A DNA stretch of 64,000 nucleotides from positions 1,674,001-1,738,000 of the forward strand of contig JAGVRJ010000001.1 in NCBI GenBank assembly GCA_019059635.1, given 5' to 3'. A model generated the notes under the pieces. It ran no database searches. It worked only from the letters and a program-made list of their open reading frames with translations, and had not been told where the DNA came from. The position numbers and the translations under genes were made by a program. The stretch is from Proales similis. Lineage: Eukaryota > Rotifera > Eurotatoria > Ploima > Proalidae. Positions 1 to 64,000 of the stretch are shown piece after piece (the stretch's first letter is position 1; the number at the start of each line of letters is the position of its first letter).

Positions 1-2695
1 TGAGTGCTCTCAGTCACACTTACCACAGCCTTTTTTCCTTTGCCACCGTTTGCGCCATTAGAGTGGCTCTGTGGGTTATGTGGCTGCTGCTGCTGTTGCT
101 GTGATTGCTGCTGTGGGCCTGAGGACGGTTGTCCGCTTTGGCTTACAGGCGGTGCCATAGGATTTGGACCACCTTGGCTCATCATATAAAAATGAGGCCC
201 GTATGGCATGGCCCCAGGGTTTGTGATGTAGAGGGAGGTCGACTGCTGATGAGTGCTGCCAGGATGGTATTGGGTGTGAACTGGCGGCATATGATGTGGT
301 CCCATATGCTGAGATTGAGATGCATAGGCTGGAATGAAAGCTGCGGCATGCTGCATGGCAGGAGCCGGCTGAGTGTATGGCTCGTATCCGGCTGCTTGGT
401 AGACAGGCATCTGAGGTGCAGATACGCTCGCTCCGCCAGAGGGCATGCTTCCTATTCCGGGCTGATTGCTGACCACTACTTGCATTGGCGCTTGCGGAGT
501 GTTGCTCGATTGAACAGGAGTCATTTGTCCAAACGAGGACGGGTTAAACTCAACAGCATTGGGATTGAGCTTAAATTTGGGCTTTGAACTATCCTCATTC
601 TTTTCTTGAATTTCAGTCGCATTTTCGGCCTCTTCACTGTTGACAACCTCCTCGGGCTTGGGAGGCTCGTTTTGGCTCTCAGGAATTTCTTCGGCTAGAT
701 CAGATTTCTCCGGCGCCGAGCCGACTGGTACGACTGGCGGTGTGTACGGCCCTGAGTATGGAATAAACGGTGGTGCTTGATAGGTTGGCACATACGCATT
801 CGCAATCAATGGTGCATTCGGCGCAGGAGCTCCTGCAACAGCATAGGGCACGTGTTGAGGTGGATAAAACTCGGCAGCTGGATTGAGAGGTTGGTAAATG
901 ACGGCAGGAGCCGGTGCTTGGCTCGCAGGAGTAGTCGTGGGGCTAGTCACTTTGCTGTCAGATCGCGAGTCTGGCCGAGCGGGTGCGTGCTGATTTTTGG
1001 GCTCAGTAGGTGAGACAGACTTGTCGGTCGATGCGACGGTTGTTGCTGGGCTTGATTTGCCTCTTTGATCGCTTTCTCTCGACATGGGTCGCATGTTTTG
1101 CGCCACTTTGGCCGAATAGGTCTGGGCAGGCTTAGAGTCACTTTGCCCTGAGACTACACTTGAGAATGGCACCGATGGAGTCGGAGCGGCGTTCGATGGC
1201 TTTATCTCTGCTTTGACTGGAGGATTGGCCACATGAGGTGCTTGATATTTGCCTGAATTGTTAAATCGCTTAGTGGTCGCATCTCGACTGCCCTCGGTCG
1301 AACGTCGATTTAAATAGGACTTTTCGGGCATCTTTGGGCCGCTTGTGCTGCTCATTTGATGGTGAGATCCGCGCTGTTTGTAAGTGGGCGTGTTGGTCGA
1401 CGCTCTATAGTTTGGCTTGGCATTGAAAGATCGACGCTGCATTTTGTCGCCTTTTGTCTGGTAGTCGCGAGCAGCATTGTAATTGCCTTGGCTCGGATCG
1501 TTTCCGCGAACGACCGCAGAGAACACCTCTTCCTCTTCTTCGCCGTCTGACAGCTCTCGGTCAATGTTGCGTTTGTATGTGGTGCTCGACTCGATTTCTT
1601 GCGCCAACTTTTCGGCCTCCTGCTCGCGTCGCTTGAACTCTTCTGTGTCGAGTCGTTCGACCGCCACCGTGTATTCGCTCAAATCCTCCTTATAGGTCGA
1701 CTTGTAGCCGTACTTTGTCTGATTGGTGAGCAGCATGTCCTCAGCGGTCCATCCACTGTCCATGCCGCCCTCGTTCAGATCCAGAGTGCTCGTGACTCGT
1801 CCACTCAGATCATCGTCCAGAGCCCCGCTGCCGCTGCTTATCTCATGCGACTCTTCGTCGAACGCGAATGGCTCAAGCTCCTTGCCGTCCTCTTCATTGT
1901 TATTCAACTTGTCTTGAATCACCTTTTGCGCAATTGCGGCGTCGGTGAAGCCGCTCTCGGCGCTCTTCAACGCATAGTCCTTATCCACATCATAGGCGTA
2001 AAGCTCGACTATGCTCTCGCGCTCAAAGTAGCGGGCGCGAACGCTCTCGCGTTTAGGCAGACTGCGATCGAATATGACGACCTCGTTGTCTGGGTCCAGT
2101 TTGTGACAGCATTCGAGCAGCACGTCGAATTCGGGCGAGAAGGTCACAAATATGCCGTGGAAGGTTTCGTTCGATTTTACTTTAAGAACCACCGGACAGC
2201 CGAGCAAAGTGTTGGCCGCGTTCATGAAGCGTGCGTTGCGGTAGATTCCTTCGGTGGGCTTTCGCTCAAGTGTGCCCTTGAATTTGTTTTGTGTGTGTTG
2301 CAAATGTGTTGTTGGGCCGCTCTCTGCTGCCTTTGATTTGTAATCGACGTTTCCATTTCCGCCGCTGCTGCTGCTATTACCACCGCCGGGACGGTAATAC
2401 CTCTGTGATCTGGGTCGAATAGGTAAGTTAAAAAGCGATAGGCGATTTAGATAGGCGGCGCGACTCACTTGTTGCTTGGATAGCGCGGCTGTTTACCGCC
2501 ATATGAGCGTGTGGAGTAGTAGCCTTGTTGGCGGCCCTGTTGACCACCTCCGTAGTGATGGTGGTTATGATGATGGTGGTGGTGATTAGACGGCGCTGAC
2601 ATGTAGTGAGCTGGCTGGTTCACATTGCTCGTGCCGCTGTTTGACCCTCCTGTTGCTGCTGCTGATTGACCGGCCGTGGACAATGTGGACGACAT
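1..2695 (-). CDS. ATXN2: Ataxin-2, copy A (partial, continues past left edge)
   Basis: RNA-binding, stress-granule and translation-control protein. Exon 1 begins with the ATG at 2695 and encodes a low-complexity N-terminus with a His-rich run. A GT-AG intron (about 2,400-2,465) follows, then one long exon to a GTAAGT donor at position 23. The long exon encodes an Lsm domain (about 2,275-1,980, with motifs such as RNARFMNAANTLLG), then the LsmAD domain (about 1,970-1,550, with GWTAGDMLLTNQTKYG). A disordered Pro/Ser/Gln-rich tail follows. It carries a textbook PAM2 motif for binding poly(A)-binding protein, LNPNAVEFNP, near 545-580, and a poly-Gln run near 80-110. Domain order matches the family. 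The 3' exons lie outside the window, so completeness cannot be judged. This copy, not the one at 17.9 kb, looks functional. It is divergently arranged with the HIRIP3-like gene. Confidence 0.9.
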
Positions 2696-3505
2696 TTAAG
2701 CGTGCTAGGCTTCTCCTTACTCGATTTATTATGATCGCCTAATGATCTAAGCGGCGAGAATTAGGCTTAAACGTGGCTAGAAAAAATGTTATGTGACGTT
2801 CGATTATGATAATGTACGCGTGCCCGCTTCGACACCCCCCTCAGACACCCCGGGTCCGTCTAAATTCGTACGAACATGGCACCGGTTCAAGCTTATCATT
2901 GTGCGTGCATGCGCGTTCATCTAGTTGTACGCAGAGTAAAAGAGAGAGAGAGCGCGCTCTCAAGCTCCTCTTATGCACCGCCGCTTCCAACTTGTACATT
3001 ATTATTCGGTCGACGAATTGTAATTCGATTGGTGCGCGAGCCGATTCGCTTTTTGTCCGAAATATGCGAATACGTCAGCGCGCCTATTTCAGACTCGCGT
3101 ATTCGACGCATCAGCGTTGCCTCTCCAAGCCGGGCGCTCGATGAGACCACATGGAACGATGCCTCTGCTATCTGCATCTGGTAGAGCGTCTAATTGTTCA
3201 ATTAAAGTAGCAGCCGAGAAGCGTCCTCATTACGCGCCCGTTCTGCTCCATTCCTCACTCTGACTCGAATCGTTTGTCCGCTATTCGCCAATCTGCTTCG
3301 TATTTGTTTGAATCAATTTGCAAAGCTCGTTTTAATAATCGAGAGGAAACAAAGGCAGCCGATGGCCTGCGCAACTCGAGAACTGAATTTGGTGTCTGAA
3401 ACTGTTCTTTCTCATGAAAAGACTAATTTCGGAGCGCCGGTCGCTCAAGCTGTGTATCAGGTCGATTTTGTTGAGTTTATTCAAAAATAGTCGAAATTTT
3501 GAAGA
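2696..3505. promoter_or_regulatory. Shared divergent 5' interval, ataxin-2 A / HIRIP3-like
   Basis: About 810 bp between two divergent start codons. It holds an AG-rich run near 2,940-2,955 but no clear gene. A 60-codon open frame at 3,308-3,490 ends just before the HIRIP3-like start and is more likely 5' UTR sequence. No confident TATA box was seen. Confidence 0.4.
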
Positions 3506-5602
3506 ATGGAGGCGGAATTGAAAGAGAAACTGAAGCTAATATTCGACGAATATGAGCAAAAGGAGCTGTTGTCGGTAAAAATTGCCAAAAAGTCCCTGAG
3601 TCAACAGCTCGGACGTGAGCTTAGTTCGGCCGAAAACAAAGCGGTCAAAAATATCTTGATTGAAATCTACATGGCCTATCAAAGCGGCTGTGAAGCAGAG
3701 TCGGCCAGCAAGAAAAGAGAGCGAAACGACGAGAGCGACGAAGACGAGATTCGACTCGAGAACAAGGAAAACAAAAAGCAAAAGAGCTCCCAGTTCACCG
3801 AACAGGAACGAGCCGTTCTCAAGGAAATAGAGAAGACCAAAGAGAAAAACTCCAAATCGCGTCAAATAGTCAGCGACGAAGAAGAGTCGATCGAAGAGGA
3901 CTCAGTCCAGGTGAGAGAGCGCCCGAAGGAAAAGACGAAACAAATTGAACCGGACGAGGACAGTGAGAATGATGCTCAGGCAAATATGGACACCGAAGAT
4001 ACCGACGTCGATAAGGAGACAACCAAAGTAGTCGACGAGAGCAAACAGCCGTCCGAAACAGCTTCGACTGAGCAACAGCCAGCTGACAATCAGCCAAATG
4101 ATGATCAAGAGCCTGATCACAATGACGAAAAAGAAGAAACTGAAAACGAGCCAGAAAAAGCCCAGTCGGAGAATGAGGAGGCAGAAGAGAGTGCGTCGGA
4201 AGAAATAGGAGAGAAGGAGTTAAATAAAGCAAAAAAGGGAAAGGCTCGTGTTCTGGACGATTCAGAGAGTGAAAAAGAGGAAGAAGAGGAAGAAAAAGAG
4301 GTGGAAAGTAAAAAGAAGGCCAAAAAGACTGGTGGATCGAAAAAAATGGAAAAAGCGCCAGGCGAAGAAAAAAAGAGGAGAAAGAAGGCTGAGGTCAAGC
4401 CTAATAGAGAAACAAAGCAAAAGACCAAAACAGAGGAGAAGACTAAAAAGAGGCAGCCGAAAAAGAAAGCGATCATGCCCAAGCCCGAGGATCATTCAAA
4501 CGAGGAAGAGAAAATCGAGCAGGATGAAAAGAGCGAAGAAGAGCAAGACGATGTGAAAGGCAGTAGCAATCTAGCCGATTCAGACGCCAATGAGTTGGGC
4601 GAAGAAGAGAAAGAAGCGGACAAGCCTGAATCAAATGAGTCGAGCAAAAAGAAAAAGCCTGAAAGGAAATCGGAGAAGAAGAGCGGGAAAACGCCCAGGA
4701 AAAATGAAAAGAAAAAGGCAGCCAAAGTGGTAGACGATCTCAGTAAAAGAGACGATGAACAACAATCGAACGATGACCAAGAAGAAGAGCAAGAGCCAGA
4801 GGAAGCAGAAGAGAGTGCCAAGTCGAATAATGACAAAGACGATGAAAAAGAAGAAGAGGAACAAGTAAAGTCTGATGGGGAGCAGAGCGACAACCAAGTA
4901 AAGCAAAAGAAGAAGCCGAGCAAAGAGAAAGCGAAGAAAACGCCCCGAAAAGCGAAAGAAACAGAGGAAAAGAGCGGCGCAAATGAAAACATCGGCGAGG
5001 ACGTGCTGAATTTGAGCGAATTAAAAAGCTCGGACGAAGACGAGAAAGAGACAAACGACGAGGAAGGAGAGTCGAGTGGAAAGCGAAAGAAATTGAGCGC
5101 GGCCGAAGATCCCAAAATAGCGCGTCTTCGCAAATACCTTCGTCTGGCCGGCCTTCGAATAGTCAAAAACAGCGAACTAGACAGCCTGAAGAGCAAGAAG
5201 GCTCGATATGATTTCATCATGCAAATATTTCACGATGCCGGCTTCAAAGGCAACAGCTTGTCAGTAAAAGGCTGTCAGCGGTTCAAAGAGAAGCGCGAAC
5301 GAGAGAAAGAAATCGCCGAACTTGATGTGAACAACATTATCGAGGCGAGTGGCTCTGGAAGGGCCAGCAGACGGAGAGCAGCAGCAACAGCAAAGAGAAA
5401 GGTAATGATTGAAAACGACTCGTCCGAGAGTGAAGTCGAATCAGCAGTGGAGCCTAAAACTGAGCAAGCAACAAATGCCTTTTCAAACATGGCCGATCTC
5501 ATTGAAAGCGACGAGGAAGAGAAGCCAAAATCAAGGTCGGCCAAGCCGCAAAAAGTTCTCTCAGATCAAGACGATGAGGACGAAGACAAGGAACGGGAGT
5601 AG
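3506..5602 (+). CDS. HIRIP3: HIRIP3-like histone chaperone (CHZ motif)
   Basis: Single-exon ORF of 698 aa. A short helical N-terminus (about residues 1-70) is followed by a very long Lys/Glu/Asp/Ser-rich disordered region (about 75-535) and a conserved C-terminal block. That block contains a helical region (DPKIARLRKYLRLAGL) and then ELDVNNIIEASGSGRASRRR. This matches the HIRIP3 C-terminus and its CHZ motif, which binds H2A-type histones. The charged middle is long for the family and would be expected to bind basic histones or chromatin; that is inference. The extensive antisense ORFs here are shadows of GA-rich codons. The ATG at 3,506 is the first in frame. A nuclear role is likely. The C-terminal match is the main evidence. 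Confidence 0.8.
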   Translation: MEAELKEKLKLIFDEYEQKELLSVKIAKKSLSQQLGRELSSAENKAVKNILIEIYMAYQSGCEAESASKKRERNDESDEDEIRLENKENKKQKSSQFTEQERAVLKEIEKTKEKNSKSRQIVSDEEESIEEDSVQVRERPKEKTKQIEPDEDSENDAQANMDTEDTDVDKETTKVVDESKQPSETASTEQQPADNQPNDDQEPDHNDEKEETENEPEKAQSENEEAEESASEEIGEKELNKAKKGKARVLDDSESEKEEEEEEKEVESKKKAKKTGGSKKMEKAPGEEKKRRKKAEVKPNRETKQKTKTEEKTKKRQPKKKAIMPKPEDHSNEEEKIEQDEKSEEEQDDVKGSSNLADSDANELGEEEKEADKPESNESSKKKKPERKSEKKSGKTPRKNEKKKAAKVVDDLSKRDDEQQSNDDQEEEQEPEEAEESAKSNNDKDDEKEEEEQVKSDGEQSDNQVKQKKKPSKEKAKKTPRKAKETEEKSGANENIGEDVLNLSELKSSDEDEKETNDEEGESSGKRKKLSAAEDPKIARLRKYLRLAGLRIVKNSELDSLKSKKARYDFIMQIFHDAGFKGNSLSVKGCQRFKEKREREKEIAELDVNNIIEASGSGRASRRRAAATAKRKVMIENDSSESEVESAVEPKTEQATNAFSNMADLIESDEEEKPKSRSAKPQKVLSDQDDEDEDKERE

Positions 5603-6585
5603 CTTTAGCAGCTTCAAAAATTCCCAATCAATTTGCAATCGGATTTATTAGTTTCTGATTGAAAACAAACAATTGTGCCTTTTTTACGAATTGAATATGC
5701 AACCCAGTTCTTAATGAGTCAAATATGAATGTACACAAGTTGGAAGCCCCGCAGAGTAAAGTCGTTTTTTACCTAGACCAACTTGCTTCGCTTTTTTCTT
5801 TTTCCTTTAAAAATTAAAAAAATCGTCATTTTAACTAAGAAAGAACCAATCAGATTGACGAGCGATGTGTGAATAGGCAAACAACAAGCTAATGGCGTGC
5901 TGCGGCACTCAACTGTGGTTCAGGTGTGTGTGTGTGTGTGTGATGGCCACCCAGGGTTTATTCGATTTAGAGCTTTTGAAGCTTAATCAGGGCCGGGCAA
6001 AATAAAAGAAACACTCTTTGAAGTATTAAGGACTCAAAGGTGTGTATCCAAAGTTGAATATTTTTCAAAGCCGTGTGCGTGGGCCGAATTGAAGATGGTG
6101 TTGTGAGCGATAAATAGGCCGATTTAAGCTAGTCATTTGAGCCACACAGTCGACATGGCAACCAAAGCGATTTAGATAGGCGCGAGTGGGCTGGCATCAG
6201 TAAAAATAATCAGAGCGGGCAAGCACATTAGTAGTCAAGAGCTTCAAATCATAGGTAACCAGGTTGTAAAAAAGAAACGCAATATGCCATGAATATGTTG
6301 TGTGTTAGCGAAAGGATGCCATTGAAATTGAAAGAAACAGTGCGATTGAGAGGCAGTGAGAGAGAGAGAGTGGGAGTTGACGCTTTAAATAGAGTTGCGC
6401 CATTTCCACACAGATCGATTGAAAGAAGTTCGAGTCCCTGCGGGCTCTAATGCTTAAGCCCAGCACTCTTACGCAATCGGATTCATAATCGGCTCAGTGG
6501 TTTAAAACCGGCTCACTCTGCTGCTTTATTTCCATCATTACTGACCGAATTGAATTGCAAATTTAGAAACTTTGTTTGCCTAAGC
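5603..6585. other. Intergenic, HIRIP3-like to TPPP
   Basis: No coding region seen. It holds a short GT microsatellite (about 5,924-5,941) and an AG-rich tract near 6,357-6,372. The last part presumably contains the TPPP promoter and 5' UTR. Confidence 0.5.
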
Positions 6586-7329
6586 ATGTCTGGATACGAT
6601 TCTGTGTTTGAGAAATACGCCAAATTCGGCAAGACCGAAGCCCAGCTGAAAGAAGCCAAAGGTCCCCTTCGCATTGAGCAGCGAAATGTCCAGAAACTAA
6701 TGAAGGAGAGCGGTGTCATAAATCCAAAGTACGCCCCTCAGCTTCTCGACAACGACATGGGTATTTTATTCAAGCAATTGTCTCTTTATCTGCTTCGATT
6801 CTATCTTTCTTCAATCAAAGCGACCGTCCTTGGCAAATTGATGAAGTCCCACGCTGATAAATACCCACGTGGAACGTGAGTGCCTCTGCCTATTTGTGCC
6901 AATGTGCGCCTCAAATTTTCTCATTTTGATTTAATGATTAGGAAAGCGTTTGAGAAGGAGGGCTTTGGCATCCTACTCGAGCAAGTTGCAGTCACCAGCA
7001 AGTCAGATGTAAATTCAATTGTGGCCAAATTGAATTCCGTTTCTGGTCCAAGCACAGCTGGCACCACGGTAAATATTTTTCCGCTTTGAATTGTCTGCTT
7101 TCTTGCCGGTCGCATTCATTCGCTCTTCAAACCAAATTAGGGAGTGGCGAATGCTGGAAATGTTGCAAGAATGACAGACACGTCGAACTACACCGGATCG
7201 CACAAGGAACGATTCGATGACTCAGGCAAAGGCAAAGGAGCGTCAGGCCGCACTGACAAGGTGGAGAACAGCGGCTACGTGGGCAACTACAAGGGCGCTG
7301 GCACCTACGATTCCGCTCACAAGAAATGA
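6586..7329 (+). CDS. TPPP: Tubulin polymerization-promoting protein (p25-alpha)
   Basis: Microtubule-bundling p25-alpha family protein. Four exons join in phase: 6586-6760, 6821-6875, 6942-7068 and 7141-7329. They give 181 aa, close to the ~176 aa of vertebrate TPPP3. The N-terminal EF-hand-like helical region includes [10 protein letters not shown]. The C-terminus carries the family signature [17 protein letters not shown], then [11 protein letters not shown] and [14 protein letters not shown], which is the conserved tubulin-binding core. The ATG at 6,586 follows an upstream in-frame alternative start and gives the usual short N-terminus. All introns are short (60-72 nt). The gene looks intact. 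Confidence 0.92.
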
Positions 7330-7578
7330 GCGACTCTTACATTCTTAATAATTCAACGACTGATTGATTCATTAGAGAAAGAGAAATTTGTCAAGTTTGT
7401 CTAGAAAAATAGGGTCGTTTTTTATTTTCGAAGTAAATTCAGATGCTGCCAACAAAAAGCTTTGACTTGACTGGCTGGTGTTAATAATTGACCTAATCGA
7501 GCGAACGAGCTATTTACGAACACTTGACCGGGTTGAATGGTGTCTGGCTTGTGTTAATTGTGAATTAATCCAAATTGG

Positions 7579-8956
7579 CTACGAAGAAAAGTTCTCCATC
7601 TCAAATATGAGCTTGACAGCCTCGTGCACATCTTGGCTAATGTAATTGGGCTTCATCAGGCTAGAATCGACCAGTGTGTCTTTGTGCGCAAGCGAAGCAG
7701 TCTGCTTGCCCAGAGAGTCAAGGTCGCCGTTGAAAACGCCTGTTTTAACTAGAATAGACGAAATTGAGTCGGCACGCGACTCCCACATTAATTGTCCGAC
7801 TTGTTGGTCCAACTTTTCGCCTGTGCTTTGGCTGACTTTCCGCTGCCTCAGCTCGCTTACGTTCTCCAACATTTGATTGAAAACATTGGCGCCGTAAATG
7901 TCTGTGTCAATGTTGTCTCTGTTTGACGCGCTTGGATTAGAGTGAACTGAAGGCAGCACTGCACCTGAGCGTACATACCCGATTGCATATAAACGCTTGA
8001 TTCCGTTTTGAAGACCGATCGATTGAGCGTGCCGCTGAATCATGTTCTCAGCAAAGTAGTAGGTGCTCTCGTACGGTTTGCCCAGAATGGCTTTGTAGTT
8101 TAGCTCTCGACCGCTGAGCTTCTCGTAGAGCTTTTCCAAGCAGTACAGAAAGGTGCCGTGGCCGAACCTTGGCATGGACGCTTCGCTCATCCAAACCATG
8201 TCGGCATTGCAGGCGAGCACTGGCATGTTCTGCTGGGGAAAATCGCCGCGAGGCTGATCGAGCTTGCCGTTGCAGCGAAGAACGTCGATTATCAGTTGTA
8301 GAGTAGTCTCCCATCGCACGCTCTCTCCCAATAAAATGACCGCTTCTATTGGTGGAAAATAACGTCCGAGGACACACGGCTAGATTAGACAATTCGAATA
8401 ATGCATAGCCTTCGGAGACCAGACTAAGGGAGAGAGAGGAGCTTACAGTGAAATTTCGCCGCCTGTGATCGACTACATCGAGCTGAGGGTAGTAATTACG
8501 CAGCTCGTCGATAGTGATTACCGACTTGAAGCCGAGATTACGAGCGATTTCCACCACCGGTCCTTGGCCAGAGATTAAACAGCGCTTATTGTGCAGACTG
8601 GTCATCGCGCGTAATGGACTGTGGGCCATGATCATCTGGTCTGGTTTTATGCGCACGCCGAACGTGTCTGACAGTCTAGCTGCCTTGTCCGAGCTAAGCT
8701 GGCTGCTGGCATTTGTAACGAATATTGTGGGCACACGAAAGTGTCCTTTTTTATCAACAAGCAATCGAAAGCATTCATGTGCCTGAGGCAGCGGCTGCTT
8801 TCCTCGCATAAGAACACCGTCAATGTCAAATAAAAGCCCAAAGTCGGGCTCCGAAATCGATGATCTAGAACTGAATTGGCGTGCCAAATAGGCCGCCGCT
8901 TTGTTCCGAGCCGGTGTTTCGGCTAGGCTCGCTCGAATCAAATTGAGCGTCCTCAT
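7579..8956 (-). CDS. HDHD5: HAD-superfamily hydrolase, HDHD5/CECR5 type
   Basis: Haloacid-dehalogenase-like hydrolase domain protein 5. Three exons on the minus strand join in phase: 8956-8447, 8379-7979 and 7918-7579, giving 416 aa. An Arg/Ala/Ser-rich N-terminus of about 33 residues suggests a mitochondrial targeting peptide. HAD motif I, LLFDIDGVLMRG, follows with both aspartates near residues 44-46. Then come VFVTNAS (motif II), SGQGPVVEIARNLGF, VRWETTLQL, MPRFGHGTF and LGKPYESTYYFAE. The order matches the human protein along its length. The substrate is not established from sequence. It is divergent from ARPC2. Confidence 0.92.
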
Positions 8957-9939
8957 CTTCTGAATTTTAAAATGTGAATCATGAAGAAGAGAAAAGGAAA
9001 ATGCATAGAAGAAACTGCGCGCGGGTCCCTTTTGTTCGCACAGCGCCACGATCCGACTGTCTAGACTCACAGGCTGGCAGTCGTCTCGGCGCCTCAATTA
9101 TGGGAGACACGCCGGCAAGAAAAATAATTGCGTCATAATGTGTAGACCGACATTCAAGCGCAAATCAGACTGTATCATGCAAATAGCTCGATCATGTAAT
9201 CAGCTCGTGTGCTCTCAACATGAGTATGTGTTTATAATGTGATCTAGCCTTGGGCATTTTAGTTTCACAATTTGGCTGCGCTTCACGAACGGGCGCTTGT
9301 ATTCGGTTCCATTTAACGAGGTCAACTCTCAATAATGGGTGACAACTGATCGCATTCTAGACCGATTTTGACCTTCGTTCCCATCTCTCCGCAATTGGAT
9401 ATTTGGGTCATAATGACGGCTCTCCAATCAGCATAATACAAAAATTTGTTACGTTTATGTTATTTTATTCAACTATTAGCTTCTGGGCGCATAGTTGGAT
9501 GTGAGCTGCGCCTTGTACACGATTAGAGATGGGCCAAGTTGTGTTTCATAAAATTGTTGCCGTCTGGGGCTTATGCGTGAATTCACGTGTCGTCACCGGT
9601 GGCTGTTGTCGGGAAATATATAAAGGAGTGAGAGAGTGGAAGAGGGGAGGGAGTGGATGCAAGTGGTATACAGCACGGCGTCGAAGAAGCTGTCTAACAA
9701 ACGAGAAGGCAGAGATGAGGTCACCATCGACTATGTCAAGTGGCATAATGAGGGCCGTGATGTGAATCATGTGAGTCGAGCTGACAATACTATTGACGGT
9801 GAATATACGCTGTGTGGCCAACATTATTAGGCTTTACGCACCGATTTGTCGGCAATTGCCTTGTTTGTGACTGCACTTGCCATTCAGCTGACCGCCCGCA
9901 CCAAGTGGCAGATAATTCCCAAGACAAACGACACAAGAA
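8957..9939. promoter_or_regulatory. Divergent interval, HDHD5 / ARPC2
   Basis: Just under 1 kb between divergent genes. Short ORFs near 9,530-9,830 on both strands look like chance reading frames. Nothing else recognised. Confidence 0.4.
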
Positions 9940-10976
9940 ATGATTCTGCTCGAAGTGCAAAACCGTGCCATTCACGAGGCATTGCTCGCTCGATTCGAGG
10001 CTGCAATTCAGCAGCAGAAGCAAGACACCATCGAGGTGCACATTGCCGGTATGGCCCTGATCCAAACATTTTGCAAAATCTCTCAGAAACAAACAAGAGC
10101 GCTTTAATAGACTTTGACGGCATTGTCTACCATCTGTCAAATCCGAACGGCGACAGGTCAAAGGTGCTGCTAAGCATCCACCTCAAGTTCTTCCATGAAC
10201 TACAAGAGCATGGAGTTGAACAGGTCAGAGCCAGGGCGCAAAATTCGATCCCCACTCGATTCTAACCCGTACTGTTCATGTAGCTTTTACAACGAGTGTA
10301 TGGCAGCTATTTGATGCAGCCAGCCGAAGCCAACTTTAGCGCATCGCTTCTGTTCGACTTGAACAATCTGCCCAGCGATTGGCAAGAGCTGGCAATGAGA
10401 GCCAGCCTGCTCAAGCGCCATTGCATGGCATCGGTGTTTGAGAGATATTTCACATTCCAAGAGAGAGGCGAGACCGGGCACGCGACCGCGATCGTAAACT
10501 ATCGAAGTGACGAGAGTCTGTTCGTTCGCGCCCTGGACGACCGAGTCACAGTGATATTCAGCACCACGTTCAAAGGCGAAGACGACATCATATTCGGCAA
10601 AGTGTTCATGCAAGAGTTCAGCGAGACGAGGCGCAAATTCCAACAAGCGCCACAGGTGTTGTTCAGCGACAAACAGCCGCCCGCCGAGCTAAACGATACA
10701 AACGCGGTGGTGGGCGACAATCGCGGCTACATAACTTTTGTGCTCATGCCGCGTCACATAAGCCAGGAGTGTCGCGAGAACACAATCAACCTGATAATCA
10801 TGCTGCGCAATTACCTTCATTACCACCTGAAATGCTCCAAGGCGTACATGCATCAGAGAATGAGAGCCAAGACAAATGACTTTCTGAAGGTGCTCAACAG
10901 AGCCAAGCCTCAGCCCAAGAGCAAGCCGGCCGAAGAGCGAAAGAACTTTTTCGGACGCACTGTCAACCTGAAGTAA
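9940..10976 (+). CDS. ARPC2: Arp2/3 complex subunit 2 (p34)
   Basis: Core scaffold subunit of the Arp2/3 actin-branching complex. Three exons join in phase: 9940-10048, 10111-10223 and 10284-10976, giving 304 aa against about 300 aa in other animals. The start [16 protein letters not shown] is typical. It is followed by [43 protein letters not shown] and, near the C-terminus, [12 protein letters not shown] and [17 protein letters not shown]. The length and continuous family match indicate an intact gene. It is convergent with NAD synthetase, with about 300 bp between the stops. Confidence 0.95.
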
Positions 10977-11279
10977 AACGCTTTCTACTCCTCGACTCTT
11001 GTCTACATCGATCCTCTTTATTTGTGTCGAACGAGCCTCTTTTTTTTTTATCCAACACTCGTATTTCCTTCGTCTCTCTTCATTCTTCAATATTTCATTT
11101 TCTTTCCCATTCGCCCTCCCAACATTCTCAATCAACGCAATAAATATGAAATTCAAATTGACTCGGTTCGGTTTTACTAAAACAAAATATAAATCGTCTA
11201 CAATTGGGGACATATCAGAGCAGTCGCTACAATTGGGGAGTTTCTAGTCTTTGCTCTCTCTCGCTTCTTCCACCTTTTT
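10977..11279. other. Convergent 3' interval, ARPC2 / NADSYN1
   Basis: AT-rich 3' UTR sequence with a T run near 11,040 and an AATAAA-like signal near 11,139 for ARPC2. No gene seen. Confidence 0.4.
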
Positions 11280-14070
11280 TCAACAGAATATTCGATCAAT
11301 TGAGCAAATCGACAAAAGTCCAACATGGCAACCTACTCGTTTATCGATTTGACTGAATTGCCAGTTCCAGGACGCAGGATAGAGGAATGGTCTATGGTCG
11401 AATCTATTGTCGTCAGGTGCATAGGTCTCGGCGAAATAGGAAGGCGTCACAATGGTCATTTTGTGCCTGTTGATTGAGTAGGCGAAAAAGAAGAATTTCA
11501 CTTTCTCAGCAATCTTGTGGCAAACATCAAGAGTGGTAACCAGAGGCAAGATAAATGGAGAGAACTGAAAAAAAATGATACCTCACGAGGAGAGAGACGG
11601 TCAGACCAAGATTCGAGCAGTTTGCAGAACATCGAATAAGGGCCGCAGCACTTTTGCTTTCTCAGTTTGCCATATACAGACAGTTCGTCATAAGTCATTC
11701 CCATGTCGACTTCATCGATCTGCTCGACTTGGCCTTCTTTGCCGAGAGGTTCGAGCTCGGCGGTTGGTGGCGCGTTGTAGATGCTTTTCAACGCCTCGAT
11801 TTTAAACTCGTCCGAGCAGTAGAGGATAAACGAGCGCAAGTCAGTCTTGCTTATGCTGCCGATCGGATTCAAGTCGGCCGAAGAGCAGTCATACTTGGTA
11901 AAATAGCCGCGCAGACATTCGTCCACATTTGCAGATCCAAGCACTAGCAAAGAACTTGGCCTAGAGTTGGCCCACAGAGTGAGCTGCGCGAAAAAGTAAG
12001 AGATGACCATTCGAAGTCGCGCCTGGATATTTTGCAGAGCCGTGTTCTCTATCGGACTGCCTCCGTTCACTTTGTACTTGGGCATAACTTTCATTGTTGT
12101 ATTCCAAATAGCAAGGACAGCGTTGACAGCCACGTCGATCACTATCGAAAGATGATTGCTTCCTATTTGTTCGGCGAGTTTGGCTGCTCTTTCTTTTGTC
12201 TCAGCCGAGCTATTTACGGTTCCCATGTAGCAAGTAACAAACAATTTAGAGCAAATCTCTTGTGCCGAGCTGGGCAAATAGTTATCATCCCGAAGCACGA
12301 CTCTCAAGTCACTCAAAACAGTCTGATCTGTTTTTTAAATAAAAATTAGAATAAGCTGTCAACAAGCGGAATAGAAGGCAATCAAAAGAATTTACTCTTA
12401 TTTTGAATCTCCCTGAATATCAATCGACACATTGAATAGACAATGCAAGCGGTACTGCAGCTGTCTATTCCACCACTCAATGGCAGAAAAAAGCCTCCCT
12501 GTTTGCTCCGTCTGAGATAATCCCAAAGCCAGCAGGCTGGGCCAAGACTTGAAGTTTCAGTTGAAGTTGATTTGTAATCAGAGATTTAGTTTGATTGAAC
12601 TCACGCGATTTCCTCCATCGGAGAATAATAGCTCCATTCGATTGGAGTCGAACATTTGGCCAAAATTGAATCGTCAAGGGAAAGTGAGAAATCGCACTTT
12701 ACTCTTGGAAAGCGTTTACTGCTGCCCGCCTTTTGACGTAAGTCGATGAAGAGCTGTAGATTCGCTTTGGTCAATCGGTATGACAATTACCCAGGTTTGA
12801 AAACTGCGCACACGATTGCGATAGGTGTGCACTTCGTCTAGATCGAGAACGGCGGTGATCACTTCGATCTCTTCCATCCCAAACTGGCCACCTTGGGCGA
12901 CAAACTCGCCGTTTATGGCTATACATGCGCAGCCATCAAAATAAAGGCGATCGCCATCACAGCCCCTTTGATTGGCAAATAGGTAAACGCCACCACACTT
13001 CACCAGAACATCGACTCGTTAAGTTAAAGAAATCTCTCAGACGGGCTTTTTAAATAAAACCTTGGCGGTAGCACTCTTTATCAAATTTACTCGTCGATCG
13101 GCTTTCCTCAACTGATGATAACTTCCGCTCGGATTAGAGATTATTTCCACGCCGTCCAGGGCCAGATTTATGTGCGAGCTAAGTGATGGTGTTGAAAACA
13201 AGTTGAATTTATAATCGCGATTTCATTCTCACCTTTGAGGTGCCCAAAGTTCCTCGCAAATCTCGGAGCCGATCACCGCATCGTTTGCTTGAATGATCGC
13301 ATCTCCGAATGGAACTGTTGTCTAAAGATGATCAACATTAAACCATTTTGCTTATTTTGTCTAATCATATCACGCTCACTTGGCCAGTGATCTTTTGAAT
13401 GAACTTGGGCAGTGTGAAATCTTCGATTTCTTTGGGCCGAGTCCAGGCAGTGAAGTAGCGCCGCTCTCGATAATTCTCATCGTCGCACAATGTCATTTTG
13501 GGCCGAATGAAAACTATTTTTCTGTTCTCAACAATTCCAAACTAATGTTCACGTCCAAACTTGAATTTCCTTGTCTCACCCATTTACAAAGAAGACACGA
13601 CAGTTGTAGACAACGCTTTGATGCATTATTGGTCTAAAAAACCAAGCAGTTTTACTCAAGGGTTGCATAAAGCTTAGAACGCTGCTTACAAGCCAGTATC
13701 ACATAAAATTCCGTAGGTTTCTTTGTCCTCTAGTAGCCGGGCAAGCATTTGCCACGAGTGTAGGATTGTGTCAGGCTCGTAGAAATGATCTTGACAGCCA
13801 TATCCACTGAATAAGGTTTTTAATGACTTGGAAACAAATTTAAGAAGAAAAATCAAATATGGCGAACCAAAGTTCAAGCTCAGGGCCAACACGGAACTTG
13901 GCCGATTGCGACTTGGCTTCTTTGATACCTAAGATAACAGCCAGGTTAAATCGAGCGAATTGAAGATCAACGAGAACAAGCGTACTCTTCAGAGTCCTCT
14001 GGTAGTTTCCTTCAAAGTCAAGCGCCCATTGATTGAGATTACAAGTGGCTACATTAACCTTGCGATTCAT
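11280..14070 (-). CDS. NADSYN1: Glutamine-dependent NAD+ synthetase
   Basis: Converts nicotinic acid adenine dinucleotide to NAD+ using glutamine and ATP. It is a multi-exon minus-strand gene with short introns. The N-terminal nitrilase-type glutaminase starts at the ATG at 14,070 ([16 protein letters not shown]). It continues through [13 protein letters not shown] and the region with the catalytic cysteine, [10 protein letters not shown] (about 13,250-13,300), to [18 protein letters not shown] near 13,110-13,170. The C-terminal synthetase has the ATP-pyrophosphatase P-loop [12 protein letters not shown] near 12,450-12,480, then [14 protein letters not shown] and [14 protein letters not shown]. 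It ends with [12 protein letters not shown] and a stop at 11,280. All family blocks are present in order. One exon piece recurs at 23.4 kb. Confidence 0.93.
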
Positions 14071-14920
14071 ATTTTCATGCGAATTAAATTATTCACTGCT
14101 GGTTCTAAAACGCGAATTATTTGTCATTCAGTTTGCTCAGCTTTTAGCCTGCAATGCATATTAATTGTCTTTGCGTGAGTGACGCCAACATCAAAATCGA
14201 TTGAAATAAGAACTGCGGCATTTCTCCCTCAAACTGACTAGAAGTTAATGCAACCAACCGTTGACTACCGTCGCTAAGTATTAAAGCTTGTTAAAACTTG
14301 ACTGAAGCTTAAGCTCGTCTTGATTACATCCGATGTTCAATCAAGTTAGGCCGGAAATTTTCAAAAGGGCTTTAAAAAAGTGTCCTATTTTCATTCCCCT
14401 TAAAACTCAAATACTGTTAATTAAGTTAAACTTGAACGATTGTTAACTAAAATTCAATTCGTCTCGCTAATTTTGCGCCTTGCCAATAGGCTACGTTATA
14501 CGATAAATGAATTAATTTCGAATTCGCTGATCCAGAAAAATCAAAAGAGAAGAAAATAAGAAAAGCAGGCGGATGTCTACGATTTTTTGTTTCAATTGAC
14601 TGAAAAAATACAAGCCAAATTGAAAATGTTGATAACCAAGCTGTATGCAGTGAACATGGCAATCGGCGGAAAGGAGGTCTGTTGGTTAATTGATTTCCAT
14701 CTTCTGACCTTGTTTCCCCGAAATTATAATAAAATCGAGTCAGAAACACAGAAAGACATTTTTCGAACCTCACGCAACTTAATAACACAAATCAAAATGA
14801 ATTCTTTGCATTCCTTTCATTTGACACGTACAATAACGTCAAAGCCAAAAATATAAACGAGATCAAGATTAAGCTTTGGCTTATTAATTTAGATTTTGAT
14901 TCATTTTGAAAAGACCGAAA
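14071..14920 (+). repeat. 5' flank of NTPase copy 1 (duplicated at 23.5 kb)
   Basis: From about 14,311 to 14,715 this sequence is almost identical to about 23,490-23,890, and its 3' part matches the minus strand near 31,880-31,720. It therefore belongs to the duplicated unit that carries the NTPase gene. A short open stretch (about 14,626-14,718) is shared by the copies but is not convincingly coding. The 240 bp nearest NADSYN1 is unremarkable. Confidence 0.75.
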
Positions 14921-17357
14921 ATGAAGTTTGTTCTCGAATACTTCAATTTGGAGGGAAAGAGAAAAGTGGTTGAATCAAACATGATGGCTCAGTTCACATC
15001 CGAACTGGTCTCGGTCTTGAACATCAAAAGTCTACAAAGGTTTGAACGCTTCAAAATACACCTGATAAGCCAAATGCTCAACAATCTCAAGGTGCCAAAT
15101 CGAAATAATACTCGATGGTCAACGGCAAGTTGTTGATTCAGCGAATAAGGAAAAAATTCTATATTTTATAGATCACACAAAAAATTCATTTAATTGCACA
15201 GTGCGTGAACTGTTGCCAACAAGGAGAAGCTCTGAAGAGTTGGATGTGCAGAGATCCTTCGACTGTCAGATCGAAACAAATCGGCAAACGAAACTGGCTG
15301 TCGGCGATTTTATGTGCGAATCCGTGCGGGAACGCCGCGAGGAAATGTCCAGACGCAGTATTTATGCCCCGTTCGCGAGTATCGTTCAGTCAAGTGGATA
15401 CGGCAAATCTCGTTCATGCTTCCTACTTTCGAGTCGCTTCTACGTGATCTATTTGTGTCTGAGAAACGAAGGATCTACTGGCTATCCTCCTCGATCGCCG
15501 CTGGCTTCATTCATTCTGAGAGCGGATGATCCGAACCACTTGTTCAAGGCGCTCTTCCTTGTCTACATAAGAGAGGTTGTGCGATTTGCCAAGGGTAACC
15601 CTGGCGAACCGGAGGATGTGAAAAGGCGTTTTTTCGCTTCAAACGATGCTTCAATGCAACTGCGAGTGCAAGAGGAGATAAGCTCCCTGCTGTCAAGCAA
15701 TGATCACGAGAAGCTAACGCAGCTGATGACTGAGACCAAGACCGACTGGGAGGAGCAAAGACCAGAAATCATATTTGTGTTTGATGAAGCTCGAGCCTTG
15801 ATTCCAGATCGGGACCAAATTAAACAAGGACTGCTCACTGATCTTCGCAGGAACGTGAAACATCTTTCGCACATGCTTTACTTTTGTCTGGTGATCGACA
15901 CAGTCTCAAAGGTGAGCAATTTCGTGCCGAGTTCAAAATCTGATCCTTCGTCTCGAGTTCGGAGTGGCTCGCGTTTGCTTCCGCCAATCTATCTGCTGCC
16001 GACATTCGACGTGTTTGTTCCCGAGTCGATCAGCAGTCTCAAAGAAGCGGTCTCACTAAGAATCAAGTGCAGCTTCGGTCGCCCGTTGTGGGGAGCCCTC
16101 TATCGAGAGATGGGAGAATGCTCGGACCTAATCGGGTTCGCGGGCGATAAATTACTTGGCGGATATACCCCGGCGAATTTCAGAGAGCTGAAAACTGAAG
16201 CCATACTAGCTGTTCTGGCTTGTAGAACAGGACTGACTGTAAACAGCTTTACAGACTCGGCCTCCGAGATGGTTGCCTCGAACATGGCCACTTGCATCTA
16301 CATCGAGCCGGAACTAGAGCTGGTGCGCATCAGCTATCCTCCAGAGCCAATGCTAGCTGAAGGATCGTTTGGACTCACCAGACAATTCCAGGATCACTTG
16401 GCCGATATGCTGAAAGCTCTGTACAACGCGATCATTCGTTCGGTAGTTATCAATCAAGGCGACAAAGGAGAGCTAGTCGCAAAGCTTACGCTGCTCATAG
16501 CGTTCGACCAAGCCTGTTTGGCCCAGCCGGGCGTGTTCAACAGCAAACCTGTGCTAGTTGCAGATTTCCTCAAAAAGCTGATAAACTTCGAAGGCAACAA
16601 GTCACTCTCTCATGCTTTGGATCGATTCGAGAGCGCCCATGTCTATTTCACTTGCTTTGCCGAGCTCGATCAGCCGCCAAGCCAAGAGATGCTGAGGCAA
16701 GCCTTGAGGAGAGGCTGCGCAATATCGATGAAACATAACTGGCCACTTGTGGACATCATCGTGCCTGTGGCTTTTAGCCTAGACGACTTTGACCGAGTCG
16801 GCTGCGTGTTGATTCAGGTGAAAAACGGCGCATCGAGTTTCGACCACTCGTTCAACTTTGATCACTTCAATCCGATGTTCTGCCACTTCAGCGATGCGGA
16901 TCCTTCGCTTCCGTTTGTCGCGTTGTTCATGGACCTAGCTCCTTCAGACAAGCATGTAGTCCGGATTGGCCCAAAATGTCTCAAAGCGGCTTCGGAGACT
17001 GGTCCGCTGAGTTCCGCAACTGAAGTTACCATCAACCCTAGCTCACTGGCCTCGCTGCTTAAGAAGGAAAAGAGTCTCGCTCATTTTCAAAAGTCGTCTC
17101 CCCGCGAGTACGAAAAGTGTATCAGCTGGACCCGGCAGATGCAGCTTCCCATTCACACTATTGGTATCATACATTCTATGCTGCCTGATAGTCAACCTGA
17201 CGTAAAGGAGGCATTGGCGCAGATTGCTAAAAGCGAGTTCATTGATCCTCAGCTCGAGCTTTTGCCCAAGGGCTCCAAGGAAGCCAAGGCCTATTCAGTG
17301 CTCAGATATGGGACCTGGCCTAGCGTGCTTCAACAGGTAAGTACAGCCTCCAAGTAA
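14921..17357 (+). CDS. Crinkler/RHS-type P-loop NTPase-nuclease, copy 1
   Basis: Two exons, 14921-15039 and 15092-17357, join in phase across a 52-nt GT-AG intron to give 794 aa. The ~76-residue header starts MKFVLEYFNLEGKRKV and continues QIEIILDGQRQVVDS. The NTPase has Walker A SSGYGKS (about residues 140-146), a GYPP motif after it (YLCLRNEGSTGYPPRSP) and Walker B IIFVFDEA (about 268-273). The C-terminal part has GELVAKLTLL (Glu about 490), VDIIVPVAF (Asp about 594) and GCVLIQVKN (Gln-Val-Lys about 615-617). These fit the E, D and (E/Q)xK core of a restriction-endonuclease fold. This order is the Crinkler-RHS architecture known from oomycetes, fungi and some animals. The role is unknown; a mobile, effector or nuclease role is inference. 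The frame ends over a CAG/GTAAGT splice-donor sequence, so another exon may exist. Confidence 0.7.
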
Positions 17358-17690
17358 ATTTAGAGTGAAGGCATTCGTCAAGCCAAGATTTAGTTGTTGG
17401 CAGAGATTTAAGCTTAAATCTCAAGTTCGATCTTTTGCGCATATTGAGAATATGCAGCAGACGATCATTTCAAATTCAGGACTGTTGCTTGAAAAAGGTT
17501 TTTTTGCTCGAGGCAAGCTTTTGCACCATAAATTTTATCCCAAGCCATTCATATCTTTTGGGTTGAAACGGTTTATTTTTGGCCTGTTTTGATTAGTTTT
17601 CAGTTGATGGTGTGAGATATGTCTTGATGATTAATTTCGAGTTTAAGTTGTCAACTGTCATTCCATGCATATGGCATTTTATAGCATGAT
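17358..17690. repeat. 3' flank of NTPase copy 1 (inverted match at 28.9-29.2 kb)
   Basis: Identical or nearly so, in reverse orientation, to about 28,842-29,174. The first ~165 bp (to about 17,524) also matches the flank of copy 2 at 26,547-26,713, where that match stops abruptly. A possible acceptor lies near 17,480 (TTTCAAATTCAG), which could pair with the donor at the end of the NTPase frame. Confidence 0.7.
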
Positions 17691-17873
17691 CATGTTTTCG
17701 GGATCTATTTTAACTCTGATGAATATTGTGTCATTGGTTATGTAGTCGAGTGAGTGAAGCACTTCAAGCTCAACGAACCGCTGCGCACCAAAAGAAGCGT
17801 TGCGCTCCCCGGTTGGTCGACCCAAGAACGGCGCATTCTCCTTGCAGGTGTTTGGCTTTATTGTGTAGCTCAC
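17691..17873 (-). pseudogene. TRAF 3'-end fragment (inverted duplicate)
   Basis: The minus strand encodes the last ~60 residues of the TRAF-like protein (YTIKPNTCKENAPFLG through IFIRVKIDPENMIML and its stop). It matches plus-strand 28,659-28,853 with very few changes, including one Glu to Lys. The match breaks exactly at 17,873, inside what is the last TRAF exon at 28,659, and ataxin-2 sequence begins two bases later. It has no upstream exons and cannot make a TRAF protein. It was carried along with NTPase copy 1. Confidence 0.85.
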
Positions 17874-19741
17874 TTGGGCACACTTGAGCGAAAGCCGACC
17901 GAAGGAATCTACCGCAACGCACGCTTCATGAACGCGGCCAACACTTTGCTCGGCTGTCCGGTGGTTCTTAAAGTAAAATCGAACGAAACCTTCCACGGCA
18001 TATTTGTGACCTTCTCGCCCGAATTCGACGTGCTGCTCGAATGCTGTCACAAACTGGACCCAGACAACGAGGTCGTCATATTCGATCGCAGTCTGCCTAA
18101 ACGCGAGAGCGTTCGCGCCCGCTACTTTGAGCGCGAGAGCATAGTCGAGCTTTACGCCTATGATGTGGATAAGGACTATGCGTTGAAGAGTCGCATGAGA
18201 TAAGCAGCGGCAGCGGGGCTCTGGACGATGATCTGAGTGGACGAGTCACGAGCACTCTGGATCTGAACGAGGGCGGCATGGACAGTGGATGGACCGCTGG
18301 GGACATGCTGCTCACCAATCAGACAAAGTACGGCTACAAGTCGACCTATAAGGAGGATTTGAGCGAATACACGGTGGCGGTCGAACGACTCGACACAGAA
18401 GAGTTCAAGCGACCCGAGCAGGAGGCCGAAAAGTTGGCGCAAGAAATCGAGTCGAGCACCACATACAAACGCAACATTGACCGAGAGCTGTCAGACGGCG
18501 AAGAAGAGGAAGAGGTGTTCTCTGCGGTCGTTCGCGGAAACGATCCTAGCCAAGGCAATTACAATGCTGCTCGCGACTACCAGACAAAAGGCGACAAAAT
18601 GCAGCGTCGATCTTTCAATGCCAAGCCAAACTATAGAGCGTCGACCAACACGCCCACTTACAAACAGCGTGGATCTCACCATCAAATGAGCAGCACAAGC
18701 GGCCCAAAGATGCCCGAAAAGTCCTATTTAAATCGACGTTCGACCGAGGGCAGTCGAGATGCGACCACTAAGCGATTTAACAATTCAGGCAAATATCAAG
18801 CACCTCATGTGGCCAATCCTCCAGTCAAAGCAGAACTTAAGCCATCGAACGCCGCTCCGACTCCATCGGTGCCCTTCTCAAGTGTAGTCTCAGGGCAAAG
18901 TGACTCTAAGCCTGCCCAGACCTATTCGGCCAAAGTGGCGCAAAACATGCGACCCATGTCTAGAGAAAGCGATCAAAGAGGCAAATCAAGCCCAGCAACA
19001 ACCGTCGCATCGACCGACAAGTCTGTCTCACCTACTGAGCCCAAAAATCAGCACGCACCCGCTCGGCCAGACTCGCGATCTGACAGCAAAGTGACTAGCC
19101 CCACGGCTACTCCTGCGAGCCAAGCACCGGCTCCTGCCGTCATTTACCAACCTGGTGCTGTACCTCTCAATCCAGCTGCCGAGTTTTATCCACCTCAACA
19201 CGTGCCCTATGCTGTTGCAGGAGCTCCTGCGCCGAATGCACCATTGATTGCGAATGCGTATGTGCCAACCTATCAAGCACCACCGTTTATTCCATACTCA
19301 GGGCCGTACACACCGCCAGTCGTACCAGTCGGCTCGGCGCCGGAGAAATCTGATCTAGCCGAAGAAATTCCTGAGAGCCAAAACGAGCCTCCCAAGCCCG
19401 AGGAGGTTGTCAACAGTGAAGAGGCCGAAAATGCGACTGAAATTCAAGGAAAGGATGGTGCCGACTGCACAGCCTTTCGTACAAGGTGGCGCAGAAAACG
19501 CCGCCGGCTATTCTGTTAATGCATCAAACGGAGTAGCGATAATGGGTCATCATCCACAGGGCCCTCAATCAAGCCAACAACAAGGGCCGCCAGGAGCTCA
19601 GTCGCAGACATCTTCTTCTCATTCACATCATAGCGCACCTCATTCTCCTTCGCCAATGTCGAACGGCGGCGCTCAACCGATGCCTTTTAACCAGGCAGGC
19701 GCGGCCCTGCCGGTTCACATGCCAGCTTACGGCTATCCTAC

Positions 19742-22632
19742 GGCATAATCAAGTTTTTGGTCAAAATGGTCATTTTCTCAATGCGCGTATTTAATAATTA
19801 AATTTAATGACTATTGAATCGTAAAAATTTATCATTTTTTTTGAGTGAGATGCAACAATTCTTGTAGCACTAGAATTCGGTTTTTATCTAAAAAAGCTTC
19901 CGGAATCTTGATCGAAAAAAATTCTTAGAACTTTTATTTGATACAATGCAACACAATGTTTGGTTTGTTTTGATTTTTTGATACAAATGCTTTGATTTCT
20001 CTCTTGGATTAAAATAAGCTATTCGCATGTTATTAAGTAATTTGCGTGAATATAAAACGAGTAACTAATTGTTTAAATACTGATTTTCTAAAAATTAAAT
20101 GAGATAGATTAAAAAATCATAAACCCAACTAACTCAAAAAATGATGACAAAAACCATAAGTCTTCAACCTATCCACGATCTATCCGAAAAAGAATCGTTC
20201 AAGAAAAGCAAGACAGAAGAAAATCTTAAGATCGTTGAGGACTTCTTCGAAATAACTTATTTCTCAAAGAGCCTTTCCCCTTTTTTTTGCACCATGTTTC
20301 AATCGGTTCTTTATCAACAGGCTTTTTTTCGACGCTCTCTTTACAACGATCGTAGAACGCTTTATATTTGGCTTGAATTCTACGGAAACTCTTTGCGACA
20401 TATTCGCTAGGCCTTAATTTAGAGTTTCTCATTAATTCGTTCTTGAAGTACCAAAATAACTTTCTTCAGGATTGTTGGTTATTCTTTCTGGAGAATGAGG
20501 CTCTGCTGATGAAATAAATATTCTTGACCAAAGTGGGCATAAATGCAAAAAGTCTTTAATGACTCCGAAAACCGTCGGGCTATGTAGAATGTTAATACCA
20601 AGATTAAACCTTTCTGTTCTTCAAAAAATCTTCAAGTTTTTTACAAGAATATATTACTTGTATTGTAAGCTTTTTGGAATGAGAGACTAAATAAATTAAT
20701 TCCAAAATGTAACAGAACTTTTCAATACTTTGACAGTCTTGTAATAATGAAAAAAAAAAACGTATTTTGTTCTTAATTGATGATCAATGTTCAATTTTTT
20801 TAATCGACGAATCCATATACGTAACAAATGAAAGGCACAAATAAATATCCTTGCGTTTGCCGCTGCGGCATATGAATACTCCTTTGATATCAAAACTTTA
20901 TAAGTTATATTGAGGTTATTATCAAGGCTACACTTGTTCATCGAGACAAGAACTGAGTTGATCAGAGCAAAAGACATATCGGTTACGACTGTTAAAGGCC
21001 AAACCGGCTTTCCAAACTTTTCTACTATATAGCAAAATTGAAGAAGATAGATACTAATTGATGAACTTGAATGAGCTGAAGTAAAGAATTCAACCAGTGG
21101 AAGAATTAATTTTTTGTCAATATCATGCATAACCATTGAATACAGAAGAGTTTGTCCAGAAATTTCTTGGTCATTCAAAATACCCCCAGTTGCGTCAAAG
21201 AAAAGAATTGGGTTTTGATGCCTCAATTCGGCCCAAATTTTGACCTGAAACATTCTTTTATAAAAAGCAATTAAGTTAATTAACCAGTCAACTACCTGAA
21301 TTTCAGAAATCAGCAAGAAACCAAAAGGATCAAGGGCTACAAACTGAATAAACCCTGGGAGAACTGCTTCGTTCAGTGTGGAATCACATATGCTTTTAAC
21401 CGCAATAATATCGTCAATCAATCTAGAATGAAGTCGTTCTCGGTGCCTGTATTCAAATTTAAGTTGGTTAAGTGTGCCTCTTTTTGGAATTACAGCTTCT
21501 ATTTGAATAGAATTTTAAATTTTATCACTTTATCCGAAAACAACAAAATACGAGATTACCCTCGTTTTGGGTCAAAATCTGCCTATTTATCGTATCTTCT
21601 AATCCTTCCGATAAAATATCCTTAGCCAATTCTTTTCTTTTCATCCCGCTTATCCTTTGAGGCATAAAAATTTTTTTTTCATGGTTTCCATTAAATAAAG
21701 GTTCCAAGAAGAGATTAACTGTGGAACCATAATCCTTTGTCCATAATTTATAACGACCGGGGCATGATTTGTCTGTGCAAAGACATTTGGCACTCCACGA
21801 AAATTTGTCAGTTGTAAGCCAATTATAAACAGGTCTGAGAAAACAAAAAATTTTCATTTTTTTCCCTAATCCATCGTGTAACTATGTTAAAAAATTCAGC
21901 TTTTAAATAGCTTCGACCGTTCTTTTTAAGTGTTGAATACTGGGAAAGGAAAGTTTCCCAATCAACAACACGAATAGCCCTAACCAGGTTTGCATCAGGA
22001 GTAATATGCAAATTTGTGAGGCAGTCTAAGACTTTACTGCGGATATGGCTTCTAAATCCGTCGCGATCTCTAGCCCACCACTGTGAAAGAAGAAGAGCTT
22101 TAACATATGATTTTTCTTGGAAAGCCAACTCGCTGATGCAACTCCATATACAATCGAGTTTCCTAGTTGCAGGAATATGGTTTTTTAGTAATAAATCCCT
22201 GCCCTTTGCTTTAAAGAGAGCAACGCTAATGGTGATAATATCTAAAAGTTCTTGTTTTTCTGCGCGGCCCATTATCTAGCAACAACAATGAAAGGTTTAT
22301 GCTTCAAAACAAGAAGAGAAATTTTTTGCTGGTGTTGCAAATGTTACTACAACAAACACAACACTCAGTGAGAGCAAGCCGGACAATATGTCTGATATGT
22401 CAGAACTGACTATACAATGTGCTGAATTGTATGAAATTAAAGTTAAACGAATATTATTCGATCAATATTCCGGAAGCTTTTTAAGATAAAAACCGAATTC
22501 TAGTGCTACAAGAATTGTTGCATCTTACTCAAAAAAAAATGATCAATTTTTATGATTCAATAGTCATTAAATTTAATAATTGAATGCGCGCATTGACAAA
22601 ATGACCATTTTGACCAAAAACTTGATTATGCC
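19742..22632 (-). mobile_element. DNA transposon with long TIRs and 9-bp target duplication (MULE-like)
   Basis: A 2,891-bp element. Both ends read GGCATAATCAAGTTTTTGG inward, and the inverted repeats extend about 170 bp (19,742-19,914 against 22,460-22,632) with few mismatches. The 9-bp direct repeat CTATCCTAC flanks it at 19,733-19,741 and 22,633-22,641. Long TIRs with a 9-bp duplication are characteristic of Mutator-like elements. It is AT-richer than the host exons around it and sits within a former ataxin-2 coding exon. One gene is present on the minus strand. The clear TIRs and perfect target duplication suggest a fairly recent insertion, later than the ataxin-2 duplication. Confidence 0.88.
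20226..22272 (-). CDS. DDE-type transposase of the TIR element
   Basis: Open minus-strand pieces at 22,272-21,823, 21,857-21,525, 21,421-20,696 and 20,432-20,226 lie in different frames but read as successive parts of one protein. The N-terminal part is helical (WSCISELAFQEKSYVKALL), followed by a Cys-containing segment (CLCTDKSCPGRYKLWTKDYG). The catalytic region has LFFDATGGI (first Asp) and LTVVTDMSFALINSVL (second Asp), with HSSSSISIYLLQF between them. A C-terminal RPSEYVAKSFRRIQAKYKAF piece resembles the end of similar invertebrate transposases. One short intron (about 21,241-21,296, GTAGTT...TTTCAG) restores the frame within the 241-aa piece, so introns may explain some breaks. I cannot say whether the gene is intact. 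Confidence 0.65.
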
Positions 22633-22994
22633 CTATCCTACTGTCATTCCGGCAGGTGCCCAGCCTAATCAAGCGGGCATTCATCCGCCATATAACATAT
22701 ACTCGGTTCCACCAGCAATTTACGGTAAGAAATTGCTGCACTTCAAATGATTAGAAAACTTTTATTCAATTTAATCAAACATTTAGCCTCGCTTCACTCA
22801 CTCAACCAGCAGGCTCAAAGCCCATATATGATCGCGCCTGCTCCGCACCAGCCGGGTAACCCATATGTCACCGGCTTACATCCACAAATGCCGCATCAAA
22901 TGCATCCGGGCCAATACCACGCACCGGGCAACTACCGATCGCAAGCGTCAGTTCAGCACTCAACTTTTACAGAAGAAATGAGGCAAAAATATTG

Positions 22995-23215
22995 ACTGAA
23001 ATTTTAGATCTTTTAATATAAACAATCAGTCAACAGTGAAAGACATTTTTCGAACCTCACACAACTAAATAGACAAAAATAGAATTTAATTCTTTGCGTT
23101 CTTTTCAATTGAAATGCACAAGCACGTCTAAGCCGAAAATATCATCGAAAATAACTTCAAGTTTTGGCTTATTAATTTAGATTTGGATCTCTTTTGAGTA
23201 CAAAAAAAAACGAAA
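22995..23215. other. Ataxin-2 B 3' flank joined to NTPase-type 5' flank
   Basis: After the ataxin-2 stop, sequence from about 23,036 (AAAGACATTTTTCGAACCTC) resembles the region just upstream of the NTPase header exon at 14,752. It is the start of a relic copy of that unit. Confidence 0.6.
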
Positions 23216-23346
23216 ATGAAATTTGTTCTGGAATACTTCAATTGTGGTGGAAAGAAAAAAGTGGTTCAATCAAATGTGATCGCTAAATTCTGCATTGAAC
23301 TGAATAACGTATTAAACAACGTAAATCTGCAAAGGTTTGAACGCTT
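23216..23346 (+). pseudogene. Stray NTPase header exon (relic fourth copy)
   Basis: Encodes MKFVLEYFNCGGKKKV and about 27 further residues homologous to header exon 1 of the three NTPase genes, but more diverged than they are from each other. It then runs to the AGGTTTGAACGC donor region and is cut off at about 23,346-23,355 by a piece of NAD synthetase. No NTPase body follows before copy 2. It is a truncated older paralogue. Confidence 0.75.
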
Positions 23347-23355
23347 GCCGCCCCG

Positions 23356-23475
23356 CTTCACCAGAACATCGACTCGTTAAGTTAAAGAAATCTCTCAGAC
23401 GGGCTTTTTAAATAAAACCTTGGCGGTAGCACTCTTAATCAAATTTACTCGTCGATCGGCTTTCCTCAACTGATG
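23356..23475 (-). pseudogene. 119-bp NAD synthetase fragment
   Basis: Nearly identical to about 12,999-13,117 in the NADSYN1 gene (one base change seen, CTTTATC to CTTAATC). It spans an exon/intron boundary, so it arose by DNA copying and not from mRNA. It carries no function on its own and sits exactly between the stray header exon and the start of the duplicated flank of NTPase copy 2. Confidence 0.85.
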
Positions 23476-23488
23476 CTCGTCTTGGTTA

Positions 23489-24104
23489 AGATCGTCTTGA
23501 TTACATCCGATGTTCAATCAAGTTAGGCCGGAAATTTTCAAAAGGGCTTTAAAAAAGTGTCCTATTTTCATTCCCCTTAAAACTCAAATACTGTTAATTA
23601 AGTTAAACTTGAACGATTGTTAACTAAAATTCAATTCGTCTCGCTAATTTTGCGCCTTGCCAATAGGCTACGTTATACGATAAATGAATTAATTTCGAAT
23701 TCGCTGATCCAGAAAAATCAAAAGAGAAGAAAATAAGAAAAGCAGGCGGATGTCTACGATTTTTTGTTTCAATTGACTGAAAAAATACAAGCCAAATTGA
23801 AAATGTTGATAACCAAGCTGTATGCAGTGAACATGGCAATCGGCGGAAAGGAGGTCTGTTGGTTAATTGATTTCCATCTTCTGACCTTGTTTCCCCGTAA
23901 TCCTAATTAAATCGGATCAGAAACACAGAAAGACATTATGCGAACCTCACGCAACTTAATAACACAAATCAAAATGAATTCTTTGCATTCCTTTCATTTG
24001 ACATGTACAAAAACCTCAAAGCCAAAAATATTAACAAGAACAAGATCAGGCTTTGGCTTATCAAAATTAGATTTGGATCCCTTTTGGCTTTGAAAACAAC
24101 CAAA
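23489..24104 (+). repeat. 5' flank of NTPase copy 2
   Basis: Matches 14,311-14,920 (direct). The match is close up to about 23,893 and looser afterwards. A small local repeat (CTCGTCTTGG then ATCGTCTTGA) marks its left border at about 23,475-23,500. In this copy and copy 3 the frame is open upstream of the header ATG to an earlier ATG (24,003 here, MYKNLKAKNINKNK...). In copy 1 that extension is stopped. Confidence 0.7.
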
Positions 24105-26546
24105 ATGAAGTTTGTTCTCGAATACTTCAATTCCGAGGGAAAGAGAAAAGTGGTTGAATCAAACATGATGGTTGAGTTCGGAATGGAACTAAATTCCGTT
24201 TTGAAGAACGGCAATCTACAAGGGTTTGAACGCTAAAAATACATAAAAAATTGTAAGGCTTAAATAAATCAGACCTAAAGGTATAAAATCGAAATAATAC
24301 TCGATGGAAACCGGCAAGCAGTTGATTCGGAAAATATAAAAATAATTGCTGGTTTAATAGAGGAAACGAAAAAATCATTTCATTGCACAGTGCGTGAACT
24401 GTTGCCAACAAGGAGAAGCTCTGAAGAGTTGGATGTGCAGAGATCCTTCGACTGTCAGATCGAAATAAATCGGCAAACGAAACTGGATGTCGGCGATTTT
24501 ATGTGCGAATCCGTGCGGGAACGCCGCGAGGAAATGTCCAGACGGAGTATTTATGCCCCGTTCGCGAGTATCGTTCAGTCAAGTGGATACGGCAAATCTC
24601 GTTCATGCTTCCTACTTTCGAGTCGCTTCTACGTGATCTATTTGTGTCTGAGAAACGAAGGATCTACCGGCTATCCTCCTCGATCGCCGCTGGCTTCATT
24701 CATTCTGAGAGCGGATGATCCGAACCACTTGTTCAAGGCGCTCTTCCTTGTCTACATAAGAGAGGTTGTGCGATTTGCCAAGGGTAACCCTGGTGAACCG
24801 GAGGATGTGAAAAGGCGTTTTTTCGCTTCAAACGATGCTTCAATGCAACTGCGAGTGCAAGAGGAGATAAGCTCCCTGCTGTCAAGCAATGAGCACGAGA
24901 AGCTAACGCAGCTGATGACTGAGACCAAGACCGACTGGGAGGAGCAAAGACCAGAAATCATATTTGTGTTTGATGAAGCTCGAGCCTTGATTCCAGATCG
25001 GGACCAAATTAAACAAGGACTGCTCACTGATCTTCGCAGGAACGTGAAACATCTTTCGCACATGCTTTACTTTTGTCTGGTGATCGACACAGTCTCAAAG
25101 GTGAGCAATTTCGTGCCGAGTTCAAAATCTGATCCTTCGTCTCGAGTTCGGAGTGGCTCGCGTTTGCTTCCGCCAATCTATCTGCTGCCGACATTCGACG
25201 TGTTTGTTCCCGAGTCGATCAGCAGTCTCAAAGAAGCGGTCTCACTAAGAATCAAGTGCAGCTTCGGTCGCCCGTTGTGGGGAGCCCTCTATCGAGAGAT
25301 GGGAGAATGCTCGGACCTAATCGGGTTCGCGGGCGATAAATTACTTGGCGGATATACCCCGGCGAATTTCAGAGAGCTGAAAACTGAAGCCATACTAGCT
25401 GTTCTGGCTTGTAGAACAGGACTGACTGTAAACAGCTTTACAGACTCGGCCTCCGAGATGGTTGCCTCGAACATGGCCACTTGCATCTACATCGAGCCGG
25501 AACTAGAGCTGGTGCGCATCAGCTATCCTCCAGAGCCAATGCTAGCTGAAGGATCGTTTGGACTCACCAGACAATTCAAGGATCACTTGGCCGATATGCT
25601 GAAAACTCTCTATAACGCGATCATTCGTTCGGTAGTTATCAATCAAGGCGACAAAGGAGAGCTAGTCGCAAAGCTTACGCTGCTCATAGCGTTCGACCAA
25701 GCCTGTTTGGCCCAGCCGGGCGTGTTCAACAGCAAACCTGTGCTAGTTGCAGATTTCCTCAAAAAGCTGATAAACTTCGAAGGCAACAAGTCACTCTCTC
25801 ATGCTTTGGATCGATTCGAGAGCGCCCATGTCTATTTCACTTGCTTTGCCGAGCTCGATCAGCCGCCAAGCCAAGAGATGCTGAGGCAAGCCTTGAGGAG
25901 AGGCTGCGCAATATCGATGAAACATAACTGGCCACTTGTGGACATCATCGTGCCTGTGGCTTTTAGCCTAGACGACTTTGACCGAGTCGGCTGCGTGTTG
26001 ATTCAGGTGAAAAACGGCGCATCGAGTTTCGACCACTCGTTCAACTTTGATCACTTCAATCCGATGTTCTGCCACTTCAGCGATGCGGATCCTTCGCTTC
26101 CGTTTGTCGCGTTGTTCATGGACCTAGCTCCTTCAGACAAGCATGTAGTCCGGATTGGCCCAAAATGTCTCAAAGCGGCTTCGGAGACTGGTCCGCTGAG
26201 TTCCGCAACTGAAGTTACCATCAACCCTAGCTCACTGGCCTCGCTGCTTAAGAAGGAAAAGAGTCTCGCTCATTTTCAAAAGTCGTCTCCCCGCGAGTAC
26301 GAAAAGTGTATCAGCTGGACCCGGCAGATGCAGCTTCCCATTCACACTATTGGTATCATACATTCTATGCTGCCTGATAGTCAACCTGACGTAAAGGAGG
26401 CATTGGCGCAGATCGCTAAAAGCGAGTTCATTGATCCTCAGCTCGAGCTTTTGCCCAAGGGCTCCAAGGAAGCCAAGGCCTATTCAGTGCTCAGATATGG
26501 GACCTGGCCTAGCGTGCTTCAACAGGTAAGTACAGCCTCCAAGTAA
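24105..26546 (+). CDS. Crinkler/RHS-type P-loop NTPase-nuclease, copy 2
   Basis: Exons 24105-24223 and 24281-26546 join in phase 2 across a 57-nt intron to give 794 aa, the same exon lengths as the other two copies. The header differs most (MMVEFGMELNSVLKNG..., then YKIEIILDGNRQAVDS). The NTPase and nuclease-like body is almost identical to copy 1, with scattered replacements such as NDHEK to NEHEK, FQDHL to FKDHL and KALYN to KTLYN. Walker A, Walker B and the GELVAKL, VDIIVP and IQVKN motifs are all kept. An in-frame ATG at 24,003 could add 34 residues. The frame again ends over CAG/GTAAGT. The 3' flank matches copies 1 and 3 only to 26,713, and the TRAF-like gene begins about 400 bp later on the same strand. 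Confidence 0.7.
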
Positions 26547-27108
26547 ATTTAGAGTGAAGGCATTCGTCAAGCCAAGATTTAGTTGTTGGCAGAGATTTAA
26601 GCTTAAATCTCAAGTTCGATCTTTTGCGCATATTGAGAATATGCAGCAGACGATCATTTCAAATTCAGGACTGTTGCTTGAAAAAGGTTTTTTTGCTCGA
26701 GGCAAGCTTTTGCAAGCGCATGATAAATTTTCTTCACACAGTTAAATTATTTTTTTTTGGAGTCATTAAATAAAGTTTGCTTGAAATTTATTTGGTTTTC
26801 GAGCCCTTCAACGAACGACGATTTGCCAATCTTAGCTGTCTTGATTTTGCCACGCTTCATGTTTTTCCGTAGGTTGGGCCAAGAATCGATCGATTTTCTT
26901 GTTTATTTCTGTCAAACATATAAAAACTAGTTGAGCAAGTCTCGAGCAAACAATTTGCTTATTTTTAATAATTGACGACGACAGCAACAGCCAAGGCGAT
27001 AAATTTCTGCGACAGACGCAACAAGAATCGATTTAATTCAGTCATAAGTTCGTAAGTCAAATTATTGATTAAAGACTCCATTTTGTTTGGCGCATACTTC
27101 TTGGCAAA
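26547..27108. other. Interval between NTPase copy 2 and TRAF-like gene
   Basis: The first ~167 bp is shared with the other NTPase copies. The rest is unique and includes an AATAAA near 26,768 that could end NTPase transcripts. The remainder probably serves as TRAF promoter and 5' UTR. Confidence 0.5.
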
Positions 27109-28853
27109 ATGAGTGTGGCCACCCGAAACGCAATTGATTCATCAATGTCCATTCCTGTTTACGACGGCTCGATGGTGTCCATACGCAGCAACTCGCGTAT
27201 TCAGACCGCTGCTATTAATGGAGTCCGCTATCGTAGCGCCGTTCCTGTCGCGGGAAATAGGTTTGAACTGCTTGAGAGGGAAGAGTTCGTCTTTTAACTT
27301 TGCAACTGTCAAAAAAATTTCTACTAGGGCCGCATACGAGGTTCGATGGAAGTCAGGAAAGCTGGACAAAAAGTTCGAGTGTCCGTACTGCAAAACACAC
27401 TTCAAGTTCCCGGTGCAATTTCAAGACTGTAGACATCGAGTCTGCTCTTCTTGCTTCAGTGACATACTCAAGTAGTTTTAAGAGAAAGTTCTCCCTATTG
27501 ACTTTACTAAGAATAAGTTAAACATTTTTAGAGAGTCTGCCTCGTGCCCTGTGTGTGAGAAAGCCTTATCGAGAGACCGTGTCTTTCTCGATAACGAGTT
27601 CCAGAAAGAAATTCAGAACATCCAAGTCTACTGCAGCAATAGCTTAAGTGGATGCAAATGGGAGGGCATGTTCAAAATGCTTACCGTAAGAATAGTCTCA
27701 ATTCAATGAATATCTGATTTCAAAGTTCAAAAACTTAAACAAAAGATGCACATTGAAGAATGCGAATATACGATGGTTGACTGCCTCCGCGGCTGCGGTA
27801 TGCAGTATCAACGCCGATTGGAGAAGAAGCATTTTGTCGACGAGTGTTTGAAAAACGAGACTCTGTGCGAATTTTGCCGAGCGAAAATCGCCAAAGCCGA
27901 CGAAGTCGATCATTTAAGTCAGTGCCCCAAGTTCGTGGTGCCTTGTCCGAGCGATTGCGGTGCTCGGGATATGCGACGGGAAGAGGTTCAAAATCACTTG
28001 GATAACGAGTGCCCGAAATATGAAACTCATTGTCCATTCTCCGACTCGGGCTGTACTTTCCGAGCGCTGCGATCTGAAATGCCTCAACACTTGAAAGAGT
28101 CACCCGGTCTACACTTGAACATGATGTGCAAGACAATCAGCCTCCAAAAGAAACAACTGCAGATTTTGAGCGAGATAGTCGACAAGCAGAAAGACATGTT
28201 GGCCGAGGTCGGAGGCAAAGTCGGATCGATGGAAAAGTACTATGGTTCTCAGCTAATTTGGAAGATTGACCACTTTGCTGTGAGTGTCTTCACAATTCTT
28301 CTAATCATTATCGAATGAAATTTTTTACACTACGAAATTCAGGAAAAGTTTAACGAGTCTAAAACTGGAAAGAAAGCAACCATCTTTTCACCGCCGTTCT
28401 TGACCAGTCGTCACGGCTACAAGCTTGCTTTATCGGCCGCCTTGTACGGCGATGGAAAAGGTAGGCGATTGATCAAAGATTATTTCTCCTTTAAGCGAAG
28501 GCGATTTCAAAACGAAACAAACAGCCAAGGGAAAGTTCATGTCTCTCTTCATATGCATTTGCAAAGGCGAATATGACTCGTTACTTTCGTGGCCTTTCAA
28601 CCACAAAGTAACGTTCACCCTACTGGATCAGTGCGAGAATGTCGAGGCACGCAGACACGTGAGCTACACAATAAAGCCAAACACCTGCAAGGAGAATGCG
28701 CCGTTCTTGGGTCGACCAACCGGGGAGCGCAACGCTTCTTTTGGTGCGCAGCGGTTCGTTGAGCTTGAAGTGCTTCACTCACTCGACTACATAACCAATG
28801 ACACAATATTCATCAGAGTTGAAATAGATCCCGAAAACATGATCATGCTATAA
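27109..28853 (+). CDS. TRAF-like E3/adaptor (RING, TRAF zinc fingers, MATH)
   Basis: Signalling adaptor of the TNF-receptor-associated-factor family. Six exons join in phase: 27109-27260, 27328-27471, 27532-27685, 27746-28279, 28343-28460 and 28525-28853, giving 476 aa. The RING finger spans exons 2-3 (FECPYCKTHF, DCRHRVCSSC, SCPVC). Cys/His-rich TRAF-type zinc fingers follow (HIEECEYTMVDCLRGCG, HLSQCPKFVVPCPSDCG, HLDNECPKYETHCPFSDSGC), then a short coiled coil (LQKKQLQILSEIVDKQKDML) and a C-terminal MATH/TRAF-C domain. TRAF6- or TRAF3/5-like family members fit; I cannot choose. It sits between NTPase copies 2 and 3, which form inverted arms, and its last exon is partly duplicated at 17.7 kb. 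Confidence 0.9.
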
Positions 28854-29174
28854 AATGCCATATGCATGGAATGACAGTTGACAACTTAAACTCGAAATTA
28901 ATCATCAAGACATGTCTCACACCATCAACTGAAAACTAATCAAAACAGGCCAAAAATAAACCGTTTCAACCCAAAAGATATAAATGGCTTGGGATAAAAT
29001 TTATGGTGCAAAAGCTTGCCTCGAGCAAAAAAACCTTTTTCAAGCAACAGTCCTGAATTTGAAATGATCGTCTGCTGCATATTCTCAATATGCGCAAAAG
29101 ATCGAACTTGAGATTTAAGCTTAAATCTCTGCCAACAACTAAATCTTGGCTTGACGAATGCCTTCACTCTAAAT
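28854..29174. repeat. Convergent interval TRAF / NTPase copy 3
   Basis: Tail-to-tail spacer that is repeated in inverted orientation at 17,358-17,690. It contains the possible NTPase 3' acceptor, near 29,051 on the minus strand. Confidence 0.6.
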
Positions 29175-31611
29175 TTACTTGGAGGCTGTACTTACCTGTT
29201 GAAGCACGCTAGGCCAGGTCCCATATCTGAGCACTGAATAGGCCTTGGCTTCCTTGGAGCCCTTGGGCAAAAGCTCGAGCTGAGGATCAATGAACTCGCT
29301 TTTAGCAATCTGCGCCAATGCCTCCTTTACGTCAGGTTGACTATCAGGCAGCATAGAATGTATGATACCAATAGTGTGAATGGGAAGCTGCATCTGCCGG
29401 GTCCAGCTGATGCACTTTTCATACTCGCGGGGAGACGACTTTTGAAAATGAGCGAGACTCTTTTCCTTCTTAAGCAGCGAGGCCAGTGAGCTAGGGTTGA
29501 TGGTAACTTCAGTTGCGGAACTCAGCGGACCAGTCTCCGAAGCCGCTTTGAGACATTTTGGGCCAATCCGGACTACATGCTTGTCTGAAGGAGCTAGGTC
29601 CATGAACAACGCGACAAACGGAAGCGAAGGATCCGCATCGCTGAAGTGGCAGAACATCGGATTGAAGTGATCAAAGTTGAACGAGTGGTCGAAACTCGAT
29701 GCGCCGTTTTTCACCTGAATCAACACGCAGCCGACTCGGTCAAAGTCGTCTAGGCTAAAAGCCACAGGCACGATGATGTCCACAAGTGGCCAGTTATGTT
29801 TCATCGATATTGCGCAGCCTCTCCTCAAGGCTTGCCTCAGCATCTCTTGGCTTGGCGGCTGATCGAGCTCGGCAAAGCAAGTGAAATAGACATGGGCGCT
29901 CTCGAATCGATCCAAAGCATGAGAGAGTGACTTGTTGCCTTCGAAGTTTATCAGCTTTTTGAGGAAATCTGCAACTAGCACAGGTTTGCTGTTGAACACG
30001 CCCGGCTGGGCCAAACAGGCTTGGTCGAACGCTATGAGCAGCGTAAGCTTTGCGACTAGCTCTCCTTTGTCGCCTTGATTGATAACTACCGAACGAATGA
30101 TCGCGTTATAGAGAGTTTTCAGCATATCGGCCAAGTGATCCTTGAATTGTCTGGTGAGTCCAAACGATCCTTCAGCTAGCATTGGCTCTGGAGGATAGCT
30201 GATGCGCACCAGCTCTAGTTCCGGCTCGATGTAGATGCAAGTGGCCATGTTCGAGGCAACCATCTCGGAGGCCGAGTCTGTAAAGCTGTTTACAGTCAGT
30301 CCTGTTCTACAAGCCAGAACAGCTAGTATGGCTTCAGTTTTCAGCTCTCTGAAATTCGCCGGGGTATATCCGCCAAGTAATTTATCGCCCGCGAACCCGA
30401 TTAGGTCCGAGCATTCTCCCATCTCTCGATAGAGGGCTCCCCACAACGGGCGACCGAAGCTGCACTTGATTCTTAGTGAGACCGCTTCTTTGAGACTGCT
30501 GATCGACTCGGGAACAAACACGTCGAATGTCGGCAGCAGATAGATTGGCGGAAGCAAACGCGAGCCACTCCGAACTCGAGACGAAGGATCAGATTTTGAA
30601 CTCGGCACGAAATTGCTCACCTTTGAGACTGTGTCGATCACCAGACAAAAGTAAAGCATGTGCGAAAGATGTTTCACGTTCCTGCGAAGATCAGTGAGCA
30701 GTCCTTGTTTAATTTGGTCCCGATCTGGAATCAAGGCTCGAGCTTCATCAAACACAAATATGATTTCTGGTCTTTGCTCCTCCCAGTCGGTCTTGGTCTC
30801 AGTCATCAGCTGCGTTAGCTTCTCGTGCTCATTGCTTGACAGCAGGGAGCTTATCTCCTCTTGCACTCGCAGTTGCATTGAAGCATCGTTTGAAGCGAAA
30901 AAACGCCTTTTCACATCCTCCGGTTCGCCAGGGTTACCCTTGGCAAATCGCACAACCTCTCTTATGTAGACAAGGAAGAGCGCCTTGAACAAGTGGTTCG
31001 GATCATCCGCTCTCAGAATGAATGAAGCCAGCGGCGATCGAGGAGGATAGCCAGTAGATCCTTCGTTTCTCAGACACAAATAGATCACGTAGAAGCGACT
31101 CGAAAGTAGGAAGCATGAACGAGATTTGCCGTATCCACTTGACTGAACGATACTCGCGAACGGGGCATAAATACTCCGTCTGGACATTTCCTCGCGGCGT
31201 TCCCGCACGGATTCGCACATAAAATCGCCGACATCCAGTTTTGTTTGCCGATTTGTTTCGATCTGACAGTCGAAGGATCTCTGCACATCCAAATCTTCAG
31301 AAGCACTACGTGTTGGCAAATGTTCACGCACAGTGCAATGAAATGAATTTTTTGTGTGAATTATTAAATAAAGAATTTTTTCCTTATTCGCTGAATCAAA
31401 AACTTGCCGTTGACCATCGAGTATTATTTCGATTTGGCACCTTGAGATTGTTGAGCATTTGGCTTATCAGGTGTATTTTGAAGCGTTCAAACCTTTGTAG
31501 ACTTTTGATGTTCAAGACGGAGACGAGTTCGGATGTGAACTGAGCCATCATATTTGATTCAACCACTTTTCTCTTTCCCTCGGAATTGAAGTATTCGAGA
31601 ACAAACTTCAT
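29175..31611 (-). CDS. Crinkler/RHS-type P-loop NTPase-nuclease, copy 3
   Basis: Exon 1 is 31611-31493, the intron is 52 nt and exon 2 is 31440-29175, giving 794 aa with the architecture described for copy 1. The header is closest to copy 1 (MMAQFTSELVSVLNIKSLQ, same intron). The body shares the copy 2 variants NEHEK, FKDHL and KTLYN. Near residues 77-90 it has its own version (VREHLPTRSASEDLDV). This mosaic pattern suggests gene conversion among copies. All NTPase and nuclease-like motifs are intact. An upstream in-frame ATG at 31,713 (MYKNVKAKNINKNK) would add 34 residues. It is convergent with the TRAF-like gene. Confidence 0.7.
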
Positions 31612-32477
31612 TTTGGTTGTTTTCAAAGCCAAAAGGGATCCAAATCTAATTTTGATTAGCCAAAGCCTGATCTTGTTCTTGTTAATATTTTTGGCTTTGA
31701 CGTTTTTGTACATGTCAAATGAAAGGAATGCAAAGAATTCATTTTGATTTGTGTTATTAAGTTGTGTGAGGTTCTTAAAATGTCTTTCAGTGTTTCTGAC
31801 TCGATTTAATTAGGATTACGGGGAAAAAAGGTCAGAAGATGGGAATCAATTAACCAACAGACCTCCTTTCGGCCGATTGTCATGGCATTTTTCTATTGCT
31901 TGACCATGTTTAAGCATTTTCCTTTTAGCAAATAAGACACTGATTCGGATCTAGATATGTCATTATTCGCCAATGAGCTGTGGCTCAAAGACAATATCCC
32001 AATCATATTCAAAAGCTGCCTTGAGACTTAAGCTGAAATTATTGCCTCGTCCAGACTATAATTATTCTGCAGTATCACGATTGTATTCATTTGCACATTC
32101 AATATGCTTTGATGATTTGGCAAAAATTCACCAAGCAGCGCAGTCTGGGTGCGCTCGGTTGTAAATTTGCATAAGCTCTTGCCATTCGAGATTATAATTT
32201 CGGCTCATTTCAAGTAATAAATTATAAATTTTGCCTCGCAACTGCCGGTTTATAAAAATTTGACTAGTTCGAAGCAAAAAGTTTGTTTTTGTCACAGCCA
32301 CGGGCATATGATTATGGAGCAGATTTGGTCTGTGTCGGTGAGGCGATTTTCACTATTTTCTTTCCGACCTGCGCCCATCGTTAACTGCTCTGGTCATGCT
32401 TATAGCCAAGCAAAGTGATTTTGCTCATCGCTGGCTCTTACATAGCCTCAGCAGCGATTTTATATTTTCATCCACAG
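31612..32477. other. 5' flank of NTPase copy 3 and upstream of GDPD gene
   Basis: From 31,612 to about 31,884 this matches, inverted, the 5' flanks of copies 1 and 2. Beyond that it is unique, AT-rich and shows no clear gene. The promoter and N-terminal exon of the GDPD gene must lie at about 32,250-32,470 but could not be resolved. Confidence 0.5.
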
Positions 32478-33802
32478 CTGATCCACAAGCCGCGAAAGAA
32501 TCGCCAGCGTAGACGCTTTGTGATTGCTCATCGAGGCGGAGCTGGCGAATGCACAGAGAATACTCTGGCCGCGTTTAGAAAGTAAATTAAAAGTGAATAA
32601 GCATAGCTCACGGTCGGTCGAGTCCAATCAACTTTTAAAGCGCCTTCAAACTTGGAGTGGACATCTTCGAGCTTGACTGTCACTTGACCAAAGATGGCCA
32701 AGTGGTCGTTGTTCACGACAATTGCCTTACACGCCTTGCAGGAGAGAACAAACGAGTAACGGAACTAAACTATGACGTAAACAATGAATTGATTCAAATT
32801 TTTCTTGGCTTCTCTAATTGCAATATGAAAGGAGCTTCCGCTTCTCACCATTCGTCCCGAGGAATCGGTTTTTTCCTCTCGAAAAGGTCTCTTGGAATAG
32901 AAATTTGTCATTGAAGCTAAATAACCTCCAGCGAGCACATTTCCGTTTTAGTTGTTAACGAATCACATTTTGACTTTGGCAAGCTAACCAAAAGAACAAG
33001 CAGCGGAGAGCACAGAGACGCAGATGCGCGACGAATTCCAACGCTTGAGGAAATATTCAAAGAGTTTCCGCAAACACCAATCAATTTAGACATAAAAATC
33101 GACAACGACGAGCTGATTGCTAAAGTAAGCAGCTCATTGCATTGCCAGAAATCAAACTAACGAGGAAAACAGGTTCATGAATTAATTGTTAAATACGAGA
33201 GACGAGACAAGATAGCCTGGGGCTCGTTTAAAAACTCGGTGACGAAAAAACTACGGCGTCTGGACGGTGGTATTGACAATTTCTTCTCACTGACAGGCGT
33301 GGCCAGGCTCATGGTTCTCACCATCACTGGCCTTCTTCCATTCATTCCATTTAAAGAAACTCACGTTGAAATCGTGCTGCCCAACGTCATCCTCAGGTAA
33401 GTGCATCCTAAAGATAACCTCTTGAGACGTGTTTAATTTACCAATACAAAGAGAGCAAAATATGATTCCGTGGGCTTATCGCTTTGTTCTCCACCTGGTC
33501 AAGTTGTGAGTAAAAAATAAACGCAAAAAGGCAAGTTAATTTATTTAAAATTAGAATATTGGTTCGCCGGTCAATGGTCCGTCATTTTCAAAAACGTGGG
33601 ATGGTTGTAAGTGCCCGCTTCGACTAAACTCATCCCATTCTCTCTGACCTTTGAGTTGAAGTTTTACTTCTGGACTTTGAACTCGGACGAAGAGTTCAAG
33701 CTCGCTTGGGATCTCGGCGCCGACGGAATAATCACCGACTATCCGAGTCGATTAATTGACTTTCTCGAGCAGAATCCTCGCTACTCAACAAATGCATCCT
33801 AG
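32478..33802 (+). CDS. GDPD1: Glycerophosphodiester phosphodiesterase, GDPD1/GDE4-like
   Basis: Membrane-associated GDPD-family lysophospholipase D. An exon beginning after the acceptor at 32,477 encodes a basic stretch and the signature FVIAHRGGAGECTENTLAAF, with the catalytic His and Arg. It is followed by DIFELDCHLTKDGQVVVVHDN, with the metal-binding acidic residues and second His. Later exons encode RIPTLEEIFKEFPQTPINLDIK, a hydrophobic stretch (LMVLTITGLLPFIPF), FYFWTLNSDEEFKLAWDLGADGIITDYP and a stop at 33,802. This order, including the internal hydrophobic segment, matches GDPD1 and GDPD3. The N-terminal membrane anchor exon was not placed. Several introns of 45-130 nt are present. Confidence 0.85.
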
Positions 33803-33938
33803 TTTTCTGTTTTGCCTTCACTTTCTTTCTCGGCGAGACTTAATCAAGCTTCGTTTCCAATTTCGAGTTTTATTTATTTGGGATATAAAAGAACAATCGA
33901 ACTGATTTGTTTTATTTTGCTTCTCGTTTTATTTTGTC

Positions 33939-34803
33939 TCATTGAACGTAACTGACAATTGTAGATCCAGACTTCATCTTGGGCTGATTATCGACTACAA
34001 ACGCGCTCTGTCCTCCGTAGTAGCCTTTAGTCTCTTTAAATACAGGCACGTTTGCTCGATTATATCTGGCGACAGTCTGAATAGAAAACTTACCTTGTCC
34101 TTGGCCATAATAGTCAAACTGGTTCGGGTAAGCGCCGGGCTGGATAGCGCCTGCGGGAGCCGGAAAAGGCGACGGCTGCATGTATCCACTGTAGCCTGGT
34201 TCAGGAGGATAGTAGCCCGGCTGCATTGGATAAGCGTAGCCTGGCGGGGGCACGTAATATGCAGCTGGCCTGTTGTTTTAAATTCGATTCAGTGATAGTT
34301 CAATTCAAATGAGTGGAAAACGGCTTATTGACCCTGGCATTGGAGGCAGAGCTTCTTCTTTCTTTTCCTTGCAACAGAAGCAATATCCCAAGAGGCACAT
34401 CAATGGCAAACAAATCATACAGGTGTCAGAGTCACCATCGCAGTCCAAATCCTTTTGAATTCTGTCATTTTCGAATCGTTAAGATCAACACAGAGGCCAT
34501 CTATTTACCAAACACATTTCTTTGCCGCCGTAGTCTTCTACAAAGAATTTTCCCTAAAACTCCGATACACGAATGAGAAGAAATAAAAGCGAAAAAGCGA
34601 GTCGAGTGAAGCAGATCGGCCAGTAGTTATCGAATTATGCCAATTTCTACTTGATGCAAACCAGTTAAAGCGGGAAAGTGAAGATAAATAATGATGAGGA
34701 TGATACGGAGAATCTCTTCTTCTAGTCGAATCAGATTGTATAATTTTAGCATAAAAATAGCAACTGCTGAGTAGTCGGCGGAGGTGGCGCTGGTGTACGC
34801 CAT
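33939..34803 (-). CDS. Small Cys-rich membrane protein with Pro/Tyr/Gly-rich tail
   Basis: Not recognised with confidence. On the minus strand an ATG at 34,803 precedes possible small exons. One encodes FFVEDYGGKEMC (about 34,560-34,520). Another encodes DLDCDGDSDTCMICLPLMC followed by LLGYCFCCKEKKEE (about 34,470-34,370), a short hydrophobic Cys-rich segment like a palmitoylated or membrane-spanning stretch. The last exon (about 34,265-33,939) is rich in Pro, Tyr and Gly (PPPGYAYPMQPGYYPPEPGY) and ends KMKSGSTIVSYVQ. The layout recalls Shisa/WBP1/VOPP-like adaptors, which have a Cys-rich part, one membrane segment and a PY-rich tail that can bind WW domains, but that is only a comparison of style. 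Exon joins upstream are tentative. Confidence 0.55.
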
Positions 34804-35200
34804 GATTTAAGAAGCAATGGCGGAGAGATGAGCCCGGCCAGGGCTTATTCAAGACCCGCATTCACATACGTGAATTTTAAGACGATTTAGGCAGGACCGC
34901 CCCTCTTGGGTTTACTCAACGCGACCTTTCTCCTCCTTTTCGTGCCGATTTTTGGCTCAGTAGCACAGGAGATTATTTTCCACAATATTTAAGAGACAGG
35001 CGTCACATTTAAGAGACGCAAATAAATCGACGCTTTTCGTGTTTCTGTGCGGTTTGTTTTTATTTTGCAATTTTGTTACATTTTTTGTCTAAGTCTAGTT
35101 TGAAAGCCGAGTCTTGTTGTCACCGACAGGTTGAAACGATCAAGAGTGGTAGGATTGACGGTTTTAGGAGGTGGGCTAGTTGATAGTGCAATAGAGCTGC
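34804..35200. other. Interval, Cys/Pro-rich gene to galectin
   Basis: Just under 400 bp between the 5' end of one minus-strand gene and the 3' end of the next. Contains the galectin 3' UTR. Nothing else seen. Confidence 0.4.
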
Positions 35201-36402
35201 TTAGAACTGACGAACAGAGTTGAGGTGGACATCGCCGCTGATGCCGATGTGATCGATTTCGTACAGCGGGCTCTTGTGCGAGTAAGAGATAAAGTGCTGG
35301 CCGTTGACAGCTACTTTGACGTCATGGTGATCGATCAAAATAAGCAAGTCAAAGTGCGAGCCCTTGAAAAACGGAAAGTGAGGAATGTCGCGCTCCTCGG
35401 GTCCCCATGCACCACCACGTCGATTCACTCGAACGATCGCGTTGCCGGTGTGCGGATCGTCGAATCGCACATTAAAGCAGAAGCCAATGTTCTGTGGCTG
35501 CACGCCAGGGCCTCCCTGAAGGTCGATTTCGAATCTAATTTAATTTTCTCTTTTTACTTTTGGGATTAGATGAGTCCCAACTGATAATTACCGTCCGGAT
35601 TCTGGTGGGATGTAGCCTTTAACCTCAATCAATCGACCTGGTTGAGCACCATGGGTCAATGGGGCGAAGAACGGAACACCCGGGTTGTGGGCTTCATGTC
35701 CTCGTTGGCCAGCCTGGAAGACGAGAATACTTTTTTGGGAAATTTGCTTCAGCCGCAAGAAAACTTTGCGAAACTTACCTGGGAGAAGACGATTCGGTGG
35801 ACGTCGATTTCACCCGAAATCGAAAGGCTCACAATTTCATGCAGAGGCATGCGGTGATGGTAGTCATGGGCATGAACACCGTTGATATGAACCTTGAATC
35901 CCAAAAGATAAGTTGGAAGCAAAAAATGAACATGAAAAAGGCTATAGATTACCACAAAGCGATCATGTTCAGCAGTGATGATCAGCTCGTAGGCTTGGCC
36001 GTGCTGGAAGACAAACGGGCCGTGTCGCTCCTCAGGACCCCACGATCCGTGGCCTGATGGATCAGTATTTCGGACAATAGCGCCAGCGTGGAAACGGGGG
36101 TTGATCACGAAGGCGATGGCTCCACTTGCAGTAAGCAAATCGAATCGAAAGCTAAAACCGGTATCATTCAAGGCGTGAATTTGTCAATTTTGTGGCTCAA
36201 AAGCCTACTTGTCGGCGTGTGGTGGAACAACTCCGCTGATGAAAATCTGCTTGCCCGGGACCATACCGTGGGGGATGGGTCCATTGTATGGTGAGCCCTG
36301 TTCAACAAGTAAGCCAATCTGAACGTGTTGAGGTCTTTAAGAACTCAAACTTACAGGGTTGGGCACTTGGTAGTAATGGCTTGAATAAATGTTGTGGAAC
36401 AT
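35201..36402 (-). CDS. Tandem-repeat galectin (two CRDs)
   Basis: Beta-galactoside-type lectin with two carbohydrate-recognition domains, in about five short-intron exons from the ATG at 36,402 (MFHNIYSSHYYQVPNP). CRD1 includes GMVPGKQIFISGVVP, AFVINPRFHAGAIVRNT and GSWGPEERHGPFVF. CRD2 includes FCFNVRFDDPHTGNAIVRVN and GAWGPEERDIPHFPF, ending VHLNSVRQF. The two-CRD layout resembles nematode LEC-1 and other invertebrate tandem galectins. The sugar-contacting tryptophan and WGPEER block are kept in both. The usual His of HFNPRF is Val in CRD1 and Cys in CRD2, and CRD2 also has Val for the Pro. Altered or weak galactose binding is therefore likely. No signal peptide, as usual for galectins. Confidence 0.88.
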
Positions 36403-37170
36403 GACGTCGAATGCTGGTTAGACAAAGCTGTCGTTTGACTTTACGAACTTGAGCGTGGTTGGCTTTAAATAGCGGGGTAGAAAAGGAGCGATAAGATTAG
36501 CGACGAAACGAGCGCAATTGCGATCGTAGAGTCATTGAATCATCATGCCATGAATATTTGGCGCTCGAGCAGCGATCATTCAGAGCCCTTATCGCAGCGG
36601 CCATGAACAAATGCTCTTCGCATTTATGATTCAACTAGTTTTTCTTTTGTTTTAATGTTGGTGCACTTTTTTTTTATTCGTTTTTGCCAAGTCGATTTAC
36701 ATTAGACGCGCTTTATCTCCATCTGATTAAACTCGCCGCTTACCCTCGGCTCTTCTAGAAATTCATATTTATTAACCTGGTCTACCTCCTCGGCGTTTAA
36801 TCTATGTCACATGACGCCATACGAGCCATTTGCGGGGTGTGCCATGCATCGCATCGAAAGTCACCCAAACTACAGAGCTTTAGCTAGCTGAATAGTTAAT
36901 CGCCACATTCCAGCAACATTTTCTTTAGATCAAAAGTTCTCAGTGATTCGGTCTAATTTTCAATAAACTTTTTAATTTATTTAGCAGTCGAAACCGTTCT
37001 AATGAAAAGGAGTCTTGAATACTCTTTTACAATGGGCCAAGGGTGCAAAAATGTGTTAAGGGCTGCGAAAGCAAAGTTTTGCTCGATTAAAATTGATTAT
37101 GATAATCCAATTGACCCAGTTGAGACGTAAGCGGTGCGAAAAGAAAGGGTCGTGGCAGTGCTAGTCTAAA
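36403..37170. promoter_or_regulatory. Divergent interval, galectin / RSU1-like
   Basis: About 770 bp between divergent genes, AT-rich with T-runs. No gene seen. Confidence 0.4.
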
Positions 37171-38356
37171 ATGCCGGGCAAATTGACCAAGAAAGTCATT
37201 GAGGAACTGAAACAAGCGCGTGAAGAGACTGCTGAACTGCGTCTCTATGACCAGTCGATCACGAGCATAAACCAGCTTCCCGATCTCGGTTGGTCTGACG
37301 AGCTCTCTTTAAGTTTGGTGCCGACCTCATTTTCATCAGATTTTTTCCTTAGTCAATTTGAAAAGGCTGACTTGGCTCTCATTGGCTTCGAACAACATCG
37401 AAAGTGAGCTTTGCGCAATTTATTTCTAATTGAGGCAAAACAGTACCTCTTTTATTCAAACAGTTGTGCCCGCCCAACTCTGTGAACTTGAGCATCTCGA
37501 ATATCTGAATCTCAGTCAAAATCTCATAAAGGTATCGTATTTCCCGATTTTTTTTTGTTTTGCTCTCTTTTCAAGACTGTCCGAACTGAATAGGAACTGC
37601 CTACATGGATCAGCTCTATTCCAAATCTCAAAACTCTGAAGCTCTGGTAATAATTCGATGCGATAGATGGCGAGTCCCGTTGATGATAGAGACACATTCT
37701 AAAGCTTCAACAAAATCAAGCTCCTGCCGAGGAGCTTCGGGGCGTTTGCCAGCATCGAAATTCTTGACTTGAGCGGAAACCTTCTTACCTCGGACTCGTT
37801 TCCGAGAAATTTCTTCGAAATGAGTGAGCTATTTTAAGAAACGTTGGAAAGCAAAGAGCAAAACGAACGGCCATGTTATGGCTTTTTAGAATCGTTGAGA
37901 GCGCTATTTCTATCCGATAACTGCCTTGTCGAGCTTCCGGTTCAAATCGGCCAATTACAAAATCTAACCGCGGTAAGTAATGATTCGCAATTATCAAGCC
38001 CGGAAAGAGCACGAGCGAAAAATGAACGAATCCACTTATAAGCTTTCGGTGCGAAATAACTCACTGGAAAAGCTTCCGAATGAACTTGGCCGGTTGAAGC
38101 GTCTGCGCGAGCTCTATCTTCAGTCTAATCGCCTGCGAATTTTGCCCGCCAGTCTGGGTAAGATAATCGATGGCAAATGGCTCATGTTTCCATCAGAGAC
38201 TTATTCGCTTAAACAGCCCAAACGGACCTGTTCACTCCTCAATCTACACTCAGATTAGACAATAATGAATGGCTGGGTCCGCTTGCTGATGCAATTCTTC
38301 TCGGGCCGACGCATTTAGTCAATTTGATTAAATCCGAATTTTATGCTTCTCTGTAA
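37171..38356 (+). CDS. RSU1: RSU1-like leucine-rich-repeat protein
   Basis: Ras-suppressor-1-type LRR protein, which in other animals acts with PINCH at integrin adhesions. The start MPGKLTKKVIEELKQAREE is followed, across several 50-100-nt introns, by repeats of the plant/RSU-type LRR: LEHLEYLNLSQNLI, RSFGAFASIEILDLSGNLL, SLRALFLSDNCLVELP, SVRNNSLEKLPNELG and LRELYLQSNRLRILPASLG. The C-terminal cap ends RLDNNEWLGPLADAILLG and a stop at 38,356. The LxxLxLxxN spacing and NPW-like cap (NNEW) are typical of RSU1. It lacks the Lys-rich tail of vertebrate RSU1. Exact exon borders in the first third are uncertain. Confidence 0.8.
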
Positions 38357-39617
38357 CCAGCAATTTGGCCCAGTAATGATCAAATTGAAAGATTTGCAAA
38401 AATATGAACCTCAAAATGTCAAGTGAAATAAAATTTTATGTTGAGCAATGCCTAATTTGCCTTTTTGTTGCTTGTCTATGCAAATTGATCTCAACAGATG
38501 AAGCCCTCAATCATCAGATAAGATGCCGAGTTCAGTCTTCTTCTTTTGAGTTTTTTTTTTCTGGTCGGCCACCGTCTAAAAATAGATCAGAATGGAAGCA
38601 ATTTGATCGGCGGGAAATGAATATCGAAATGATTGTGGTTAAATATTTGGAACCGATGCTGATTACGCCTCTCATTCTTTTTGCCCCACGCTTCTGTGTA
38701 ATTTCACAGTCGGTTGGCCCAAACAGCCCGGGCCCCTTCTGCTCGCTTATCGATTGGCGCGTCATAAATTCCAATATCTAATTGCCTTTTCGCACATCGC
38801 CACGCATTTTCAAATCCACCAAAGCCTTTTCTCACTCGTCACTTCTCACGTTTTCGCCCAAAACAGGCTGAAATTTCAATGTTCGAGTTGGCTGGCGACT
38901 TGCTTTAATCGTTTAGGATCGAACCAACTTTTATCAATGCCAGTCAATAATATCTGAAAGAAGGCTGCTTATCTTATTCAAGCAGATCAAGGCTTTCCTA
39001 AATTGGCATCGAACTGCGACCCATGGGAAGCCAGCAGCAGCAGCAAGACTTAATCAAGAATCGTTAGTTGCGTTCAGTGCTCACTCGTTCAGATCGGAAT
39101 TAGACTCGAGTGCGTGCAAAAGGCATCTTGCTGTTTAATTGGCAATTCCACTACCGTTAATTCACTGATGTTCTAGTTGGTGTGCAGACTGCTGTTTCGA
39201 CTGCCTCGCCCGGTTCTATTGACTGAATTATTGGTTCGTTGAAGAACGATTCTGCAGCAACTGTGCCTGCTCGCCTCTCCTCAACTAGAAACGTCTTTTC
39301 ATCGCGTATTGAGAAAATACATCGTTAAGGCGCAATTAATCAAGAGTTATCTTCCACTCAACTTAATCTCTCCTACTCCTCTGGCCCGCTTTTTCTTTTA
39401 CTTTTTTCCTCTTTAGCTTGTTGCCCTTTGCATTGCGTTCATGCCCCTTAATTTCGTTTCTCATTCTGTTTGCCAATTCTTTTCCTCGCAAGACCCAATC
39501 CATTCAATATTTCTACAATCGACTGTATTTTGTGTCATCCATTTTTCATTCATCTTTGTTTAGATATGCTCCAGAACAAATAAATTCAAAAGTGTTTCGA
39601 TTGCAAGCCAAGTCCGA
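38357..39617. other. Interval without a recognised gene
   Basis: About 1.26 kb. A 125-codon open frame at 38,404-38,781 has no conserved motif and is probably chance. T- and C-rich tracts near 39,380-39,420 precede the SPEC3/Stum gene. Confidence 0.4.
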
Positions 39618-40143
39618 ATGAGTTCTCCTGTTCTTATATTTCACAATGCGATGCCCCGAATGGCAACTCCTCTCGCCATGGTTTGCTGCATCATGAATTT
39701 TATTCTCCCAGGCTCTGGTATGTTGCCTTTTCAAATTCACAGTTTTAAAAACGGTCACTAGTCAATTCCTTTGTTGCCTTCAATCAGGCACTTTGATATC
39801 GGCCTTCACCATTTTCTGCGGCTCCAAACACAAAGTCCAAAGCAACACCAAATCATTTCTGATCAATTTTTTGGCCTTCTCGCTCCAACTGGTTACTTCA
39901 GTGGTCATATTCGGCTGGATTTGGAGTATTTACAACGGAATGATGCTGGTCAAACTATCAGGTTGGCTTATCGCTCTTTATCCATCGAGACCAACGCCTT
40001 AATCGCGCGCGTTCATAACAATTGAAGGAAAGTCTAAAGGCGACGAATCGAGCACCGATCTGCCATTGTATGTGCGAAGACACAGCAGTCTGGCCACAAA
40101 CGCAATCTACTTGACCAAGCCGAGATTGAACGATGCAGTGTAA
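39618..40143 (+). CDS. stum: Stum/SPEC3-family membrane protein
   Basis: Small integral membrane protein of the SPEC3/Stum family; Drosophila Stum is needed for mechanical sensing in proprioceptive neurons. Three exons join in phase. Exon 1 encodes MSSPVLIFHNAMPR and the first hydrophobic segment, MVCCIMNFILPGSG, whose PGxGT is a family hallmark. Exon 2 encodes the second, FLINFLAFSLQLVTSVVIFGW, followed by IWSIYNGMMLVKLSG. Exon 3 encodes a hydrophilic tail ending LTKPRLNDAV. At about 120 aa it is the minimal domain with little N-terminal extension. Intron 1 follows the codon for Ser in PGSG; intron 2 lies at LSG. Confidence 0.82.
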
Positions 40144-43100
40144 TGAAAGCTCTATTTCGTTTCGACATTCATTCTCAGCATATTCAGCATGACCATCATC
40201 TTCAGCAGCATCATCATCTTTCTCCTTCTTTGTCTTGATTTCCCACTTTGAATTTGTCTAATAAAATAATCACTCAATAATTCAATATTGAATGTGAACG
40301 GGCCGCATGGTTGTTGAGACCACACGGATCAAGAGGCGTGCGTGGCGTGCCTCAAAGGGACCCAGCGAGAAGATTGCTTTTTCTCTGTTTTTTTTTTATT
40401 AGGAATTAGGTTTCGACGAGCGTGAGAAGATGGAAGTTGGAGAGGGAGTAAATGTCGGAATGCTCACTCTAGCAAGAAGCACGAGCATTCTGACTCGGCG
40501 TGGCGAACAGTATCAAAAACACAAATAAATAAAACGCTGAGACCAAGAAGAAGAAGAAATTTAATCGTCATCTCGTCTTTGCCAAGCTTATATTCACTCC
40601 TCACCTATCTATGTCCACGTATGGCTCTGAAGTGCGAGTGCCTCGTGCTACAAAATTCGTTTAGTCGCATGCACGCCCGTCTCACTCTCGTCCGCCTCAT
40701 CCTTTGCTTTTTCTCTCTCTCTCTCCCTCTGTGTCTCTCGGCAAGCCGCAACATATGCGGGCGTACATGAGGCAGATTGAATTTCGATTAAATCATTGCA
40801 ATGAGATGTGCCTCACGTACGTCGTAAGTTAATTTCTCTTGCGCTCAATCCGGCTAGCTGCGCGGCTTTCGTGTTCAATTTCAATCTATTTTCCTTCTCT
40901 ACCCGCTTTAGTCAGCTCAGACCGCAAGTATCTATTCAAATGACTGACTGAGCTTACAAAGATCCCAACTATAAATAACCTGCACACACACACACACTCA
41001 CTCATTCGAGCCGAGTTTCATTCAGCCTACTTCTCAGATTGAATGAATAAATGAATCAATTTATTTTCGCTTTTGCAAGTAGCAGCACTTGCTGCACGCG
41101 CGACAATCGAGTCGTTTGTCATTTGTCGCGTTCAATGGACGGCATCATTTGGGACCACCAATAAAAGTCAGTTTGTCCCCGATACCTTCTAACTCGCCTC
41201 GCTCGCTTCTTCTGTCTGCGCATGTGCCTGAGTGAGTGAGTAAGTGAGTTGGGAGGGAGTGAAGTATAAGCGCACGTTGCTGCGAAATCTGTCATCCCTC
41301 ATTAAGTTTAATGGGAAACTATTATTTAAGTGAATAGAGCGGCCCGTATTCATGTGAGAGAATGCGCTCGTAGAGCTCATTCAGAGACATTTTGAGGCCA
41401 GAGAGCAGGCATCGACAAGCCGCAAGCAAATGCGGCATCGAACGAATAAAAGAGGCGACAGAGTAGATGAAACTTTAATTCGAATTAAATACCGCTCGAG
41501 CAATTAAGGCTCGTTGGCTTTATCGACTTGCTGGCCAGTCGTCTTAGAAGCAGCAAAAGATGCCGCAAAAAATATCAGTTAGTCAGTCGATGAGCTTCTC
41601 TGAGCCAGAAAAGGTGAGAGAAAAGAGAGCATAAGAGAAAGAGAGAGAGAGAGACTGAGAAAATTGAAGAGTCCAAGTGAATTCGTATTTCGCTGCATTT
41701 TCAAGTGTTCAAAGGGTCAGCCGATTTAAATTGATAAAGAAAGTGAGTGTTGAGAAATCAAGTCAGAGCAACAACAATAATCAAAAGTTAATTTCAAACG
41801 ATAAAGGCAAAGTTTGAATGCAATCGCTGCTTAGATAAAACTCGGTCCGGTGCTTGGTGTGCGCACTTGAGCGTGTATGAAACGCTTATCAACGGGGAAA
41901 TGATTTTCACCGGTGATAAGCGAGCAAACAAGCAGTCCGGGCCGATTGAATGCGCAAGCGGGCGCCCCCACAAGTCGAGCAAGAGTGTACGAGTGCGAGG
42001 GGGCGAAAAGTGAACATGTGTTCCGACACACTCAAAGCCATTATTTAACTCAACCGTTCAATAGGGGCCAACTCTCATTCATTCAAATTCATTCAAACAA
42101 CACTTGGGTCATTGGCTGCACAATCAAATATTGACGGTATGCCGGCGCGCGCTACTTCTAAAGCAAACTGTTTGCTCTAGCATCTGCGCTTTATTCACCT
42201 AACCGAAAAATATTAACGCTCACTTTCCTTGTCTCAATAGAATAATTGCAAATATCTGATACCAATGCAACTTTGACGGCATCTTTCTTTATTCTCTCCT
42301 TCTCTTTTCGCTTTTTTTTTTATTTTTACTTTTTTATTTTGCTGGGCTTGATCATGGCAAAGTTTAAGCCGTTTCGTTTTCACTCTCTCTCTCTCTGTAC
42401 CCTCAATCCCCCGTTCTGTCTTCCTTCGTCAATTTCTTTAAATTCTAATTTTGAACGAGACACGACCAGCAACTAACTGATGCAATCACGTATTTCATTA
42501 AAATGCTTAATTTAAAATTAAGCGAACGAAGAACGAAAACGGCGACATACAGACGAGAGCGAGGCAGAGAAGCTCGGCAACGAGAGAGCAGCGACTGAAG
42601 CCAGTTTCACAATGCGGTTGGCTCCACGTTTACTGCCCTGAATCATAATGACATCGTGCCATTTGCTTCTATCACATCCAGTTTCTCGAGATCGAGCAAA
42701 TTTCGTCTAATCTCAGCTAGTAACTTGGAGTAGCAAAGTTGAAATATCTCGGGTTACTCGACGAGGTTAAGACGAATATGCTGTCGATCCTCCATCATAA
42801 CCACCCTCGTTTCGGCACTCTCAACACTTTTCAATCTAGACAGTCCATTCTCTACTGAGTATTACATCAGGTATTGAATAGAGATAACCTGTTTCAGTAT
42901 CTTTGTAATACTCGATAGAGTCGGATGTTCTTCCTTGTTTTCTTTTTTCTTTTATTTATTTACTGCTTCCGTTTGTTGTTTAGGGCGGAAGGCTTAGTGA
43001 CTTTTGTCGTCCTGATACGCTCAATTTGATTAATAATAAAGCAAGTCTAAAAAATAAATCGTCCATTTTTGCTTTTGATGATTGTTCTCTGAGCAGTAGC

Positions 43101-43201
43101 TAATCATTGGTCGACTCGCTCAATCGCAATTTAGGGTCGTTTGTTCTGCGCCGTGTAAGAAGTTGGCTACGTTTTGAATATTTGAACCGCCTGATTCAAT
43201 C
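40144..43201. other. Long non-coding interval
   Basis: About 3.1 kb with no convincing exon. It contains CT-rich runs (40,711-40,735), CA repeats (40,984-40,999), AG repeats (41,628-41,655) and T-rich tracts (42,300-42,335). Short ORFs here lack motifs and codon structure. It could hold regulatory sequence for the Stum or GTSF1 genes. Confidence 0.4.
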
Positions 43202-44016
43202 ATGTCCTATGTCCTAAATCCGAACCAGTTAGTCTCGTGTCCATATGATCCTTCACATCGGATCCAGGCCTCTAAACTTCAAACACACATAATCCGATGC
43301 AAGAAGGTAAGGCATAGGTCTAATCGATGGTGCTTGTCATTTCTCTACTGATCAAAGTCTCATCCTGATTTGGACCGAGCCCTGGAAACATGCCCTTTCA
43401 ATGCTCTGCATCGTTTTTTGGAGGCCGATCGGGAGAAGCACATTTTAGAATGTCCGGACAAGAATCGATTCTTTTCAGCGCCTCGAGGTATGAATCGCTC
43501 GTTTTGATCAACTCCTCTCGACCAGCTTTTACACGGGCTTGTGTGTTTGCATGAAAAGGAGCTCAGCACTGTGATGTGCGAGTGCCTTCCTACAAACGAC
43601 CCGACACGGTGCTCAGCAGCGCAGACCTTGAAAACTGGGATGGTAAATACGCTTCTGGCTTTTGACGGCTTCTAAAGCAGCGATCAATTTTGCCAATTGT
43701 CTGTTTTTACCAAGACGAACCGCATCCCAACGATTTGGTCAGACAGCAGACCAGCCAATCAACAGGAAAGAGTGAACCCATTTCGATTGAGAATCTCAAG
43801 ACCGAAGTTTTGGAAGACAAAGTTGAACGTCTCAGTCACAAAGTAAAATCGGAGCCGATTGATCCCGCGCCAGAAAACGAGGCGTCAAACGATTCGCAAC
43901 AGCCACCGGTCAAACAGTTCAAGTCAGAGCCCGTTGAACCAACGCCAGGTTCGATAAAAGAAACAGGATCGCTGAAGAAGATTAGCATCGGTCGTGGTGT
44001 TCGCCGTCTTAAATGA
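43202..44016 (+). CDS. GTSF1: GTSF1/Asterix-type CHHC zinc-finger protein
   Basis: Gametocyte-specific-factor-type protein; family members assist Piwi-piRNA silencing. Exon 1 (ATG 43,202) encodes the first CHHC finger, SCPYDPSHRI...LQTHIIRCKK. After a short intron, exon 2 encodes SHPDLDRALETCPFNALHRF...EKHILECPDKN, the second finger. Spacing C-x5-H and H-x3-C matches the U11-48K/GTSF1 CHHC type. A third exon encodes QHCDVRVPSYKRPDTVLSSA...ENWD and a fourth (from about 43,715) a hydrophilic tail. The tail has VKSEPID and FKSEPVEP, which fit SUMO-attachment consensus sites, and a basic end GRGVRRLK. The SUMO reading is inference. Longer than the ~170-aa vertebrate protein. Confidence 0.87.
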
Positions 44017-45269
44017 AACATGATAGCCACTTTACTCAAAGCCAACTTCCATTTTCTCTCTTTTTTGCTTTATTTTTTCATACAAAAATCTCAAATGTAC
44101 AAACTTCGGAAGACTTGAAGATTTTGTGCACGTCTAATATTCAAGCGAATGTTGGCCTCAAAGCGGCAAATCAAATTGAACAAAAAAGAAAAAAGACCGG
44201 TCCGGCTCGATTCCAATCGAATGGCTACATTTATGGTCGACTCTGAGTTGATGTTGCTTGTCGCTGGCCAACAGCCGGTCTACGTCGTTGTTGTTCTCTA
44301 CATGTTGGTGCTGGCAGTTGAGTTCAGTCCTCTCTTCCTCGCACACATTGATAAACACAGTGAGAGTAGAGGAAGGGAGTGAACGCGAATTGAAAGAGAG
44401 AACGAGCAAGCCGATGAAGTTGAAATGCTCGCCCCAGATGCTTTGATTATGAACGCGAAAAGTAGGCCATAAGTTCACGTTTGCTTTTGAAAAGCATGCG
44501 CATTCTTTAAAAGGTCTTTGCCTCGTTCTAATTCAAATAGCCTCCGTCAAAGTAAACTCTATTTTATTCTTACTTAAGCCTGTTCGGAGCCAACGTTTCA
44601 CAGTGCCAGATTCACATTTTGCCCATGCTGACTTGAACGATTTTTCGCCTGAAATAGCCCGAATCCATGGCTCTGCTCCTCTCCCCTAATTCTAGCCCAT
44701 CAGCAACATAGACAGTCCATAAACCTGAAAAAGGAAATCTAACTCTTAAATTAGCTGTCCTGCTTGATGAATCGTTTTGGTCAAAGCGAATTGATTATTA
44801 AAATTCTTCTCAGGGCTTGAAGAATACAAAATAGAAGCTGAAAATATAAATTTAAGATGACAGTTTCATTGCGTTTTGGCAAAATAAAAAGAGTTTCAGT
44901 TCGAGGCGAACGGTTGCAGGCAGAAAAGCTCATACCAGGGAAACCTCACCCTTCCGTTGCAATGTGTGGGAGAACGGATGTGTCACTTGCGGGCACTCTT
45001 AAGGGAGCAGACGGAGCAGGTGAGGATAGCGCAGGCGAATCGTCAAATTTGTTCTACACGAGTATTAACATTAACATTCTTTTGGGTGCATAATGCCCTT
45101 CTCAACTCCTTCCTCATGATTGCAGCCTATGTATACTGGCCCATGTATTAGCGATCGAAGTATGAGAACCGCATAGACCAAACCGCCGACCGACTGAGCA
45201 GCGACCAAGGATCGGGCCGAGGAGAATTTCAACTTTGTAAAACAATACCTTAAATGTATTTGAAGCGAG
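44017..45269. other. Interval between GTSF1 and zinc-finger gene
   Basis: About 1.25 kb. One open stretch (44,957-45,151, listed separately) looks protein-like at its end; otherwise no gene recognised. Confidence 0.35.
44957..45151 (+). CDS. Possible 3' exon of a tail-anchored protein
   Basis: An open frame ends with an amphipathic helical part (HLRALLREQTEQVRIAQAN) followed by a strongly hydrophobic stretch (FFWVHNALLNSFLMIAAYVYW) and stop. A helix plus a terminal membrane segment is how tail-anchored proteins end. No upstream exons were found with confidence and no family is recognised, so this may be chance. Confidence 0.2.
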   Translation: MQCVGERMCHLRALLREQTEQVRIAQANRQICSTRVLTLTFFWVHNALLNSFLMIAAYVYWPMY

Positions 45270-46484
45270 ATGCCACTTACTCAACGGCAAGTCGGCTCCA
45301 AGACTCGCGCCAGTGCCAACGGCAACATAGAGCTAAATGATGTCTTACGCGCTCAGTACAACTCATCGACGAGCCAGGAGCAAGCGGGCGGCGTGTTTTT
45401 CGACCGGGCATTTCAAATTCCAAACAATTTAGGCGGCGGCATCGACCAACGTGTCTCGGCCTCGTTCTATCCGATGGCAAGTTTCGGCCATCTAACGCCA
45501 ATCGCTCACACACAACCGTTTATATTCAATGCCCACAACTTGCCTTCCAATCAACTCGCCGCCAAGCAAGAGCCTTCAATGAGCTTTAACTTGAAAACCG
45601 ACGCGACCAAGACATCGGCATTAGGCGACAGGCCGATCAGCAATGGCTTAGGAGCCGATTTAACTAAGATGGCCTCATTTCATTCCGAACGATACGCATA
45701 TCAGAACGGCGGCCAAGCTTCCACACAGCAGATAATGGCAGAGGGATTGGGCGAAGCCAAACTAAACCTCATGAACCAGGACGCATCCAGTGGACTAAAC
45801 TACTTTGGACAGTTCACTCAGACTCTGCAATCGTCGTCTGCACAGGCGTCCAATAGCACAGCAAAGTCAGACGATGCCGGTCTGAACGGTAACGGCGCTG
45901 CGCCTGCAGATGGCACCGGCAAAGGTAGTGCAAGTAGCAGCAGCAGCGCAGACAAAGGCTATCAGTGCACGCATTGCTTCAAAACTTTCCAGAAAAAAGT
46001 GCATCTCAATCAACATTATCGAATTCATTCAGGCGAAAAACCGTACGGCTGCGACTATTGCGAGAAAAGGTTCACTCAGCTATCTCATTTATGGCAGCAT
46101 ACGCGACGACACACGGGCGAGAAGCCGTACAAATGCGATGTGCCAAACTGTCACAAGTCGTTCACTCAGCTCTCCAATCTGCAGTCGCACTTGAAAACTC
46201 ATGGTGCCGCAAACAGTGAAAGAGCCCGTCAATCGAACACTCTGACCGCGGTGTCGAAACTGAATGTCAACGAACCGCAATCACAGTCAATGCCTAAACA
46301 TGTGAAATCGAGAAACACGTCTAAAAAATCGAATCAAAAACGTCACGAATGTAGGATTTGCACAAAACGCTTTGCCTCCGAGGGCGTAATGAAACAGCAC
46401 GGATGCACTAAACACAGCAACATTGTTTGGGTCAGAAACAAAGAAGGTTCTTTGATACTCAAGTTTGCCGGGGATGTATCTTAA
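45270..46484 (+). CDS. C2H2 zinc-finger transcription factor (Rotund/Squeeze/LIN-29-ZNF384-like)
   Basis: A 404-aa frame. Residues 1-230 are low-complexity, rich in Ser, Ala, Asn and Gln. Three tightly linked C2H2 fingers follow at about 231-313: YQCTHCFKTFQKKVHLNQH, CDYCEKRFTQLSHLWQHTRR and CDVPNCHKSFTQLSNLQSHL, joined by GEKPY linkers. A separate fourth finger (CRICTKRFASEGVMKQHG...H) lies near 358-380. The paired FTQLSHL and FTQLSNLQSH helices with the longer CxxxxC spacing in finger 3 are typical of the Rotund/Squeeze/LIN-29/ZNF362-384 group. Some upstream exon may be missing, as no promoter or UTR intron was resolved. Expected to be a nuclear DNA-binding regulator. Confidence 0.78.
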   Translation: MPLTQRQVGSKTRASANGNIELNDVLRAQYNSSTSQEQAGGVFFDRAFQIPNNLGGGIDQRVSASFYPMASFGHLTPIAHTQPFIFNAHNLPSNQLAAKQEPSMSFNLKTDATKTSALGDRPISNGLGADLTKMASFHSERYAYQNGGQASTQQIMAEGLGEAKLNLMNQDASSGLNYFGQFTQTLQSSSAQASNSTAKSDDAGLNGNGAAPADGTGKGSASSSSSADKGYQCTHCFKTFQKKVHLNQHYRIHSGEKPYGCDYCEKRFTQLSHLWQHTRRHTGEKPYKCDVPNCHKSFTQLSNLQSHLKTHGAANSERARQSNTLTAVSKLNVNEPQSQSMPKHVKSRNTSKKSNQKRHECRICTKRFASEGVMKQHGCTKHSNIVWVRNKEGSLILKFAGDVS

Positions 46485-46767
46485 TGTTCTAATTTAAACG
46501 TTTTTTATATTTTTCGGTGCGTTGTTGACCAAGAGAATTTGAATAAAAGAAATATCAACGAGGATTAAGTTGCTGTGCAGAGCAAATTAGATTCTTTCGT
46601 TAGAGGCCAAATAGAAGGATTCTGACCAAAAAGGTGATAAAACACAATATATTATCATAAGGTTTTATTGAGAAGGTGTACAGAGAAAAAAAAAAAGATT
46701 TTGTATAAGCTTAAAATATTTGATCGAGCATTATAAAATTCAGGATGAGATTGAGTTTGCCAGACGC

Positions 46768-49511
<2,744 letters not shown>

Positions 49512-49708
49512 GCGTCTGGCAAACTCAATCTCATCCTGAATTTTATAATGCTCGATCAAATATTTTAAGCTTATGCGGAATCTTTCTTTTTATATTCGCC
49601 TCGAATAAAATTTAATCACACATTAAATGAATTTGTTTTGATATTTATTCGCTTTTCTAACATCTAGCTCAACAACATATTACCTCCTCATCGAGTCGTG
49701 ATAAAGTT

Positions 49709-51429
49709 CTACTTTCTCTTTTCCTTGATCAAGTTGTAACCTGCGTATATCGGTATAGGTAACATAATGCATATGTTCAGGGCCCAGCCGGCAATCGTCA
49801 TTACTATCGTTAGTGGTCCGTCTTTGTCCATTGGTCTCTCGAAACTGAAAATACTAATGAAAAATAGAGTCATGATTATTGCAGGAGTGACGAATTTCCA
49901 GCAGATGATCCAGAACCGGGAAATTTCAACTCCAATCATCGTCTTCAAGTCAGTTTTGAATCTCTCTGAGCCGTATATCCAGACAACTGAAATCGCTTCA
50001 CTGAATACGATCAACATCAGAGCTGGCGAAGTAGCGAACGTGTCCAGAAAATTGACGAGATAGATTCCTCCATACGTAACAGTAGGCAACGAGCCAACAA
50101 ACAGGATGAAATGAATCATTGCCAGTGCGATTGCCCTGTTTTCCCTTACCCATGTCACTTGGTCGGCCAGTGCTGTGTAGATTGCTTCGAGCCCGCCGAA
50201 GCCACTGTCTAGCCCGAGGTTTATGACCATCAAGAAGAAAATGATGGAGAAAAATGGCGCAAAATTGAATGTGGCCAACACCTCTGGATAGGCGATGAAT
50301 GAAAGGCCCATGTCCTGACGTGTTACTTCGCTGATCGGTTTGCCCACTTGAAAACTCAAATGTCCCAAAGAGGCGAATACTACTATTCCGGCCAATATGC
50401 TTGCAACTGCGTTGGCTATTGTGGCTATTATGGCGTCAGTTTCAGTATTGTTGCTAAACGGCGAGTAGCTGGCATAAGTTGTCAAGACGCCTTTTTAAAA
50501 AGTTTCCATTTTAATCATAAAACTGCCTCTCAAGGTAAAATAGCAGGACAAGCATGCGACTTACTTATACCAGGACCGAGAGTGAAAAACACTTGAATAG
50601 CGGCGTCTTTCCAACAGTCAAAACTCTGAAGCTTGCTGAACGACGGAGTCAGGAAATAACTGACACCTTCAATAGCCCCCTCCAGACGAACCTCGTGTAC
50701 AAGTAGCACAATTAGGATCAAATACGGTAGAACTGCGGTGACGAGTACAGCTTTTCCGGTGCTCTTAACACCTTTGCAAATGCAGGCGTACATTGCGATA
50801 TAGACAAGTGCCAGGCAAACCATTAGATCGATTTTCACCGAGCCAAGATCGTTCAAGCCGCCGGACAGGTGAACAGCCAGCATATGCCGATTGAAATATT
50901 CATCTGCAGGCGAAACATAGTGCCGTTGAGCATTAATCAAGTTCATGCTTTTATTCTGATCAGCGCCAAGTCGCTCAAGGCAGTTGTTTGAATTCCATGC
51001 TTGTCCGCACTTAGACCAGGGCATGACGGTGTTGAACGATGCGAACAAGTAAAACACTGAATAGGCGATCATGGTTGTATAGTAGAGGGTGATCGAGGAG
51101 ACAACAAGCAGAGAGGCGATTCCAATGCCCTTTGAATATGGCGACACTTTGGCCCACAGACTTATGTTGCCCACGCGGTGAAACTGGCCAACTGACAACT
51201 CCAAGAACATCATCGGAACTCCGACAAGCGTCAGGAATGTGAAATAGGGAATTAGAAACGCGCCGCCTCCATTTTTGTAAGCAATATATGGAAAGCGGAC
51301 ACAGTTTCCTAAATCTACCACATAGCCGATCACTGAGAGCAAATATTCAAGTTTGTTGTTCCAAAGCTCGCGCGGTTTCTCGTCCTCGATCAGATGCGTT
51401 TCTCTTTCTTGCGACTCCGCTAAGCTCAT
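49709..51429 (-). CDS. SLC6-family sodium-coupled transporter
   Basis: Neurotransmitter/amino-acid symporter of the plasma membrane. Exons 51429-50565 and 50490-49709 join in phase across a 74-nt intron (LGPGI/SVLTTYAS) to give 548 aa, about 12 membrane segments. TM1 reads LLSVIGYVVDLGNCVRFPY, then KNGGGAFLIPYF. The Asp in VVDLGN is the residue typical of monoamine carriers. TM6 region is FFTLGPGISVLTTYASYSPF. The large loop between TM3 and TM4 (GQAWNSNNCLERL...) has two Cys, for the usual disulfide. The normally conserved Trp in NVWRFPY is replaced (NCVRFPY). The C-terminus is very short (LIKEKRK). The substrate cannot be assigned with confidence. Confidence 0.9.
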
Positions 51430-54400
51430 TTTCGCTCTTTTTTCAGCACAGTTCGGGTCTTAAGCAAAGCCAAAAGTGAATTAATATATCAAAAACTGGC
51501 TAAAACCTGCCGCTTCCGAACTGAGCGGATGAAGCACAAATTAATATTCAATTAGAACAAGAAAAAAAAAGCTGCCTTTTTGTTGATGTGATCATGTAAC
51601 GAGTCGTATGAAAGAATTCAAATAACTCGTGCAAAACCAGCCAATAAGTGACACCGAATTGACATCACAATTTGATTGAGCTGTCTGCTGCCGGGGATTT
51701 CAAAAGAGTTGAGGGTGAATGAAGTACGATGAATATGTAAGACGTTTAATTTAAGAATGATGTGTACACGCCTCTGACTGACTGAGTAGGGCTCAGTTCA
51801 ATTTTTGCCGGAAAGGAAGATCTTTTGACAGGTCAGGTATGAGCCTATTAATAAACGCCTTAAGAGCAGATCGATTTCGAGCTTCTATTTTCCTCTCCTC
51901 GGCTTCAAGCATTCAGCAAATTAGCTTTGAAACTTGGATCGCAAACCATCAAACTGTAGCAATTCATATGCCCCCGAGTAAGTATATTAGGCTCGGCGTT
52001 TAGGGACCTCAGTTGGCAGCCGACTAATTAGGAACCAAACCTTCAAACATTCGATCCGCCTCATAAATTTAAACCGTTTATTCATGTATCTGCTATCGCC
52101 TCAGATCTGATATTCAACAGTGCTATTTTGCTCTTCTCGCCCCATCATCACTATCATGGTCTCAGCACGGCTCAATTTTAGAGAAACTAGTGATACTTTT
52201 CAGACCCATTTTTGGCTTTAAGAGTTTCGAGAGCGGGTTTTACACTTTTGCCTCCAACGTGAACCAATCAACCAGGTTCCAACTTTTCATTCCCATTCAA
52301 ACCGATCGGCCAACTTGGTCGAAAATAAGTTTCTCTCCAAACATGAAACTAAAGTGGCCAATGTGCTAAATACAACGAGACATTCAATTCCATCGGCTTG
52401 TGTTCAGTCGAAACCGATTTGCAGTTGAAGCTTTTGTTTTAAGGCCAGAGCCTGCCGCTTGGAGTATTGCGACTGCTCTGAAAAATTTCCTCTACTTAAA
52501 ATAAACTGAAAGAAAGAAGACAGATCAGGAGTGCTGCTCGTTCAAGCGTTGTTAACTAAACTTCAATAACGACATAACGCGGGCCTGCATCCAGGGAACC
52601 GCATTAATGAGTTGCACATATAACGGAGAAGAGCTGCAAAATTCGTCACTTTGAATTGCGACTTGCCCTTTGTTGTGTGTTTGTGTTAAGTCAAATGGCG
52701 TCGTTTTTTCGCGTCCCGTTTCTCTCTTCGCTTTTTATTTTCTCGCTTCCCTCCTCTTTCAATCAACAGCCACCACTCGATGAGTATAAAATCCGTTCAG
52801 AGACTGAGCGGTCAGAGTAAAACACTAGACGCTAGTCTAACCCCTCTCTAGTTGTTTGAATTCTTCGGCTAATACTGACGATGGTGGTTGTTCTGCATGC
52901 ATAATCAGCGCCTGGCATCGATCGGCACGCGGGCTTGCAATCGATCGATCTGACACGACCATGCCGATGCAAGCGAATAAATTAGCAGCGAATTTATATT
53001 CAGCACCATTGAATGAAGAAAAATTCTAACGAAGATAGCTCCTCTGTCTCGTGCCAGAGAGCCGCATAATAACAAATTTATTTCGATCATGATAATCACC
53101 ATCGCCATAATCCTGCACGCCGGCGATGCCAGCATTTTCGGCCAACCATCCAACCGACTCGAATTTTTCTCTTCTTGAAAATCTTTTTTTTTTAACAAGA
53201 ACGACCGCAAAATCAAACGTCTGTTCGGTCATTTCTTCGCCTCTCGCTCGTCAACGTTTCGCATTTTGTTGCGAACCGAACGAGAACGCACTCTTCTCTT
53301 CGATTTCTTCATCAGGCAGTTATTGGTCAGAGCACGCTCGTCGGACGTTGCACCAGTCCGTTCTCGTTAAGAAGCGTTTATTATCAAAAGAAAAGCACAA
53401 AGACAAGAGCCTGTGAGTGTCGACTGCGATTGTCGATCAGCTTCAGTTCAGGTGCAGGAGGCGAAATTCACCTCGGAAACAACTCGAGCTGGAGCCTGTT
53501 TCTCAGACTCTGGGACAGGTCTGGATTTCGGCGCCGAGCTGGGCCAGCTATTCGGACGACAACGGCACTTAACATGGCCGCATAAAATATTCAAATTGTC
53601 ATAATTTATGCTGGGCCGCCATCACGACACCCGTGGTTCGCCGAGGCACCCTGGCTGATTGCCGCGTTAGGTGCTGGTTGGCTGGGCGGCGCTGCATAAT
53701 CTGGCGATCGATGCCGAACCTCATTTACATGCGTTTGCACGGCCTCTCTTTCTTATCTTAAATTTCTCTTTAGCTCTCTCTCTCTCTCTTTCTCATCAAC
53801 TCGATCGGAGACCATTATGATCGAACATAAATTATTGCTTTTTTCCTTCATGCTCCTCACCATCATCATCACCATCATCATCATCATCAACATCATCATC
53901 GTCTTCTTGTTCGCCTCGGCTCCTCTTTATGCGCTCATCTCGCGCACTCATTCATTCGCTCGCCAGCTTTCTTGAGCGCTTGCTTGCTTCTTCTTTTAAC
54001 CGCTTCTCTGCCACCGCAGCCATTTGGTCGGGCGAGGCCACGCATCGGCGCGCTTCTGGCCCTCCATCCATCTTTCACCTCTCTTCCAAACCTATCCAGC
54101 CGCTCGATTGCTTGCCATTTCTATTTCAATTGCGATTCCTCGAGCAGTCCTGATACTATCGTCTGCTGCCTCACCTCGCCTAAACTAAACGTTCTGTCTC
54201 TCTTCCAGCTAGATTGTTCTTAAGTAGCTAAATAACGCTCAACTCCAAAAGCACGTCATCATCAGCAGCAGCAATCGCAACAGCAGCAGTTTGCTCGTCA
54301 TTTTGTCTTGAAAGCTCGCCAAGGTGTGTTTCTCTTGAAGGGTGTTCGTTCGTCGTAGGAGAACGCCAACCAGCAAAGCACAAACGGGCAACGTCTATAT

Positions 54401-54471
54401 CAAGCGACATTGAGTCAAATAATTAGAAAAACTAGAATTGTCAACTCACAACAAGGAAAAGAGAAGAAAAG
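51430..54471. other. Long divergent interval, SLC6 / G-protein beta
   Basis: About 3 kb with no convincing coding exon. It includes a TATAAAA-like site at about 52,783 followed by sequence resembling a 5' UTR, a CT microsatellite (about 53,773-53,792) and a CAT/ATC repeat (about 53,856-53,900). The final ~250 bp is probably 5' UTR of the beta subunit gene. Confidence 0.4.
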
Positions 54472-55497
54472 ATGGCTACTGAACTCGAACAATTGCGTCA
54501 AGAGGCCGAAGCGTTGAAGAATCAAATCAGAGACGCGAGGAAGGCTGCTTGCGATACGACCCTACTGCAGGTGGCTCAGAGCTTGGAGCCGATCGGCCGC
54601 ATACAGATGCGCGCCCGCCGCACCTTGAGAGGCCACTTGGCCAAAATCTATGCCATGCACTGGGGCTCTGACTCGCGCAATCTGGTCTCGGCGTCGCAGG
54701 ACGGCAAACTCATCGTTTGGGACTCCTACACCACAAACAAGGTGCACGCCATTCCGTTGCGTTCCAGTTGGGTCATGACGTGCGCCTACGCGCCCTCGGG
54801 TAGCTTCGTGGCTTGTGGCGGCCTTGACAACATTTGTTCCATATACAGCCTGAAAACACGCGAAGGAAACGTTCGCGTCAGCCGAGAGCTGCCAGGACAC
54901 ACTGGCTACCTATCTTGCTGCCGCTTTATCGACGATAATCAAATAGTCACCAGCTCGGGAGATATGACTTGCGCCTTATGGGACATTGAAACTGGCCAGC
55001 AAATAATCAGCTTTCAAGGGCACACTGGCGACGTGATGTCGCTCTCTCTCTCGCCCGATTTCAAAACGTTCGTGTCAGGTGCATGCGACGCCTCTGCCAA
55101 GCTCTGGGACATTCGCGAGGGCCTGTGCAAGCAAACATTTCCCGGGCATGAGTCCGACATAAACGCAGTTACGTTTTTCCCCAACGGCTACGTATTCGCC
55201 ACTGGATCAGATGACGCCACGTGCCGCCTGTTCGACATCAGAGCCGATCAGGAGATTGGCATGTATTCGCACGACAACATCATTTGCGGAATCACATCGG
55301 TCGCCTTTTCAAAGAGCGGTCGACTGCTGCTCGCCGGATACGATGACTTTAATTGCAACGTTTGGGACACACTCAGGCTCGAGCGTGCTGGCGTACTGGC
55401 TGGCCACGACAATCGAGTCTCGTGTCTAGGAGTGACTGAAGATGGCATGGCCGTCGCGACTGGCTCATGGGACAGTTTCCTCAAGATTTGGAATTAA
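54472..55497 (+). CDS. GNB1: Heterotrimeric G-protein beta subunit (Gbeta1/2-type)
   Basis: Intronless 341-aa frame, one residue longer than vertebrate GNB1. The N-terminal coiled coil ([20 protein letters not shown]) pairs with G gamma. Seven WD40 blades follow, with motifs such as [47 protein letters not shown] and [13 protein letters not shown] at the end. Full-length and highly conserved, so surely functional. It stands alone in a long non-coding interval, which suggests long UTRs or extensive control sequence. Confidence 0.97.
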
Positions 55498-58400
55498 ACT
55501 CCATTCGTTGTTGTCGCCACTTACGCCGCCATTCGCATCAACAGCAACACCAGCAGCAGCAGCAGCATCATAGACAAACCAGCACTTAATCAGCACAGCC
55601 AAATCAATAGCCCAAGGGCCCGGCCCGCATCATCTAGAGCAGAAGCACGCTCGGCTTTGTATTCGTCGCACGCTTTTCACTCTAAATCGTCTCTTTTTTC
55701 ATTCTTCTTGCTCTTGCTTTTTTCCTTCTTCAATTCTCACTCAGCCAGACGGACCAGGGCGGCCGGGCGCTCGGGCCTGCTTCTAGACTTTACGTTTCCT
55801 ATTTACTTTACCTATTACTTTTTTTTGTCATTCTCTCAATTTCATACAAATCGTTTTTTTCTTACTATTCTGTTCATACTACATTGTTCTCAATTGTGGC
55901 GCTTGAATTATTTTTATTCATCCCTCTACACCTACCCACAGACAAACAGACACACACACACACACATGTATGACAAAATAACCAACGCGAATTCAACAGC
56001 ACCGCCTCTGACAACAGGATGAACTCACAAATGGGAGCGTGAATCAATCACACCCACACGATTAAAGTAGACCGAGACCAGTGGCCGAACAAGAATAGCA
56101 GAATCTAGAAATTCAAAACAAACACACGGCAGAGCGTTTAAGGAAGCGATTGCAGTACATGGCAGATGAGAATCTGCAGCCAGCAAGCACCACTAATCAG
56201 GCATCGACTCAATTTGCCTAAACTCGATCGTCGTTTATTATTCGTTCAGTAGCCAAGCAGTTCGATTGAAAGCTGCTTAAACAAAAAACCAACACGTAAA
56301 CACGCACACATTTATGTTCGTATTCTTATATGCTAGTCATTTTGTGAATGAGTCGACGGATGAAGCGAATTTACGTGAGGCGCACTTGTCAATGAGCAGG
56401 CCCCGGCCTGCTGTGCCTCTCTCTCTCTCTCTCTCTTTGTCTCCTTCTTGCTCTCGATCATACGCTTTCGTTTGGTATGCTTCGCTTAATGAGCCAACGC
56501 GCCATTTACCGCTGCGCTTTTCAAACCTGCTTCGCTGGCTGCTTTATGTTTCCGCTTCTATCAACAGACAGAGAAACAACCATCAGCTCATTCGATTTGT
56601 ATTTCTTTGTTCTTATTGGCCACACTTGAATAATTTCTGACGCTGGTCTCCTCTTCTTAATCTTGTTCACTAATGCTTAATCGCAACATTCAGCCACTTG
56701 TCATCAAGTTATTTTCGGTCTTGATCAACAATGCCAACAGCAATTCAATTCTATTTCTCGCTCGTGTTTCAAATTTGTTCAAATCAATTGTGGCAAATAT
56801 TCGTTCATTTAAAATTCGTCTCTATCTGTCGCTCTTACTTCTACAATGTCTACAATGCCACCGAACAGGCTGACTCTTCAAATCTCTTCTCCTCTTCTGG
56901 CTTCCGTCTCAATTCGGACGGACAAGCAAACAAACAAGATCTACAACCAACATATAGAAACAAAAAGAATTTTTTTCTCTGCTTTCTCTATTCAATCGTG
57001 TATGGCTCTGCACATTTCTGTCTGTTCGTCTGCCTGCCTATCGTCTATCTAAACAATTCACTGTCTCTCTCTCTCTCTCATTCTCTATTCACTCTCATTA
57101 TTCTCTTTATTTCTTTCTATATATCTAAGTATCTAACTTTCATCACAAATTTCCTTTTTTTTCTTTTTTTTGTGGGGGCATTTTTGAACAAAGAATAAAT
57201 GAATTTTCAATTCGCATCAGTGTTCTCCTCTTTCTGGCCTTCGAAATTTTGTGCGTTTGATTTAATCGATTTAAGGTGAGCGTGTTTGCTACACAGCTAA
57301 TTCTGTAAGCGGCGAAATTCTGATCAATGTTTCGAGAACAACATTGATGTTGTTTGAGAAGACGATGAAAGCGATGATGATGCTGATGATGATTATGGGA
57401 CGACTGCTTTATTTGCGTTCAAATCGATTATTTGCCTCAGTCTTTGATTCCGATACCCTCCTGCGCGATATCGGATGCGCTTGCGTCAGCAGCAAAATGT
57501 CAGCCTTGTTTGCAAGCTAATAAGCTTCTTGATTGAGATAGATTTCGAGGAGCATGCGCCAAATAACTATTTCAATCAGCACCTGGCCAAATCGATTTCT
57601 CGCTTTTTCGACACAAATCCCTCCTCCCGTCTGCGTCATTCAATCAACAAAGAGCTGAGCGAAAATAGAGAAATTGCGTCTTGCAGCTACCACCACCGCC
57701 GCCGCTTCTGTTGCTGCAGCAGCCACCACAAGCAACAAGATATAATCCAAATGATGTCTGATTCGCTCCAATTACCACGCCTGTATAGGCCCTCGTTTTC
57801 AAAAATAAATGAAGCTCACCTAGTCTGATTATTTCCTCAAGGTCGCGGCTGCCTTAAGTCACAAAGCAGTCGCCTTCTTTTTTTTGCCACTCGTTTCGCC
57901 TTTTAGTGATGATCTTTATACAATCGACGGTGGAAATTGGGTCTTATAAACCTTCAAAACAATTCTCTCTTGCCCGAAGCCTGGTCCTAATTCTGCTCAA
58001 ATGACTTATCTACGCGCACGCACGCTCGCTCGCTTTCTGACGCTAATCCGTGCCTAGTAAAAACATCTTGACTCTAATAAGTCCCTCTCAGATGCTCCAA
58101 GGACTTTTCTCCTTTCGGTGTTGGTTAAGAACATGAAATGTAAAAAGCTGAAATTTCGCCGTAAAAAGCGAGCCGAATGTAAAGACCACTTGAAGCGGTG
58201 GAGCAGGATAAATCCGGTCGCCTTTCATTCGCTCTTAGGCGTTGTTGTCGATCGTTAAGCCATCCTTGACTTGGCGTTTCTGTGGCTGTTGCTTTGACTG
58301 CTGCCCTGGCCAGCGTATAAAATGACGACGGCGATGATGACCACCGTCAGTGCAGATCGCCGCTTGAGTCAACAAATAGAAGGCAATCAAAATATGAAAA

Positions 58401-59461
58401 CACATAGAGCAGCTCTGACTAATGAGCAGCAGTATCAGCATGTGTTGGCGCTAATGATATTTGGCAGAGAGAAAGAGAGAGGGAGAGAGTAAGTCTACAA
58501 AATGTACAGAGAGAGTCAAATTCACTCCTAGAATGTCAAGCATCTTAATGAGCACAGGCAAACAAAAATGGGCCTTTCTCCGGCTGCGTGCTGTGTCTAA
58601 ATGATTATTTTGCTTGTGAATCGATCGCTACATAACCATTTATTGCGTTCTTTTGGCCAAGCTCGGTTGTTATCTTTTGTTCATCTTCCTCTTGGCGAAA
58701 TGAATCGATCAATCATTCACCATTGCTTCTTTCTTTTCCTTCTTCCACCTCCTCATGGAATCTATTTGACACAGCGTTCACATCCGAAAGCGTATCTGAT
58801 TGGTCACTGACAGTAATTACACAACTTTGACACACACGCGCGCATCAGTCTTTTCTAAGCACTCAGATGCGCATCAAAAGGCTGAAACCGAGACCCAAGA
58901 GCCCGGCATTGCGAGTCAATGTTGCTAAACACCGGACCTATGAACAGCTTTGTTTAAGTCTCCATTGGGATCGGAAGTGCTCTAATTTATTTCCGTGCAC
59001 AAGACAAGCAACCGATGCCCGAGCCGGTCCAGGTATGCTCGTCCATTACGCGTTTTTCCGGCTTTTAGACAAGATCAAAACTCAGGCAGGCCGATGTTTG
59101 AGCTCTCGAGCACTTAGGCCTTTGCTATAAATTTCTCAATGCGTTCGCTCATCTGCTCGGGACACGTGTTCGCTCATTGTTTCTCACTTATCACTATGCA
59201 AAACACGAAGTGCCAGCCAGTATCGAGTGAAAGCATTTGCGGAATTCGCAGAGTTACACTCTTTTGCTCATTTGCATACAGACCAAGTGTCTCCTAATCG
59301 ATTCAAAATTAAAAACCCGTTCGCGCCTAAGCGATCACTTTTACTTCCAATCAGCGTGCGGGCCACTTGACTTGCTCGATATTACTTAAATGCGTCTAGA
59401 TCACGTAGTTTTAACATTTGCCAAAAAAAGCTAAAGCCTTCTCTTCTTACATTTTTAGAAC
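55498..59461. other. Long 3' interval rich in simple repeats
   Basis: About 4 kb of pyrimidine-rich, low-complexity sequence downstream of the beta subunit gene. It has AGC repeats (about 55,552-55,567), a CA run (55,951-55,965), and CT runs at 56,419-56,437 and 57,063-57,080. Several open frames (for example 56,731-57,198 and 57,475-57,828) come from compositional bias and show no family motif. The first part may be a long 3' UTR. Confidence 0.45.
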
Positions 59462-60016
59462 ATGCTTGCCAAGAGTATCAAGCACAAGCTGAAATGGAAA
59501 CGCTCGACTGACACAAGCGGCTCAATCGGCGAACGCCACAATTGCCCGGAGAAGCTGATAAGCGCAGAAAAGAAGGAGAAATCTTTGAAAAGAATATTAT
59601 CGGACAATGAGTTGATAAGAAAGCGACTGGAAAGGCGCAAGAAGCGAAAGACCAGAAGAGTGGAAAATAATCGATCTTTTCGACCTGACTTTGCGAGCAC
59701 GCCAATCAGCCGTTTGCCCAAGACTTCGACTCCGGTCAAGACACGACACTCGTCACCGATCAGAGCCATTTACTATTCGTCAAGAAAATCAGAAAGTCAT
59801 CGAGTCTCAATCTCAATTCGCTGCTGCTCTTTGAAGCCCGCATGTCGTCGAATCGACGCATTCTACAACACTCCCGAGAGCATCCAAGCGCAGTTTTCAA
59901 ACTCAATCCTATTTAAATACAACCAAGAACACATCTATTCGATGCCGAGTCTGTTCCGCAACGTGGAGAAGATGCGCCAACATTTCAAAGAGATAAAACG
60001 CTACAATATAACTTGA
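59462..60016 (+). CDS. Unrecognised basic protein
   Basis: A 184-aa frame. It is very basic: residues 40-75 are rich in Lys, Arg and Glu (KRLERRKKRKTRR), followed by a Ser/Thr/Pro-rich part (FASTPISRLPKTSTPVKT) and a C-terminal block with aromatic residues (SIQAQFSNSILFKYNQEHIY). No known domain recognised. The basic clusters could be nuclear localisation signals; that is inference. A polyadenylation-type AATAAA at about 60,096 follows the stop, and an acceptor-like TTTTTAG sits just before the ATG, so an upstream non-coding or coding exon is possible. Confidence 0.5.
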   Translation: MLAKSIKHKLKWKRSTDTSGSIGERHNCPEKLISAEKKEKSLKRILSDNELIRKRLERRKKRKTRRVENNRSFRPDFASTPISRLPKTSTPVKTRHSSPIRAIYYSSRKSESHRVSISIRCCSLKPACRRIDAFYNTPESIQAQFSNSILFKYNQEHIYSMPSLFRNVEKMRQHFKEIKRYNIT

Positions 60017-60355
60017 ATCTGCTGATCGAATTTTCTTGTTTCCTTGTACAGCGCATGCAAATGTCCAACTTGTCTCAGTTCTGCCTATTTACTTTAATAA
60101 AGCTTTTATTTAATCTCAATTATTATATTTTCAAGACGGTTCACACTGGCAATTAGTTTTGCTTTGAGCGAGAGGGTGAGATGGCCTGTGTGATCAGATT
60201 CAAAACCAGACGCTAAGAAAATCTGGTCAAGTTCTCAGCCGCTTAAAAGAGTAGAGAGTAAAGATCATCACTACTGAATCGAGCATTATAAATAACCAAC
60301 TTTTTCGCTCATCTCCATCTTCTCTTCTATCCAAGAGTGTTTTAGCCGCGGAATA

Positions 60356-61811
60356 ATGACTTTGGAAGCAATTCGCTACAACAATCACAAATTGGAAATT
60401 CTGGATCAGCTTAAGCTGCCCCAAGAGAGCGTTTACATTGAAATCGACACAATTCAGAAGGGATGGGAAGTGATAAATCGAATGAATGTAACTCCGCTTC
60501 ACTTTTTCTGAGTCTCTTCTGGGAAGCCGACAAACTTGTAAAAACAAAAAGGTGAGGGGTGCCCCTGCCATCGCCATCTGCGGTGTATTGACTGTTGCCA
60601 GTCGTTTGAACGCGCTAAATTTCGACAGCATAGCGCAAATAAAGCAGTACACGAACGAGAGGTGAGAAATTACTCCGAAGGCTCTAATGCTGTAAATTGA
60701 TTTGGCCTGTCCATCTTAGCCTTGAATACTTGGTCTCGGCGCGTCCCACAGCTGTGAATATTGCAGACGCGGCGCAAAAGTTCAAAGTCTATTGCGAACA
60801 ACTCGAGAAGGAAATCAGCGATGTTAACACCTACAAACAGAGGTAGCTCGATAGAGACCGGTCGGCGTGTTTTTGCGGAGATGCTCACTAAATGCTCAAA
60901 CAACTACTCTAAATTAAGACTGATGGAGAAGATGCGCGGCATGCTTGAAGATGACATTGCCGACAACCGGGCCATCGGTTCTAATGGAGCTAATCGCATA
61001 ATAAGCACGCGTCGACACTCTCGGCCTCTTAGAGTACTCACTCACTGCAACACGGGCTCACTGGCCACCGCTGGCTATGGAACAGCTTTAGGCATGTTTG
61101 CACACAGCCAATCGTCACTTTTCTATTTCTCACCTTATCCAATGGCTTTTCACAGGAGTTGTTCGCAATTTACACGAGCAGGGCCAGCTAGAGCACTGCT
61201 ATTGCACCGAAACACGTCCGTACAACCAAGGTGAGCAATCCATTAGAAAGATAAATTCCGGAATATGTGAGGAAGGCTTTTCTTTTCAAAGGCTCGCGAC
61301 TCACCGCTTATGAGCTTGTGTATGAGAAAATTCCCGCCACTTTGATATGCGACGACATGGCCGGACTGTTAATGCGCACCAAAGGCGTGGACGCAGTGGT
61401 TGTCGGGGCTGATAGAATCGTATTGAATGGCGATACGGCCAATAAAATCGGCACATACCAACTGGCCATATTAGCTCAGTATCACAACGTGCCATTTTAT
61501 GTCGCTGCCCCGATCACGTCGTTTGACTTTGGAAAAAAGAGCGGCGACGAGATCGAAATTGAGGAGCGATCATCAAAAGAAGTTTCTCATATTAACGGTC
61601 AACCAATAGCCGCCGAAGGTTTATAATTCAACGATACGTATCAGTTGGCCTCGTCTAATCATTTTAAATGTTAGGAATTGATTGCTGGAATCCAGCATTT
61701 GACATAACTCCGGGAAACTTGGTCACAGGTGGTTTCATTACTGAACATGGAGTATTCACTGCTGCCCAAATTGAGTCAGAGGTTCAAACTCTGGTTTCAC
61801 GAGTCAATTAG
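60356..61811 (+). CDS. MRI1: Methylthioribose-1-phosphate isomerase
   Basis: Methionine-salvage enzyme (MtnA family), converting methylthioribose-1-phosphate to the ribulose form. Exons 60356-60487, 60552-60661, 60720-60842, 60919-61091, 61156-61230, 61292-61618 and 61675-61811 join in phase. The start [19 protein letters not shown] is typical. [64 protein letters not shown] (with the catalytic Cys), [26 protein letters not shown] (with the catalytic Asp) and WNPAFDITP follow. All key residues are present, distinguishing it from the related eIF2B alpha subunit. The fourth intron uses a GC donor (TTAG/GCATGT). Confidence 0.93.
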
Positions 61812-62227
61812 TCGAATAAAACTTTTTGAATAAGACTAATCTTAATGCGATATTTTATTTCTAATTTGATCAGCTATTTTGAATCTCATCAGTTTGCCGA
61901 AAAGACTTTACTCTGGGCACCAGGCGCAAAGTGGGAGCATGGTTTAGAAACCACGAGCCCAATCGCTACCTATTTTTTCTTAACCAACGCTTTCTCATTA
62001 TCCTAAAAAATTTTTGGTATTAGGCTGCCTCGATTGCGCCAACAATGTATCAACCAACCTGGGTGGCTTGGCTAGTCTCTTCTTTTCCGAAAGCAAACTG
62101 AAGAAATCTTGAAAGAGATGAGATTCCATGTGGTTCCTCTTGTTTGCCTATGTAGGTTCAGAAGAATAAAATTGATTGAAGACGATTGTTCGAATTAATT
62201 AAGTATCTCAAAAATTTAAAAAACGAT
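61812..62227. other. Convergent 3' interval, MRI1 / coiled-coil gene
   Basis: About 415 bp, AT-rich, with AATAAA at about 61,817 for MRI1. No gene seen. Confidence 0.4.
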
Positions 62228-63187
62228 TCAATCACTGCTTGGACAGCAAAAAGAAAAGTTTACACCCAAAAAGTTCTTTCTACGGCTGTAAATCGAATGA
62301 GCCATTAAGAGCGATATAAAGCTGAAAACAGTCGAAATAGGCTCCAACCAATAGATGGCATTGATTTTTGTGAAAGTCGGTTTAAACAGCCGAAAAAGCT
62401 CAATAATCTTACAAATCAACGCTAAAATATTCGATAAGACGCTTGCCGACGATACGCAACTGAATCCTGGCTCAGAGACCAAGCAATAGATATTATAAAT
62501 AATTATGACAATAATCACTGAAGTTGAACAAATCTTGGAAGCTTTCGGACCACACTGGTCTTCCACTTTGAAAAAATCCTCCAAAGATTTAACCAGATTG
62601 AAAGCAAAAATTATACTTACTACATTTACAAAGTTTAATTTTAAACTTTGGATTATGATAATTGTGCGATTGAGTTACTGGTTGATTAGCTGTTGTTAGT
62701 GGAACTGGCTGGGCAACAGGATAAGCTGTTGGCTGTGGAACTGGCTGGGCAACAGGATAAGCTGTTGGTTGTGGAACTGGCTGGGCAACAGGATAAGCTG
62801 TTGGTTGAGGAGCCGGCTGATGAAACCTTAATTCAGAATCGTTCTCTCTTTCTTGCTTATTGAGTCTTCTCTTCAGCTCTCCGTTCTCTCTTTCTAGTTT
62901 ATTGAGTCTTCTCTTCAGCTCTTCGTTCTCTCTTTCTAGTTTATTGAGTCTTCTCTTCAGCTCTTCGTTCTCTCTTTCCAAGTTACGACATTTTGTAATA
63001 ATTTTTCTAAGATCTTGGTAAGAAGATGGGACTTCGTTGCAATCTTCCAGTTCCGAATCGATTTGTTCATTGGAAAGATCCTGTGACAACACTGGTTTAG
63101 CTCGTTTTGCTGCGTGAAAATTTATAAAAACAATCAACTTACAGAACTTGCAGACGTCGTTCGACGAAGCTGAACGCTTTCCGTCAT
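62228..63187 (-). CDS. Repeat-built coiled-coil and membrane protein
   Basis: Three minus-strand exons join in phase: 63187-63143 (MTESVQLRRTTSASS), 63080-62621 and 62565-62228, giving 280 aa. The middle exon has a coiled coil made of near-perfect 14-residue units (LERENEELKRRLNK, at least three and a start of a fourth), followed by about three 12-residue PVPQPTAYPVAQ units. At the DNA level these are 42-bp and 36-bp tandem repeats. The last exon encodes two or three hydrophobic stretches (STSVIIVIIIYNIYCLV; VLSNILALICKIIELF; TVFSFISLLMAHSIY), suggesting membrane insertion. Not recognised as any family. The N-terminal part would face the cytosol if no signal peptide is used. Three consistent intron joins argue that the gene is real. 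Confidence 0.65.
62708..62816. repeat. 36-bp in-frame tandem repeat (about 3 units)
   Basis: Three copies of a unit beginning GGAACTGGCTGGGCAACAGG, about 36 bp apart, lie in the coding exon of the coiled-coil/membrane gene and encode the PVPQPTAYPVAQ repeats. Confidence 0.85.
62850..62980. repeat. 42-bp in-frame tandem repeat (about 3 units)
   Basis: Units reading TTGAGTCTTCTCTTCAGCTC, 42 bp apart, encode exactly two heptads each, so changes in copy number lengthen or shorten the coiled coil without breaking its register. Confidence 0.88.
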
Positions 63188-63614
63188 TTTCGTCAATATA
63201 TTTCTGTTTGATTTAACAATTGAAAAGCCAACGAGTCATTGTAGCCTTTATATAGGCTTTCAATCGCCCTCTTCCTCCTAACCGAATAGTTCGATTGTAA
63301 TCATAAACGAACGCGTGCTTTCATTTGGAGAGAGGGGACAGCTTGACAATTTAATCATCACGTGTCTCATCGAACTCTTTAAGTTTGTTCATTTAAGAAT
63401 GCTCCTTCACCCAACGAGGTGACCTTGCGTCCTTAAACCCAAAGAGATTTCACTCTAGTCGAAACAGTCTGAATCTACGTTTAGCTTAGTTGCAAAAATG
63501 ACAAATTAATTCACATTACACATTTCCATGACAACCCGGCTGTTTTAAAAATAAAGGCTAACTTGGCAATGAATTTTTAATAAAACTGATCGAGGAGTCG
63601 GCTAGGCACCAATA
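63188..63614. promoter_or_regulatory. Divergent interval, coiled-coil gene / right-edge gene
   Basis: About 430 bp between divergent starts. A TATATAGG-like stretch near 63,248-63,255 could act as a TATA box for the minus-strand gene. Nothing else seen. Confidence 0.35.
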
Positions 63615-64000
63615 ATGGAATCTTCGGCTCAACTTCTCATTGACTTGTTCAACTCGAGCATTAACCAGTCTCCGGAAAAAGTAGACGAAGCGATTGTGTA
63701 CATAAGCGAGCATCAAACCACTGAGAAAATATTCGCTGATGAAAAAGTCTTGGCTAAACTCACGCTCATATTCAGCTCTAGTGTCAAAGACTTTTCAATG
63801 GTCCTGCAGAAAATAGAACGGCACGAGTTTCTAAAAGTTATGCTCGACTTGATTGAAGCTTTTCAAGCACAGTCTGACAAGCTTGGCGCAACCGATAAGA
63901 AAGCGTTCGATCAATCATTTTACAAAAGGTTCGCCGTCGTTTCCACAGTTTCTTCAATCATGCTCACTTTGAGCAACAGAACAATCAAATTTTGCCGACT
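63615..64000 (+). CDS. Unrecognised gene, 5' part, cut by window edge
   Basis: Open from the ATG at 63,615 to the window end (128 codons, no stop). It starts MESSAQLLIDLFNSSINQS and looks all-helical (LAKLTLIFSSSVKDFSMVLQ; FLKVMLDLIEAFQAQSDKLG). No motif identifies a family; helical-repeat proteins are possible. The first residues and steady codon structure make a real gene likely. Confidence 0.6.
   Translation, partial: MESSAQLLIDLFNSSINQSPEKVDEAIVYISEHQTTEKIFADEKVLAKLTLIFSSSVKDFSMVLQKIERHEFLKVMLDLIEAFQAQSDKLGATDKKAFDQSFYKRFAVVSTVSSIMLTLSNRTIKFCR

Follow-up and report, generated by a model that had tools for sequence, protein, structure and literature searches.

The window, by which we mean the whole 64,000-nucleotide stretch of DNA analysed here, contains three closely related genes, copies A, B and C (Table 1). 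As the initial annotation proposed, each has two predicted exons of exactly 119 and 2266 nt and a product of 794 aa; the introns measure 52 nt in A, 57 nt in B and 52 nt in C. Across 2385 nt, A and B differ at 60 positions, A and C at 31, and B and C at 64. The proposed count of three holds inside the window, to which we add a fourth copy, D, just beyond its left edge and with the same exon plan (119 + 2266 nt, 52-nt intron), and the 5' remnant of a further D-like copy. Aligned over 22961-23347, the remnant shares 95.9% identity with the 5' end of copy D and 76.6% with A.

Table 1 Positions of the gene copies and related features. Positions are those of the window, except for copy D.
Feature	Position	Strand	Length or remark
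Copy A exon 1, start of the N-terminal header	14921..15039	+	119 nt
Copy A exon 2, rest of header, P-loop part and nuclease-like part	15092..17357	+	2266 nt
Variable header block of copy A, codons 22-75	14984..15197	+	intron inside
5' remnant of a further D-like copy, upstream sequence and part of exon 1	23011..23346	+	just before B
Copy B exon 1, header strongly unlike A and C	24105..24223	+	119 nt
Copy B exon 2	24281..26546	+	2266 nt
Copy C, whole gene	31611 (start) to 29175 (end)	-	119 nt + 52-nt intron + 2266 nt
Copy D	G000:C1:1669953-1672106		~2-4 kb left of window

The two-exon structure with its predicted splice sites is supported by comparison between copies. In the paralogue L005, which is 47% identical to copy A, a 51-nt intron sits at the matching position and phase behind an exon 1 of 122 nt. 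This intron and the 5-nt length difference in the B intron support the splice calls in A-D. A third exon was also considered, as a strong GTAAGT closely precedes the stop (at 17337 in A). The paralogues in the alignment, however, terminate at nearly the same point, and we therefore retained the two-exon reading. The GTAAGT may still leave room for a different 3' end. Searches of the window for Rfam families and tRNAs came back empty. For an actin encoded in the window, the best PDB match is a C. elegans actin, closely followed by vertebrate and fly actins. Across the genome, 45 matches to nuclear-receptor zinc fingers and 43 to innexins were recovered, many of them exon pieces. Both are animal families, so the host is an animal, as had been suggested from the window. 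The pantoate ligase reported for the tomato russet mite (PMC7738191) was not found, with matches in 9 of 14 control genomes, which speaks against that mite as the host. Models for arthropod cuticle (PF00379) and nematode cuticle collagen (PF01484) had no match, the controls being silent as well, and 16 matches to PAN_4 (PF14295), like the actin comparison, do not narrow the host further.

We then turned to the rest of the genome, which is very small at 32.7 Mb in 15 contigs. Copy A as query returned at least 23 matches and a copy from contig C5 at least 22, the two sets overlapping. Thirteen members keep the frame open across both the P-loop and the nuclease-like parts, each with all eight scored motifs; four lie on C1, the contig of the window, four on C4, three on C5 and one each on C6 and C13. 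We worked out 5' ends for A-D and L005; some members on C4, C5 and C13 have stops upstream. Broken or partial members include the copies on C10 and, on C7, L012, whose 459 aa lack the P-loop part. On C6 a 6.26-kb tandem array holds three 5' pieces, and C7, C8 and C4 carry smaller fragments. This genome-wide copy count supports the recent amplification that the initial annotation had read from the window.

The encoded protein carries the motifs described at the outset, a P-loop set followed by a nuclease-like set, in A-C and beyond. In copy A, Walker A lies at residue 140, Walker B at 267, QGDKGEL at 495, DIIVP at 594 and QVKN at 615, and the Walker A, Walker B and E...D...(Q/E)xK set is kept in 13 of 13 members open across both parts. 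A family alignment of ten rows, two of them partial and all 32-95% identical to the first, shows Walker A as SSG(Y/F)GK(S/T) and FDEAR as near-invariant. In the C-terminal part, all ten rows without exception have the E of QGxKxEL, the D of the DxIxP region and the K of (Q/E/D)xKN. PD-(D/E)xK nucleases have the motif order E, D, (Q/E)xK. At the level of motifs, the C-terminal part shares this order and is thus a putative nuclease.

Domain and fold searches, which had been suggested as checks, were less informative. With the 794-aa product of copy A as query, the Pfam search gave no family at E 1 or less; the fold check produced no usable fold, and PDB sequence searches gave no match at E 10. 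Among ten members, the best AAA match was AAA_22 across the Walker region of L005 (E 0.017, marginal). The NCBIfam AAA family ATPase reached E 0.037 at best, in two of the ten and again marginally. PADLOC mad8 matched marginally around Walker B in L009 (E 2.7e-4) and L011 (E 0.0035). Unrelated families score as well as these ATPase-type matches (DUF1690, E 0.011; dCache_2, 0.036; DUF6908, 0.099; PADLOC DEDDh on the C-terminal tail, 0.0046), and PHROGs matches were marginal only. AlphaFold2, run on single sequences, returned mean pLDDT values of 34.5 and 42.4, too low to use because no alignment was supplied, and a Foldseek search with the second, low-confidence model found nothing at E 0.001 or less. 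An NTPase ending in something other than a nuclease, for example a nucleic-acid- or protein-binding domain, would be consistent with this lack of fold evidence and with motifs read by eye from restriction-endonuclease (REase) patterns. The invariance of E, D and K in every aligned member argues against such a protein, and we consider it unlikely.

Comparison of copies A-D revealed that they are mosaics, with a divergent header and, in A, B and C, a uniform body. "Near-identical", the term first applied to the three genes, thus describes the body: codons 116-794 are ~99.6-99.8% identical among A, B and C. It fails for the header: codons 22-75 account for 47 of the 60 differences between A and B and for 46 of the 64 between B and C. 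Across the 162 sites of these codons, A/D differ at 46, B/D at 49 and C/D at 48; A and C differ at just 8, of their 31 in all. The excess of differences in codons 22-75 is significant in each case (Fisher p 3e-46 for A/B, 4e-42 for B/C, 8e-4 for A/C and 5e-26 to 2e-24 for pairs with D). An identity profile in steps of 75 alignment columns, in A coordinates, traces the same mosaic. From ~15254 to 17500, A, B and C are 95-100% identical. In the header steps, A/B and B/C fall to 68-75% and A/C ranges from 85 to 100%; D against the others gives 64-72%, save in the intron-bearing step (88% for A/D and C/D, 65% for B/D). Identity among copies is 77-100% in the start-codon step and 75-97% in the steps upstream of the start, except for the outermost one with D (41-50%).

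Substitution counts show that the body is under purifying selection. In codons 116-794 (about 471 synonymous and 1566 nonsynonymous sites), synonymous and nonsynonymous differences number 6 and 3 for A/B, 5 and 3 for A/C, 5 and 0 for B/C and 35.8 and 32.2 for A/D, the last pair giving dN 0.021, dS 0.080 and dN/dS of about 0.26. Header codons 22-75 yield dN 0.29-0.34, dS 0.41-0.75 and dN/dS of about 0.4-0.8 in the five divergent pairs of A-D. We considered diversifying selection on the header and do not claim it, because dS is high too, dN/dS is below 1 and the contrast between header exon and intron divergence, taken over pairs without B, is borderline (p 0.07 for A/D, 0.047 for C/D, 0.20 for A/C). 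The simplest account of the C1 mosaic would be gene conversion that covered the body and spared the header.

A variable header on a uniform body is not general across the family. The C4 copies are again mosaics: the header and 5' flank are 100% identical in L014, L016 and L017, and in their bodies and 3' flanks it is L015, L016 and L017 that group together. L014 therefore runs opposite to the C1 pattern: its body differs from those of L016 and L017 at dS 0.12-0.13 despite identical headers. L015, compared with the same two copies, combines a header that diverges at 23 of 231 nt with a body that is closer. The headers of the C5 members show only 3, 3 and 6 differences per 216 nt.

Taken together, we favour the reading that the product is an NTPase-nuclease-like conflict protein, probably intracellular, with a header/body mosaic in the C1 cluster, and give this reading about even confidence. 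The protein would consist of three parts: a short header spanning about residues 1-90, then a P-loop NTPase, and last a C-terminal part whose motifs follow the PD-(D/E)xK order (E in QGxKGEL, D in VDxIxP, then (Q/E)xKN). The header would most likely recognise or target something, NTP binding or hydrolysis would license the protein, and the C-terminal part would cut or nick nucleic acid. The presumed setting is some form of conflict, for example competition between genomes, or defence against viruses or mobile DNA. Within the C1 cluster, recombination between copies would have kept the NTPase-nuclease body uniform while the header stayed divergent. A more ambitious version would make the family an animal-specific NTP-gated nuclease system, in which a uniform cutting body is joined to an intron-split header that diversifies as the recognition part, a variable receptor on a constant effector in genome defence or conflict; we think this rather unlikely. 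The presence of several copies on one contig provides a natural test of header function.

Alternatively, the animal might secrete the protein as a Crinkler-type effector for delivery into another organism, with the header as the delivery part. Its plan of header, NTPase and REase-like part resembles that of Crinkler-RHS (CR) proteins, whose headers are considered in a review to serve delivery (PMC5289972), and the variable headers of the C1 cluster would be compatible with an arms race. Hydropathy points the other way: in the first 35 residues of A-D, the best 10-residue mean is 0.79-1.0, and the absence of a hydrophobic N-terminal stretch argues against a classical signal peptide, although the same review indicates that the class may not use one (PMC5289972). 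We regard delivery into another organism as decidedly unlikely.

The genomic setting of the copies bears on a further alternative, that the family encodes a mobile-element protein, or its domesticated remnant, which spreads the gene. Clusters on different contigs, and the link between the CR class and transposable elements made in the review (PMC5289972), would be consistent with mobility. The copies, however, share flanks that carry neighbouring frames. All four C4 copies lie inside a 4279-nt tandem unit together with a neighbour frame of 201-207 aa; on C5, three flanking frames are common to L009 and L010, and L011 has one of them. On C1, the copies sit in inverted blocks: 14655-17876 around A aligns in inverse orientation with 31884-28656 around C at 97.8%, and 14309-17525 around A matches B at 96.5%. 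Some 25-30 bases inspected by eye at each edge of A, B and C revealed no terminal repeat or target duplication. The copies arose as parts of larger duplicated blocks. Because they lie in duplicated blocks carrying neighbouring sequence, the earlier suggestion that the family is mobile is not supported, and we judge it very unlikely. A toxin-antidote or other selfish element, with the body as toxin and the header as self-recognition part, could draw on the copy-specific header and shared body of the C1 copies and on the clustered occurrence of copies, yet no partner gene was identified in an unsystematic look, and we find it just as improbable as mobility.

This leaves the relation of the favoured NTPase-nuclease-like protein to known systems. 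The CR class reportedly goes back to Zhang et al. 2016. The initial annotation had assigned the genes to this class, a label that we could not confirm, with no Pfam or PDB match and no relatives in the viral and prokaryote collections. Phage records contained no relatives by tblastn, and neither did viral contigs or prokaryote genomes by scans with short conserved patterns followed by tblastn at E 1e-3; starting from short patterns and requiring that E value, the viral and prokaryote scans detect fairly close relatives. The Crinkler model PF20147 gave no more than two matches, both below threshold and away from these genes, and was silent in all 14 control genomes. It is only this header model that is ruled out, because the review describes other header types, unrelated to the Ubl-type Crinkler header (PMC5289972). 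Retrotransposon hot spot proteins (RHSP, PF07999) are tied to the CR class in the same review (PMC5289972); their model had no match in the genome and was silent in all 14 control genomes, so their absence is unproven. A resemblance to Crinkler-RHS NTPase-REase proteins is therefore apparent at the motif level, and class membership is not established, since the PF20147 header model is without a match and the REase part is putative, recognised by its motif order. The bacterial defence protein model mad8 (PADLOC) offers a second point of comparison, limited to ~70 residues near Walker B in L009 and L011, with no match in copy A. Titles and abstract openings from part of larger literature result sets contained no animal Crinkler family.

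The architecture itself is shared. CR proteins of oomycetes, fungi, trypanosomes and others run, like the proteins described here, from a header through a P-loop NTPase to a C-terminus with nuclease motifs, and occur as expanded families (PMC5289972). The copies here differ from them in having no match to the Pfam Crinkler header or RHSP models and in residing in an animal. Should the family prove to be a Crinkler-like NTPase-nuclease, it would place a conflict protein of this kind in an animal, where the family is amplified and under selection. Its polarity, in the C1 cluster at least, would also be reversed: oomycete CR proteins combine a conserved N-terminus with a diverse C-terminus in the same account (PMC5289972), whereas the C1 copies join a variable front to a constant back.

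The ataxin-2-like region is inversely duplicated: the NTPase-nuclease copies lie within a larger inverted segmental duplication. Elsewhere in the window, a Pfam search at E 0.001 returned no match for the 698-aa open frame, around which purine strand bias is strong (AT skew 0.446 and GC skew 0.205 at 4001-6000). The two actin genes are oriented head to head.

Features in the window and elsewhere in the Proales similis genome (G000; C6, C7 and C10 are contigs)
Feature	Position	Description
Ataxin-2-like region, inverted duplicate pair	window 596-2277 and 17876-19457	98.1-99.7% identity
Open frame	window 3506-5602	698 aa
Ataxin-2-like gene copy	window 18278-19519 (LsmAD match)	Pfam search
DNA transposon	window 19742-22632	2.9 kb; inverted ends, target duplication, empty site
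Actin genes (2)	window 46768-47898 and 48381-49511	single open frame each
Family member L012	G000:C7:1987111-1988484	459-aa frame
Tandem array, family loci L032-L034	G000:C6:157001-186000	6.26-kb units
PF20147 (Crinkler header) match	G000:C10:1131651-1131773	E 0.004, sub-threshold

Outside the window, family member L012 is without the P-loop part, its header continuing directly into the C-terminal part. Units of the C6 array share >99% identity, every one carrying a truncated 5' end of a family gene, and the array terminates at a single full family copy. On C10, the open frame containing the sub-threshold PF20147 match is 365 aa long and falls outside the set of family matches.

The transposon is located inside or just past the ataxin-2-like gene copy. 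Its ends are inverted (GGCATAATC...), its 9-base target duplication reads CTATCCTAC, and the duplicated sequence lying to the left of the window has the site empty. Open frames within it run on the minus strand and had no match in a Pfam search. These frames look transposase-like by eye, and we take the element to be probably Mutator-like (MULE).
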